64,000 nucleotides of DNA from Chaetoceros tenuissimus (taxonomy: Eukaryota; Bacillariophyta; Thalassiosirophyceae; Chaetocerotales; Chaetocerotaceae): assembly GCA_021927905.1 (NCBI GenBank), contig BLLK01000057.1:682001-746000 (forward strand). Reading direction: 5' to 3'. Of this stretch, positions 1-64,000 are shown piece after piece (the stretch's first letter is position 1; each line of letters opens with the position of its first letter). Both the position numbers and the translations under genes were made by a program. The notes beneath the pieces are model-generated. The model saw only the letters and a program-made list of their open reading frames with translations. It searched no databases and was not told where the DNA came from.

Positions 1-55
1 CTCGTGTCCTTTTAGAAGGCTGTTTCTTGTTTGGTTTTGCCATTGCCTTTACCAT
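1..55 (-). CDS. Possible N-terminus of a gene running off the left edge
   Basis: Reading leftwards from an ATG, 18 codons stay open to the window edge and give a Lys/Gln/Arg-rich start (MVKAMAKPNKKQPSKRT). A basic open start of this kind could be a nuclear or ribosomal protein, but the stretch is too short to identify and may be chance. No upstream element was recognised. Confidence 0.22.
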   Translation of the reverse strand, partial: MVKAMAKPNKKQPSKRTR

Positions 56-504
56 TGTAGTGAAATAAAATACAAATAGGTGTTGATAAACAACACACTT
101 CATTCTTCCTTCTTCCTTCATCGGCGGATCTCGTTCTAGTGTCTTGTGATGAGAACCGTGATATAACGTCTTATAACTGCTATGACTCAGATGATAGTAT
201 CCATGTCACTGCGATTTTTAAGACAACTGTTCTCTTTGTTATCAACTTAAAGATGAACTTCATCTCTATACAAGTTGTGCACTTGCTATTACAAATATAT
301 ACAGCAAATACTGGAAGTACAGATGATGGAGACAGTGATCACGGACCTACAACAGAGGGATGATCCAAAGAACGTTCTGTCAAAAGTCATATGACCATCA
401 ACTATCATCGAGAGTCATTGGTGCTGTACAAGTTGATTTATTTTAAAAGCATAACCAGAAACTTGAAGAGGCTCCTCGAAACGGCTCCACGTAAGATCAA
501 GAAT
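56..504. other. Intergenic, no gene seen
   Basis: AT-rich sequence. The only longer open frame starts with GTG and shows no recognisable protein character. I see no RNA gene or repeat. It lies 3' of the ankyrin gene. Confidence 0.5.
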
Positions 505-2499
505 TCAACGAGTATCCAAACTCAGATTAACCTGTGAGAATACAACATCGAACACATCATCAAACTCTTTTCTGAATGTTTCGTCATCGATGTTACCTTT
601 CTCTTTCAAATATTTAATGGTTGCTACAATTCTGGGAACTCGTGTTTTTAACAATATCGAAATGGGATCTGAGGGATTTATGTAGAAAGTCTTGAGGAAG
701 TGAATAAGGTTCGTTATACATTCGATTGCATTGAATGCATGGCCATTTTCGACAAGGTAATATAATGAATCAAAATTTCCTAATTGCGCAGCATCAGAGC
801 TGCATTTCTCAGTGAACTCAAATCCATGTTCATGAAAAAATTGCAACATTTGATCATCGTTTGTTTTTGATACAGCCAGTTCAAGATGTTTGCTACTCAT
901 CGGGTACCCATGTTTAACAAAGAAGCGAACTATGCTCCATTTTCTATACTTAATTGCCTCGGAATATGAGTAGTCATCAAATGGACATTTGTTGTCATGG
1001 AGGTACTTCAATATCTCCCTGTCAGCCCAGTCAAATCCAACTGCAGTAACAGCCTCATGAAAACATTGTGCAGATAATTGGTATCCATTCTCATGGAAAT
1101 AACGTAAGCTTTCCAAATGACAAAATCGTATTGCTACGAGTAGACATTTTCCTTCTTCATACCGAGGGCATCCCTTTTCGTATAGAAATTTTAAACAAGG
1201 CAAGCTTTTTCCTGAAATGGCATAATAAAAGCATTCTTCATCCCAAGGACAACTCTTTTCATGTAGAAAGCGCAAACAATGCAAATGACCTCCGGCTGCT
1301 GCTCTTCCACAGCTTTCTTCATCCCAAGGGCAACTCTGTTCATGTAGAAAGCGCAAACAATTCAAGTGTCCTCTGGCTGCAGTCTCTGCACATATACCAC
1401 TGTCAAATTGACAACCATGGCTATGAAGAAATTCTAGACACTTCAAATGCCCTCCGTATGCTGCTCCAAATACACACATCCTTTCGTTCCATTGACAACC
1501 ATGGCTATGGAGAAATTCTAGACAGTCCAAATGCCCTTTGGATGCTGCCTCTGTGCAGCTCTCTTCATCCCATGGAAAATTGTTACGATGGAAGATTTCT
1601 AGGTACTCAATATTTCCTAAAGATGCTGCCAGAGAGCAGATACTTTCACTTCGTGGGCATTTATTCTTGATCAAATAATTCAAGAGTTTGAGCTTACGTC
1701 CACGCACAGCCTCAATATAGCAGTCCTTATCTAAATTCCAACCTTGCCGATGAAGATATTTCAGGCATTTAAAATGACCAGCTTTTATAGATATTGAACA
1801 ACATGAAAGTGATGCTCTTGTACAGTTGCTGCTTTCAACAGGGATTGGATAACCTAATGTATGCAGGAATTGTAGTACATCAATTCTGCCACGACATGCA
1901 GCAGCCTCAACAAAAGCGCAAAAGTCCTTTTTTAGTGATATTTTTAGCAAGGCTTCATCTCGGTCGGGGTACATAAAGATATGATTCAAAGTTATTTTCA
2001 TGGTCGATCTAAGTACATCTATGTTCCCTGTATAAGCGCAATACCATCGTAGTAAAAATAAAGTATCCATGTTATGATCTTGCTCTTTGATTGTAGTGTT
2101 GACATTACTGCCTTTAATGCGGCTTTCATACAAAAAGATTTTGGCACGATGGATCGATAAAGCAGCTTCACTGATGAATGTCTGATTGCCGAAGCCGTTG
2201 CTCTTGTAGGTATTGTATATTTTCTTGGAAGTTGGTGCGACATAACGAAAGCTTCCTTTCCCAATAAAGTCAAAGATTATACTTTTTGGACCATCAGCTG
2301 TTCCGTGTTCTAAGAGAGAGCCCAAGTCTTTGACGTCTTGACTTATATCTTGGTTCATCATGAATTCAACAGAAGAGTACTTTGTTCTTTTGTTTGGCTG
2401 TGATATAGAAATATCTACTGTGCTGAGGTCTATGTCAATGTTTGGGTTCATCGTGAATTTGTTATTCTCCTTCGTATTATAGAGAACAATTGCAAGCAT
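505..2499 (-). CDS. Ankyrin-repeat protein with short diatom-type repeats
   Basis: A single uninterrupted 664-codon frame. After an N-terminal region of about 200 residues without recognisable repeats comes a run of repeats of roughly 25-28 residues with the pattern GHLxCLxFLHxxGCxWDEExC (about residues 205-560), then a less regular C-terminal part. This is the divergent ankyrin style common in diatom and giant-virus proteins, where each repeat is a helix pair used for protein-protein contact. No enzymatic domain, signal peptide or membrane segment is evident, so an intracellular scaffold or adaptor is the likely role. A second in-frame ATG lies 16 codons in (at 2451) and gives a more hydrophilic start (MNPNIDIDLSTV), so the true start is uncertain. 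Neighbours give no functional clue. Confidence 0.85.
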   Translation of the reverse strand: MLAIVLYNTKENNKFTMNPNIDIDLSTVDISISQPNKRTKYSSVEFMMNQDISQDVKDLGSLLEHGTADGPKSIIFDFIGKGSFRYVAPTSKKIYNTYKSNGFGNQTFISEAALSIHRAKIFLYESRIKGSNVNTTIKEQDHNMDTLFLLRWYCAYTGNIDVLRSTMKITLNHIFMYPDRDEALLKISLKKDFCAFVEAAACRGRIDVLQFLHTLGYPIPVESSNCTRASLSCCSISIKAGHFKCLKYLHRQGWNLDKDCYIEAVRGRKLKLLNYLIKNKCPRSESICSLAASLGNIEYLEIFHRNNFPWDEESCTEAASKGHLDCLEFLHSHGCQWNERMCVFGAAYGGHLKCLEFLHSHGCQFDSGICAETAARGHLNCLRFLHEQSCPWDEESCGRAAAGGHLHCLRFLHEKSCPWDEECFYYAISGKSLPCLKFLYEKGCPRYEEGKCLLVAIRFCHLESLRYFHENGYQLSAQCFHEAVTAVGFDWADREILKYLHDNKCPFDDYSYSEAIKYRKWSIVRFFVKHGYPMSSKHLELAVSKTNDDQMLQFFHEHGFEFTEKCSSDAAQLGNFDSLYYLVENGHAFNAIECITNLIHFLKTFYINPSDPISILLKTRVPRIVATIKYLKEKGNIDDETFRKEFDDVFDVVFSQVNLSLDTR

Positions 2500-2802
2500 G
2501 TAGAAGCACCACTTTGAAAATACACTTGTAGCTTGCCTCTAATTGAAATCACGGTGTGTTATAAGGCTGAGACAGGGAGGACTAAACCTTTTTTATTATG
2601 AACGACAGCTCACAAAAATTTCATCAAGAAAAGAGTCGAAACAAGTCCTCTTTTCCAGCGTTCACGGAAGAGAAGAGAGTGAAAAGAAATCAGGTCGCGC
2701 CACAAAAATTGCTTCGATTCAATTCTTTTTTGTTCTCTAGACTGGACATACGTACATCCATACTTGACACTAAACACCAACCCAAAATGGACAAAGGGGT
2801 GG

Positions 2803-2855
<53 letters not shown>

Positions 2856-3135
2856 ACCTAATAGAGAGGATATTCCGCCAATCAATGCAACTCCAATGCA
2901 ATGTTTACTCTCATTTATCAAGAGAGGAGATTTGAGAGGGAAACATGTGAGGGCTCATTGTTTTGACTCTACTCCACGCTGGTAGCTAGTGGTGATGAAA
3001 TCAATTACTACGAACAGCTAGTTTATAAGCAGCAGAAAGCAATTCCAAAGCAAAGTACTAACAGAAAATCATTCGCAATTGGAGTGGTGATCTTCAAGTG
3101 CAACTTCTTATTGACAAAGTCGTTAGCTCTTCATC
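2500..3135. other. Divergent intergenic region
   Basis: Separates the ankyrin gene (-) from the first LRR_5 gene (+), so it should hold both promoters. It contains a perfect CT microsatellite and no convincing gene. Open frames here on either strand are simple Leu/Ser or Arg/Glu readings of the CT run. Confidence 0.5.
2807..2852. repeat. (CT)23 microsatellite
   Basis: Twenty-three uninterrupted CT dinucleotides in the divergent promoter region. As a GA/CT tract upstream of two genes it could bind GAGA-type factors or influence nucleosomes, but that is inference. It should be length-polymorphic. Confidence 0.97.
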
Positions 3136-3960
3136 ATGAGGGTTGCTACAGTCGATGGTCTCGTGACTCTCTTTTATGACGGATCTGAGCCACTCTACAA
3201 TTCAGATCTACATGATGAGTGGTTTGTAAAATGGAACGAACATTATAGGAATGATGGTAATTGGGAAGATTGGGACCTTTCTGATGAATGTAAGAGATAC
3301 TGGGGAGAAAGGCAATCATGGCAGCAAATAATTGTTATCAATGGTGTCACTGAGATTCCAGATGTTACTTTCTGTTACTGCTTCAACATCAGATGTGTCA
3401 TCTTTGCTGATACAGTGATTAGAATTGAAATATCTGCTTTCTATCTTTGCAAAAGTCTTGTCTCCGTGAAGTGGTCCATCAACTTAGAATTCATTGGAGA
3501 AGCGTCATTCGAATATTGCGACCTTTCAAGTGTCTTCATTCCGCCAAGATGCAGAGAGATTGGAGAATATGCATTCTGTGGCAACAGGAACTTGGAAATT
3601 TTGAATGTTCCACAGAATGCAAATCTAGTGGAGCCACAATGGATCATTCGTGATACAGCACTTTACTCTAAATATCCACACCAACGAGCAGAAGTAGATG
3701 TATGGCTAAAGAATATCAACAATCATGACAAATTTGCTTTGCATAGAGTCTGTGCCTCTTTCGAACCGACTCTAGATTTGGTCCTCAATACTATGAAGGA
3801 AAAGGGAGGACTAAAGGCATTCAAGGTAGAGAATAGCATCGGCATTACTCCGTCACGATACTTGAATGAGAACCCATATGCTAAAGTAACGGAGAAGGAA
3901 GTCATTGAAAAATATGTCTTGCAGATGATGGGCGAAGTATCTAATACTGACGAAGTTTAA
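3136..3960 (+). CDS. BspA-type leucine-rich repeat (LRR_5) protein
   Basis: 274 residues starting MRVATVDGLVTLFYDG, the family's conserved N-terminus. Residues about 70-175 hold four to five LRR_5 repeats with the AFxxCxxLxxIxxPxxxxxIG rhythm (for example SSVFIPPRCREIGEYAFC). The last ~90 residues form a domain shared by all paralogues here: W(L/I)KNINN, LHRVCASFEP, then IGITPSRYL and ENPYAKV. LRR_5 repeats form an extended beta-solenoid for protein binding; the C-terminal domain has no name I can give. No signal peptide or TM segment is visible. The C-terminus is nearly identical to the gene at 49131-49958 on the other strand, so the two are recent inverted duplicates over that part. No intron needed. 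Confidence 0.88.
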   Translation: MRVATVDGLVTLFYDGSEPLYNSDLHDEWFVKWNEHYRNDGNWEDWDLSDECKRYWGERQSWQQIIVINGVTEIPDVTFCYCFNIRCVIFADTVIRIEISAFYLCKSLVSVKWSINLEFIGEASFEYCDLSSVFIPPRCREIGEYAFCGNRNLEILNVPQNANLVEPQWIIRDTALYSKYPHQRAEVDVWLKNINNHDKFALHRVCASFEPTLDLVLNTMKEKGGLKAFKVENSIGITPSRYLNENPYAKVTEKEVIEKYVLQMMGEVSNTDEV

Positions 3961-4879
3961 ATAAACAAACATAATTGTAATACTCAATGATTATTCTAGT
4001 CCATCTTCAAGTAAATTATTATGTTACATCAATCGCGATCGCTTGCATCAATTGTCTTGAGTATAAGTAATTGAGTGTGGTCTGTTATAATGCAAGAGTC
4101 TATTCTGCTACTGAGTGTCATGAGCTATGTACATTGAAAAAATGAAAAACAAGTTGACTACTTTGACAAAAAGACAAACTTATAATTCAAAGCTACAACC
4201 GTGCTTGGAGCTGAGAAACACTCCATCTACAGACCAAGTGTTACTCCTTTTTCATTGAGTGACTATCGATCTCTGTAAACACTCACCCATTTATTCTTTA
4301 TCCTTTCATTTACGTCAGCTTTGAACTAGAAATCTTTCTATTGCAATCAGTATAATGTATCCAACAACACTAGATGTATCCTTATCTAATGGTGCTATCT
4401 CTGTGGAACATTAACTGGCTGTCTATGCAGTAATGACCTATGAATCTGTTTCGTGCTGAGGAGCGAGTTCTGTATTAGGTCTTGTCAATGGTCCACATTA
4501 TCATTTACTCCTTATTTCCAATCTGATTTTCTATTTCTGATGTCCAAAGTTTATTCTTTTGGCGGACAGAAAGTTTTCAGGCTCTTTTTAAATTTGCAAT
4601 TGCGATCAGCGATCAATTTGGGATCCATTCCTTCTTGGATTTAAATGTTTATTAAAATACACTCTACATTTGGTTCTTATTGAGTGTATATCTAATATTT
4701 TCATTGGTATTAGGTATTGTAGTAACTTCATTGAAATGTAGTCACTCTCAAAAATAAGAAGATCGAAGTAAAGAAGTGAAAAGAAATAGAGACGTTAAAA
4801 GGGGTTACAAATTTGTCCTATTTGACAGCTCGTCATTGTTCGGTGCTACAATAAAAGGAAGTATAGTACAAATCAATTC
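3961..4879. other. Intergenic, no gene seen
   Basis: AT-rich sequence 3' of the first LRR_5 gene. Short open frames have non-ATG starts or no protein character. No repeat or RNA gene recognised. Confidence 0.45.
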
Positions 4880-5151
4880 AGTTCCTAATAGAATCTCTCC
4901 ATTGTAATAAAAGAGAGACAACTAGTCTTCTTCTTCCCTTATATATCATATAATGCAGCACATACATTTTACTGCACATATATATAACTGCATATTTGAT
5001 GTGAGTCAATAGAATGGGTCGATATACATCTTTTGACGCATCGTGAAGGAACAACAAGCAACCTGCTCTCTCGCTTGAGAAGCTTGAGGACTCTTCTTCC
5101 AACATTCAGTCAACATTGATTTTATATAAACTCAAAAACTTTTTCTTTATC
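4880..5151 (+). promoter_or_regulatory. Duplicated promoter of an LRR_5 gene
   Basis: This stretch matches, in inverted orientation, the upstream region of the LRR_5 gene starting at 43782. Shared blocks are CTTATATATCATATAATGCAG, a TATATATAACTGCATATTTG block and TGAGTCAATAGAATGGGTC. Near the ATG both carry a TTCAGTC motif followed by a TATAAACTC block (here at 5105-5133). Conservation next to paralogous ORFs suggests it contains the core promoter and TSS; exact TSS not determinable. Confidence 0.5.
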
Positions 5152-5976
5152 ATGAGGATTGCTACAGTTGATGGTCTTGTGACTGTTTTCTACGAAGGAT
5201 CCAAACCACTCTACAATGAGCTGCTTGAAGAAGAGTTGAGTCATGCACATCAACAAAATCTGGATCCATCGGAAGAATGCAAGGAGTACCTATCGGAGAG
5301 ACTATCATGGCAGCAGGTAATTGTTGTTAAAGGAGTGACAATGATTCAATTTTGTTCTTTTAAAAGATGTGAAAATATAAAAAGGATTATCTTTGCTGAC
5401 ACAGTGACTCGAATTGATGCATCTGCCTTTGCCTATTGCAAAAGCCTATACTACATAAAACTTTCTATCAGCTTGAGATATGTAGGACGGGGCGCATTTC
5501 ATGGTTGCAAGCTTACATCTGTATTCATCCCGCCAAGGTGCAGATATATCGGAAATGCATTTGCTCACAACAAAAATTTGACAGTATTAAATGTTCCACA
5601 ACACATAGGTCTAGATACGAATGCTATTGAAAATACCAAGCTTTTTGAAATCTCTCCTTTTGAAAGTGAAAGAATGAAAGTTAGAGAAGCCTATAGATTG
5701 TATTTCTACGAGCGTCATCATGAGGAAATCAATTCGTGGCTCAAAAACACCAACATTAACGAAGAGTTTGCTTTGCATAGAGTTTGCGCCTCTTTCGAAC
5801 CTACACTGGACATGATTGTCGACGCCATGAAGGACAAAGGTGGACCCAAAGCTTTCAAAGTAGAGAACAGCATCGGAATCACTCCATCACGATACTTGAA
5901 AGAGAATCCATATGCAGAAGTCACCGAGAACGAAGTCATTGAAAAATACGTTTTGAAGATGATGGGAGAGTTGTAA
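5152..5976 (+). CDS. BspA-type leucine-rich repeat (LRR_5) protein
   Basis: 274 residues from the ATG giving MRIATVDGLVTVFYEG. An in-frame extension upstream has only a TTG, so this ATG, which matches the paralogues, is chosen. LRR_5 repeats lie at about residues 65-165 (AFAYCKSLYYIKLSISLRYV, then SVFIPPRCRYIG). The C-terminal family domain carries WLKNTN, LHRVCASFEP, IGITPSRYL and ENPYAEV. Compared with the gene at 3136 it lacks part of the acidic stretch before the repeats and has a longer linker with a Tyr/His-rich patch. Probably a soluble protein-binding protein. It shares its promoter with the frameshifted paralogue at 42935-43782. Confidence 0.88.
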   Translation: MRIATVDGLVTVFYEGSKPLYNELLEEELSHAHQQNLDPSEECKEYLSERLSWQQVIVVKGVTMIQFCSFKRCENIKRIIFADTVTRIDASAFAYCKSLYYIKLSISLRYVGRGAFHGCKLTSVFIPPRCRYIGNAFAHNKNLTVLNVPQHIGLDTNAIENTKLFEISPFESERMKVREAYRLYFYERHHEEINSWLKNTNINEEFALHRVCASFEPTLDMIVDAMKDKGGPKAFKVENSIGITPSRYLKENPYAEVTENEVIEKYVLKMMGEL

Positions 5977-7058
5977 ATGAACTTGACATGAGATTACAAT
6001 AGCACTGGTTCAATAAAGTTAGGATACTAATCAAAAGAAATTTTATTCTATACTCATAGTTTCTATATTGTTGGAACCAATGCCCAGAAGCACAGCCTAA
6101 TCATTCACAGTACCATTGCAATCATGCTAATAACAAAAATTTTGGACATGACGGGTTTTGAAAAGTAAATGAACTTGATACATTTGCATAGCACTTCCCA
6201 AACTTAATCTAACATCATAACATATTCTATATTCGTAGCATCTCAATGCTTGGAACCAATGCCAAGCCATGAATATTCAAGGTATTAGAAGCTCGTTCTC
6301 GTTCACAATATTCCTAAACTTTCAAAGCCTTGATATCTTCGTCCTTTGCTAAGGATTCATTCTCCATTCTCCATGTTTTAGAAGTGTAGGATGGTTATGA
6401 GAAGTGTATCCTCCACAAAAACAAAACTGGTAGCACCAAGTCCTTCTGAGGTTTACTAGCAGTATGTGAATTGAGATTGCAACTCCTCGTCAAGTGATCC
6501 GGGCTGATTGTAAATTCTGGTTTATAAATTTCTTTTTCCAAACAATTACAAACTCTTGTTTGTATGAACCGGTCTGCATGTCATTATCACTAGTGACCGC
6601 CAATCAGAAATTGAAGGTATCGTATCATACTTCCTTTAGAAATTTATTCTCAAGTACAGTAAATGCATTCAAGTTAAGGAGCTTACTAGAGTGATGGAGA
6701 TGCATTTAGTGTAACAACTATCAGTTGCAAGTGGTGCATGTGGTGCATGTAAGAAAATATTCTCAACGCTCGCTTTTTTGCCACCACGAACAGATATTGA
6801 TGAGCTAATCGTGTCGAATGACTTCAACATGGGACTAAAACATTTCTTTTTCGTAGAGCCCCTTTCTTCTTTCTTCTTTAGTTTTACAACGTTTCACTGG
6901 CATCTTTATTGTTACCTTGAAGGATATGTTATTGATAAATAGAATGGCATCACATTTATGACTTGTAAAAATGGATTAACTGTAGTTTTGATGCAAAATG
7001 ACTGAATGGTCGATTTTTATCTTTTTTTAGACTGCATTCTGATGTGACTTATGCAGTT
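5977..7058. other. Intergenic with a degenerate internal duplication
   Basis: No gene seen. Two related segments occur near 5975-6110 and 6165-6280: each begins TGAACTTGA, passes AATAGCAC or CATAGCACT, and ends with TTGGAACCAATGCC. They look like an old tandem duplication of a 3' flank. Confidence 0.4.
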
Positions 7059-7084
7059 CTTTTCAGTCAAATTCTATAAAAGTC
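7059..7084 (+). promoter_or_regulatory. Conserved CAGTC/TATA promoter element
   Basis: CTTTTCAGTCAAATTCTAT runs directly into TATAAAAG, about 60-85 bp before the LRR_5 ATG. The same 19 bases occur upstream of the LRR_5 gene starting at 49958 (on the minus strand near 50050). A related TTCAGTC element precedes the genes starting at 5152 and 43782. Probably a core-promoter element (TATA box and initiator context); function is inferred. Confidence 0.45.
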
Positions 7085-7143
7085 AACATTATATTTCTAC
7101 TACATATTCATTATACAAATAAATTGAATAGCTGGCTTTTGAA

Positions 7144-7983
7144 ATGAGGGTTGCTACTGTTGACGGTCTCGTTACTCTCTTTTACGATGGATCCAAGCCA
7201 CTCTACAATTCAGATCTAGAGATGGAGTGGCTCGACAATTCCAAATACCATGGTTATAGTAGAATTGTTGACCGTTGGGAAGAATGGGATCTATCCGATG
7301 ATTGCAAGAGATACTGGAGAGAAAGACAGACATGGCAGCAAGTAATTGTTGTTGAAGGTGTCGTGGAAATTACAGAATTTTCTTTTCGTTATTGCAAGAA
7401 CATCAAGAGAGTCATCATGGCTGATACTGTTATCAGGATTGAAGAATATGCTTTCAACGGATGCAAAAGCCTTGCTTTTATCAAGTGGTCAATCAATATT
7501 GAAGTAATTGAGTATGATGCTTTCTATGGATGTAACCTTTCCAGTGTCTTCATACCGCCAAGATGCAGAGTAATTGGAGTCTCAGCATTTATGTTCAACC
7601 GCAACTTGGCACTCTTTCATGTCCCTCAGGATGCACAACTTGGTGATAAACTTCTTGCTCAAACAAAATTGATTAAAGGTTCTCCTTTCGAATTAGATAA
7701 ATATGGATGCTACGATGGTAGTCAAACTGAAGAAGTAAACAATTGGATCAAGAACATCAACAACGGTGACAAGTATTCACTTCATAGAGCTTGTAGCTCT
7801 TTTCAGCCCCTCAAGGAAGTACTCATGCCAATCGTAAGAAATCAAGGAATTGGAGCATTCCACATCCAGAACGACATGGGTATTACTCCATCTCAGTATT
7901 TGAAAGAGAATCCATATACTGATATGAAGGAGATGGATATTGTTAAGGAATATCTAATGACGATGATGGGAGAATTGGAGTAA
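7144..7983 (+). CDS. BspA-type leucine-rich repeat (LRR_5) protein
   Basis: 279 residues starting MRVATVDGLVTLFYDG at an ATG. LRR_5 repeats at about 70-170 include AFNGCKSLAFIKWSINIEVI and SVFIPPRCRVIG. The C-terminal family domain is a distinct variant: WIKNINNGDKYSLHRACSS, then MGITPSQYLKENPY and a terminal MTMMGELE. This variant is shared with the isolated fragment at 42356-42712, so the two are close relatives. No signal peptide, membrane segment or intron is visible. Likely a protein-binding solenoid; partner unknown. Confidence 0.88.
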   Translation: MRVATVDGLVTLFYDGSKPLYNSDLEMEWLDNSKYHGYSRIVDRWEEWDLSDDCKRYWRERQTWQQVIVVEGVVEITEFSFRYCKNIKRVIMADTVIRIEEYAFNGCKSLAFIKWSINIEVIEYDAFYGCNLSSVFIPPRCRVIGVSAFMFNRNLALFHVPQDAQLGDKLLAQTKLIKGSPFELDKYGCYDGSQTEEVNNWIKNINNGDKYSLHRACSSFQPLKEVLMPIVRNQGIGAFHIQNDMGITPSQYLKENPYTDMKEMDIVKEYLMTMMGELE

Positions 7984-8700
7984 GACTTCAGAGTCTTTCA
8001 TGCATGTACTCAAATCATGACAAGGAGAATATTTCTATGGGAAGGTCAATAGCTTGAAACTTATTATTGTGTGTTTCTATTTCCATGCTTCACTGAAATC
8101 ATAACTTCAGTTTGTTTTAATCTCCATATTTAATAATACATTAGAAGCCAAGCCAAGACTTTAAAAATATGAATAAAATATCATCGTCGCTATTTCAAAT
8201 TTATTTATGATTAGATCCCCTTTAGATTATATATTGAACATCGTTGTCAGCTGTGCATAATAGACAACAATGTTATTCTTCCATAGCTTATTTGTTTTCA
8301 CGCTTCGCTTCAAGGCTCGTCACTGTTACCCATTGAGATGACGAACCTATTATGAATTCGAGCCCCATATCGATTCATAAATATTTTTCCCTGACTCCAA
8401 CTCCTTGTATTCTTTTTGGAACAAGTGTATTATCCATCAATAAAGTCATTGACACTGTCCATTCACCAAATCTTCCAAAAACTGCAGTTAATCAAGCTAC
8501 GAGAGAAATCAGAAAGATATAGGAAGTGAGAATCTGTAATACTAGCATGGACATAAAAGGGAAAACAAAATACAATACTTACTCTCCCATATTTATCATC
8601 TTCCATCCTTCCGCCCCTCCATCCTTTGTATAATCTTCCACTCTTTCGTTCTACCAAACATCTTTCCAACACCTCGTCTTCTGTTCCAAAGTAATTCCTG
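7984..8700. other. Intergenic, no gene seen
   Basis: AT-rich sequence downstream of the third LRR_5 gene. Open frames here lack protein character. Confidence 0.4.
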
Positions 8701-9093
8701 ATAGATTGCCTATTTCTAAAATAGACATTGCCGAGCAAAAGGCAAAGGGCGACACTGTACTCATTACTTCTAAGTAGAGGAGTCAGTGATGATCGACGAG
8801 TGACTGCCTACTTCGAAAGTAAGCAAGTCGACAAGAGAGACAGGAGACTATCTATTTCTAAAATAGAATAGTACAGCAGAACAGTGACTGCTCACTTCGA
8901 AAATAAGCAAGTCAGAAAGGAGCGAAGAGTCAATATCTATCCATTTCTAAAATGGAGTAGCATCATACAAATCTATTCAATCAAGTCGAGATTATTGAAT
9001 AGATTTGTGTGAAGAAAAAGAAAAGTGTTGTATGAAATTCTATCTGTTGTGTTTCGTTTCAGCGATCATCTGAGACAAACGATGATCGCTGAA
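8701..9093. ncRNA. Cluster of short hairpins, possible structured RNA or MITE-like element
   Basis: Within 400 bp there are at least seven inverted repeats. Three short ones share a CTA loop: CTATTTCTAAAATAG at 8710-8724 and again at 8852-8866, and CCATTTCTAAAATGG at 8941-8955. In the third, one base is changed on both sides of the stem so pairing is kept. TACTTCTAAGTA (8765-8776) and the TACTTCGAAAGTA core near 8810 form similar stems; the latter sits inside a longer GACTGC / GCAAGTC stem, repeated in weaker form near 8886-8914. Two perfect longer hairpins follow: a 15-bp stem with a 12-nt loop (8967-8981/8994-9008) and a 13-bp stem with a 10-nt loop (9058-9070/9081-9093). No protein frame explains it. 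Whether it is transcribed is unknown. Confidence 0.4.
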
Positions 9094-10021
9094 TTCCAGA
9101 AAATTTGTCGCTGACAGGAATCTTTTAGCTAAAAAAGTCATATTAGAAATTGGATTTATAGGTTTCGAGCCTTCAACAACTCCAGGATCAATAATCAATA
9201 GACACAAGCGACCTCTAATACAACATTGCAATTACTCAATGTACCGTACAAGCCGAGCTGATATCTATCTCTTGCTTGTTTGCTTCTTCTATCTAGATTG
9301 GAATAGTTTTGTAGTGAGAAGAGAACAGGAGTTGGGCCTGATCATGGCCACCACTCTTTCCAGTCAAGCTCTTTGGAAAGCAAAAGGCTCCTATGTATTG
9401 ACATGTATAATTATCGATGGGAAAGCCCATAGATAGTCATAGGTGTATCCATATGCGCTTCTCTAGGCTTTCTAATTACAGACGCTTTGTATCCTTCTGT
9501 AGTAAGGATGGTGTTTTCTTAGAATGGTGTTTTCTTTACTCTACTTACAACAGTAATGATCAACCAATGATGATAGGAGCGAGCACGAACTATTGATTGC
9601 ATGGAAAGTAACGTTGAAGTTTTTAGAAGAGCGAGCTGGTTCCAACATCAGGTCTACAATAAATATCACTGATAGACGACCACAGTGAAGTGAAGGGATA
9701 TAACTCCATGATGATTTGCAAAATACAGGCTCTTCTTCTACCACTTTTAGGCAGCGTGGTATTCTTTTTAAACAAAGCTGCCTGTTGCTAAGTCATTCAC
9801 TCACATCATCGCCGCAAAGTTGAATACCGCCGTTGAAATGCACGCAATTGAATACTGCTTATGTAAAAAGTATAGAATTAATTATTTCATATCATGTATT
9901 CCACCTTATATTTTATTGAAAGCTAAGTTTACAAACCTTCTTTATTTTTTATAACTGTTAGAATAGAAACAGAGAATGACATGCATTCTTGAATAACCAT
10001 ATGAAAAGTTTGCATTCTTTT
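9094..10021. other. Intergenic, no gene seen
   Basis: Only short, unconvincing open frames. A GGTTTCGAGCC near 9158 resembles a tRNA T-arm but no tRNA fold surrounds it. Confidence 0.4.
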
Positions 10022-10150
10022 TCACACCAAATTTTCGTTTTCATCATTGGAAGAGTCTTCAACACTTAGTTGACCAAGAGGTAAATTATCATTCTGCATA
10101 TGAAAAGAGAAATTGCCAGTTTGATCTTGAGGAACATCTCCAGCGACCTG
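10022..10150 (-). pseudogene. In-frame C-terminal tail cut off by a stop codon
   Basis: Reading on from the stop of the 36-residue repeat gene, 42 more codons stay open in the same frame. They encode QVAGD, then FSFHMQNDNLPLGQLS, clearly another copy of the repeat, and end at their own TGA. In the other repeats the position of the stop is a Glu codon (NEQV), so a single G-to-T change explains it. Either a recent nonsense mutation, read-through, or a sequence error. Confidence 0.75.
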
Positions 10151-11404
10151 TTAATCGTAAGAAAAATCATAAGGACTCAATTGACTGATAGATAAGACAT
10201 CATTCTGTAAATCAAAAGAGATATTGCCGATTCTATTTTCCTCACTATCTTCAATTCGTCTGTTTGAAACTGAGCCTTGATAAAGTACATTTTTACAATC
10301 CAAAGCAGCAGCATCTCCAGCGACCTGCTCGTTGTTAGAAGACGAGTCATGAGCACTCAATTGAGCAAGTGGTAAATGCTGCATGTCAAATGAGAAATTC
10401 TCAGAATGATTTAAAGCAACATCTCTAGCGACCTGTTCGTTGTTAGAAGACGAGTCATGAGCACTCAATTGAGCAAGTGGTAAATGCTGCATGTCAAATG
10501 AGAAATTCTCAGAATGATTTAAAGCAACATCTCTATCGACCTGTTCGTTGTTAGAAGACGAGTCATGAGCACTCAATTGAGCAAGTGGTAAATGCTGCAT
10601 GTCAAATGAGAAATTCTCAGAATGATTTAAAGCAACATCTCTATCGACCTGTTCGTTGTTACAAGACGAGCCATGAGCACTCAATTGAGCAAGTGGTAAA
10701 TGCTGCATGTCAAATGAGAAATTCTCAGAATGATTTAAAGCAACAGCATCTCCAGCGACCTGTTCGTTTTTAGAAGACGAGTCATGAGCACTCAATTGAG
10801 CAAGTGGTAAATGCTGCATGTCAAATGAGAAATTCTCAGAATGATCCACAGCTATATCTCTATCGACCTGCTCGTTGTTACAAGACGAGTCATGAGCACT
10901 CAATTGAGCAAGTGGTAAATGCTGCATGTCAAATGAGAAATTCTCAGAATGATTTAAAGCTATATCTCCATCGACCTGTTCGTTGTTACAAGACGAGTCA
11001 TGAGCACTCAATTGAGCAAGTGGTAAATGCTGCATGTCAAATGAGAAATTCTCAGAATGATTTAAAGCTATATCTCCAACGACCTGTTCGTTGTTACAAG
11101 ACGAGTCATGAGCACTCAATTGAGCAAGTGGTAAATGCTGCATGTCAAATGAGAAATTCTCAGAATGATTTAAAGCTATATCTCCATCGACCTGCTCGTT
11201 TTTAGAAGACGAGTCATGAGCACTCAATTGAGCAAGTGGTAAGTTATCATTCTTTGTATGAAAATAGAAATTGCCAGTATCTCCACCCTCCCAATCGTTG
11301 TTACAAGACGAGTCATGAGCACTCAATTGAGCAAGTGGAGAATTTTCATTGTGTACGATATTGTCCTTCGTGGTTACACTATGGTTAGAATTAAGTTCAT
11401 ACAT
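10151..11404 (-). CDS. Protein of 36-residue tandem repeats (PLAQLSAHDSS)
   Basis: 417 residues from the ATG giving MYELNSNHSV; two codons further upstream there is only a TTG. The body is a tandem array: ten PLAQLSAH(D/G)SS motifs, eight of them in full units of 36-37 residues ending ENFSFDMQH. The flanking first and last units are diverged. The repeats are acidic and polar with no Cys pattern, signal peptide or TM segment, so the protein may be largely disordered or a repetitive binding array. I do not recognise the family. The gene is divergent from copy 1 of the five-exon gene; its leader (TTACTTTCCAAAAGCA, then ACTTGAAAATG) is the one that precedes the RRM genes at the other two copies. 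The frame ends at a stop that interrupts a further repeat unit. Confidence 0.75.
   Translation of the reverse strand: MYELNSNHSVTTKDNIVHNENSPLAQLSAHDSSCNNDWEGGDTGNFYFHTKNDNLPLAQLSAHDSSSKNEQVDGDIALNHSENFSFDMQHLPLAQLSAHDSSCNNEQVVGDIALNHSENFSFDMQHLPLAQLSAHDSSCNNEQVDGDIALNHSENFSFDMQHLPLAQLSAHDSSCNNEQVDRDIAVDHSENFSFDMQHLPLAQLSAHDSSSKNEQVAGDAVALNHSENFSFDMQHLPLAQLSAHGSSCNNEQVDRDVALNHSENFSFDMQHLPLAQLSAHDSSSNNEQVDRDVALNHSENFSFDMQHLPLAQLSAHDSSSNNEQVARDVALNHSENFSFDMQHLPLAQLSAHDSSSNNEQVAGDAAALDCKNVLYQGSVSNRRIEDSEENRIGNISFDLQNDVLSISQLSPYDFSYD
10330..11265. repeat. 108-bp coding minisatellite
   Basis: Nearly identical 108-bp units in tandem (111 bp in units with one extra codon), each containing GAGCACTCAATTGAGCAAG. 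The period is a multiple of three, so copy-number change keeps the reading frame. High DNA identity between units indicates recent homogenisation. Confidence 0.95.
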
Positions 11405-11681
11405 TTTCAAGTATTGCTTTTGGAAAGTAAACGTCTTTTATTTATTTAATTTTATTCATTTGCAACTATATACCGTGGCTCTGTGAAACTTGGCCCGCCT
11501 CTGTAAATTCAAACGATCAAGATGTTGCTTCAAGAAAGCCACCATTCACATGGAATAAAATTCAAAACGAGTCTTGATTGTGTCGCCTTTTGGATATGAG
11601 AGACTGAATCAATCATGTGAATAAGTATGTACTGTACAACAGTTAGCATTTTAGCTTGATTCCCTCACCCTTTGAATATTA

Positions 11682-11720
<39 letters not shown>

Positions 11721-12052
11721 TCTCTAAGCAAGGGACTTGACATGATACATGTCAATGCCAATTTTAGGTTCCAATTTATTTGATTTTGTGATTATGGCGT
11801 TATTTTAACGGTAGTAATGTCTTTATAAGATTGCAGTACTTATGAAGTTTGATGGTTTTAGCTTCCAAATGACTCCATTCGTGTCATATGACTCCTGTCA
11901 ACATCAGCTTATTAGCGAAGGCAGACACAAACGCAGCTTCATTTTTTCTTCAGCACAAATCGCATCCAACCAACATAACCACAATTTCATTGTACTTCAA
12001 TACAATACAAACAATCCAGATAATAATAATACAATATATACTAATCATAATC
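11405..12052. promoter_or_regulatory. Bidirectional promoter, copy 1
   Basis: Lies between the tandem-repeat gene (-) and the five-exon gene (+). It is homologous along most of its length to 37676-38286 and 63056-63667, including GGTGAGGGAATCAAGCTAAAATG (read on the minus strand here), the CATGTCAAGTCCCTTGC block and the leader next to the minus-strand ATG. It differs by a TA expansion and diverges most near the minus-strand gene. Likely drives both genes. Confidence 0.55.
11681..11720. repeat. TA-rich microsatellite
   Basis: About 40 bp of almost pure AT dinucleotides, interrupted by two ATTTAT steps. The equivalent position in the other two promoter copies has only a short ATATATAAATAT tract, so the expansion is specific to copy 1. 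Confidence 0.9.
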
Positions 12053-15000
12053 ATGAATCATAGCTTCAAGAATTTGCCTCGTGCAAAAGAAGTGAACGAA
12101 CAACAGGGTGCAATGTACTCAACAGAAACAGTAAGTTTGTGAACGATGAAGTTGACACATGTTGACAGGAATTCAAACTCATCTCTATCTAACTCATTCC
12201 TTTCTCTTTCTATACAGTCTCTTCCTGGGAAGATCACATTCGGGGAATTCCAGCAACAGATATATGTCAGAGCACCACAGCCACTAAAAGGAAAAGAGGA
12301 AAACAAGAACGACAAGATGGTAAGGAAAAAGATATGTTGAATTGAGTCGCTGAATATTGGAATCAATGCACTCAACTCATTTCATTAAATAATAATATCA
12401 GGTCATGCAGAGTATTCTAAGAAATGCCATCTCTGGTTGCCAGATCGATATAAGACTCGCCAATAAACCTTCAAATGCTGTTGTTTCAAACCTCAAAGAA
12501 GAAGACACAGTTCGTCGTCCAAAGAGTATACTTCGAAATCAAGATGCAAAGTTTCCAGTTGACAGAAACCTTGCCAATCGGCTTCATTTACTAACAGATG
12601 ATGATGAAGAAGAGAAAACACATGAGGAACTTCTGTTGGGGCAAAGCAACTGTCTCAATGCTAATAGTCATGTCGGTGCACAAAAGAAGACACCAGCTGA
12701 AAGTAAGGCAGACGAAGCTTCTTCACATATCTCTGTAAGTAATATTTGCTCCATCTTATGTGGTCTCTTTGAATGCAACCTAACTTTGATTTTTTTATCT
12801 CTTTATCTATAATGTAACTAATTCATTCGGTCCAAAGAGCAATGCAAGAAGGCATCATGTTAATGCATATACAGGTTGTCGGATCAATGGAAGCAATGCC
12901 ATTTACAATCAAGATGCGGGTTCCTATCTAGCTTCGTTTCTAAGAAAAAAAAGAAGAGCAAGAAGATATCCAAGTCTCGTCATTTATCATAGTGATGATG
13001 AAGAAGAAGAGAAGTCAATTTCGTCTGTCATGCATACGACGAGTCAACAAAAGATACAGAAGAACAATGGCTCTCCAATAACTGACGACATTGAAAAATT
13101 CCCCAATGCACGTTTCGCTAGAAATATTGCCAAGTCTTCAAATGTTGTAAGAGTAAGTCATTGCAAGACTGAACAAATATAGATTATATAAATCCAAAGT
13201 ATCTTGGTCTAACAAAAGTACTCTCTTATAAGAAGGACCGCATCACTGTTGAAATCAAGAAGAGTTTCAGAGGATCGTATAGAGACCGATCAGACACCTA
13301 CCTTCGCCAATTTGAATTAGACAACAGAGGAACTGTTTGTTCAAAAGATTTACATGAGCAAGGCAAGCTTCGTCTAAGAGCTATTGCAAGACGGCATCTT
13401 TATATTCCTGTCGATCGTAGAGCTACGCTCATTGAACTCGGTGACCAAAACAGTAAAGGGAAGTGGCAGGGCAAGCACTTCTGTTCAAGTCTCTCTATGA
13501 TTGTGGAAGAGGAGATTGAATTGGATGTCTCAACACTAGCTCCAAACGAATCTACAAGAACTCTGTGTTCTTCATCTACAACTCTAGCAACAAGTCCTCC
13601 ATCAGTTACCATTGAATCTACAAAGCCAGAATTAGGTTTGAATACTGGTTCTACAGCTTCTTCGATTGTCTCAGGAGTAATTTCATCGTCAAGGCCATCA
13701 GACCCTTTCCCTTCTTCGCAATCCTTATTCAAGGTCACCAAGAATGGCAAGAGACGCAAATTGAATCCTGCTTCCGATGGTATAATAAATGCTACATACT
13801 CTCGGAGTACATCTTTACCTTACCCTTCTCCAAGCCCTTCACAACCTGTTGAAATCAGTGTTATGGCTATGGCCAAAGATTGTCAGATGCAAAAGGCAAT
13901 CAGTACCAATGACTCCAATATCCCTTTTCAGAAATCACTTACTCCTACCTCTCCAGAAAGTCGTCAAACTTCAAAGCAAGAGTCACCATTGCAACAGACA
14001 AATGTATCCACTTACTGCTTGTCTTCTCGTCAAGATGGATACAATGATATTGATCGAAGGAAACGAAGGAAGAGGTATCGACAATCAGAAGCTTGTACAT
14101 CACAGCATTCACACACCACATCACTAGTGCAAGAGTCGCCAATGACAAATGAGAATGTACCAATACCCTCATCATCAACACTAGCTCAAAGTGGACTCAA
14201 TGATATTGCTCAAAGGAAAAGCTGTAGACGAGCATCAACTTGTACATCACAGCATTCCTCAGATACCCCATCGCTTGTGCAAGAGTCGTCATTGACAAGT
14301 GAGACTGTACTAATACCCTCATCATCATCACTAGCTCAAAGTAGATCCAATGATATTGCACGAAGGAAACGAAGTAAAAGGAATCGACGAGCATCAACTT
14401 GCACTTCACAGCATTCCTCAGATACTCCATCTCTAGTGGAAGAATCATTGCTGTCATCTTCACCCTCAACCAAGGATCGAGGGAAGCTACTGAAATCTAA
14501 CCAACGCTCAGTGGAGGCATCGTTGTTACTGCTTCTTCCAGTCGGGCTTCTTGTTTCATCTGCTATAGAACATGCTCTAACCCATTGCAACAGCAAGATA
14601 GAAAAGACTGTAATCAAGGAACAAACTCCTCAACAATCTGACGAGACGCGTCATAGGAAAGAGATGTTTCGAGCGAGGAAGGCTAATCATCTGCCATTAT
14701 CTGTACTGAAGAAACAGCGCCAGGTGTTGCAACTTGTGGAAACTTCCGGCGAGGAGGGCTTTGAGTGGATACCAATCTGCATCAAGCAGGCGGCAAAGAA
14801 AGCATCTAAAGAGAAGAAGAAAGGGAGTAAGGAGTTGATATCAAGGGAGAGGTTACAACGGCGTGCTTTTACTCGACGAAGGCGTCATACACCAACTGAT
14901 ATCAATATGAAGAAGCTTTTGACTGCCCATCTGTATCGAGAAAAGAGAGGCAATGCTTCTAAGGTGAAGTCGAAGAAAGAGAAGAAAGGAGGAGGAAGGA

Positions 15001-15116
15001 GTGGGAGTCGAAGGGTGTTGGGTACGATACAAGAGGAGACATTAGCTGAATGTCGAGATGGTGGTTTCCTGGATAGTCTTGAGAATCCATCAATCTCTTG
15101 TATCAAAACTTCGTAG
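12053..15116 (+). CDS. Five-exon gene of unknown function, copy 1
   Basis: Exons inferred at 12053-12130, 12218-12319, 12402-12734, 12838-13152 and 13233-15116. All introns are GT..AG, phase 0, 80-103 bp, and are supported by alignment with the two other copies. The product is about 903 residues. Exons 1-4 encode basic segments with SILRN motifs, then acidic DDDEEEK and DDEEEEK tracts. Exon 5 begins KDRITVEIKKSFRGSYRDRS, turns Ser/Thr-rich, and carries three tandem units of about 50 residues (NDIxRRKRRK, then TSLVQES). Then come a hydrophobic stretch (LLLLLPVGLLV) and a Lys/Arg-rich C-terminus. RRKRRKRYR-type runs suggest nuclear targeting. No known domain recognised. It ends at a TAG where copies 2 and 3 have TCG, so it is five residues shorter. 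Intron 1 contains an in-frame stop here. Confidence 0.75.
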
Positions 15117-15205
15117 CTGCAGAAGGGTTAAATCTTTGAGATATATACCTGTTGCAAAACTTCGTAGCTGCAGAAGGGTTAAATCTTTGAGATATATACC
15201 TGTTG
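15104..15205. repeat. 51-bp tandem duplication over the stop codon
   Basis: Two near-perfect 51-bp units (each CAAAACTTCGTAGCTGCAG to CCTGTTG) starting a few codons before the end of copy 1. Copies 2 and 3 have only one unit, so the duplication is specific to this copy. Confidence 0.93.
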
Positions 15206-15225
15206 CAAAGCTTTGTGCGAGGTCT

Positions 15226-15258
15226 GACTTAGTGGTTCAAGTGTTGAGCTACCAAGTC
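15226..15258. repeat. Conserved 33-nt hairpin in the 3' flank, copy 1
   Basis: GACTT..AAGTC outer stem, GGT/ACC and CAA/TTG inner steps. The same 33 bases occur at 34684-34716 and 60045-60077, always about 100 bp after the stop codon. Could be a 3'-UTR structure; function unknown. Confidence 0.55.
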
Positions 15259-16046
15259 ATTGTTTGGAATCATACTTGTACTTGATAATGTTTTGAGACG
15301 TTTCATGTATAATTATGTTGTAATCTATCCAATGATTTCGAATCATATGGATACATGCCGATTCTTGTCATCACTTTGAGTGGTTACACTTCTCGGCTTG
15401 CCAGTGTTGGTAGGTTTGATGTTGCATCTCTCTACTACACTATACTTGTTAATTCTGTTTTGTATGCCACTGGTGTTTGTAATCACTATTGTTTGAGTGA
15501 TACACAGCTTGGTGTCTCTAGTAGTGGTAGGTTTGATGTTGTATCTCACCTTTCCACTTTGTATGCCGTTATTGTCATTACGGTATGTTATCGGCTGCAG
15601 TATTTTACATGATGTTGCATCATTGAAGTCTTTGTGCAGATTGTTGTTGTTACTTGTATGATGCTGCACCTGATTAGTGCATGCTTTGTCTCTGATGGAG
15701 ATGATGTGATTATGTGTATGTAGATATGTTGTTCTATGCACAATACTCATGTTGTTTTCATATTGTAAAAAATTCTAGTGTCAATCTTCCCCTGTTGATT
15801 ACTACCCAGAGAAAAGGAATAGGATTTCGGACAGCTCCTTCTATCACACGTTTCTAGCATGGTGATAGACAGACTGGACTAGGTCATCGTTACCCGCAGC
15901 CAGACTGACTAAATTTATCTACAGATGAATGATGTTGCTCTCATTACAGAGCTTGAACTGTTCCGTCCTTTTCCAAATCTGGGAATCATAGTAATCAACA
16001 GGGCAGTGAAGCACTTCCACATTGCTGAGCTTCGTTGGCAGCTTCC
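15259..16046. other. 3' flank of the repeated unit, copy 1
   Basis: Non-coding but homologous to 33960-34680 and 59265-60040 on the other strand, including GTGGTTACACTTCTCGG, a TACTACCCAGAGAAAAGGAAT block and CTGAGCTTCGTTGGCAGC. Repeated-unit homology therefore extends about 0.9 kb past the stop codon. Open frames here have no protein character. Confidence 0.6.
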
Positions 16047-16560
16047 TCGCAGCGCTCAGCGGGCAACATCTTGTATCAATTCAAGATGGCTAATGGCCAA
16101 CTCAATACACCTCAATACATATACGAAGTTGTTATTTCATTTGCTTCCAATCTTTTAGTATGGTTTCAGAATATATCATTATGGTTTATACTTTTAGATT
16201 ATGGAAGAAATTTCAAGTAATTTTTGAATAGTATGCATGTGCTTTACCTGTCGGCGCCATTGTGCGTGCAAAGCATGTCATAGTTGAATCAAGAGAGCTT
16301 CTATCGCAGCGCTCAGCGGGCAACATCTTGTATCAATTCAAGATGGCTAATGGCCAACTCAATACACCTCAATACATATACGAAGTTGTTATTTCATTTG
16401 CTTCCAATCTTTTAGTATGGTTTCAGAATATATCATTATGGTTTATACTTTTAGATTATGGAAGAAATTTCAAGTAATTTTTGAATAGTATGCATGTGCT
16501 TTACCTGTCGGCGCCATTGTGCGTGCAAAGCATGTCATAGTTGAATCAAGAGAGCTTCTA
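16047..16560. repeat. 257-bp tandem duplication
   Basis: Two essentially identical 257-bp units (TCGCAGCGCTCAGCGGGCAA to GAGAGCTTCTA). Copies 2 and 3 of the repeated unit have a single diverged version, so the duplication is recent and private to copy 1. Confidence 0.95.
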
Positions 16561-17380
16561 TAGAAGAACAGAAGACTACGAAGGCTCTACATTTTATTCA
16601 TTGTCAGGGTATGTTTGGAGTTTTGATTACACCGTGTAAACTTCTTCGTCATTATAAATCATAGAGCCACATTATGTAGATAGTGCTCCACTTCCATCCT
16701 GATCTTCAATACTAAATGACTGAAGCTTCAGTTCCTCCTTCTGCTAGGTAAACGATTGCACGATCAATTGTGGTAGAGATATAATAGGTCTATTGTATAA
16801 GCATCAACTCATGATCTCTCCCACCATAGTACAAATATCCATATATAGATATATTTATAATTCAGTATGTAGTGATTCAAAGCTCTCGAATCTTTGTACT
16901 TTGTTTTCATATATTTTCGAGCGAGCGAAAATATGCTAGAGAAAAGTTACACCAATGCTTGGCAATTCAGTTTTTACTTTTTAAACTGCTATAGCTCATG
17001 GCTGGTCGGAATGATAGTGACAAAGTTGGCATTATTCTTTGTATTATACTGGTGAATCTGAATGATTTACTAAAGATCTGATACGATCATTGATTCTACC
17101 ACTGGATAATTATGAATGGATGATTTGCGCCAAAATTTATGGCGGTTATAAAACCGTTACTATTTACTGTGCCAAATACGTACCAACGACATTTATTTTT
17201 CTGTGCACAAACGGGATTTTCCAAAACGAAAACATATCACATAAAAAATACAAACTAAAGAAAATCCTACATACCTCATCACTCCTCTCTACCAACACCT
17301 AAATTTCTAATGGTAAGTCTCTGCACTTTTCCTCATCTGGAAGTGGGGAGGAGGCAGCATGCTCTGAATTCCTTTTAAAA
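16561..17380. other. Intergenic, no gene seen
   Basis: AT-rich sequence without a convincing gene, RNA or repeat. Confidence 0.4.
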
Positions 17381-19150
17381 AGGTGGCCGGTGGTCCTGTT
17401 GTTTCACCTTTCCTGGTGAATCAGCTTGCATCCCTCACTGAAACGGAACTGAAAGTAGCTTGTTGTCTTCTCCTTTGCTTTTGGAGTTTGGAAATTTGCA
17501 GAGACTCACTATAAGGAACTTACAGATCCTCTTGCACGAGGAGACACCCTTGTCAGATGCTTTTACAAATTGTATAGCATTGGCACTTGCTGGTACACTT
17601 CCAAATACAGATACTGAGGAACTTACGGAAGAATTGGAATCAGCATTGACTGGCATGATACTTGGAAGCAGTCTTGATGCGGCATGTGTAGCCATTGCAG
17701 ATCGTATGTTTTGTTTAGCAATGTCCACACAAACTGACAACGCTACGATACTACCAACATTCGAATATTTGTACATACATCTTCTCTTAGTTTTTAACTG
17801 CTCTTGGTAAAATTGTGAGGATACATGATGAAGAACTAATTCATCTGGAGGAGATGCAAAAGTTGAAGATGACATACCAAGCTTGTCTTCTGAGGATGAC
17901 TCCTGAAAGAATCTTTGGAAACGACATGGGTATAGCTGTACTGATTGTTCCATTGCATACACAGATCCACTCCAACTGAGGTGCTTGTGGCTGTTTAATG
18001 GCATCTTTGCTCACCCTCTCTTCTTAGTTAATTTGGTATATTCAGAATCACGAAGATATCAAGGCTATGATGATGAGCTTCCAGCCCCATCCAAGATTTA
18101 TGCAGTGGCATCGGTTCCTTTGGCGAGCTATAAGACATGAGTGAATGCCTTTGTTATTCAGCCGCACCTAGATGCTGCATAAATGAGTTTCAATAGACTG
18201 TTTGATTATAATGCCTGTTTGTCGATGGAGACTAGTACGCCAGCACTTCCTTCAGCTCCAGCGACCCGGTGGTTCAGAGGTACTTGATGCTTTGTAGAGC
18301 TCATTCCAGTTTGATGTTTCACATTCAAAACTTCTTGCAGGATTTCTATGGTATATGGACTTTCAGATACTAATGAATATGTTTGTTCTAGAGCTAGTGG
18401 TACTCTTTTAGACTGTATAGCAGTTGATTCAGCAAAAAGGGCAATAGGCTTCTTGATTCTGCTTCTAGAGACAACTTTGAAAGATGGCAAGTCTGATACT
18501 CGTTGCAAATCTAACAAATGAAATTGATGAGATCAATGCTACTGTTTGCTATCAATCTTGGATCTGTAGCGATAATCTACAAGAGTCTTTCAATGCTCAT
18601 ACAAACATGATCTACTCCTAGTGAAAGTGTACAAGCAAATGTCCTTCATGAAGAAGGGAGACCTTTTCTAGAGGATCAATCGAACTAATTTTCACATGGA
18701 AAGTCTATAGCATCTCGAAGAGGAGTCGCCTACGGCATTTCAGATATTGTGAACGATAGTAGCAGGAAGGAAACAACGTGAAGATGTTTGCCACGTTGGT
18801 ACAACATACAAAGGAAGGTGCTCTTTTTGCAATTGAATTGTTTTTCCCAGCACTAATCAGTGGTTTTACTGATGAGAACTATTCTGTTCAAGATGTTGCA
18901 ATGAAATCTAGAAGAGTAACAATTCGTAGTCCTTATGGAAAGGCTCATATTGATAAGATTCTTCCAAGTCTAGATGGTGGACTTTGTATTTAGAATTACC
19001 AGAGCTGTTTCTCTTAATCTTCTTGGTGATCTTACTGCAACTTTTGCCGGTACCAAGTTTCCAAGGGCTGCAATCTAAAGTTGGAAATTCAATCCTTTCT
19101 GTCTGTCATTGGTAGTCACTCTTGTAGCTGTTTAAACTCGAAAAGTCTTA
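17381..19150 (+). pseudogene. Decayed GCN1-like HEAT-repeat gene, relic A
   Basis: Coding-like fragments on the plus strand in shifting frames with many stops. Near 17430 there is SPFLVNQLASLTETELKVA; a longer open piece at 17460-17810 includes GTLPNTDTEELTEELESAL and SSLDAACVAIADRMF. Near 18700-18750 the reading gives SRRGVAYGISDIVND, and from 18780 KEGALFAIE, FPALISGFTDENYSVQDVAM and DKILPSLDGGL, followed in another frame by LNLLGDLTATFAG. The order RRGxAYGxxxxV, EGALFAxE, LPxLxxGL, LLGDL is that of GCN1, the large HEAT-repeat activator of the eIF2-alpha kinase GCN2 at ribosomes. Family assignment comes from these motifs only and should be searched. Two further relics of the same sequence follow downstream in the same orientation. 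Confidence 0.5.
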
Positions 19151-20150
19151 AATTTGAAACTTTGGAAGAAGAAAGTGATGACACTATTTGAAAATGGTTG
19201 AATGCATTTATGAAAAAGATGAAGAAATAACTGAATGCAAAAGCTTTAATAATCATTACAGAAATGGAGGGCTATGGTAGTAGACCAGTGAAGGGTCACC
19301 GATACCAGCTTGATGTTTATTCACAGATTCCTATGTGCCGTCAAGATTTACAAATGTATGCGCCACCTGTGATATATTTCCTTTGGGTCTGAGTTCTTTT
19401 TCATTTCAATAAGACTATGCTGCCATCGCAAACTATGATGTGTCAACTATGGACAATTAATATATGTGTGGGAAAGCATTCAAATGAAGACTACTTCCAT
19501 GGATCACGCCCATACTAAAATTCTTTCGAAGGATCCTCATCGGAATCCATATCTACAGTATCATATTTGAGCAACCGTATCCGCTGCAGCACCCACAGTA
19601 TTCTTGTTCAAGTATAAAATCCCTTTGAACGATTTGGAATCTAAATCTCAAGCCATAATGAGTGCAATAACTTTATGTAGCAATTGCTGCGTAGCAGTAT
19701 CCGCCGAGAAAGAATCCATCATGGCTTGTCCATATACGAAATTCTACACTTCTAAAAATGTGCGTATCTTGGAATATCAAAGCAGTAACGGTTTGACAAC
19801 GATAAGCTTCCAGCCCCTTCCCAAAAGAGTTTCAATTCACTATGTACCATTTATATGTTTTCCTATGCAACTGTCGCAAAAGCTTTTTCTACTCCTAGTC
19901 AAACAAATCCACCTAAGCATGATTTGAGATTCAACAAGCAACTACGTACATCTCTCTATTCAGTTGTTTCATGTTCGAGAAAAATGAGCTTTGTACTGGT
20001 CGTCTACGTACAGACGAAAAAGGTATTTCTTCTCTTTCTTTTCCCTTCCTTTCTTTTTTTCTCGGAAGATCGCATGATCGCAAACACCACACAAAAAGTA
20101 ATGGAAGAGATCATGTTGATGCTATCTAGTTCATTTTGATGCCATCAACT
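19151..20150. other. Decayed sequence, no intact gene
   Basis: Short coding-like pieces of uncertain origin, including a repeat of the motif seen near 18080 (GATAAGCTTCCAGCCCC near 19801) that probably belongs to the GCN1-like relics. Nothing intact. Confidence 0.35.
19990..20080. repeat. Dispersed direct repeat, first copy
   Basis: About 90-100 bp from TTTGTACTGG through GTCTACGTACAGACGAAAAAG and a T/C-rich tract to CGCATGATCGCAAAC. It recurs at about 23140-23237. The palindrome TCTACGTACAGACG is retained in both. Confidence 0.75.
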
Positions 20151-20159
20151 CCATGAAGT

Positions 20160-21780
20160 AGTAGATGAAGAAGTAGCTCAGGATGTAGTAAAGGCTTTGA
20201 TCCTTATGCGCAAGAGAGTGAAGGATGGCGATGCATGAAATGTCTATAGCTTCAATGGCGCTCGCTGCTGATCCAAGTGTGTAGGGATCTTCTGAGCTAA
20301 CCCAAGCTCTATTTTCAACTTTTGATTGTGAAGATGCATTCAGGTTGCTGGAAAGACATGCATGTATAGTCTAGCATCAAGACTCTCTTGATATATGCTT
20401 CGTCTTGAGATTTTGTGGGAGATGCTTTGGTCAAGGCTACCTCTGACTATACCAATGGATTGAATTCTAAAGCTATGATGCTTCTAAACTTCAATCAATT
20501 AGACTACCTTGTCGGAAGCTTTTACAACATGTATAGTACTGGCTAATGCTGGTAAACTTCCAAATTCAAACGACGAGGAACTTACGGAAGAATTGGAATC
20601 GGCAGTGACTGGCATGATACTTGTAAGCAGTCTTGATGCAGCATGTGTAGCCATTGCAGATCGTATGTTGGTTTGTTGAGAAATGTCGAAAGAAACGGAT
20701 GGTGCTACGATACTACCAACATCGGAACATTAGTACATACATCTTCTCTTAGTCCCATCACTGCTCTTGGTAAAATTGCTGGTGCATACCATGAAAACTA
20801 CCTACCTAATTCATCTAGAGGAGGAAGAGGAGTCGAAAGCATGCAAAGTACAGGATGGCGTACCAAGCGTAGCATAAGGGCAAGATTGAAGAACAGACTG
20901 CTGAAAGAAATAGAATAAAGAATCTTTGTGGGATGTAACTTCATCAGCAGCTTATCCATACTACAAGCAATATACATGTCTGATATCAAGATTGGAAATT
21001 AAATCCTTTCTACCATGTCTTTAGTAGTGACCTTCGCAGATATTTCAAACTTGGACTTTGTTACATTGGAACTTTTCAAGAACGCAAATTATGTAATTTA
21101 CAGAATGTGTGTATGAAATAGATGAAAAAGGAAGTGAGGATGTAGCAAAGGCTTCCATTCTTGGAATTTTGTTGAAGTTGTTCCGTTTCTAGCCAGCTGT
21201 ACTCGAGTTAGTATTCAGCAATGATTATTTTGTTGAATCATATAAAGCTAATCATATAAAGTGCAACTTCAACTGAGACACTTGTGGCGGTTTATACTAG
21301 CTGATAGAAGCCATCTTCATCTTAGATCGCTCTTCTTCTTCATGAATTTGATTCATTGGGAGTTGTAGAATTGCTTCCATGACTACTTTTGCTGTGATGT
21401 CGGAGCACATCCGAAACTTCTAAAAACCAAGAAGCTTCATAAAGAATAAAGATATTGCTTGAAGCAAGCTGATGCTGCATGAGCTTGGACCCTAACCCAA
21501 CATATGCCTTCCGTATTCAGCAGTACCCAGATGCAGCGTAAAAGAGTTTCAATAGACTATTTACTACATTTATTGGCTCCTATGCTCTCTAGCCAAGTTA
21601 ATAATGATGAATGGAGACCTCGAGACTCAAACGTAGATTCTTTTAGAGGATCAATCGCACGAATTTTTACATGGAAAGTCTCTAGCATCTTGAAGAAAAA
21701 GATGAACCAAAAGATATTCTGAAATTGCTTCGAAGTAAGTAATACTGTAAATATTCCTGAGAGTTTGATTGATACTGAGT
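20160..21780 (+). pseudogene. Decayed GCN1-like HEAT-repeat gene, relic B
   Basis: Repeats landmarks of relic A in the same order and orientation. GAGGAACTTACGGAAGAATTG and the GATGCAGCATGTGTAGCCATTG block lie near 20570-20660. A GAGGATCAATCGCACGAATT block followed by ACATGGAAAGTCT lies near 21645-21690. Stops and frameshifts are frequent and no exon is intact. The relic adds no new domain information, but shows that a gene or pseudogene of this kind was tandemly duplicated here and then decayed. Confidence 0.45.
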
Positions 21781-22207
21781 TCCTTGATGCAATTAAAGCT
21801 GCCAGTTGAATTGTAAAAGTCCCAGTCATCCATCGCAGGTTAAGAAATCATATGGCTATAAGCACTATGGAGCGCTTTTTGCGGGAAATATTGTTACGAT
21901 GGTCAATGATCTAAAGGGTTTCGTATTGTACCTTCCTATTCTACTGAATTTTCGTTTTGGGAGAGAATTTGGTATGGCATTACTTTATCAGCAGTAGTAG
22001 TAAAAAGGAAAATCACTTCAAATCGGAGTAGAGCTGTTTATACAAACTTTCTTAAATACATCAGTTATAATTCTTTATTGGCTGTGAAATTGAGCCTTAG
22101 ATAAAGAGGAATGATGGTATCGTGTTTATATAATCTGGTCATCTTGTGTATAGTCCATCATCAACCTAAGATGAAACAATAGAACAATTCATTTCAAAAT
22201 AGGATTC

Positions 22208-22669
22208 TTATTTTCCGCACAGAGATGCGACCGCATTTTGAATCTGATTGAGCCTAGTTGATACCTCATCCAGTCTTGTCTCTAAATGAATCATGTCATC
22301 CTCTATATCTAACTCAGTATTCACAACTTTAATTATTTCAGATCTGTCATCTTTACGAAGAAATCCGTCAATAAAGCCAACAACACCGTTGATGTGTTCC
22401 TTTTCGTATTCAAGATGCTCCCACTTCATACAAGTACGATTAAAATTATCAAAGAAAGAAACTTTGAAAACTTGCTTGTTTTTTACAACAGGTGCAGAGA
22501 CACAAAGAACCTCTCGATATTCTGGATTGCGAAAAGAATCATCAGGATGCTGGTAGTCTCTCCCACTTGCAACTAACTGTAACTTTGAATTTCTATCTTT
22601 GGCTAGATCTTCCATGTTTGCAAGTTTTTGGAAAATGGAGGATGAGTTCGGATTGGTTTTTATGAACAT
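22208..22669 (-). CDS. Small hypothetical protein
   Basis: 153 residues from an ATG (MFIKTNPNSSSIFQKLANME). The middle has a mixed beta/alpha look (SGRDYQHPDDSFRNPEYREV, then KVSFFDNFNRTC). The last ~40 residues look like an amphipathic helix (DDMIHLETRLDEVSTRLNQI), likely a short coiled coil. No known domain, signal peptide or TM segment is recognised. A minus-strand open segment just upstream (22741-22944) could be an earlier exon of the same gene. The gene sits among decayed sequence on the opposite strand but is itself open, so it is probably a real, separate gene. Confidence 0.55.
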   Translation of the reverse strand: MFIKTNPNSSSIFQKLANMEDLAKDRNSKLQLVASGRDYQHPDDSFRNPEYREVLCVSAPVVKNKQVFKVSFFDNFNRTCMKWEHLEYEKEHINGVVGFIDGFLRKDDRSEIIKVVNTELDIEDDMIHLETRLDEVSTRLNQIQNAVASLCGK

Positions 22670-22740
22670 TCAATTGAAAGATCTTCAACAACTTCTTTAT
22701 GAGTTAGCATGGAATCTCAGTGTATGTCCGAATCTTTCAT

Positions 22741-22944
22741 TTAAATCTTGTTTCTCCACGATTCATCTAAGCTTTTCAATTTTGTGGATTTAAAACAGGG
22801 GATGGGAAGGGGATCATCTTGATCTAAATGATATTCCACGAAGTTTGCAGATTGAACTTCACCTTCTTCTGTTACCTCTACATACACTGATCCAACTTTA
22901 ACTGTGGTAAGAACAAGAATGGCAGGAGGCAAGTGAGAATGCAA
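22741..22944 (-). CDS. Possible upstream exon or small ORF
   Basis: A 67-codon open segment beginning at an ATG (MHSHLPPAILVLTTVKVGSV), with alternating hydrophobic residues and an acidic stretch (EEGEVQSANFVEYHLDQDD). It lies 70 bp before the small hypothetical gene on the same strand. It may be an exon of that gene, but no clear GT..AG pair joins the two in frame. Could equally be chance. Confidence 0.3.
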   Translation of the reverse strand: MHSHLPPAILVLTTVKVGSVYVEVTEEGEVQSANFVEYHLDQDDPLPIPCFKSTKLKSLDESWRNKI

Positions 22945-23139
22945 CTACATCTCTCTTCGACGCCATTCATAGGACCTTCCTGCCTCCAAAACCCAAATAA
23001 AGCAAGTCGCAGAACATGTATTCCTGCCTATCTTAGTTTTACAAGGCTACAACTTGTTCGAGAATGGAGAATATCTTTATTCTTATTTCCAATTTGGTTT
23101 CATTACGTTCGGGCTTCATGAAAAGAGAATAATGAGAGT

Positions 23140-23237
23140 TTTGTACTGGTTGTCTACGTACAGACGAAAAAGGCATTCTTCTCTTTCTTTCCCCTTCCTC
23201 TCTTTTTTGTATCTCGGAAGATCGCATGATCGCAAAC
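23140..23237. repeat. Dispersed direct repeat, second copy
   Basis: Second copy of the sequence at 19990-20080, about 85-90 percent identical by eye, in the same orientation. It precedes the third GCN1-like relic, as the first precedes the second relic, so it may be part of the duplicated unit. Confidence 0.7.
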
Positions 23238-23309
23238 ATGCGTATCAAGTGCGTATCATCGTATCATCGTCATAATAACACCACACAAATGTGAGAACTA
23301 GATACAGTA

Positions 23310-24060
23310 ATCATCTTTGATCTCCATCTTGAATCTATCAAAGTGCAAACTTTGGGAATATGAAATAGATGAAGAAGCAATTGAGGATGTAGGAAAGACT
23401 TTGATTCTTGTGCACAAGAGTGAAAGATGGCGATGCAAAGAATCTTATCTTATTGAAGTTGTATCTTTACTAGTCATCAGCACCTTCTTTTCGTTGCTGA
23501 CATACGAAGGAATCTATTATCTTGATGATGTAGCTGCAAAAGTCAGCCAAAATTGCTTGAGACACTTGTGCCTGTTTATAAGAGGTGAAAGAAACCAGTC
23601 ATCAGCAAAAAGATTCCAGTTCAGAAGAAGACAAATAGTTCTGCTATTTCGTGCCTGCACTGCAGTGTAGAAATCACTTGAAGAGAATGATTCTCTGATA
23701 TAATTTCCATTGGATCTGATGTTTTGGAGGTACTTGACGCTTTGGCAAGCTCATTATCGGATGTCTAGTGGAATTTTTCACATTTTATTGCAGATATTGG
23801 CGAATTGACTGCGTAGTAGCAATTGATAAAGCTAAACAGGCAATGGACTTCAAATATTCATGTATGCATTATCTAATACTGGTGAAAGTACAAGTAAGTA
23901 TTGCTCTGTCTATGGGCAGCCATCGATTCTTTTAGAGTTGCATTTGCATGAATATTTATATGGATTATATGGAATGTCTTAAGCATCTCGAACAGGAGCT
24001 GCCTACAGTATCGTCAGTCGTCAGCTATTACGAAAAGTTGTAGTGGAATTTCTAAATTAT
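23310..24060 (+). pseudogene. Decayed GCN1-like HEAT-repeat gene, relic C
   Basis: An open stretch of about 115 codons (EIDEEAIEDVGKTLILVHKS and on) matches the block near 20165 in relic B (VDEEVAQDVVKALILM). Further on, GAGGTACTTGACGCTTTG repeats a block of relic A near 18270. A segment near 23940-24010 repeats the TTTTAGAG ... ATGGAATGTCT ... GCATCTCGAA block that precedes RRGxAYG in relic A. Several stops and shifts. The third and shortest relic in the tandem series. Confidence 0.42.
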
Positions 24061-24164
24061 AATACTCTATATAATAGACGTCTGCAAAAGCTTAAGTTTA
24101 CGCTACGACTATAAAGAAGAAGTGTAACATTTAAAAAGAATATTATTGTGATTATAGTACCTAT

Positions 24165-25572
24165 TTATTTTTTCCCCTTCTTGTTCTTGTCATTGTTTTT
24201 TTCCTCCTTATCCTTGCCATTATTGTAAACAACCATGGAAAAGCGAGGTTGGTTTACATCAGATGAATATACACCATGGAGAGATTCACCATCCATTATC
24301 ATGAGGTCACCATCAATGTAATTGGAAGTAAATGCTGCTTCTGCAAGAAACAACTCACCTCCACCTCCATGATTCTTTCTATTGTTTACGAGGCAACATG
24401 GAAATCCAGAAGGTGTATCCTTGTGCATCGCGATCTTGTCACTACGCTTTCTCAAAAAGTTACAAGCGATGGATTGATTTCCATCCTCGAACTCATGGCT
24501 CGCAGTCTTATGGGGGAAAAGTGAGTGGCAGGCCTTGATAGCTTTCACCATGACCTCGTTCAAGGCTCCAAGCTTTACACCAATATTATTTTTACTGGCA
24601 CCAAAAATTGTGTTATCCCATCTAGGGAAATCATTGTCCTCCTTTCCAATGCTCTTGGTCAGGTTCTTGATCTGCGGCACGGTTCCGTAGATATTCCTAT
24701 TCATCAGATTACCAATCTGAAAAGCGACCTCTGTCACAAGCTTACCGTCAGCATCCGTAGTCCAGTGTTCCTCTTTCATAGGAACATAGACCTTGGTGCT
24801 TTTCCCCTTCACCACAAGCCTAAATTTCGCATCTGGATCACGCTTGGTAAGTCCAAGCTTTTTCAAGCACTCCTCATCCTGAAGAACATAATTGGCAATG
24901 TTTGTGGGGGAAAGAAACCCCTCCGCACCACACGTTTTACCAAGACACTCTTGCCGATTTGCAGCGCAGTGCAGTTTCTCCATGAACCGTACCCCTTGCT
25001 TGGCCTTGTCGGGAAGCACATCACGAAGGTGAATAGCAATCATCCGACCGTCGACTTTGATACCGTAGTGTTTACCTATTCAGCAAGAATACAAATTGAA
25101 ATGAGTACTTATCAAAATTAAAATTATAAAATGAAAATATAAACTTACCTTTTAGAGCTTTGCATTCAGAATTGCGATTCAAGTGCTTCCTCCAGTAAAT
25201 AGTCCAGCATCCCTTGCTCATTTCGAATCTCTCATATTCTTGAATTCCTTGGAGGAGTTTTCCATCCTTGAAATTTAAAACAAGAACGTCGAAGACCTTG
25301 TCTTCAATTTTGATCTGGACCATTTCTTGATCTTCACCTTGTGGAAGGGCATGATTGGTAGGGTTTGCAAGCCTGGTATCATTAAGGCACTTGTGAAAGG
25401 TGCCAATCCTCTCATCCTTTTTCTTTGCCAATTTTTCATTGAATATCTTACCCCTTTTGGTTTCTGCTACTTCAAAGATGGCAGCAGCCTTTCTCTTTTT
25501 GGCTTTGTACTTGTTGTCTGCCTTCCTCGCTTTACGATTTGGCCTTTCGTCGCTGGGGTTACTTTGATTCAT
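24165..25572 (-). CDS. 2OG-Fe(II)-oxygenase-like protein, two exons
   Basis: Exon 1 is 25572-25149 and exon 2 is 25075-24165, joined by a 73-bp GT..AG intron in phase 1, giving 444 residues. The start is the first ATG (MNQSNPSDERPNRK); the frame is open further upstream but only to a TTG. A basic Lys/Arg stretch at residues 13-28 looks like a nuclear signal. The C-terminal third has the double-stranded beta-helix signature: MHKDT (H359-x-D361), GGGGELFLAEA, GDLMIMDGESLHG (distal H408) and QPRFSMVVY (R419). Spacing and the gGELxL...GDlxxxxxxxLHG pattern resemble TET/JBP-type and other nucleic-acid-modifying dioxygenases, but the subfamily is not certain. The tail is Lys-rich. The metal triad and the 2-oxoglutarate-binding Arg appear intact, so activity is plausible. 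Confidence 0.72.
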
Positions 25573-26060
25573 GATGGATGGTGTAGGTATATTTAGAGGA
25601 TTGTGATGTTTACAACTTGTGATAAGAAGAAGTAGATATGATGAAATAGTGAAGAAGATTTTGATCAATTTGTTCGTTGTATGCAGAAGAAGGCATTTAA
25701 AAAATATACGACAAAAACGATATTATACGTACGTATAAGTTACGTATGTGTTCATAATTTTATTGAAATTTAGACATTTGAAATGACTTTTCTGTACGTA
25801 TCACGTATCACTCAAAATACATGAGTGAGCCGACAACACCATCACATTTCACATTCATCAACACAGAAGTTTACCACATAACAATCGCTGATATGTAGAG
25901 CAAAACATAACCAAACTTCCTAGAGAGATTGGTGAAAGGCACACTAGCTGCAATACTATGCACCGGCGTCCAAAGGAAGATCAGGAAGCATTTTCAAGGA
26001 ATATATGCAGCTCAAGAACAACACCATGGAGGTTGTAAATTAGAGTAGCATATGATGACA
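25573..26060. other. Intergenic, no gene seen
   Basis: Promoter side of the oxygenase-like gene followed by sequence leading into the copia relic. Contains a TACGTACGTATAAGTTACGTA stretch (near 25727-25747) of nested short palindromes. No long terminal repeat could be defined. Confidence 0.4.
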
Positions 26061-27770
26061 TACGCTCACTGACGACGAGCAGAAACGCTATGCTTTAGAT
26101 GCAGTCAATCTCGTTAAGGAGAAACGATGTGGTAAAATCAAAGGATGCACTTTTGCTAATGGGGGTACGCTAAGAGCTTATGTACCACCAAGAGAGGAGG
26201 CGAGTTCACCTACGCTATCACTTGAAGCACTTCTATCTTTATTCATCATTTTTGGTTATGAAAAGCAATCAACAGTTGTATTCGATGTCCCTGGAGCCTA
26301 ATAATAATACTCAATGATTAAGTTACTCTATGATAATAAAGCACTGCAAAGGCTTAAGTCTGTAAGGCATACTTGCATGCAGATCTACCACCTGGCAAAT
26401 TTGTACTACTCAAAATCACTGGAGAGTTTGTGAACATCATGTGCGACGTTAACCCAGAATTCAAACAGGACGTAAGATACGAAAATGGAAAGTAAGTCCT
26501 ATATGTACAAGTAAATAAAGCTATCTATGGTATGATAGAATCAGCACTCTTGTGATATGAGTTGTATGTGACAGTACTCTTGGACGAAGGTTTCGAACTA
26601 AGCGAGTATGACAAATGCGTAGCAAACAAAGTTATCAATGGAAAACGGTGTACTATCGGATGGTACATCAACGATAACATCATTGGACATGTCAAAGACG
26701 TTGTTATTGATGAGGTGATCGCAAAGATAGAAGACAAATTCCCAGGACTAGTGATCCAAAAGGGACGAAAATTAGATTTCTTAGGCATGAAATTTTCTTC
26801 CGAGAAGATGGTAAAGTTGCCGTGGATACTGTACAATTCTTGAAAAATATGATTAAAGAATTCGAAGAGGAAACCGGCGTCATTCTCAACTCAATATACC
26901 ACGCCTGCAGTTCCATGGCTTTTCAAAATCAAGAAGAATGCAAAGACAGCCGTGGCATTATGTGAAAAGTTTACGTCTTTCTTCCCTAAATATACGATGA
27001 AGAATCTTTGGTCTTCGAAGAGAAGCAGACCTGATTTTGAAACAACTATGGGTTTCCTCACCACAATTGGTACGACTAATGAGTTTTGTAAAAGCTACAG
27101 TTGAAGACATGAGGATCATAGGAGCAGATGACCTACACAGTACGTTACGATGATTGATTCATAACATGCAGTACACGGAAAGGACATGTGTAGACATACT
27201 GGGTCTGTTGTAACGATGGGCACAGGTGTAACAGAAGATGAATAACAGAAGCTCAACAGAATGTGAGTTTGTTGGCACCAGCGAAGCATTACCACGTATT
27301 TTTTTTGTAATTTATTCATGGAAGGACATGGATACAAAATCAAATGGATTGTGCTAACAAAAGATAATGAATCCGAAAACAAAATGATAAACAATGGGTG
27401 GGACTCATGTACATGGAATTTGAAACACATTGCAATCAAATACTTTTGGGTCACTGATAGGATAGAAGATGGGAATATAGTAGTACAATATTGCCGGAAC
27501 AATATTGCCGGACCACACAAATGATTGCTGACTTCATGTCCAAACCTGTACAAGGACAACTATTCAAGTCATTTAGCAATGTTATAATGGAATGGTCACA
27601 TATCAATAGTGTTATCGAAGGGTACATTTATGCCGAGGAGTGCGTTGAAGATTCTATGAAATCGTCATTGCCAACAGATGATGACGTCACGAAGATGAAG
27701 AAAATGAAAAGGAAAGGTAAAGGTACAACAGTAGAACAAGGAGATACTCAACGAGATCTCATTTGAATAG
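26061..27770 (+). mobile_element. Dead Ty1/copia retrotransposon pol fragment
   Basis: Plus-strand fragments follow the order of a diatom Ty1/copia reverse transcriptase and RNase H. Near 26080: KEKRCGKIKGCTFANG and REEASSPTLSLEAL. Then VVFDVPGA, DLPPGKFVLLKI, VLYVQVNKAIYGMIESALL, and the open piece 26562-26843 with YDKCVANKVINGKRCTIGWY and GRKLDFLGMKF. RNase H-like pieces follow, ending QMIADFMSKPVQGQLFKSF, the classic copia C-terminal motif. The RT active site reads WYIND where the family has Y/F-V-D-D, so a catalytic Asp is lost. There are several stops and frame changes; gag, protease and integrase are not visible. Inactive. Confidence 0.85.
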
Positions 27771-28090
27771 ATAGAACCCGATTAGTGATAACATATGAAA
27801 TACTGTTAATTCACCAAGTCTGAGTTCTACACTCATTCCCCAACACATCATCTAAACGATACCGTGCTAGAAATAGGAGTTTTCCAACGATTCTTTCATC
27901 GAACATTCCCAACGTCATTTTAACCTCTATAAAAGTAGCGCTTTGCAGCATGTCACAAACACCAACTGCATCACGCTGTCATTATCGTGAATCAATCCAC
28001 GCTATCATAATCACGCTCACATCTGTCCATTATTATAGACTACAATATACTTTATACTAGAACGAAACCATAAATAGTAAAAACAAGAAA
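27771..28090. promoter_or_regulatory. Likely promoter of the Ser-rich gene, possible LTR remnant
   Basis: Non-coding. It contains CCTCTATAAAAGTAGCG (TATA-like, near 27930) about 155 bp before the next ATG. A segment near 27840-27885 (CATCTAAACGATACCGTGCT, then AATAGGAGTTTTCCAAC) resembles 33455-33505, so part may be a retroelement LTR remnant. Exact boundaries not definable. Confidence 0.35.
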
Positions 28091-28714
28091 ATGAAACCAA
28101 CAAGCTCTAGCAGCAAACATTCAACTGCAGGAGATGATGCAGACTCCTTCTTTACACCAGTTGCAAGTGGAACCGAGTCTGGAGGAGATACAGCTGATTT
28201 CTTTACAGCAGTAGCAAATTCTACCCGAAATGAATATGTGGATAATTCATTTAAAGACTCTACTTCTAGTACATCTTCTGCATCTGTTGCATCTTCTGGT
28301 CGAAGTGGAAATGATGAGCCTTCACTTGGAGACTCTACACCAGCTGTAGCTGTCACTGCACATGAAAGTGAGATCCTGCTTAGACGCGAGCCAGAGACAC
28401 CTGCTGTTGAAAGAGATGCGACTGAGACCCCAGAGGCTCCAGTAGAAAGGGCACTTAGAGTTAGTCCTGGGCTTCCAAAAGGATATCAGACAAGAGTAGA
28501 ATTCTTGAGTAGACGCAGCCCAAATGTTGATATCAGTGAAGATGATTCGGGTCAAGATGATTCTTTCCAATGTAATACATCCTTTGAAACACCTGTTAGG
28601 AGATCTTGCAACATTCGTGTAACCCCTGTCAATAATACGTTGGCTGCTATGAATATTAACGAGGATTGCAAATGTGACAAGCAAGACTCATGTACAGATT
28701 GTATTAAACACTAA
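28091..28714 (+). CDS. Ser/Thr-rich hypothetical protein
   Basis: 207 residues from an ATG (MKPTSSSSKHSTAGDDADSF). The N-terminal half is Ser/Thr/Asp-rich with an imperfect duplication (DSFFTPVASGT and DFFTAVANST). The middle is acidic/Pro-rich (ETPAVERDATETPEAPVERA). The end is Cys-rich (CKCDKQDSCTDC), a possible small metal-binding or disulphide patch. Mostly disordered by composition. No signal peptide and no known domain. It lies just after the dead copia element and a TATA-like box. It may be a genuine gene; the even codon usage and lack of stops support this, but no family supports it. Confidence 0.5.
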   Translation: MKPTSSSSKHSTAGDDADSFFTPVASGTESGGDTADFFTAVANSTRNEYVDNSFKDSTSSTSSASVASSGRSGNDEPSLGDSTPAVAVTAHESEILLRREPETPAVERDATETPEAPVERALRVSPGLPKGYQTRVEFLSRRSPNVDISEDDSGQDDSFQCNTSFETPVRRSCNIRVTPVNNTLAAMNINEDCKCDKQDSCTDCIKH

Positions 28715-29186
28715 TTGGGTTGAACTTCTCACCTGACCCTAACCCTAACTGAAAAGAGACCCATAAGAAGGGAACAGATGATTTGAGCATAAGCAGTAGA
28801 GCAGCACACATTAGATCTAATGAATTATTAAGTCTATAATATCTTCTAACAAAAATTCTTGCTTCTTTTTACTTCAGAGTTGCCAAGCATCAAAGCATTA
28901 GTGGCATCTTGCCCACCTTCTTCCATCGTGAGATCCAACAGACCTAGGAATAGTTCTTCTGCTTCTTTCTTATAAAGGAGTTTCTAGAGGGCGTAAGCCT
29001 TGTGCATCTTTTTCAATATGTTTATTCTTGTAGTTTGACTTCAAGCTACATGATCTATATATAACACAAGATTACTAAGATTATGACTACCTAAAAAGGG
29101 TATCATCTTACAGCCAAATGGTATCTTTTATAAATCTCACTGTTGAAATACGAACCTAAGCAATCATGCGCAAAGTGTCCATACTT
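28715..29186. other. Intergenic with two telomere-like units
   Basis: No gene seen. ACCCTAACCCTAACT at about 28737-28750 contains two CCCTAA units, the complement of the TTAGGG repeat. Too short to be a telomere; either chance or a healed-break scar. An 18-bp direct repeat (TTCAAGCTACATGATCTA, 29040-29057) recurs at 31892-31909 near the other end of the reverse transcriptase element. Confidence 0.4.
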
Positions 29187-29265
29187 CTAAAGAAGAGAGC
29201 TAGATTCCCGCTCCTTCAGCAACCTATGTTGCCGAACAAGAGGAGTCTGAGCATGCTATCAAAGC

Positions 29266-30198
29266 TTATGTCCTTTTGATTGGATCGAGACCGATCCATT
29301 CGCGGAGGATGTCATTATGGGAGAACTCATCGACTGGAGCGTCCATATGTGCTTCTCTAGCTGATCGAATAAGTAAGAGCCATTCCTTTTTTGTTTCGGT
29401 AGAGAGATCTTGTATAGTGTCAGGGTCCAAACGAAAGTGATGTGAATAAATAGAACGTGGTAGGGATCGTAAGCCCCTGCTCAGTTCTATTTTGATTGAC
29501 AGTTCAAGGGATTCTAGGCCCTTGAATTCGTCAATGGTACTAGTATTGTGGAGCAGTCTGTTACGTTCTGCCCACATTTGGTAAGTCATGTTCCAAAGTT
29601 TGGTAATGACATGCTTTGCCCAAGCCGTACCCGTACGTCTTGAGTGAAGCTGATTGTAATAAGTATGTTGACTACGGATTATATCCTTGTGGATAAACCC
29701 CGAAATGGTTGAATACCATCCGATATTGTTCTGGTTAGAAGCTATTGGAAGGAAGTCTTTGGATAGATTGACTGGAATGATGCCTCTATCGGGATTGTCC
29801 ATCCAACTTCGAATTCCGGTAACTAAGAAGTTTCTCAGCTGAGGCTCCGTTTCAAGGGAAGCTATAAATGTGTCTAGCTCTGTGAGCAATGTTTCGCGGA
29901 AGCAGTTTGTAGCGGGACAGGACAAAAGATGTACAATTGACTCTTTAGCCATTTTGCAACAAGGGCAAAGACTAGTATTGGAGTGTTGTCTCTGTACAAG
30001 ATTTTTTCCTGTGGGTAGATCATTTGCCATAAGTTTGGTAATAAATCGATTTTGCTTGAAGGAGCGTTCCTTGCGTGCACGTCGTATACTTGTCGATCCT
30101 ATGTCTTGTTGGAGAAGTGCTGAGGAGACTCCTGTTATCTCTGACCAGTAATCACAGACTGTACGTTTGTCCAAAACTGAGGTGATTGCTGGAGTCAA
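29266..30198 (-). pseudogene. C-terminal zf-RVT-like segment of the RT element
   Basis: A 310-codon open frame whose left edge is only a TTG; coding-like sequence continues upstream in the same sense, so this is an internal piece. It carries RFITKLMANDLPTG, then CPCCKMAKESIVHLLSCP, a zinc-binding pattern like the zf-RVT domain that follows the RNase H in many non-LTR reverse transcriptase proteins. Then comes a Trp-rich helical region (WAKHVITKLWNMTYQMWAER) common in these diatom elements. The zinc ligands (Cys78, Cys81, His90, Cys94 in this frame) appear intact. Broken from the RNase H segment by at least one frame change near 30360. Confidence 0.6.
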
Positions 30199-30363
30199 AT
30201 TAGAAGTGATATTGAAAGCATCGATCTTGATTGTAGAGATACCGACCTCTCTGGAAAAGTCTGTTGGTGGTGGGGATGTAAAGAAATGTGTTGCTATTTC
30301 TTTAGCATACTCATCTACAATACAGTTCAGATGTTCTAGAAAAGTAAGAGGTCTATGAAGTTC

Positions 30364-30824
30364 ATCAGCATGTCTTTGACATTAGTAGGTTGTGGGGAGT
30401 ATGGAACCTCTTCCCACAGTTCTAGCAATGATGAAATAAGATCCACAGATGTAGCAGAGGACTTCAGGTGAAAACGTTTGAGATGAAGACACTCAACTGC
30501 ACTATTATTGTCACTAGCTGTGATGATGGAGGCTTATGTCGGCTGTAGTGACGGAGTTAAAGCTTCTATGCAGTTAACAATACCAACTAAGGATCCTAAT
30601 TCACCTCTGTAAGAATTGAGATCATTTTCTAAGCATGGAATATAGCCACCTCCTTTAATCCATTGCATGCCATCATTGGAACAGATGATCCAGCCGCTTG
30701 TACAAATATCCATATGTTCAAAGTATGAGCCGTCACCCACACAGAGGGCAGCAATGTCCCGTAGGAGATCATCTATATCATCACTCATCTTGATAAATTG
30801 AAACAAGTATGGTATACGAGGCAA
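30364..30824 (-). pseudogene. RNase H-like segment of the RT element
   Basis: The open frame at 30534-30824 contains ALCVGDGSYFEHMDICTSGW and NSYRGELGSLVGIVNCIEAL. This matches the RNase H start (DGS, then a strand) and the NSYRxEL helix that carries the catalytic Glu. It continues to about 30364 with ITASDNNSAVECL, the DN catalytic Asp region. So the fold is recognisable with key acidic residues present. It is cut off from the RT segment by stops between 30825 and 31248, where coding-like remains such as DGTHLLYREDDNWFSYNQH persist. Confidence 0.6.
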
Positions 30825-31248
30825 GTAAATGGTATAGCGTCCCCCAACCTCATTGTTTCCCTATTACTATCCAGGAGTGTAAATGTGGAAGATGACTGAG
30901 TGACATATGAGAACTGTCCATCGTATCCTACTGTCACTCTTTCCAGTAGGTTTGGGTCTGGGCATTGTGCTGTAGTGTGATTTGTGTTGAATCTTGTTCT
31001 ACTCTGAAGGTGTTGGTTATAAGAAAACCAATTGTCATCTTCTCGGTATAAGAGATGAGTACCATCCCGAAACCTATTCCACTGATCGATCCATTCCGTG
31101 GCTGTTTGACGAGGGCGGAAACTTTAAGAACACCAGATTGTTGGAATATGTTCATAGCTCCTGCTCCAAAGAAAGCTGAAGATTCAAGATGTCTGACGGA
31201 AGATTCTACGAAGGGTGGAGCTATAGCCAGATTTTTGGCATGCTAACT

Positions 31249-31896
31249 TTATGGCTGGAAAAAAACCTTGGTACATTCCTTCTCTGTAAAAGTGTGTGAT
31301 AATAAGATGTACTCAATTTGTTTTGTGAATGTAATTTGGAAGGTGTGCCATATTACTTCCTGTGTGCAGGATCCTGCTCGAACTAAGCTAGTCCAGTCAT
31401 TCACTTTTTGCTGAAGAATCTCTTTTTGTGTAGTTCGGTCTCCATTCATTGCCATCCACACCCCTAGCATCTCTGCGGCTTCCTTGCACTGAAGGCGGTC
31501 CAATGTGCATCTATTGACATCCTTATCCAAGACAGATAGCTCTGCATCTCCAATATCCGGATCAAAGGCTTTCCATTTTCCCTTTTCTTTACGGTAATCG
31601 ATAATATAAAAATAGGATTTATTCGTTTCAATAGCACCTCCTGTTACAGCCATCAGGTCTCTCCATTCATCCAGCAGAAGTTGAGTCTTTTCTAATACAT
31701 CGTCTGCATCTTCTCCTGATTGAATCAAGTCGGCATCATCAACAAAGGCAAAACCTACAAGCTCAAACAATTCTTTGGATAGATACATGCAAAAGTTATC
31801 ACAGAATCCTTTCTCACGTAGAATACTAAAGATAACAGAGCTAAGTATCGCCCAAATAACAGGTCCTGCAGCGTTCTTGAAGAACACCTTGTTCAA
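31249..31896 (-). pseudogene. Reverse transcriptase palm segment of the RT element
   Basis: A 215-codon frame with GPVIWAILSSVIFSILREKG and VGFAFVDDADLIQSG. FVDD is the RT active-site motif and both Asp residues are kept. LLLDEWRDLMAVTGGAIETN and KEAAEMLGVWMAMNGD follow, as in the RT family abundant in diatom genomes. The N-terminal fingers are missing: upstream of the TTG start the frame meets a stop within about 30 codons. So the element is 5' truncated or further shifted. Not likely active. Confidence 0.75.
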
Positions 31897-32118
31897 GCTA
31901 CATGATCTACTGAAGTCAGAGTTTGAACATCAACGACTGCATTGTTAGACCTTCTTACAAGGGACATGGTGTAGGTACTAGTGAGAGTTAAGAACACATT
32001 AAGGTAAACGAGAGTTGCCTTTTCCAGCAAGGAAAAGGCGTATAAACGAAGAAGGCTAATATCTCTTATTCAATAGCTTGGGCTACTGAAGGAGCCAGAT
32101 TCTAGCTCTCTTCTTTAG

Positions 32119-33830
32119 GTATTCTATACGCGTCGAACAGTGATTGAGTCCTTTTGATGGATGAGAACTCCAAATTTTCTCTCTTGATATTCCATCTTTT
32201 ACTACTTTGTTCATAATGCCTTATTTCTTTGAAAGATTTGTTCTGATAACTTCAAGTCTTCACATTCTTGATGGAACAATGGCATCACGAGGATAGGCAA
32301 AGATTTGGCAACATATTTAAATGTTAGCCCAAGACATTACTATACCAATGATGGATTGGATGCTATAATCAAAATATAGAAGAACTGAGACATTGACGTT
32401 GCTTTCTAAGAAAGATGATAAGTAGGAATGCTAATTTGCACAAGCTTTACTGCAATCTCTTTTCATCTATTTCCGCATTTGTCATTGTATCACCTCTTGT
32501 ACCATACTAATACGTACATGAATGAATAGATGACGTCATCATTAGAAATACCAAGTTTCTGCATTTTTTGCTTCGTCGACTTGAACAAAAACTCTAGCAT
32601 TTCATTCATATTTTTATTTTTGTTCTCTCTTGTATGTGTTTGGAATTGTAGCTCATTCCTAAGTTATGTGAACACGTGAACACAAATTTGTAGAAAAATT
32701 TCATGAGTTCGAAATCAAATATCTCCTTTGAACGCCTTGAAAAGGCATAATTTTTTATGATTGATTGACACAATGATTTATTTAGTATATACCTTGTCTT
32801 TTTTTGTGCGTTTATTATTTCCTGAGCATGTTTTTAAAGCATCTTCTAATTTTAACAATTCGTCATATTTACCTATGGTGTAAATGATACCTATAGTGAA
32901 TTTAACTACAATAAATGCACAGAAGATGTGTCATTAGTTAGATTGAAGGTAGCTGCCACTGGAAATGAAATAACAGCATTACTTAAGAAAATATACCCAT
33001 GTCCTTTGTATGCATGTCTATATTTTTCATGATTTTTTTTTCCACTTCTCGGTGTTATAAGGTACCCCTTTCAAAAGGGGTAACAGTAGTTTCTCATTCT
33101 TAGATTGAGAAACCAAATCATTTATTTTTGCTTTTTTTTGAATTTCAGTACTTGCATTGCGAGGAAATGATGAATAGATAGATACATGTATCATAGTAGC
33201 TCCCAATCTTGGCAAATCACAGAATGAAGTCCTCATATGGTTGGAGGTGTCAAGTCTACACATAGTTCAGCCTAGTTTAAAACCTTACCCTCTTGTTTCG
33301 TTCTCCAGTTCACCCTTCTTTCTCTAATGTGATTCGAATAGCCAAAACCACATAGTCTAGAGAGCAAAAAAGAAGTTATTATAATTAGTTCTATCCTAGA
33401 TGTAACAACAGTTGCTGCACATATTGTGTTGGGTAGTGTTCTTAATAAAGAGGTATATATCAACACAACGTCTAAAGGATACTGTGCTAGAATAGAAGAT
33501 TCCAACATATATCCTCTGATAGGCCATTCCATAATGTCACAAGATTGTGGCGCGAATCGAGTAATCGAATTGAAAATCAGATTGTTAGTGTTCCTCTGGA
33601 CTTTAAATGACATCATTCCGATCCATAAATAAAACAAATACTAGCAACTTTATCACTATCATTTATACCAGCCCAGAATTCAGCGATCCACGAGGAACTG
33701 AGAGAAAGTAGAGACCTATATTGAATGATTCCTGTATTCAAACTATTACATGCTACATACACTACATTCTTTGTAAGCACGATGGATGCACAGATTAAAG
33801 TGCATGGTTTTAGGTTCCAAAGAAAATCTT
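32119..33830. other. Intergenic, no gene seen
   Basis: A long AT-rich stretch. Open frames are short and without protein character. A segment near 33455-33505 resembles the region upstream of the Ser-rich gene (27840-27885) and may be a solo-LTR scrap. No RNA gene recognised. Confidence 0.4.
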
Positions 33831-34761
33831 GGATTGTTTTCCATAATCAAAATATGTACATCAAAACATTGTATATTCTGAAATGATACATGAAGATTGG
33901 AAGCAAATGAAATAAAAATTTCGTATGTATTGAGTTGGCTATTAGCCGCCAATTTACATGGCGTTTCCACTGAGCGCTGCGAGGAAGCTGCCAACGAAGC
34001 TCAGCAATGAAGTGCCTCACTGCCCTGTTGATAACTATGATTCCCAGATTTGGAAAAGGACAGAACAGCTCAAGCTCTTATTATGATAAAGGTGTCCCCA
34101 AAATAGCACCACTCCGGGGTTAAGCCAAAGTCACTTTTAGTGCTGAACAATAGCTAAGCTAAAGACATGTACACCTGGGGAAGAGCAACAGCATTCATCG
34201 GCAGATGAATTCCATCAGACTGAATGTCTCTATGTACCAGTCATTCTTCCTATTAGAAGGAGCTGATTTATCCTATTCCTTTTCTCTGGGTAGTAATCAA
34301 AAGGCAGATTGACACTTTAGATTTTTTTAAAACATCACGACAACATGAGTATTATACATAGAACAAGATATCTACATGTAAAATAATCAAGTCGCCCTCA
34401 TCAGAACAATTGCACAGAATATGTGCAGCATCATACAAGCAACAACAATATGCAGGTAGTTCAGTGATGCTACATCAGGTGAAATACTGCAGCAGATAAC
34501 AAACCGAAATGACAATCAATAACGGAACCTACCAACACTGGCAAACCGAGAAGTGTAACCACTCAAAGTGATGACAACAATCGGCGTGAATCCATGTGAT
34601 TCGAAATCACTGGATAGATTGCAAAATACTTTTACATGAAACGTCTCAAAACATTATCAAATACAAGTATGATTCCAAAGAATGACTTGGTAGCTCAACA
34701 CTTGAACCACTAAGTCAGACCTCGAACAAAGCTTTGCATCAGGTATATATATCTCAAAGAT
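33831..34761. other. 3' flank of the repeated unit, copy 2
   Basis: Non-coding, homologous in inverted orientation to 15117-16200 and in direct orientation to 59130-60120. Landmarks are GCGAGGAAGCTGCCAACG, the CTGGGTAGTAATCAA block and AAGTGTAACCACTC. More diverged than copies 1 and 3 are from one another. Holds the conserved 33-nt hairpin at 34684-34716. Confidence 0.6.
34684..34716. repeat. Conserved 33-nt hairpin in the 3' flank, copy 2
   Basis: Same 33 bases as at 15226-15258 (inverted) and 60045-60077, kept without visible change although the surrounding flank of copy 2 has diverged. Confidence 0.55.
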
Positions 34762-37675
34762 TTAACCCTTCCGCAGCGACGAAGTTTTGATACAAGAGAT
34801 TGATGGATTCTCAAGACTATCCAAGAAACCACCATCTCGACATTCAACTAATGTCTCCTCCTGTATCGTACCCAACACCCTTCGACTCCGACTCCTTCCT
34901 CCCCCTTTCTTCTCTTTCTTCGACTTCACCTTAGAAGCATTGCCTCTCTTTTCTCTATACAGATGGGCAGTCAAAAGCTTCTTCATGTTGATATCAGTTG
35001 GTGTATGACGCCTTCGTCGATTAAAAGCACGCCGTTGTAACCTCTCCCTTGATATCAACTCCTTACTCCCTTTCTTCTTCACTTTAGATGCTTTCTTCCC
35101 CTCCTGTTTGATGCAAATTGGTATCCATTCAAAGCCTTCATCACTTGACGTTTCCACAAGTTGCAACACTTGGCGTTGTTTCTTCAGTACAGATAATGGT
35201 AGATGATTAGCCTTGCTCGCTCGAAACATCTCTTTCCTATGACGCGACTCGTCAGATTGATAATTAGCTGTTTGTTCCTTGATGACAGTCTTTTCTACCT
35301 TGCTGTTGCAATGGGTTACAGCATGTTCGATAGCAGATGTAACAAGAAGCGTGACTGGTAAGAGCAGTAACAAAGATGCCTCCAGTGAGCATTGGTTAGA
35401 CTTCAGTTGCTTCCCTCGATCCATGGTTGGGGGTGAAGATGAGGGTAGTGATTCTTCCACTAGAGATGGGGTATCTGAGGAATGTAGTGAAGTGCAAGAT
35501 GATGCTCGTCGATTCCTTTTCCTACATTTCCTTCGAGCAATATCATTGGGTCCACTTTGAGCTAGTGATGATGATGAGGGTATTGGAACATTCTCATTTG
35601 TCATTGGTGACTCTTGCACAAGCGATGTGGTATGTGAATGCTGTGATGTACAAGCTGCTGATCGTCGGTACCTCTTCCTTCGTTTCCTTCGATCAATATC
35701 ATTTGATCCACTTGGATGAGAAGACAAGGAAGAAGGGGATACATTTATCTGTTGCAATTGTGACTCTTGCTCTGAAGTTTGACTTGCTGGTGAGGTAGGA
35801 GCAAGTGATTTCTGAACAAGGTTATCGGAATCATTGCTACTCATCTCCTTTTGCATCTGACAATCATTGGCCATAGCAATAACTTCAATTTTAACAGGTG
35901 GTGGAGGGCTTGGAGCAGGGGAAGATGTACACCAAGAGTATGTAGCATCTATTATACCATTGGAAGCAGGATTCAATTTGCGTCTCTTGCCATTCTTGGT
36001 AACCTTGAATAGGGATTGTGAAGAAGGGAAAGGGTCTGATGGCCTGAACGATGAATCTAATGCAGATGCAATCGAAGAAGCTGTAGAACTATTAATCAAA
36101 TCTATTTCTGGCTTTGTAGATTCAGTGGTAATTGATGAAGGACCTGTAGCTGGAGTAGTAGATGAAAGCATATGCTCATTTGGAGCTGATGTGGAGACAT
36201 CCAATTCAATCTCCTCTTCCACAATCATAGAGAGACTTGAACAGAAGTGCTTGCCCTGCCACTTCCCTTTACTGTTTTGGTCACCGAGTTCAATGAGCGT
36301 AGCTCTACGATCGACAGGAATATAAAGATGCCGTCTTGCAATAGCTCTTAGACGAAGCTTGCCTTGCTCATGTAAATCTTTTGAACAAACAGTTCCTCTG
36401 TTGTCTAATTCAAATTGGCGAAGGTAGGTGTCTGATCGGTCTCTATACGATCCTCTGAAACTCTTCTTGATTTCAACAGTGATGCGGTCCTTCTTATAAG
36501 AGAGTACTTTTGTTAGACCAAGATACTTTGGATTTATATAATCTATATTTGTTCAGTCTTGCAATGACTTACTCTTACAACATTTGAAGACTTGGCAATA
36601 TTTCTAGCGAAACGTGCATTGGGGAATTTTTCTGTCTCGTCAGTTATTGGAGAGCCATTCTTCTTCTGTATCTTTTGTTGACTCGTCGCATGCATGACAG
36701 ACGAAATTGACTTCTCTTCTTCTTCTTCTTCATCAATATGATAAATGACAAGACTCGGATATCTTCTTGCTCTTCTTTTTCTTCTTAGAAACGAAGCTAG
36801 ATAGGAACCCGCATCTTGATGATAAATGGCATTGCTTCCATTGATCCGACGACCTGTATATGCATTAACATGATGCCTTCTTGCATTGCTCTTTGGACCG
36901 AATGAATTAGTTACATTATGGATCTAGAGATGAAAGAATCTAAGTTAGGTTGCATTCAAAACGACCACATAAGACGGAAGAAATAGTACTTACAGAGATA
37001 TGTGAAGAAGCTTCGTCTGCCTTGCTTTCAGCTGGCGTCTTCTTTTGTGCACCGACATGACTATTAGCATTGAGACAGTTGCTTTGCCCCAACAGAAGTT
37101 CCTCGTGTGTTTTCTCTTCTTCATCATCATCTGTTAGTAAATGAAGCCGATTGGCAAGGTTTCTGTCAACTGGAAACTTTGCATCTTGATTTCGAAGTAT
37201 ACTCTTTGGACGACGAACTGTGTCTTCTTCTTTGAGGTTTGAAACAACAGCATTTGAAGGTTTATTGGCGAGTCTTATATCGATCTGGCAACCAGGGATG
37301 ACATTTCTTAGAATACTCTGCATGACCTGATATTATTATTTAATGAAATGAGTTGAGTGCATTGATTCCAATATTCAGCGACTCAATTCAACATATCTTT
37401 TTCCTTACCATCTTGTCGTTCTTGTTTTCCTCTTTTCCTTTTAGCAGCTGTTGTGCTCTGACATATATCTGTTGCTGGAATTCTCCAAATGAGATCTTCC
37501 CAGGAAGGGACTGTATATAAAGAGCATGGAATGGGTTAGATACAGCTTGAGAGCGATGTGTATTGAATTCCTGTCCAGTCAAGTCATCGTCATCACTTAC
37601 TGTTTTTGAGTGCATTACACCCTGTTGTTCGTTCACTTCTTTTGCACGAGGCAAGTTCTTGAAGATATGATTCAT
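34762..37675 (-). CDS. Five-exon gene of unknown function, copy 2
   Basis: Exons at 37675-37601, 37510-37409, 37326-36994, 36890-36573 and 36492-34762, with introns of 90, 82, 103 and 80 bp in the same places as copy 1. About 852 residues, starting MNHIFKNLPRAKEVNEQQGV. Exon 5 has two of the tandem ~50-residue units instead of three, the hydrophobic LLLLLPVTLLV stretch, and the basic C-terminus (RRRRHTPTDINMKKLL), ending SSLRKG. Intron 1 is 90 bp with no in-frame stop, so intron retention would simply add 30 residues. This is the most diverged copy in exon 5. Divergent from an RRM gene. Likely nuclear by its basic runs; function unknown. Confidence 0.75.
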
Positions 37676-38286
37676 GATTATGATTAGTGTATGTTGTATT
37701 TTTAGTATCTGGATTGTTTGTATTGTATTGAAGTACAATGAAATTGTGGTTATGTTGGTGGATGCGATTTGTGCTGAAGAAAAAAGGAAGCATAGTTTGT
37801 GTCTGCTTCTTCGCTAATGACAGCATTCATATGACACGAATGGAGTCATTTGGGAAGCTAAAACCATCAAACTTCATAAGTACTGCAATCTTACAAAGAC
37901 ATTACTACCGTTCAAATAACCGCCAATAATCACAAAATCAAATAAATTGGAACGTATTTTTGGAATTTATATGTATCATGTCAAGTCCCTTGCTTTAGAC
38001 AACATGATAATATGAACATATATAAATATTATATTCAAAGGGTGAGGGAATCAAGCTAAAATGCTAACTGTTGTACAGTACCGTACATACTTATTCACAT
38101 GATTGATTCAGTCTTTCATATCCAAAGGCGATAGAATCAAGACTCGTTTTGAATTTTATTCCATATGAATGTTGGCGGGCAAGTGAGTGTGTTTTGCAGT
38201 GCCAACGGTATTACTGCAATTCAAAAATAAAAGCAAAGCATTTGCAACATAAAATATTACTTTCCAAAAGCAAAGAAGACTTGAAA
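37676..38286. promoter_or_regulatory. Bidirectional promoter, copy 2
   Basis: Separates the five-exon gene (-) from the RRM gene (+). Nearly identical to 63056-63667 along its whole length. Conserved landmarks are TATGTATCATGTCAAGTCCC, CAAAGGGTGAGGGAATCAAG, a GTACAGTACCGTACATAC palindromic block and the leader TTACTTTCCAAAAGCA before the plus-strand ATG. Open frames crossing it are accidental. Confidence 0.6.
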
Positions 38287-39456
38287 ATGCAAGATCAATC
38301 TGGCCGTAGCAGTGACTCCATCGATAAGGTGTCAGCTCTCTTTGACAAATACAAGGGAGTGATTTCTACTTGCGATCGCTGGTCTGAAATGGAGAATGGC
38401 GGAACTCTAGGAGCCAAGGTTGTGAAATATTTTACTGATGAATTGCAGAATAAAAGAGATACGATCATGACTATTTTGGAACCAACGTTGGAGACATTGA
38501 AAAAGGAAATGGAGGAAGTACAATCAGGGATTTCTATCTTGACGAAGATGATGAATATTATTCAAGACATTCCATCGAAAGCAGTTCACGAAAACGGTGC
38601 TTCGACCGAGGGTGTAAATGGGGAAGATTCAAATAATAGATGCAAAACTGACGTGATGGTAATTCTTTTTGAGGAATGCAAGAAAGTATTTTCTATTTGT
38701 GATCGCTTGTCTGCAATGGAGAATGTCGATGAAACCATGGGAAGCAGTTACGTGAAATGTTTCACCGAGGAATACAAGAAAAAAAGAGATACGATTGTAA
38801 CTATTCTGGAACCAACATTGGAGACATTGACCAAGGAAATGGATGAAGTACAATCATGGTTTTCTAGCTTGACAAACATGGTGAATACTATTCAAGAAAA
38901 TCAATCAAGTGATACCAATTTGGAAGATTCAAATAAAAGACGCAAAACCGAAGAAACTTGCAATGAATTTGAAAATACAGTTTATGTTACAAATGTCAAT
39001 AAAGACGCATCGAGAGAAGATGTCAAGGAAGCTTTCGAGAGCAAGTATGGTTCTGTCTCTTCAGTCAGACTACATGGCATAACTCCATTACGAAAGATTG
39101 CATATGTAGTATTTCAAAGTAAGAAGGATGCTACGAAAGCAAAACAATCAAAAGACGATTTTAAAGTGAGAGGACGCATTGTAAAAGTCAAGTCATATAG
39201 AACCAAGAAGACAAATGGATGCAAACAGATTTATTGCGGAGACTGTCCTCCAAGAGCAGAAAAGGATGATGTGAAAAATGCATTCAAGGATTGTGGAGTC
39301 ATCAATAAGGTGGATAAGCAAGGCACCGCTTGGATTGTCTTGTTTCATGAAGAAGAAGCTGCTGATAAAGCTGTGGCAATGAATGAAAAGTGTTTATTTG
39401 GCGATGATATAAAGACAAGAGTAGACTATAACAGCTCGAACAGCTCGAAAAAGTAA
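38287..39456 (+). CDS. Two-RRM RNA-binding protein with duplicated coiled-coil module
   Basis: 389 residues from the ATG giving MQDQSGRSSDSIDKVSALFD. The frame is open further upstream, but this ATG is conserved in both copies of the unit. Residues about 14-100 and 120-205 are a duplicated helical module (RDTIMTILEPTLETLKKEME and RDTIVTILEPTLETLTKEMD). Two RRM domains follow. The first has VYVTNV as RNP2 and IAYVVFQ as RNP1 (about 225-300). The second has QIYCGDCP and AWIVLFHEEEAADKA (about 312-380). The RNP aromatic positions are only partly kept, so RNA affinity may differ from canonical RRMs. Such proteins act in RNA processing or translation. Divergently paired with copy 2 of the five-exon gene. 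Confidence 0.82.
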   Translation: MQDQSGRSSDSIDKVSALFDKYKGVISTCDRWSEMENGGTLGAKVVKYFTDELQNKRDTIMTILEPTLETLKKEMEEVQSGISILTKMMNIIQDIPSKAVHENGASTEGVNGEDSNNRCKTDVMVILFEECKKVFSICDRLSAMENVDETMGSSYVKCFTEEYKKKRDTIVTILEPTLETLTKEMDEVQSWFSSLTNMVNTIQENQSSDTNLEDSNKRRKTEETCNEFENTVYVTNVNKDASREDVKEAFESKYGSVSSVRLHGITPLRKIAYVVFQSKKDATKAKQSKDDFKVRGRIVKVKSYRTKKTNGCKQIYCGDCPPRAEKDDVKNAFKDCGVINKVDKQGTAWIVLFHEEEAADKAVAMNEKCLFGDDIKTRVDYNSSNSSKK

Positions 39457-39862
39457 TGAATGAGGTTCTGATGCCTGAGTGAAAAGAAATCTCTGTGCAT
39501 CTTGTGAAAGACTTTCGATGTACTATGTAAACTACTAAACAAATATTCTCTACAAAGATTGATTACATTTTGTTTTACAACCCTATCTTGACTCTCAATC
39601 TCCCAGAAGAAAAGTATTCCGGAAGTCCTCCTCTCCCACGAGAACTCCTGCCATGCACAAATATGTTGATATTCTTCTCAATTCGTATATTCCTTGAATG
39701 TGAGCATCATAGTTACCCCATTTATCAAATTCAAAATGAGTTGTATGTAGTGGTTGAAACTAACGGAGAAACTTATACAGTAAGTAGTTATCAGGTACGA
39801 GATAAGTAGGTAGGTAGACAACTTTTAGATTAAGTAAGGTAGTTAACAGGTTCGAAAAGGAT
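39457..39862. other. Convergent intergenic region
   Basis: 3' sides of the RRM gene (+) and an LRR_5 gene (-). No further gene seen. Confidence 0.5.
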
Positions 39863-40642
39863 TTAAAGGAAAATTTCACCCATCTTGTCAAAAATATCTG
39901 TCTTGATAATCTCTTGTTGATCAATATTTGCAAATGGGTTTTCAGAAAGGTATCGGGCTGGTGTGATTCCAATCTCATTGGTTTTCTTGAACAGAGACAA
40001 GTCCTGTTGTTGCACAATTGCCAAAAGGACGTTTTGATCAGGATTGAACGATGCACATGCCCGATGAAGTTCATAGTCTTGATTGTTGTTAATATTCTTG
40101 ATCCATGCATTCACTTCATCATGATATTCCTGATTACCATGTTCCTCTGGTTCGAATGGAGATGCTTCAAACAATGCAGTAAGTCCAATCACAAATCTTC
40201 CAAGTTGAGTGTGTTGAGGAACATGGAAGATGATCAACTCTTCACAATGAAAAAATGCCCATCTACCAATCTCTATACAAGATGGCGGAATGAAGATTGA
40301 AGTCAGCGATTTACAGCAATGGAATGCAAACTCTCCGATGAATTCGAGGTTTCTTGATAGCTTGATATATGCTAGCGTACAGCAATCAGCGAAAGCCCAC
40401 TCTTCAATTCTTCTCACTGTATCACTCAAGATAACAGTCTTGCGTATTTTAAAATCAACGAAAGTATTCCGAGGAATGATTTCAACTCCAGGCAATATAA
40501 TGATGAGTTCAATTTTACAACTTTCTTGTACACTGATAGTAGGTAACCCTCCGTTGTAAAAATAAGTCCTCTTTCCTTTGTACAAATGTACTCCTTGGCC
40601 CTTGTTGACTATCTCATTCCATTCTTCTGTTGATATCTTCAT
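39863..40642 (-). CDS. LRR_5 protein, MYKGK/HLYKGK subfamily
   Basis: 259 residues from an ATG (MKISTEEWNEIVNKGQGVHL). The N-terminus differs from the MRVATVDG subfamily and matches the gene at 53917 (RIAAEEWQRF, then MYKGKKTLFYNG). LRR_5 repeats at about 60-155 include AFADCCTLAYIKLSRNLEFI and SIFIPPSCIEIGRWAFF. The C-terminal family domain is complete: WIKNINNN, LHRACASFNP, IGITPARYLSENPF. No signal peptide or TM segment. Probably a protein-binding solenoid like its paralogues; no intron. Confidence 0.88.
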   Translation of the reverse strand: MKISTEEWNEIVNKGQGVHLYKGKRTYFYNGGLPTISVQESCKIELIIILPGVEIIPRNTFVDFKIRKTVILSDTVRRIEEWAFADCCTLAYIKLSRNLEFIGEFAFHCCKSLTSIFIPPSCIEIGRWAFFHCEELIIFHVPQHTQLGRFVIGLTALFEASPFEPEEHGNQEYHDEVNAWIKNINNNQDYELHRACASFNPDQNVLLAIVQQQDLSLFKKTNEIGITPARYLSENPFANIDQQEIIKTDIFDKMGEIFL

Positions 40643-41168
40643 GATGGAAGGAAGTTATTAGAAGCAAAGTGTAAGTAATGATTTGCTACAAGTAAAACAA
40701 TGAGTAGATACACATCAAGAGTGACAAAAGATTCAAACTGACCTTTCCAAAACAGATCTTATCGAATCACTAGATTCAGTCACTTCCAATCAATTGACCA
40801 AACCTGAACCCTATATATACCCTTTTGGAGGACCTTTTATAAATATAATTGGTAGGAACAAGTGTAAAGTGTGGTGATCAAGAGGGTACGAATGAATGAG
40901 TAATGAGGTTGTTATGTGTAGGGACTGTTCTATGTTCTACTGCACTCGATATTTGTTGTCATGCTCAAAACCTATTACTACGTTGGAAAATGAGCTTTTG
41001 TCTTGAAACATCTCTGACACTTCAAAAATAGAGCAGTTTAGCTCATTCTTGGATACTTTTTGATTGTCCGAGTTCTCAACAAAAAAAGATCGCTTGCACA
41101 TCATCGGCAGATCAACATATCCTTCTACCTGCTTCTTTAGTATCTTTCAATTGACAGCTAACAATCTA
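40643..41168. other. Divergent intergenic region
   Basis: Between the LRR_5 gene (-) and the frameshifted ankyrin-like gene (+). Contains CTATATATACCC near 40811, a possible TATA box for the minus-strand gene. No gene seen. Confidence 0.4.
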
Positions 41169-42193
41169 ATGAGTTGGTTACAGGATAGCATCGATGCTCT
41201 CAACAATTGCATTGAGAGCATGAACACTCTTGCTCAGAATGAAGAGGATGACGACGAGGACGAAGATGATGAGGGCGGAAGAAGAATTTTTTGGTATTGA
41301 AGATCCTGGAGTGATAGCTAGCTCATGGGAAAATCTTCTAACTCTAGAAATCAATAGAGTTCTTTTAAATGTAAGTGTGTCTGACTTGAGTAACTTTCAT
41401 GAAAGTGAACAGTTACGTGAATTAGTCAACCGCTACCCTGATTCACTTGGCATATATTTTCAGCGTGGGCAGAAAAATTATGATCACACTGATTTTGTGA
41501 TTAGAAAATGTTGTGCTAGAGGTACACTTGATGTGATTCCTGCTCTTGTCAAGATCGGTATCAGCTGTGGTGGTAAATATGCTAGATGTTGCGGTGGGTT
41601 GAAATGCCCTCGTTTTTATTGGTATAAAAAAAGAACCACAATTCCAGAGATGATTATTCGCAGCGGCAGGGAAGCAGGGGAGTCTGATGTTTTGAATTGT
41701 TTTGAATCTCTCTCTGAGTAAGTACTTATCAGGAGAAGACATCTGTGAGTATGGTTTGATGTCTGCGTCCATTGCAGCGAAACAAACCACAGTGTTCAAA
41801 CACTTTCTTGAACAAGCAGGATATGAATCTCTTTGGAGAGAGAGTAAATGGACTGAAGGAGAAGCAGTAGAGACAAAATTATTGATGGACTTTCTATGTA
41901 CAAGAAATTTGTTTTGTTTAGAGGTGATCCTTGATACTGCGGCAAAACTATTTGGAGAGAATTGTGTTTTTGTTGGAAGCAGAGGGCAAAAATTATGTTC
42001 ACTTTTATCGAAAAGATATGAGAATGAAAAAGATAACGTGATGCCAATTATGACAAAGTACTTGGAGAAGATTTCCTTTGATGATGATGTATCATCCTTC
42101 TGGTGGGCAACGAATGATATTGCTGATGAACATGGTTGGCTTGGTTCGAATTTACATTTTGTACTAATCAAAACTCATGCAAACCTAGTTTAA
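41169..42193 (+). pseudogene. Ankyrin-like hypothetical gene with two +1 frameshifts
   Basis: Begins at an ATG (MSWLQDSIDALNNCIESMNT), runs into an acidic tract, then must shift +1 near 41275 to continue with EEEFFGIEDPGVIASSWENL. A second +1 shift near 41710, at a TCTCTCTCT run, continues with KYLSGEDICEYGLMSASIAA and stays open to the end. Joined it would be about 340 residues. The pieces LRELVNRYPDS, CCARGTLDVIPALVKIG and AAKQTTVFKHFLEQAG have the helix-pair rhythm of divergent ankyrin-type repeats. Both breaks lie in simple sequence, so slippage (biological or sequencing) is the likely cause; introns of the needed size do not fit GT..AG. Confidence 0.6.
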
Positions 42194-42355
42194 ATTAGTT
42201 GAAGTTTTTCTACTCCATTTCAAAACTGTTGTAGGAAGTGCAAAGATCCGTCTCATGTTCGACCACAGTTCCCTCAAAATCAGTTTGATCCTTGTATGCT
42301 AAAAAGAAATCATTTGATGTGATGAAATAGTACCTGCATGAAAGACTGTGGAATC

Positions 42356-42712
42356 TTACTCCAATTCTCCCATCATCGTCATTAGATATTCCCGAACAAT
42401 ATCCATCTCCTTCATATCAGTATATGGATTCTCTTTCAAATACTGAGATGGAGTAATACCCATATCGTTCTTGATGCTAAATGCTGCAAGTCCTTGTTCT
42501 CGTATGATTTGCATGAGTACATTCTTGAGTGGCTGAAAAGAGCTACAAGCTCTATGAAGTGAATACTTGTCGCCGTTGTTGATGTTCTTGATCCAATTGT
42601 GTACATCTTCAGTTTGACTATCATCATAGAATCCATATTTATCTACATGAAAAGGAAAGCCTCGAAGTTTGATATGATAGCTCCAGACAATGTGAATCAC
42701 ATCAATATCCAT
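42356..42712 (-). pseudogene. LRR_5 C-terminal fragment (5' truncated)
   Basis: Homologous to the last ~100 residues of the gene at 7144-7983: DKYGFYDDSQTEDVHNWIKN, then LHRACSSFQPLKNVLMQI and MGITPSQYLKENPY, ending MTMMGELE. The N-terminus and all LRR_5 repeats are missing; homology stops about 42662, where unrelated residues begin. The fragment's frame is intact and an in-frame ATG precedes it, so expression of an orphan C-terminal domain cannot be excluded. More likely a relic left by duplication. Confidence 0.75.
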
Positions 42713-42934
42713 ACTTTTCAGCAAAATACATCACACAGTATGTGAAACAGTTGCAGTGGTCATAGCCATGAGTATCATTAGGCTCCATATCATATTATAG
42801 CAAAGAATAATGTAAATTGCCATGACCAATTGATGAATGTAATAATTAATAAAATATTCCAATGATTGAGTGTATGGTATTATTATACTTTAGAATAAAA
42901 TATTATGTTCGTATGTTTAAACGTCAGCAGTATT
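42713..42934. repeat. Duplicated LRR_5 3' flank
   Basis: Matches 48940-49130 in the same orientation: CTTTTCAGC(A/G)AAATACATCAC, CATGACCAATTGATGAAT and GTATGTTTAAAC are shared, including the region just after the LRR_5 stop codons. So the genes ending at 42935 and 49131 were duplicated with their 3' flanks. Confidence 0.75.
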
Positions 42935-43782
42935 CTAAACATTTTCGCCCATCATCTGCAAGACATATTTCTCAATGACTTCCTTCTCGCTCACATTAGC
43001 ATATGGGTTCTCCTTCAAGTATCGTGACGGAGTGATGCCGATACTATTCTCTACCTGAATGCCTTTGGTCCTCCTTTTTCCTTCATAGTATCGAGAATCA
43101 TTTCTAGAGTCGGTTCGAAAGAGGAGCAGACTCTATGCAAAGCAAATTCGTCGCCATTGTTGATATTCTTGTTCCATTCATTGAATTCTCGAGCGTTAAA
43201 CTCAGTATAAGGAGATCTATCCATTATTTTTGTTTCGTGACAAACAATATTCACATTTCCTAGCTCTGTATCTTGTGGAATATTCAAAATGATTAGCTCA
43301 CGACAACCTTGAAATGCCCAGTTTTTAATCTCTCTGCATCTCGGTGGAATGAAGACACTAGAAAGGTCGCAACATTTGAATGCACTTCCTCCAATGAATT
43401 GTAAGTTAAGAGGCCACTCTATAAATTCTAACTTCATGCAACAGCCAAAAGCACTTCCCTCAATCCTGATTACAGTATTTGAAAAGATGACTCTCTTAAT
43501 GTTGCAGCAATACCAGAAAGTGCGCTCTGCAATGTGAGTGATGCCATCTTCAACAATTACCTGTTGCCATGATAGTCTTTCTTTCCAGTATCTCTTGCAT
43601 TCAAGTGAAAGATCCCAATTTTGCCAATCATCACCAATTTCATCTTCGGTACGGTATCTCCCTTCTTCTTGATCTAATTCAAATTTTTTATCAAGCCATT
43701 CACAAAGCAGTTCATGATTGAAGAGTGGCTTCGATCCGTCGTAGAAGAGAGTCACGAGACCGTCAACTGTAGCGACTCTCAT
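42935..43782 (-). pseudogene. LRR_5 gene with a one-base deletion near the C-terminus
   Basis: Starts MRVATVDGLVTLFYDG at an ATG. LRR_5 repeats (AFGCCMKLEFIEWPLNLQFI, SSVFIPPRCREIKNWAF) and the first part of the C-terminal domain (WNKNINNGDEFALHRVCSS) are intact. At KAF the paralogues read AAG-GTA; here one A is missing, giving AGG-TAG and a stop at 43051-43053. In the shifted frame the remaining ~39 codons are perfect family sequence (IGITPSRYLKENPY, KYVLQMMG) to a stop at 42935. One base explains everything, so it is either a very young pseudogene or an assembly error. As it stands, the protein is 243 residues and lacks the IGITPS segment. Confidence 0.8.
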
Positions 43783-44158
43783 GATAAAGAATAAACTTTT
43801 TGAGTTTATAAAAAATAATGTTGGACTGAATGTAAGAAGAGCTTCTCAAGCGAGCGAGCGAGCGAGCGAGAAGGTTGCTTCTTGACTTCAAGATGTGTCA
43901 AAGAAAGATGGATATGGACCCATTCTATTGACTCACATCAAATATGCAGTTATATATATGTGCTGCATTATTATATGATACATAAGGGAAGAAGACTAGT
44001 CTCTCTTTTGAATGTTGAGATGCTATCAATAGGAGTCGAATTGATGTCGATGAGTTTTGCTGTTTTGCGTTTTGCTGCATTTTCGCACAATGACGAGCAG
44101 TGATGACGTCTCAAAGTTCTCTTACATTTGGTAGCTAGACGGCGAGCCAAAAAGAGAG
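43783..44158. promoter_or_regulatory. Promoter of the frameshifted LRR_5 gene, with GAGC repeat
   Basis: Inverted copy of the promoter before the gene at 5152 (shared blocks around 43910-44010 and the GGACTGAA/TTATAAA element at 43800-43830). Contains (GAGC)5 at 43851-43870, where the other copy has a single CTCTCGCTT, so the tetranucleotide expanded here. The right part should also hold the promoter of the plus-strand gene starting at 44159. Confidence 0.5.
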
Positions 44159-45240
44159 ATGATCATCAATCACCATCACGAAGACGATGTCGTTGCGAAG
44201 TCCAACGATAAATGCGCAGACTCTTTTATGAACTCTGACATAGTGCAGTACTCAACCTCGGAGAAATATGGAATTGACTATCAATCAAGTTCTGGAAATG
44301 TGCAGGCATCTTTGAGTTATCCTTACATTCCACAAATGGTATTGATGTATACCTGTCTTGCTATTATTTGAACCTGTCTTGCTATTATTTGATCTTTTGT
44401 TTCACATGGTGTTAAGAATTGCTTTGACTGCTGCGCAGACAATGGATACAACAACAAAACAGAGCTCTTTGAATGTGCACAGATTGGAAATTCTGGACTT
44501 GAAATTCTATGTTTTGTTGAAGTGTGGACGTGCACTCTCATCAACTTGTTTGGATTACTTTGCTTCCTTGGAAGTGTATACAAAACAGTGGTAAAGCATT
44601 GGTAGACCTGAGAAATCTCTTGGAACTTTTCGCAGAAGATCCAGACCTTGAAGGTGTAAGTGATGCTATCGGATCACTAAGATACAATGACAGTGAGCTT
44701 GATATTGCAGTGAAATTTGATAGTGTCATTATTAAATATTTTAGTCTGGGGGATCATTAAGAATTCAAGGTAGTGTCATTCAAGATGAAGAAAGTTGTAG
44801 GAGCTGGTAGTTCCTTTTTTAAGCATTTCAATCCAAAAGAGTCTTTGAGAAATGATCGGAATAGTTATACAATCTATTAGAGAGGGTCGTCATGAATTGA
44901 TCGGAGTAGTTCTACAATCTATCCAAAGAGATGTAGTTGACTCAGAGTTGGATAAAGTCTCTGGTCAATCAATTGATAGTTTCTGCTCATTGTCTCGGGG
45001 ATGAGACCTATTGGTTGGTGATTGAAGATTAAAATCCTCCAAAGGCATAAGGGAGGGCACCACAATTGTTAAAGTTCTGTGGAAAGACTCGCCAATTGTG
45101 GTATTTGACAAGACAATTTCTGTGCTGGATATTATCACTGAGAATTCCATTCAACAGGTTCTTGATGTGCTTGGACAAGAAGATTGTATCCCACTCACCA
45201 GAGTTAGAGTGACCAGGCTTCTTGTGTATTGAATCCAGTA
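44159..45240 (+). pseudogene. Decayed two-or-more-exon hypothetical gene
   Basis: Exon 1 (44159-44338) starts at an ATG (MIINHHHEDDVVAKSNDKCA). A 100-bp GT..AG intron in phase 0 (44339-44438) contains a 21-bp tandem duplication. Exon 2 continues TMDTTTKQSSLNVHRLEI to about 44590. A +1 shift is then needed to reach GKALVDLRNLLELFAEDPDL, which ends at a stop at 44760. Coding-like pieces persist beyond (GRHELIGVVLQSIQRDVVDS, then TIVKVLWKDSPIVVFDKTIS) to about 45240. I do not recognise the protein. The part after 44860 lies in the 1248-bp tandem duplication and recurs at 46108-46490. Confidence 0.4.
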
Positions 45241-46107
45241 ATGGAAAACTGAATTCAAGAGGCACTTGATGTACTTGGGCAGGAACATACTTGCCTAGAC
45301 ATCAGATACAGAATAGAAACAACCTTATTGAAGGGGGTTGCAAGAACTATTACTTTGTGATGCTTGGGTGCATAAGTCGATAAAAAGCACTCTTGCATTA
45401 GGTTTGACAACCTAGTCGAGAATAGGACCTAAACTGTGAAGACCAGTTTTTTGACGCGAAATCCAGAAAGTATACTGAAGCTTTGCATATTAGACTGAGA
45501 ACTGACTTATGAGGAAAGCAATGACCAAGCAAATCAGATTTGAAGTTTAGTAAGGTTACTACGACTTTCACATTTTTTGAGGTGTCTTCGCAATCTCCAA
45601 GATTTGCTAGGGGAGTGAGGTCAACCTTTAGCCCACCCCCAACTAATATGAAATGGACCTCTTGAGGGAAGTTCCAAGTTGTGGCTATCAGTTGAATATC
45701 ACATGTTTGAGATATGCAGTGGACAGAATACATCTGTTAATAGTAGTTTAATTTTATAAGTATGTTGTGTATGTCCCAGATAATCTAATCCTTGTAATAT
45801 ATAAACAATAAGAAACAATTCGAAGAAAATGAAATATTTAAATAGTTAATCAACCTTTCTTTTCTTTTGAACAGTTTCTGCTTCTGCCTCTTGCTCTGCT
45901 TTGGCTTTTTTTTCCATACAAGTTTTGACACTATTCAAACTTTTTTCTTTTCTTTCCTTAGCAGTTTTGGTGGCTTCCCTTTTCTTCATTCCATCTACAA
46001 TCATCAGCTTCGACACACATTTTCGATAATGCTCAATCAGGCCTCTTCTTGGGTCTTTTGAAGTCTTCTTTGCATGCGTGATATGGTTCCGACAGTAGAG
46101 GCAAGGT
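44860..46107. repeat. 1248-bp tandem duplication, left unit
   Basis: Repeated without visible length change in the adjacent right unit; the only difference I could find is one T/A change (TTTTTTTT here, TTTATTTT there). The unit carries the 3' part of the decayed plus-strand gene, intergenic sequence, and the last ~87 codons of the minus-strand oxygenase-like gene. The junction has 2-bp microhomology (AA). Confidence 0.97.
45846..46107 (-). pseudogene. 3'-terminal fragment of the oxygenase-like gene
   Basis: Left-unit copy of the last ~87 codons of the gene at 47094-48026, including the second half of its C-terminal zinc-finger-like motif and the Lys-rich tail, in the same frame with one replacement (Asn to Lys). 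It has no start and no catalytic domain. Created by the tandem duplication. Confidence 0.9.
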
Positions 46108-47355
46108 AATAGTTATACAATCTATTAGAGAGGGTCGTCATGAATTGATCGGAGTAGTTCTACAATCTATCCAAAGAGATGTAGTTGACTCAGAGTTGGA
46201 TAAAGTCTCTGGTCAATCAATTGATAGTTTCTGCTCATTGTCTCGGGGATGAGACCTATTGGTTGGTGATTGAAGATTAAAATCCTCCAAAGGCATAAGG
46301 GAGGGCACCACAATTGTTAAAGTTCTGTGGAAAGACTCGCCAATTGTGGTATTTGACAAGACAATTTCTGTGCTGGATATTATCACTGAGAATTCCATTC
46401 AACAGGTTCTTGATGTGCTTGGACAAGAAGATTGTATCCCACTCACCAGAGTTAGAGTGACCAGGCTTCTTGTGTATTGAATCCAGTAATGGAAAACTGA
46501 ATTCAAGAGGCACTTGATGTACTTGGGCAGGAACATACTTGCCTAGACATCAGATACAGAATAGAAACAACCTTATTGAAGGGGGTTGCAAGAACTATTA
46601 CTTTGTGATGCTTGGGTGCATAAGTCGATAAAAAGCACTCTTGCATTAGGTTTGACAACCTAGTCGAGAATAGGACCTAAACTGTGAAGACCAGTTTTTT
46701 GACGCGAAATCCAGAAAGTATACTGAAGCTTTGCATATTAGACTGAGAACTGACTTATGAGGAAAGCAATGACCAAGCAAATCAGATTTGAAGTTTAGTA
46801 AGGTTACTACGACTTTCACATTTTTTGAGGTGTCTTCGCAATCTCCAAGATTTGCTAGGGGAGTGAGGTCAACCTTTAGCCCACCCCCAACTAATATGAA
46901 ATGGACCTCTTGAGGGAAGTTCCAAGTTGTGGCTATCAGTTGAATATCACATGTTTGAGATATGCAGTGGACAGAATACATCTGTTAATAGTAGTTTAAT
47001 TTTATAAGTATGTTGTGTATGTCCCAGATAATCTAATCCTTGTAATATATAAACAATAAGAAACAATTCGAAGAAAATGAAATATTTAAATAGTTAATCA
47101 ACCTTTCTTTTCTTTTGAACAGTTTCTGCTTCTGCCTCTTGCTCTGCTTTGGCTTTATTTTCCATACAAGTTTTGACACTATTCAAACTTTTTTCTTTTC
47201 TTTCCTTAGCAGTTTTGGTGGCTTCCCTTTTCTTCATTCCATCTACAATCATCAGCTTCGACACACATTTTCGATAATGCTCAATCAGGCCTCTTCTTGG
47301 GTCTTTTGAAGTCTTCTTTGCATGCGTGATATGGTTCCGACAGTAGAGGCAAGGT
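46108..47355. repeat. 1248-bp tandem duplication, right unit
   Basis: Second unit of the duplication. Its right end lies inside the intact oxygenase-like gene, so this unit supplies that gene's real 3' end and UTR. Confidence 0.97.
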
Positions 47356-48026
47356 AAGTGAATTTTATCATCGTCCTTGTTTTTGTTTGTAAAATGAATT
47401 ACATCACCTCCAAGTTCTTTCTCATCTTTTGGTGTCCCCAAGAAATAGAATCGAAAGTTATCCTTTTCAAAGGCTGAGCCAGCGTGTTCACAGCTATCCT
47501 GAAAGACAATCATTGATGCAGGTGTAATTTTGATAGAGACCTCAGCATTACTAGGAGCCTGCATTTTCACATCAAAGGTAGTATTGTTCATGATCGAAAA
47601 GATTACAGTGTACCGTTTGCCTGGCTTGTCAGGGTAATGATCGTGATGAAACCTCTGCTGTTTACATCCTGCTGAAGCCTTCAAAACAAGAAATTTACTA
47701 ATTTGAAGGGTTGGATTAATTGATTTCAACATTCTGGTAACATCTTTCCAAATACAATTAAACCATGTATGTCTTTTCATTTCTTCTACTTCAATCTGCT
47801 TAAATACTCGGCTCTCTCCTGATTTAGACACAGCCCCTGATGGAGTCTGTCTCAATAATTCATATTTCTTATCTTTTTGAAATAGAGATTCACTGAACTT
47901 ACATGCAGTGGTGAGATATGCAAACTTTGTTTTGGTCTTGTATTGACTTCCTAGGTCAACTATATCACAGGGCAGAATGCCTGGTTTGAAGTTATCACCT
48001 CTATATGGATCCTCTTTTTTAGGCAT
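47094..48026 (-). CDS. 2OG-Fe(II)-oxygenase-like protein with C-terminal zinc motif
   Basis: 310 residues from an ATG (MPKKEDPYRGDNFKPGILPC), no intron. Residues 110-197 have the beta-helix pattern: FLVLKASAGCKQQRFHHDHY with H127-x-D129, RYTVIFSIMN, ITPASMIVFQDSCEHAGSAF with distal H181, and R192 in NFRFYFLG. These fit the Fe(II) triad and the 2-oxoglutarate-binding Arg of the dioxygenase superfamily. Residues 226-254 (CLYCRNHITHAKK, then LIEHYRKC) form a possible C2-H-H-C zinc finger. The tail is Lys/Glu-rich. A nuclear protein or nucleic-acid modifier is plausible but unproven. It shares the overall design, but little sequence, with the gene at 24165-25572. Its 3' end is inside a fresh tandem duplication. 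Confidence 0.65.
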   Translation of the reverse strand: MPKKEDPYRGDNFKPGILPCDIVDLGSQYKTKTKFAYLTTACKFSESLFQKDKKYELLRQTPSGAVSKSGESRVFKQIEVEEMKRHTWFNCIWKDVTRMLKSINPTLQISKFLVLKASAGCKQQRFHHDHYPDKPGKRYTVIFSIMNNTTFDVKMQAPSNAEVSIKITPASMIVFQDSCEHAGSAFEKDNFRFYFLGTPKDEKELGGDVIHFTNKNKDDDKIHLPCLYCRNHITHAKKTSKDPRRGLIEHYRKCVSKLMIVDGMKKREATKTAKERKEKSLNSVKTCMENKAKAEQEAEAETVQKKRKVD

Positions 48027-49130
48027 TGCTGATTTTTTGTATGGTGCCAGCTATATCTCCTTTGTGTGATCCTGAATATATTGAATTTAGTTGCTACATA
48101 CAAAAAGAGGATTTTTAATTACTACAATTAATGGTTGGCAAGTACATTAATGATAAATGGCTAGAAGAAGAAAGATATTGGTCATTAAATAGCAATGTGG
48201 AATTGGATCATCATAATGTGACATTTCGACCAAATAAGGAGGAAAGGAGAAAGAGAGCAAAAGATTTGGAACCATCCTCGAGATAGAAGATAGAAGAGAG
48301 ATACAAAAGATACTTTTCCATAGCTAGTAGGGAGCTTTGTTTTCTTTCCTCACTCAATATTTCAAAGCAATAGCTAAGGGAATCGAAACGAGGCATTCAA
48401 ATACTAAGAAACATGCAGAAGATATGATGTCAACTACGGCGTCAAGGATCATGAAAAGTAGCAGCATAAATATATCAAGTGATGGATGCAGTTAGCATGT
48501 TTGCAACTTCTATATCTACAACTACACAGGATCAAATCGTACCACAATTCAGCACATGTATCTCAGACAATGTACAACAATTTCCATATTGGTTCTGTCT
48601 TGGTGTTGTTTCAATTTCTTGTCCTCGTTTGCAGCAACAGCAACGATACTAATACCAACATGGGAATCACAAAAAATTAAGATACACTTCAGCTTAGTTG
48701 CCAAGCATGATAGGGATAAACCTTTCAAGAGAATAGAAATATGGATTGGGTTAAAGACGTAAAGGACATACTGAGTAGGTTTGAGCAATCTATATAACTA
48801 GGAGAGGTCAGAATTATGTTTCGACACTTTCACTTCTTGCACAGAGAAGACGGATACTACTATACAATATATATTTTAGTGCCACCGTAGGCTACTGTGG
48901 TCGCAAGCTCCAAACAATACAAATAACATTAATTTCCATGCTTTTCAGCGAAATACATCACACAGTATTAGAGTTCTTTATGTATCATATCATAGCAAAG
49001 AATAATAGAAACTGTCATGACCAATTGATGAATTTAACAATTTGCAAAGAAAGAATTATCAATCTAAAATAATCAAATCATTATGTGTATGGTTTTATGA
49101 TACTTTATGATAAATACTATGTTTGTATGT
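48027..49130. other. Intergenic with two repeated segments
   Basis: No gene seen. About 48303-48437 (AGATACTTTTCCATA to ATGATGTCAACTAC) recurs at 50557-50682 in the same orientation. The segment 48940-49130 is the LRR_5 3' flank also present at 42713-42934. Open frames here lack protein character. Confidence 0.5.
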
Positions 49131-49958
49131 TTAAACTTCAGCAGTATTAGATACTTCGCCCATCATCTGCAAGACATATTTTTCAATGACTTCCTTCTCC
49201 GTTACTTTAGCATATGGGTTCTCATTCAAGTATCGTGATGGAGTGATGCCGATGCTATTCTTTACCTTGAATGCCTTTGGTCCTCCCTTTTCCTTCATAG
49301 TATCAAGGATTAAATCTAAAGTCGGTTCGAAAGAGGCACAGACTCTATGCAAAGCGAATTTGTCATCATTGTTGATATTCTTTAGCCATACACCCACTCC
49401 TCTGTCTGCTCGTCGATGCGGATATTTAGAACAAAGTACAGTAAAACGAATGATCCAGTGTGGCTCAACCAGCTTTGTTCTCTGTGGAATATTCAAAATT
49501 TCCAAGTTCCTGTTGTAAGCGAATGCCCAATATCTAATCTCAATACATCTTGGCGGGACAAAGGCACTTGAAAGGTTACAATTGGAGAATGCATTCTCTC
49601 CGATGAATCGTAAATTGATGGATAGTTTGATAGATGTAAGACTTTTGCAATAAATGAAAGCAGATCTTCCAATCCAGTTGGCGGTATTTGAAAAGATGAC
49701 TCTTTGGATGTTCTGGCAATGGTGAAAAGTATATTCAGGAATGCTGCTGACACCATGGACAACAATTACCTGCTGCCAAGAAAGTCTCTCTTTCCAATAG
49801 TTCTTGCATTCATCAGATACATTCAATCTTTCCCAATCATCTTGATTCCTAGGAGGATCACGGTGGTTCCGCCACTCTTCACTCAGTTCTTGATTGTAGA
49901 GTTTCTTTGTACCGTCGTAATAAAGAGTCACGAGACCGTCAACTAAAGCAACCCTCAT
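49131..49958 (-). CDS. BspA-type leucine-rich repeat (LRR_5) protein
   Basis: 275 residues from the ATG giving MRVALVDGLVTLYYDG; four codons upstream there is only a TTG. LRR_5 repeats at about 70-170 (AFIYCKSLTSIKLSINLRFI, SSAFVPPRCIEIRYWAF). The C-terminal family domain (WLKNINNDDKFALHRVCASF, IGITPSRYLNENPYAKV) ends MMGEVSNTAEV, one residue different from the gene at 3136. So these two genes on opposite strands, 46 kb apart, share a recent origin in the C-terminal part, while their upstream regions differ; this promoter instead resembles that of the gene at 7144. Likely a soluble protein-binding protein. Confidence 0.88.
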   Translation of the reverse strand: MRVALVDGLVTLYYDGTKKLYNQELSEEWRNHRDPPRNQDDWERLNVSDECKNYWKERLSWQQVIVVHGVSSIPEYTFHHCQNIQRVIFSNTANWIGRSAFIYCKSLTSIKLSINLRFIGENAFSNCNLSSAFVPPRCIEIRYWAFAYNRNLEILNIPQRTKLVEPHWIIRFTVLCSKYPHRRADRGVGVWLKNINNDDKFALHRVCASFEPTLDLILDTMKEKGGPKAFKVKNSIGITPSRYLNENPYAKVTEKEVIEKYVLQMMGEVSNTAEV

Positions 49959-51239
49959 GATGAAGAACAACAGATATACTTATATATTTGGCGGAAATGA
50001 AATTGCAGTGGAAATATAAATATTTATGATCAGGAATAGAATTTGACTGAAAAGAAACTTTGCGAAATGTATCTCGATGTGTCTAAATGATGTAAATCGA
50101 CCATTCTATTATCAACGACAAAGTACGTTAGAGTGACCCCGTAGGGGTTCGCATCCATCAACAAAGTTGAAAATTTGATGCCAAGGAAATCAGTGTGAAG
50201 TATGTACGTAGTCTATATTCAACCAATAAGAAAAATCAAATGCATTTGAATACTTGAAGAGTAATAGAAAGTTGTATGGAAAGCACAAATGTAGCAATAA
50301 ATATATTTAAAAAAATACAAAACCCACACACCTAATAGAAGAAGAGGAAGACAATGATGAGATCTTACAGACGATAAATAGGAGGCGCTGATAGAAAGAG
50401 TCGAGTCAGAGAATGGATATTTGGTGGCTTTGGAGGATAGCACTATAAAGGATTTAGAGCTGAATGTTAGACTATGCATTTTCATCCATCCTCGAACTCG
50501 AAACTCGACTCGAGATAAGATACATGATACGCTCACATGATCATGTGATTACACACAAAAGATGCTTTTCCATATTAGGGAAGCTTTGCTTTCTTTCCTC
50601 AATATTTCAAAACAATAGCTAAGGAAATCGAAACGAGGCATTCAAATACTAAGAAACATGCAGAAGATATGATGTCAACTACCAAGCGATTAGCATGGAG
50701 ATATCATGGCTGCGCCAGAAGGATTTGTTCGGGCATATGATGAATGGAGTATATGAATCAAACAGTAAACTTGCCTCGAACATTGAATTTCTGCATGATG
50801 CAATTAATGTTTCAAGAATCGTTTTTGTCGAAACTGGATCAAAGATCTTCTTATGCTTAAGAAAATGATGTGCTGAGCAATTAGCAAAGGTTGATGAAAG
50901 TAAACTGCAGCTGTAGTCAGAACAAGAAAATCTGAATATTTTGATGATGAATTAGAGCACTAGGTCCTCTAAAATCAGCATTACCTTAGGAGCTATCTTC
51001 TGCGACAGTCGTATATAAGTGATCAAAATGCATTTTGACCATAGCATCAGTGCATTGCTGTATACAAATACTTTTGGAATCGTCCCTACTACATACTATG
51101 TAGTTAAAAATAAGAAGATTTACTTCGGATCTACAGCTATTCAGTCTCTATTTTATTTCTACAAAGCTTACAACAAGTCGAAAATGTAATGCCTAAATAT
51201 TACCACCCTTCATTCTGTATCGAGAGGAATTTGCAGAGT
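49959..51239. other. Intergenic, no gene seen
   Basis: The left end carries the CAGTC promoter element of the LRR_5 gene (near 50042-50060). CCCCGTAGGGG near 50138 is a small hairpin. The segment 50557-50682 repeats 48303-48437. Otherwise no convincing gene on either strand. Confidence 0.45.
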
Positions 51240-52015
51240 TTATTCTTCCTGGTCGTCTGCAATATTGAGTCCATCCAGTAAAGCTGCAGCCTCTTCTCCA
51301 GGATTATTCTGTTCATGCAGTAAAGCTGCAGCCTCTTCCTGTGGATTCCTAGCATTAGGCCAAGAGCGAGAGTTGACAGACTCTTCTCCATCAGATCTAT
51401 CATCAAAGAAATCATCAAGTTCGTTGTTGGGAGCAACGTCAAAGACATTATCTTCTTCATCAAGATCAAGTTCGTCATCACCACGAGGAGCATCGTCAAG
51501 TGCATCATCTTCTCCATCAGGTTCATCATTAGGAGCACCATTCAAACCTCGGTTCCTTTCAAGGAGATGCTGATAGGTAAAGCAAAATACCACTGCCAAC
51601 CCAGGATTTGCAAATATCATAGAATATGCTCTTTCCAATCCTACTGTTGTATGGACAGAATGATTATTGGCAGAAAAAACAACACGGTTTGGCTCCTCTG
51701 GTAAAATTTGAGGTACAAGATAGAGAGAACTTCTAATAATCTCTGTGCAGCGCCCTACCGTCTCGTTTACTTGTAAAAAATGGATTCTATCATCAGCTTC
51801 ACAAAAATAAGCTTGAATGGAATGATTGGGATTGCCAACTAGGACCCATTGGTTTCGAGAAGGACTGAAACGAAAGACCTGAAAAACAAATAAAGAGTAA
51901 GTAAGTGCGAGATCGCAAAAGAAGCTTAGAATACTAGAGAAATGAATTGCATAAGACATACTTCTTCTACTACAATTGTAATTCGCCTGAGTCCTTCATT
52001 GTTTTGAGGTTCCAT
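51240..52015 (-). CDS. Two-exon acidic hypothetical protein
   Basis: Exon 1 (52015-51962) encodes MEPQNNEGLRRITIVVEE. An 83-bp intron (GTATGT..TTTTTCAG, phase 0) follows, and exon 2 (51878-51240) begins VFRFSPSRNQWVLVGN. Total 230 residues. The first ~115 residues look like a compact mixed-beta domain (IQAYFCEADDRIHFLQV, VVFSANNHSVHTTVGLERAY). The rest is a strongly acidic tail (GDDELDLDEEDNVFD). It ends with two copies of a short repeat, QEEAAALLHEQNN and GEEAAALLDGLN, likely a short amphipathic helix. Not recognised as a known family. The acidic tail suggests a chromatin, chaperone or RNP partner, by composition only. Confidence 0.62.
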
Positions 52016-52505
52016 TGCAAGGATATGAGACGATAACGAGCTGATTGATGAGCTTCAAAGGCGTTGTAATTGATGTTTGGTACTTTTTATGAGAAATCCT
52101 GATAGAAACTACTGGATTTTCTTACAACCACGCCTGCCTGCAACGTGGAAAGGCCATTGTTTAAATCGAGTCTCTTTATATCGCGGTAGAAAATTCTTTC
52201 TATCTTGTTGATAATAAAGAGGCATAATGTTTATGTGAATGAAAGCGTGAGATAAGAAAATGAAAGGAGTTCCCATGAAATTTTGAACGTGTTTTCGAAA
52301 TGAAGAGGCATATTGTATATGTGAATGAAAGCGTGTGAAAAGAAAGAGAAGGAAATTTCCATGAAATTTTGAACTTTCAATTCACAATCCCATTGAACAA
52401 TCGTGAACTTCCATATGCTATTACTTTGTTGTCATTTCATCTCATAGTTCCATATCTCCAGCGATAATATAATAGTCTCTTCTAGCTCTAGTGTTCAAGA
52501 AAACA
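52016..52505. other. Intergenic with a short duplication
   Basis: No gene seen. Two related blocks, near 52218-52290 and 52300-52375 (GAGGCATA(A/T)TGT, ATGTGAATGAAAGCGTG, TTCCATGAAATTTTGAAC), form an imperfect tandem repeat of about 85 bp. Confidence 0.55.
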
Positions 52506-52748
52506 ATGACTTCTCTAGAGGAGATGCACAAGTTTAATTTTCTTCTTGAACTAAACGAGGTACCTGAATTAGCAGGATGGATGTGTGATGATATCTTCCC
52601 ACTCAAGGCTACAAGAAGTAATATAGGAACATGCAAGGCATACGCTAAAACTCTTGTTCATGATCTAGGCTTCTATAATAGAGTAATGATCACGACCTTT
52701 CTCACAAAAGAGAATATCGATTCCAATGATTTCGCATTTAAAATATAG
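52506..52748 (+). CDS. Small hypothetical ORF (80 residues)
   Basis: From the ATG giving MTSLEEMHKFNFLLELNEVP. The protein is predicted helical (AKTLVHDLGFYNRVMITTFL, then TKENIDSNDFAFKI) and could be a SAM-like or death-fold-like small helical bundle. That is a guess from hydrophobic spacing and the closing GF..., ENIDSNDF pattern. No promoter or homologue in the window. Confidence 0.35.
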   Translation: MTSLEEMHKFNFLLELNEVPELAGWMCDDIFPLKATRSNIGTCKAYAKTLVHDLGFYNRVMITTFLTKENIDSNDFAFKI

Positions 52749-53916
52749 AACATCGTGAAGATTTCAAACATTGCATATTGATATATGTTGTGAGTTTCCT
52801 TAAGATTATGGAAGCAGCGTAGAGCTCATAGAGTAGAATTATTGGTCTAGGACCCTAGCTCCCCTGATTACTTGAACCCATGTAAATATTCGTGTGAGTG
52901 GACAAACTCACAATCATTATCGATAATTACGGCAGACCGACAAGGGTGCTCAAAAACATAAAACACTAAATTCAAGTATTTCAATTGTAAATTTAAAATA
53001 GCTGATTGTTAGTATTATATTCACTGATAATGGGATGGTTCGTCGCATTCCCAAGCACTTCGACAGAAAAAATTGAAGCTCGAGAATCGAATCCTTTGAA
53101 AAGGCCTCAAGGGGGTTCTCATAATGAAACATGACACCAAGACCGAATCAAAAAGTGTATATACGAATTCAAATTCCCCTTTCGAATATTCTGATCTGCT
53201 TGCAATGCTTGTCTCTAAATTCGTAGTCAAGCTTTAAATGGATGCATAAAAACCTTCATATAGTTCTCAAACAGCCATGACTTTCTTATCTTTGCATTTC
53301 GTGCGATTTCTGCCTGATTTTCTTTCTTGGCTTGAATTCAAGCTCGTTGCCGCGATTCTTTTGATGCAAAAAGGTGATGGGTACCTTGGTTAGTAGTAGC
53401 ATGTATTGGGATACTAAAAGAATATGATCAAATTGAATTGATTTGCACATCATGAAAACATGTTAGCTAGACTGCACTCAACATGTGTATCTTTCAGCAA
53501 AACATTCGGCAATCTTGAAGAGGTAGGTCATTGTACACAAAAAAGAAAGGAAAGGGAGAGGGAGAGAAAGAGAGAGAAAGAGGAACTTTTGTGTACGTAT
53601 AAGATATACCAGGAATTTCTTAACAGCCACGACGCTCATTTTTCTATTCAATATATGTTTATTGAGGCTGCTTTATATAAGTAGATGCAACTGCAAATGA
53701 AGATAAATCATTGCACTTTCATTAGCTAGCTAGCTAGTCCCTCCTGACTTTGATTGAATTTCGACTGTTGTCAGCTGTGAGTGTTTCCATCAAGAAGACA
53801 TATCATGTCAGGTAGTTAGGAATAGGAAGAATGCATGGCATCTATCTTGTGCACTCCTTCCTAACGCATATAAACCCTGGTCTTCCCTTTGTATAGCCCT
53901 TATAATATTTTACAGC
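52749..53916. other. Intergenic, no gene seen
   Basis: AT-rich; open frames lack protein character. A purine run (AAAGAAAGGAAAGGGAGAGG, near 53541) and a short AGCT repeat (TAGCTAGCTAGCTAG near 53723) are the only simple features. The last ~100 bp should hold the promoter of the next LRR_5 gene. Confidence 0.42.
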
Positions 53917-54786
53917 ATGAGGATTGCAGCAGAAGAATGGCAGCGATTCATTCCTGGCATACGAATGTACAAAGGAAAGAAGACTCTCTTTTACAACGGA
54001 GAGAACCTGTACAATAAAGAGATCGATGAGTGGCTCATCTATCATCAAGATGAGAGAGAATCTTGGGATGTCATCATTGTTCTTCCCGGAGTGGAAGTGA
54101 TTCCTGCATCTGCCCTCTGTCTTACTTTTCATGTGGAGACAGTCATCATGGCTGATACTGTACGGAGAATTGAACATCATGCTTTCTATGGCTGCATGGG
54201 ACTCACCTTCGTTAGACTTTCAAGAAATCTCGAGTTCATTGGATACAAGGCATTCTGTAAATGTCGATTGTTGACTTCTATTTTCGTTCCACCGTCCTCT
54301 AGAGAGATTGATCTTAAAGCACTTGCTAGTTGTGAAAAGCTGATCATCTTTCATGTTCCTCGACACATTCAACTTGGAAGGGGAGGAGTGATCAGTGGTA
54401 CTGCATTGATGGAAGCTTCTCCATTTGAGATGTATGATGAAAGAGATGAAGAGAATATGGATAATGAAATTACTGACTGGATAAAGAACATCAACAACGA
54501 TGCAAGAGATGAAGAGAATATGGATAATGAAATTACTGACTGGATAAAGAACATCAACAACGAGGAGCAATATGCTCTTCATCGTGCTTGCTCATCTTTC
54601 AATCCATTGGAAGATATCATTTATGGACTACTGCAAAGAGAAGGAAGCCTGGAGGTTTTCAAACGGAAAAATAGCATTGGAATCACTCCATCCCAATATC
54701 TCGAGGCAAATCCATATGCAGAGGTAAGGGAGCAAAAGATCATTAATCGTTTTATACTCGAGATGATCGGGGAAATTGTACTTTAA
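53917..54786 (+). CDS. LRR_5 protein with in-frame internal duplication
   Basis: 289 residues from an ATG (MRIAAEEWQRFIPGIRMYKG), same subfamily as the gene at 39863. LRR_5 repeats at about 65-160 (AFYGCMGLTFVRLSRNLEFI, SIFVPPSSREIDLKALASCE). The start of the C-terminal domain is duplicated: RDEENMDNEITDWIKNINN occurs twice in tandem, 21 residues each, where all paralogues have a single WIKNINN. The rest (LHRACSSFNP, IGITPSQYLEANPYAEV) is normal. The frame is intact, so the protein is probably made with a longer linker. Confidence 0.88.
   Translation: MRIAAEEWQRFIPGIRMYKGKKTLFYNGENLYNKEIDEWLIYHQDERESWDVIIVLPGVEVIPASALCLTFHVETVIMADTVRRIEHHAFYGCMGLTFVRLSRNLEFIGYKAFCKCRLLTSIFVPPSSREIDLKALASCEKLIIFHVPRHIQLGRGGVISGTALMEASPFEMYDERDEENMDNEITDWIKNINNDARDEENMDNEITDWIKNINNEEQYALHRACSSFNPLEDIIYGLLQREGSLEVFKRKNSIGITPSQYLEANPYAEVREQKIINRFILEMIGEIVL
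54441..54566. repeat. 63-bp in-frame tandem duplication
   Basis: Two essentially identical 63-bp units inside the LRR_5 gene, beginning AAGAGATGAAGAGAATATGG. Length is a multiple of three. A young slippage or unequal-exchange event. Confidence 0.95.
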
Positions 54787-55044
54787 TATCTATCCAAGGT
54801 ATTGGAATCTCTCCATCAAAATATCTCCAAAACTGAAAACACAACAGATTTAAAAGGATGATAATTTGAAATTTATTCTCAATTTAATTAAATTCAAAAA
54901 TTGAAAGGAAATCAATTATTGTTACAAAGCTGGCTACTTCTCGTACTTCAGTGAAATGAGATCTGAAAGATTTAATAGCAAGCACTACTTCAGCGAAATG
55001 AGATCCCAAAATTAAATAAATGATACAATGAGACCAGTGATTCT

Positions 55045-57980
55045 TCACACATATGTAGAGACCATTTCTTTTCCAGATGGAAGAGGAAGTTCAACTGCAG
55101 TCGGATAGAACGTATTTTGCTTTTGTGGGTTGGAGAAGTCGTCTACAACATAACGTCCAAAACATATTGGTGTTCCATTCAGAACTTCACCATCTTTCTT
55201 CACATAGACTGGTGTAAAGGTTTTAGTTGTAGTTCCATCGTCTAATTGTCCTCGATTATTATATCCATTGCACATGGCAGTATCATCGCTAAGAAGGGCG
55301 CATGTATGATAAAAATATTAGTCACAACCTTTTTAGGAGTTGCAGACGTAGGATACATCAACGTTTTTGGTATCCTCGATTCATTTATGCGTGGATCTAA
55401 TCCTATGTTTCCATGCTGATTGCTTCCTACACACTGAACTTTAGAACAGAAGGATGCACATGCATTACCTTGACCAGTGGAAAATTGTAGTGGGATAGTA
55501 TTGTTGGTGCATTAGATATAGAAGGCATGTTTGTTGGTGCAATAGAAACTGAAGGTGAACTTGATGGCAATGGACTTCTTGAAGGCTCCACAGATGGTAT
55601 TTGACTTTGCAAGCTTGACGGGATCAAAGAAATAGATGGCGAACTTGATACAGACGGACTTGAGGAAGGAGGGTCCAAAGCTATGACTACTATATCCATA
55701 TACTAAAATGTAGTATTCCTCAAGCGGCACAGAATCCAATGTAACTTTACTCAAGGTACCATTATCGTCGTTGTTTCCTCCAATACAAGTGAAAGATCCA
55801 CAGGATCCAGAGTATACGTGCAATTTAGTGTCAAAACCGTAAGGTAGTACAGTTTCAGCAGATGTTAATCCTCCTGTACCAGTTACTTTGTACCATGAAG
55901 ATGGACTAGATCCATAGCTGGTGGACAAGGCAACTCCATTCTCAAAGGTTACATGAGTACTATCTCCAAATGAAGAGAATGATTAAGAAGAAATCTCTGT
56001 TGCAGTTGCACAGGAATCATTTGTAGGAGGAGGTTTATTTGACGGAAGATTGGATACAGAAGGCGTCAAAGAAATGGATGGAACTAAGCTTGGTTCATTG
56101 GAAGTTGATGGAAGATTGGATACAGAAGGTGCCATAGATGAAGAATCATTGAAATCAACAGCCATCAACACCACAGCCTCTCATAGTTCATCGGCAATTT
56201 GAATGTTTTCATCTTCAGATCCAATCCCAAGAATACCGTTTACGTTAGTTCCAAAGGAGTAGACGGTGTTATCCGAAAATACAACATGGCCTGCTCTAGC
56301 ACCAATATGTACAGTGACAACTTCTTTATCAGACGAAAGTTACATCCAATAGAGTCGGATACAACACATTTGCTCCGTTGTTAGCAATACCCAATTGATA
56401 ATAGCTATTTCTACCGAATTACATTGGAGAGCCATTCACAACAAGACAAGTAGAATCGCTTTCTGCATTGATGTCTGTGATACCTGATAGAGGAGTACTT
56501 GCATCAAAAAGAACTAGGACTGCATTATCGAGGTTTTGTGTGGTCGATCCATTTCCAAGCTGGCCATTATAATTAGATCCGAAACATTTTGCAGTAGTAT
56601 CTTCGAGCAGAGTGCAATAGTGATTATCACCTGCAGTGAGCTTAACAATCTTCTTGTTGTCCATCATTTGACTTGAGTCTCATGAGTATGTGATACAATA
56701 CAAGTATCATACTGAGAAAGGGCTGTCATCTTGACATTCTGCTCTCCAGAGAACCCTAGACGATCACTACCGAAACCCTCTTCACCAACACAATACATTT
56801 CATTCGAAGGATTTAGAATGACGCATGTATGTTCCATCCCAGCTGCGATTTCAGCAACATTAGTAAGAGCAACACCATCTTTCTTCACAAAGACTGATGT
56901 AAAGGTGTCAGTCGTAGTTCCATCGCCTAGTTCCTGTAACTTAGCAAAAGCGGCAGTTGGAGCATTCGATACAGACGGTACATTGGAAGGGACAGAAGAG
57001 ATAGAACTCAACACTGATGGACTCATTGAAGGGGCCAAAGACTGATTATTAGAAATAGTTGGAGCTGCACTTGGTACGCTAGAAGGCATATTTGACAGAT
57101 CTGAGCTTGGTGATGTTGAATTGGGTTCCTTAATCGTTGGGGAACAGAGGACGGAAAGGCAGACGCAGATGGAACTGACGAAGGAGTGCAATGAATCAAC
57201 TGATCTTTCAATGATTTGATACCTTTCATCAATATCTCATGTGCTTTGGCAGACTCCTCTCTAAAGTCCTTAAGATTGTCAGTAATGGCTTCAGTATCGG
57301 TCTTGAGAACAGTAATATCTGCATTGATGCTAGAAATATCAGTCTGTACACTTGAGATAGATTCAATGATTGTTTCTGTATCATTTTTGACTGCAACGAT
57401 ATTCATATTTACGTCTGATAAATCAGTTTCTACACTTGAGACAGATCCAATGATTGCTTCGGTATCGTTCTTGACAGCAGCAACATCTGTATCCATGATA
57501 GATAAGCTTGCTCCAATGCCTGACATGTAACCAAGGATTGCTTCAGTATCTTTCTTTACAGCAGAGATGTCTGAGTCGACATCGGAAATATCCCCTTCAA
57601 CATCGGATACAGATGAAATTATTGCGGCAGTATCAATCTTCAAAGTAGCGATGCCATTTTCAATACTTCCAAACGAGCCATTCATAGAGAGTAGACTCTG
57701 CATAACCGTCATCAATGCTTGCATGCTGTTGTACAGTTACGAAACTATTTTGTAGATTTGTTTGATTTCTTTGCATCAATGCTGTGAGAGCTCATATAGA
57801 GAATGTAGATGCTTCTAAAGACTCAATCTTTGCTGATGTAGATGCTTCAATAGATTCAAGTTCAGCCGCAACGATTCCCTGGTTGGCATCAAATGTGTAG
57901 ACGAAGCAGTGGTAGGAACTATCGTTCACGCTTTCAGCGAAATGAGATCTGAAAGCAAAGACAGAAAGGGCTGGTAACAT
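55045..57980 (-). pseudogene. Decayed RCC1-repeat, PS-rich surface-type protein
   Basis: Minus-strand pieces in order. A start with a coiled-coil repeat (57980-57170; units like DVAAVKNDTEAIIGSVSSVE repeated about six times) comes first. PS-rich linkers (SSVPSAAPTIS, SNVPSVSNAPT) and RCC1-type repeats (AGMEHTCVILNPSNEMYCVG, AGDNHYCTLLEDTTAKCFGS, VYSFGTNVNGILGIG) follow. Then come another PS-rich linker and NDSCATATEISS with WYKVTGTGG, LHVYSGSCGSFTCIGGNNDD and EEYYILVYGYS, a secreted-protein domain often found after PS-linkers in diatoms. A last RCC1 piece (MCNGYNNRGQLDDGTTTKTF) ends the series. At least six stops or shifts interrupt it (for example near 57800, 57160, 56665, 56310, 55983, 55690). 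Similar proteins are probably secreted or wall-associated; this copy is not functional. Confidence 0.65.
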
Positions 57981-57992
57981 GGCGGCTCAGCG

Positions 57993-58131
57993 GTGCGATA
58001 CAGTTTCTTTTGTTCTTTGTACCGCATTCGGTGAGGGATAAATCAAGCTGATTCACCAGGAAAGGTGAAACAGACAGGACCACCGGTGACCTTTTCGACA
58101 ATACAAAAAACAAAAAGAAGCTGTATCGCAC
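57993..58131. repeat. Inverted-repeat element enclosing a GCN1-relic-like fragment
   Basis: Arms of 29-30 nt (GTGCGATACAG at the left end, CTGTATCGCAC at the right end) with about four mismatches or gaps flank roughly 80 bp. The inside contains AAGCTGATTCACCAGGAAAG and GGACCACCGG, the reverse complement of 17385-17440 at the start of GCN1-like relic A. It looks like a small hairpin element or MITE that captured a gene fragment. Function unknown. Confidence 0.5.
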
Positions 58132-59130
58132 TAGGCGTGTGAATGCCTAGAACTGACAGTTGATTGTTGTGTTTATATATTTCATTTGTTTTATGAATGT
58201 GATGTCCACAAGTTCGTTATTTTATTATGTGAGATATTGTTGATGAAGAAAAGTTCGTTTACATATCTGTTTTCGTCGTTTTTACGTTTTCTGTGCCAAA
58301 GTGGGACTGACTGTTCCCCCAACCAGATAGGGATGATTGACAACATCACTTGCTAAATAGCCAATGATATACCTAGCTAGCTAGAAAAAATTCTCGTGAG
58401 TGTCATTGAACATCTATCGATGATGATACAATTCAATAAATATGGATATTCATAAACAGCTTCAATTGCATCTCTTCCAGCCTTTTCTCTACCGTAGATA
58501 CAGATGCAAACTGCACCATGAAATAAATTAGAGCAGAGCCACCTTTCTTCGTTTGAGCTGCTTTCTTCATCACTTGTTCAAATTTTAAGCAAATGTCAAG
58601 CTGAAGCTCATCGTCATCATCTAACTTAGAAAGCCGTGGAAGAATATCTCGGAAAAGCTGCTTCTATCTTCATAGAGATTTCAAGGAGAAGGATTTCGAA
58701 GGCCAGGAATCATAGCAATACTTATGCAACTTCGCAGAAGAAATTTTGAAATGCCACCAGTTATGTAAAGGATACAAGAGGTCCCGAAATGCATGTAGAG
58801 AAATTTTCATTTGCAGTGTCAATAAAGAGAGTTGAAGTCTATCATTAAATGCAAACCATTGGCAGTGGTTGGAACTACATCTAGTAGAAATATTGGTAAT
58901 GTCTATTTTGGTGTGGAGTGAGTCAATAAAAGAGTTGAACTTTATCATTAAATGCAAACCATTGGCAATGGTTGGAACTACAAACGTCTATTTGTTGTGG
59001 AGTGAAGCATATTAGAGGTATTTGACTTGATGATGGGTCCAATAAAAGTATATGCAAATTTCTACATGCATGGGGTTTCCACACCATTGAAAAGAATGTC
59101 TCGGAGTGTTTTACATGCATACCCGAAAGA
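58132..59130. other. Intergenic with a 104-bp tandem repeat
   Basis: No gene seen. Two units of a 104-bp imperfect tandem repeat lie at 58818-58921 and 58922-59008 (GTCAATAAA, then ATCATTAAATGCAAACCATT). The right end grades into the 3' flank of unit copy 3. Confidence 0.5.
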
Positions 59131-60120
59131 ATGTATTGATATAATCTAAAAGTATAAACCAAACATCATACGAAAAGATTGTACGAACATGGAATAATAA
59201 CTTTGTATATGTATGTTGACTATTAGCCATCTTGCCTTGATACAAGATACAAGATGTTGTCCGCTGAGCGCCGCGAGGAGGCTGCCAACAAAGCTCAGCA
59301 ATGTGGAAGTGCCTCACTGCCTTGTTGATTACTTTGTTTTCCAGATTTGGAAAAGGACGGAACAGCCCAACATCATTCATCTGTAGATAAATTAAGTCTG
59401 GCTGCGTGGCGGAATTCTATGGCCTAGTCCAGTCTGTCTATCACCATGCTAGGAGGAACGTGTGATAGAAGGAGCTGTTCCTATTCCTATTCCTTCTTCT
59501 CTGGGTAGTAATCAACAGGGGTAAGATTGACACTTTGGATTGTTTTACAATATGAAAACAACATGAGTATTGTGCATAGAATAACATATCTACATACACA
59601 TAATCACATCATCTCCATCAGAGACAAAGCATGCACTGATCAGGTGCAGCATCATACAAGTAACAACAATAATCTGCACAAAGACTTCAATGATGCAACA
59701 TCATGTGAAATACTGCAGCAGATAACATACCGTAATGACAATAACGGCATACAAAGTGGAAAGGACATCAAACCTACCACTACCAGGGACACCAAGCTGT
59801 GTATCACTCAAATAAAAGTGATTACAAACACAAGTGGCATACAAAACAGAATTGACAAGTATAGTGTAGTAGAGAGATGCAACATCGACAACTACCACCA
59901 GCAACACCAAGAAGTGTAACCACTCAAAGTGATGACAAAAATCGGTGTGAATCCATGTGATTCGAAATCACTGGACAGATTGCAAAATACTTATACATGA
60001 AATGTCTCAAAGCATTATCAAGTACAAGTATGATTCCAAACAATGACTTGGTAGCTCAACACTTGAACCACTAAGTCAGACCTTGCACAAAGCTTTGAAT
60101 CAGGTATTTATCTCAAAGAT
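59131..60120. other. 3' flank of the repeated unit, copy 3
   Basis: Non-coding, homologous to 15117-16200 (inverted) and 33831-34761. Includes GAGGCTGCCAACAAAGC, the CTGGGTAGTAATCAACAGG block, and AACATACCGTAATGACAATA shared with copy 1. Closer to copy 1 than to copy 2. Confidence 0.6.
60045..60077. repeat. Conserved 33-nt hairpin in the 3' flank, copy 3
   Basis: Third occurrence of the GACTTGGTAGCTCAACAC hairpin, in the same place relative to the stop codon as in copies 1 and 2. Confidence 0.55.
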
Positions 60121-63055
60121 TTAACCCTTTTGCACCGACGAAGTTTTGATACAAGAGGTTGATGGATTCTCAAGACTATCCAGGAAACCACCATCTCGAC
60201 ATTCAACTAATGTCTCCTCTTGTATCGTACCCAACACCCTTCGACTCCCACTCCTTCCTCCTCCTTTCTTCTCTTTCTTCGACCTCACCTTAGAAGCATT
60301 GCCTCTCTTTTCTCGATACAGATGGGCAGTCAAAAGCTTCTTCATATTGATATCAGCCGGTGTATGACGCCTTCGTCGAGTAAAAGCACGCCGTTGTAAC
60401 CTTTCCCTTGATATCAACTCCTTACTCCCTTTCTTCTTCACTTTAGATGCTTTCTTTGCCGCTTGCTTGATACAGATTGGTATCCACTCAAAGCCCTCCT
60501 CGCCGGAAGTTTCCACAAGTTGCAACACCTGGTGCTGTTTCTTCAGAACTGATAAAGGCAGAAGGTTAGCCTTGCTCGCTCGAAACATCTCTTTCCTATG
60601 ACGCGTCTCGTCAGATTGTTGAGGAGTTTGTTCCTTGATTACAGTCTTTTCTACCTTACTGTTGCAATGGGTTAGAGCATAATCTATAGCAGATGAAACA
60701 AGAAGCCCGACTGGTAGGAGCAATAGCAAAGCTGCCTCCACTGAGCGTTGGTTAGATTTGAGTTGCTTCCCTCGATCCTTGGTTGAGGGTGAAGATGAGG
60801 GTACTGATTCTTTCACTAAAGATGGGGTATCTGAGGAATGCTGTGAAGTGCAAGTTGATGCTCGTCGATTCCTTTTACTTCGTTTCCTTCGTGCAATATC
60901 ATTGGATCTACTTTGAGCTAGTGATGATGATGAGGGTATTAGTACAGTCTCACTTGTCAATGACGACTCTTGCACAAGCGATGGGGTATCTGAGGAATGC
61001 TGTGATGTACAAGTTGATGCTCGTCTACAGCTTTTCCTTCGTTTCCTTCGATCAATATCATTGTATCCATCTTGACGAGAAGACAAGCAGTAAGTGGATA
61101 CATTTGTCTGTTGCAATGGTGACTCTTGCTTTGAAGTTTGACGACTTTCTGGAGAGGTAGGAGTAAGTGATTTCTGAAAAGGGATATTGGAGTCATTGGT
61201 ACTGATTGCCTTTTGCATCTGACAATCTTTGGCCATAGCCATAACACTGATTTCAACAGGTTGTGAAGGGCTTGGAGAAGGGTAAGGTAAAGATGTACTC
61301 CGAGAGTATGTAGCATTTATTATACCATCGGAAGCAGGATTCAATTTGCGTCTCTTGCCATTCTTGGTGACCTTGAATAAGGATTGCGAAGAAGGGAAAG
61401 GGTCTGATGGCCTTGACGATGAAATTACTCCTGAGACAATCGAAGAAGCTGTAGAACCAGTATTCAAACCTAATTCTGACTTTGTAGATTCAATGGTAAC
61501 TGATGGAGGACTTGTTGCTAGAGTTGTAGATGAAGAACACAGAGTTCTTGTAGATTCGTTTGGAGCTAGTGTTGAGACATCCAATTCAATCTCCTCTTCC
61601 ACAATCATAGAGAGACTTGAACAGAAGTGCTTGCCCTGCCACTTCCCTTTACTGTTTTGATCACCGAGTTCAATGAGCGTAGCTCTGCGATCGACAGGAA
61701 TATAAAGATGCCGTCTTGCAATAGCTCTTAGACGAAGCTTGCCTTGCTCATGAAAATCTTTTGAACAAACAGTTCCTCTGTTGTCTAATTCAAATTGGCG
61801 AAGGTAGGTGTCTGATCGGTCTCTATACGATCCTCTGAAACTCTTCTTGATTTCAACAGTGATGCGGTCCTTCTTATAAGAGAGTACTTTTGTTAGACCA
61901 AGATACTTTGGATTTATATAATCTATATTTGTTCAATCTTGCAATGACTTACTCTTACAACATTTGAAGACTTGGCAATATTTCTAGCGAAACGTGCATT
62001 GGGGAATTTTTCAATGTCGTCAGTTATTGGAGAGCCATTGTTCTTCTGTATCTTTTGTTGACTCGTCGTATGCATGAGGGACGAAATTGACTTCTCTTCT
62101 TCTTCATCATCACTATGATAAATGACGAGACTTGGATATCTTCTTGCTCTTCTTTTTTTTCTTAGAAACGAAGCTAGATAGGAACCCGCATCTTGATTGT
62201 AAATGGCATTGCTTCCATTGATCCGACAACCTGTATATGCATTAACATGATGCCTTCTTGCATTGCTCTTTGGACCGAATGAATTAGTTACATTATAGAT
62301 AAAGAGATAAAAAAATCAAAGTTAGGTTGCATTCAAAGAGACCACATAAGATGGAGCAAATATTACTTACAGAGATATGTGAAGAAGCTTCGTCTGCCTT
62401 ACTTTCAGCTGGTGTCTTCTTTTGTGCACCGACATGACTATTAGCATTGAGACAGTTGCTTTGCCCCAACAGAAGTTCCTCATGTGTTTTCTCTTCTTCA
62501 TCATCATCTGTTAGTAAATGAAGCCGATTGGCAAGGTTTCTGTCAACTGGAAACTTTGCATCTTGATTTCGAAGTATACTCTTTGGACGACGAACTGTGT
62601 CTTCTTCTTTGAGGTTGGAAACAACAGCATTTGAAGGTTTATTGGCGAGTCTTATATCGATCTGGCAACCAGGGATGACATTTCTTAGAATACTCTGCAT
62701 GACCTGATATTATTATTTAATGAAATGAGTTGAGTGCATTGATTCCAATATTCAGCGACTCAATTCAACATATCTTTTTCCTTACCATCTTGTCGTTCTT
62801 GTTTTCCTCTTTTCCTTTTAGTGGCTGTGGTGCTCTGACATATATCTGTTGCTGGAATTCTCCAAATGAGATTTTCCCAGGAAGAGACTGTATAGAAAGA
62901 GAATGGAATGGGTTAGATACAGCTTGAGAGTGATGTGTTTTGAATTCCTGTCCAGTCAAGTCATCGTTTGCACTTACTGTTTCTGTTGAGTACATTGCAC
63001 CCTGTTGTTCGTTCACTTCTTTTGCACGAGGCAAGTTCTTGAAGATATGATTCAT
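60121..63055 (-). CDS. Five-exon gene of unknown function, copy 3
   Basis: Exons at 63055-62978, 62887-62786, 62703-62371, 62267-61953 and 61872-60121, with introns of 90, 82, 103 and 80 bp. About 859 residues. A mosaic: exon 3 begins with the copy-2 reading (SILRNVIPGCQID), but from the second half of exon 3 onward the sequence follows copy 1, including intron 3. Intron 1 follows copy 2 and exon 1 follows copy 1. Exon 5 has two tandem units; the first is chimeric, starting as unit 1 of copy 1 (NDIDRRKRRK) and finishing as unit 2 (SCRRASTCTS), consistent with an in-frame deletion between units. Ends SSVQKG. Divergent from the RRM gene at the window edge. Confidence 0.75.
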
Positions 63056-63667
63056 GATTATGATTTAATGTATATTGTATTAATATTATCTGGATTGTTT
63101 GTATTGTATTGAAGTACAATGAAATTGTGGTTATGTTGGTGGATGCGATTTGTGCTGAAGAAAAAAGGAAGCATAGTTTGTGTCTGCTTCTTCGCTAATG
63201 ACAGCATTCATATGACACGAATGGAGTCATTTGGGAAGCTAAAACCATCAAACTTCATAAGTACTGCAATCTTACAAAGACATTACTACCGTTCAAATAA
63301 CCGCCAATAATCACAAAATCAAATAAATTGGAACGTATTTTTGGAATTTATATGTATCATGTCAAGTCCCTTGCTTTAGACAACATGATAATATGAACAT
63401 ATATAAATATTATATTCAAAGGGTGAGGGAATCAAGCTAAAATGCTAACTGTTGTACAGTACCGTACATACTTATTCACATGATTGATTCAGTCTTTCAT
63501 ATCCAAAGGCGATAGAATCAAGACTCGTTTTGAATTTTATTCCATATGAATGTTGGCGGGCAAGTGAGTGTGTTTTGCAGTGCCAACGGTATTACTGCAA
63601 TTCAAAAATAAAAGCAAAGCAGTTGCAACATAAAATATTACTTTCCAAAAGCAAAGAAGACTTGAAA
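63056..63667. promoter_or_regulatory. Bidirectional promoter, copy 3
   Basis: Near-identical to 37676-38286. Includes the GGTGAGGGAATCAAGC block, GTACAGTACCGTACATAC and the TTACTTTCCAAAAGCA leader before the RRM gene. One small difference near the minus-strand ATG is a TTAATGTATATTGTATTAAT region replacing the copy-2 sequence. Confidence 0.6.
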
Positions 63668-64000
63668 ATGCAAGATCAATCTGGCCGTAGCAGTGACTCC
63701 ATCGATAAGGTGTCAGCTCTCCTTGACAAATACAAGGGAGTGACTTCTATTTGTAATCGCTTGTCTGAAATGGAGAATGGCGGAACTCTAGGAGCCAAGG
63801 TTGTGAAATATTTTACTGATGAATTGCAGAATAAAAGAGATACGATCATGACTATTTTGGAACCAACGTTGGAGACATTGAAAAAGGAAATGGAGGAAGT
63901 ACAATCAGGGATTTCTATCTTGACGAAGATGATGAATATTATTCAAGACATTCCATCGAAAGCAGTTCACGAAAACGGTGCTTCGACCGAGGGTGTAAAT
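63668..64000 (+). CDS. RRM coiled-coil gene, second copy (3' end outside the window)
   Basis: 111 codons from the ATG giving MQDQSGRSSDSIDKVSALLD, open to the window edge. It matches the first 111 residues of the gene at 38287-39456 with only a few replacements in the first 50 residues (for example VTSICNRLSEME for VISTCDRWSEME). It covers the first helical module (RDTIMTILEPTLETLKKEME) and part of the linker. The RRM domains would lie beyond the window. Divergently paired with copy 3 of the five-exon gene. Confidence 0.85.
   Translation, partial: MQDQSGRSSDSIDKVSALLDKYKGVTSICNRLSEMENGGTLGAKVVKYFTDELQNKRDTIMTILEPTLETLKKEMEEVQSGISILTKMMNIIQDIPSKAVHENGASTEGVN

What the first reader, a model, noticed from the sequence alone, without database searches (positions are those of the whole stretch)
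12053..15116. Unrecognised five-exon gene present in three copies within 52 kb
The same five-exon architecture (phase-0 introns of 80-103 bp) occurs at 12.1-15.1, 34.8-37.7 and 60.1-63.1 kb, always with a shared promoter and about 0.9 kb of conserved 3' flank. The encoded 850-900 residue protein has basic runs, acidic tracts, tandem Ser-rich units and one hydrophobic stretch, and I can place it in no family. This is either a recently expanding lineage-specific gene or the cargo of an uncharacterised mobile unit.
Basis: partly seen in the sequence, partly recalled or inferred. Interest (0 to 1): 0.75.

Follow-up and report, generated by a model that had tools for sequence, protein, structure and literature searches.

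The report
Clustered five-copy diatom orphan gene family
Five copies of a real but unrecognised protein-coding gene sit near each other on one chromosome piece of what is probably a small marine diatom, and they most likely arose by local DNA duplication and copy-over between copies, not as a mobile element.

Summary
Three copies of one five-exon gene lie in the window: A 12053-15116 (+), B 37675-34762 (-), C 63055-60121 (-), encoding 903, 852 and 859 aa; A's introns are 80-103 bp, phase 0. The gene is real: dN/dS at both ends of exon 5 is mostly 0.1-0.3, and all 48 pairwise gaps in exon 5 are multiples of 3, against 34 of 140 in the 3' flank. The genome holds two more copies, D and E, on the same contig; the five span about 180 kb and searches found no others. 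D and E carry a repeated phase-0 exon of 82 residues that A-C lack. Introns and flanks are copied, extents vary, and B, C and D share a head-to-head RRM gene: segmental duplication plus gene conversion, not a mobile unit. No Pfam, NCBIfam or PDB match worth using; AlphaFold gave no usable model. Function is only inferred: a basic, probably disordered and nuclear protein. No other eukaryote could be searched, so lineage restriction is untested.

The parts
12053..15116 (+). Copy A, five exons (12053-12130, 12218-12319, 12402-12734, 12838-13152, 13233-15116), 903 aa
34762..37675 (-). Copy B, five exons (37601-37675, 37409-37510, 36994-37326, 36573-36890, 34762-36492), 852 aa
60121..63055 (-). Copy C, five exons (62978-63055, 62786-62887, 62371-62703, 61953-62267, 60121-61872), 859 aa
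11538..12052 (+). Copy A 5' flank/promoter region; 94% (D), 87% (B, C) and, for its inner part, 71% (E) identity. A further 29-40 bp island at about 11402-11441 matches the start of the RRM gene of B, C and D
15117..16206 (+). Copy A 3' flank shared with the other copies (in pieces with B); indels show no multiple-of-3 pattern; shorter colinear islands lie further out
14092..14443 (+). Ser-rich tandem units of about 147-150 bp in exon 5 of copy A; A has one 147-bp unit more than each of the other four copies
14511..14567 (+). Most hydrophobic 19 residues of copy A (residues 703-721)
   Evidence: coordinates computed by hand
14568..15116 (+). C-terminal part of copy A after the hydrophobic stretch: basic tail under purifying selection
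38287..39456 (+). Head-to-head partner gene of copy B: 389 aa with RNA recognition motifs
63668..64000 (+). Head-to-head RRM partner gene of copy C, runs off the window end (386 aa in full on L011)

Best explanation
A real protein-coding gene family without a known domain, of five members on one stretch of about 180 kb of one contig. SHOWN: DNA-level segmental duplication (introns and flanks copied, with a divergently transcribed RRM gene in three of the five), block-wise sequence exchange between copies, and change of internal repeat number (an 82-residue phase-0 exon in D and E; a Ser-rich unit of 49 residues in exon 5). Two regions of exon 5, the 99-residue head and the C-terminal 200 residues, are under purifying selection; the Ser-rich middle is much less constrained. 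INFERRED (about 0.3): the product is a largely disordered, strongly basic (net +41 to +51) nuclear, nucleic-acid- or chromatin-associated protein, with the constant head and tail doing the binding and the repeat-rich middle acting as a length-variable linker, possibly fixed to a membrane by the single hydrophobic stretch, and co-regulated with the RRM protein across the shared promoter. The confidence given is for the SHOWN part.
For: Gene models and intron phases. dN/dS in exon 5, pairs with dS above 0.1: head 0.29-0.32, C-terminal part 0.13-0.26, Ser-rich middle 0.65-0.75. All 48 exon-5 gaps keep frame. Five copies, one contig. Extents of homology vary by pair. Mosaic: 156 informative sites in exon 5; 24 of 26 in the first 300 nt unite D and E, 98 of 104 in the next 800 nt unite A and C, the last 26 are mixed; 30 changes of split along the exon against a shuffled mean of 84.4 and minimum 70 in 5000 shuffles. 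B and C differ by 0-2.5% per 250-column bin over the promoter and RRM gene (37751-39500) but by 11-14% in the bins from 35029 to 36255. Intron 2 identical in A, B and C. RRM gene beside B, C and D; its 5 matches in the genome are all on C43. Basic runs in all five copies and no hydrophobic N-terminus.
Against: No RNA data, so splicing is inferred. E lacks the AG at the exon-2 acceptor that the other four have; E may be a dead copy or hold an assembly error. A and E have no RRM gene, so that pairing is not obligatory. D-E in the head give dN/dS 0.88 and B-D in the middle 0.84, from few changes. The strong BLAST alignments of A-C, A-E, C-D, C-E and D-E all stop within about 100 bp of one another on the 3' side and those of A with B, C and D stop at the same 5' base, which is what a unit with fixed ends would give; only the more sensitive pass shows islands beyond. 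AlphaFold models are far below use (mean pLDDT 42.2 and 33.1), which fits disorder but equally fits a three-row alignment. Localisation rests on composition alone, and the hydrophobic stretch argues against a purely soluble nuclear protein. The RRM gene shows dN 0.012 and dS 0.013 for B-C, and 0.36 and 0.66 for B-D, so constraint on it is weak or unresolved.
Confidence: 0.75

Rival explanations
1. The copies are the cargo of an uncharacterised mobile element that inserts with fixed ends.
For: Multi-copy, both orientations, flanks copied along. In one search the strong alignments end close together: 5' side of A at C43:693538 against B, C and D alike; 3' side in A at 698202 (C) and 698224 (E), in E at 669584-669654 (A, C, D), in C at 741085-741175 (A, D, E). 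A retroelement remnant (zf-RVT frame) lies in the window.
Against: All copies found are on one contig within about 180 kb. B-C-D run on through the RRM gene, A-D run on to 699526 and B-E to at least 713892. A more sensitive pass found colinear islands of about 30-70 bp beyond the apparent ends: on the 3' side in A-B, A-C, A-E, C-D, D-E and B-D; on the 5' side of A against B, C and D, where A's divergent frame keeps the start-codon context of the RRM gene. No island beyond was found for B-C and C-E on the 3' side. Introns are kept, so no retrocopy. Of 40 inverted pairs in 11400-16700, the 25 longest were listed; the only one spanning the unit near its ends is 22 nt at 77%, A+T-rich. No transposase matched in the unit.
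Confidence: 0.05
2. Some copies are haplotype or assembly artefacts of one locus in a heterozygous diploid.
For: The C. tenuissimus paper reports 1.56% heterozygosity (PMC8613185, passage); B and C are 98.2% alike over 1641 bp of promoter and RRM gene.
Against: Five copies at distinct places on one contig with different neighbours; exon 5 differs by 5.8-11.8% for all pairs but A-C, well above 1.56%. A and C (97.7% in exon 5) lie in opposite orientation with different 5' neighbours.
Confidence: 0.06
3. A recognition or conflict gene family (self/non-self, mating, or a selfish killer) whose variable exon array is the specificity-bearing part.
For: Constant ends around a centre of variable repeat number; E repeats are 98.8-99.6% alike, so array change or homogenisation is recent; sequence exchange between copies; LRR_5 genes nearby.
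Against: No signal-peptide-like N-terminus; dN does not exceed dS in any pair or region of exon 5 (the variable exons were not tested); the repeat exons are nearly identical within a gene, which is homogenisation and not diversification; no population data.
Confidence: 0.08

Closest known systems
Clustered eukaryotic gene families under concerted evolution (segmental duplication plus ectopic gene conversion); recalled as a kind, no single named family
   Same: Local cluster, mosaic sequences, both orientations, flanks duplicated, purifying selection on part of the protein
   Different: The family has no known domain and stands head-to-head with an RRM gene in three of five copies; lineage restriction not shown
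Genes grown by tandem duplication of symmetric (phase 0-0) exons; recalled as a kind
   Same: 328-bp unit of exon plus intron, exon of 246 nt, phase 0 on both sides, so each added exon keeps frame
   Different: Only D and E carry the array; exon 3 of A matches parts of both D exon 3 and D exon 6, so A-C look like a collapsed form or D/E like an expanded one
Diatom LRR_5 (BspA-type) family, reported with 385 paralogues in one orthogroup of C. tenuissimus (PMC8613185, passage read)
   Same: Interspersed in the same region and multi-copy
   Different: No domain shared with the gene described here

Membership tests
Locally duplicated gene family (segmental duplication) | Copies near one another on one chromosome stretch | tested here: met
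   5 of 5 copies found on C43, 565-745 kb
Locally duplicated gene family (segmental duplication) | Introns and non-coding flanks copied; extents vary by event | tested here: met
   several strong alignments do end close together, see rival 1
Locally duplicated gene family (segmental duplication) | Sequence exchange between copies | tested here: met
   Block structure of splits in exon 5, 0 of 5000 shuffles as clustered
Mobile element | Common sharp termini in all copies | tested here: not met
   A-D, B-E and B-C-D run on; islands beyond the ends in most other pairs
Mobile element | Dispersed copies | tested here: not met
   (only the best candidates are scored, so absence elsewhere is not proven)
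Mobile element | Transposase, integrase or reverse transcriptase in the unit | tested here: not met
Mobile element | Target-site duplications | not tested
   No agreed ends at which to look
Lineage-specific (orphan) gene | No homologue outside the lineage | not testable with these tools
   No other eukaryotic genome held. Scans of viral and prokaryotic contigs with the exon-5 head found none, which says little
Lineage-specific (orphan) gene | No match to known domain families | tested here: met
   No match reaching a curated cut-off in Pfam; none in NCBIfam for four pieces at E<=1; none in PDB sequences for the head and the exon-5 profile

The most novel reading that the evidence does not exclude
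A variable-array gene family in which constant, nucleic-acid-binding ends flank an exon array that grows and shrinks in whole 82-residue steps, kept head-to-head with an RRM gene, serving as a fast-changing intracellular recognition or conflict system of a bloom-forming diatom.
Probability: 0.06. Interest if true: 0.75.

Novelty: new member of a known kind. Interest (0 to 1): 0.33.

Why it matters
It adds a domain-less, selected, multi-copy gene family to a diatom genome. It also gives a compact case (five copies, two independent repeat systems, clear exchange blocks) in which exon gain and gene conversion can be followed step by step. As biology of the cell it matters only once a function or a wider distribution is shown.

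Tried and rejected
Mobile-unit reading: disfavoured on distribution, ends, introns and lack of a transposase match; the nearly coincident ends of several strong alignments were the best point for it, and one search was run to test them. A second gene hidden in the 3' flank: A has a 143-aa stop-to-stop frame on the - strand; the matching frame is 135, 112 and 99 aa in C, E and D, B lists no frame on that strand of 60 aa or more, and the flank's indels ignore frame; rejected. Retrocopy: rejected, introns kept. Subtelomeric cluster: none of the 69 listed runs of four TTAGGG lies on C43; not supported. Prokaryotic or viral relatives: none confirmed in viral contigs or genome contigs with the exon-5 head. 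Structure: two AlphaFold jobs of too low confidence, so no fold search was made. Literature: besides (to identify the organism), three searches (diatom orphan genes with tandem duplication; diatom ectopic gene conversion; C. tenuissimus tandem gene family, listings only) showed nothing on this family; the only paper opened was PMC8613185 (passages). The exon-4 acceptor was first placed wrongly at 12875 and corrected to 12838.

Full report
SETTING. The window is C43:682001-746000 of a genome of 41,027,912 bases in 68 contigs. Size and G+C (38.4% in the window), the LRR_5 genes and TTAGGG arrays fit the diatom Chaetoceros tenuissimus NIES-3715: 41.0 Mb, 38.9% G+C, 385 paralogues in an LRR_5 orthogroup, TTAGGG repeats (PMC8613185, passages). 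That paper counts 85 scaffolds, not 68.

OBSERVATION. The five-exon gene is there three times, as described. All four introns of A are GT..AG, phase 0 and 80-103 bp. Proteins are 903, 852 and 859 aa once the true stops of B (34762) and C (60121) are used. A ends five codons before the other four because of an earlier TAG.

IS IT A GENE? Yes. Among the five copies in the genome, exon 5 shows dN/dS of 0.29-0.32 in the 99-residue head (6 of 10 pairs, those with dS above 0.1), 0.13-0.26 in the C-terminal part (9 of 10 pairs; C-E, with dS 0.097, gives 0.31) and 0.65-0.75 in the Ser-rich middle (6 of 10 pairs). The pairs left out have few changes and range from 0.13 (A-C, B-C, head) to 0.88 (D-E, head; 1 synonymous and 3 other changes); A-B do not differ in the head. 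All 48 pairwise gaps in exon 5 are multiples of 3, whereas 106 of 140 in the 3' flank are not. Pairs are not independent and a few gaps lie at stretch ends, but the contrast is plain.

HOW MANY COPIES. A protein search with exon 5 gave 9 matches at E<=0.001, in five loci on C43; a 313-aa query from copy D gave 19 matches at E<=10, in the same five loci. The 5' and 3' flanks as DNA also fall in these five loci. The tool states that counts of large families are lower bounds. Copies: D at C43:565.3-568.9 kb (+), E at 670.6-674.6 kb (-) (coordinates), then A, B and C.

TWO FORMS. D and E share exons 1-2 and the last exon with A-C but differ in between. D has 7 exons and E 9. Both have a 246-nt, 82-residue phase-0 exon with an 82-nt intron (328-bp unit); counting a first unit that is shorter, two in D and four in E. 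Within E the units are 98.8-99.6% identical as DNA. Exon 3 of A matches D exon 6 (53% over 70 columns) and D exon 3 (46% over 82 columns), so A-C look like a fused form, or D/E like an expanded one. In D and E intron 2 is phase 1, not 0, and the frame is restored by the length of exon 3. E has CAA instead of CAG before exon 2.

HOW THEY SPREAD. Introns and flanks are copied, so duplication was of DNA. B and C share 5 kb that includes a divergent gene with RNA recognition motifs, which also stands by D. A and D share 3' sequence up to 699526, B and E to at least 713892. Against this, the strong alignments of A-C, A-E, C-D, C-E and D-E end within about 100 bp of one another on the 3' side, and those of A with B, C and D end at one 5' base, as a unit with fixed ends would. 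A more sensitive pass found colinear islands of about 30-70 bp further out in A-B, A-C, A-E, C-D, D-E and B-D on the 3' side (none in B-C and C-E), and a 29-40 bp island on the 5' side of A. That 5' island is the start-codon context of the RRM gene: A's own divergent frame (10151-11437, first ATG at 11404) begins there and then has an unrelated 108-bp repeat body. So the homology was once longer than the strong alignments, and a mobile unit is not needed.

EXCHANGE. In exon 5 the grouping of copies changes in blocks: D with E in the first 300 nt (24 of 26 informative sites), A with C in the next 800 nt (98 of 104), mixed in the last 26 sites; 30 changes of split along 156 sites against a shuffled mean of 84.4, none of 5000 shuffles reaching it. 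B and C differ by 0-2.5% per bin from 37751 to 39500 (5.1% in the last bin) and by 11-14% in the bins from 35029 to 36255, but by 1.2% at 36255 and 4.4% at 34779. That is gene conversion or unequal crossing over.

WHAT THE PROTEIN IS. No Pfam model reaches its cut-off; NCBIfam gave none for exon 5 and exon 3 of A and exons 5 and 6 of D; PDB sequences gave none for the head at E<=10 or for the exon-5 profile at E<=1. Sub-threshold names (RNase_PH_C 0.12, DUF4054 0.14, a ferlin dsrm-like domain 1.0, a PHROG of unknown function 0.11) are not usable. AlphaFold with three near-identical rows gave mean pLDDT 42.2 and 33.1. Composition: 15.6-16.7% K+R, 18.8-20.7% S+T, net charge +41 to +51, basic runs in every copy, one hydrophobic stretch in the last third (mean 2.04-2.21), no hydrophobic N-terminus. 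From this I infer, with about 0.3 confidence, a disordered basic nuclear or nucleic-acid-associated protein, perhaps membrane-anchored; the shared promoter with an RRM gene in three of five copies is weak support for a role near RNA.

VERDICT. A real, domain-less, clustered gene family shaped by segmental duplication, sequence exchange and exon-array change. New as a family as far as the libraries searched show, ordinary as a kind. Whether it is confined to one lineage could not be tested.

Noticed in passing
window 44860-47357: Head-to-tail duplication of 1250 bp at 99.92% identity, either very recent or an assembly duplication.
   Followed up: no
window 10151-11437 (-): 428-aa stop-to-stop frame, largely a 108-bp (36-residue) repeat in 8.6 copies, head-to-head with copy A; its first ATG (11404) keeps the start-codon context of the RRM gene that stands there in B, C and D. 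No Pfam match above cut-off.
   Followed up: partly
window 3127-3960, 5047-5976, 7132-7983, 39863-40654, 43051-43845, 49131-49979, 53758-54786: Seven frames with LRR_5 (BspA-type) matches, a second multi-copy family woven through the same region.
   Followed up: partly
window 29266-30381 (-): Frame with a zf-RVT match, probably a retroelement remnant.
   Followed up: no
L014 (C43:766000-774000), about C43:769259-769831 (-): A fourth, distant RRM-gene relative (35% identity) on the same contig; the searches found no copy of the described gene beside it.
   Followed up: partly
L010 (copy E), exon 2 acceptor: The acceptor reads CAA where the other four copies have CAG; E may be inactive or the assembly wrong there.
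   Followed up: no
window 16040-16561 and 15104-15213: A 257-bp tandem duplication (99% matches) at the 3' edge of copy A's shared flank, and a 51-bp tandem duplication across copy A's stop codon.
   Followed up: no
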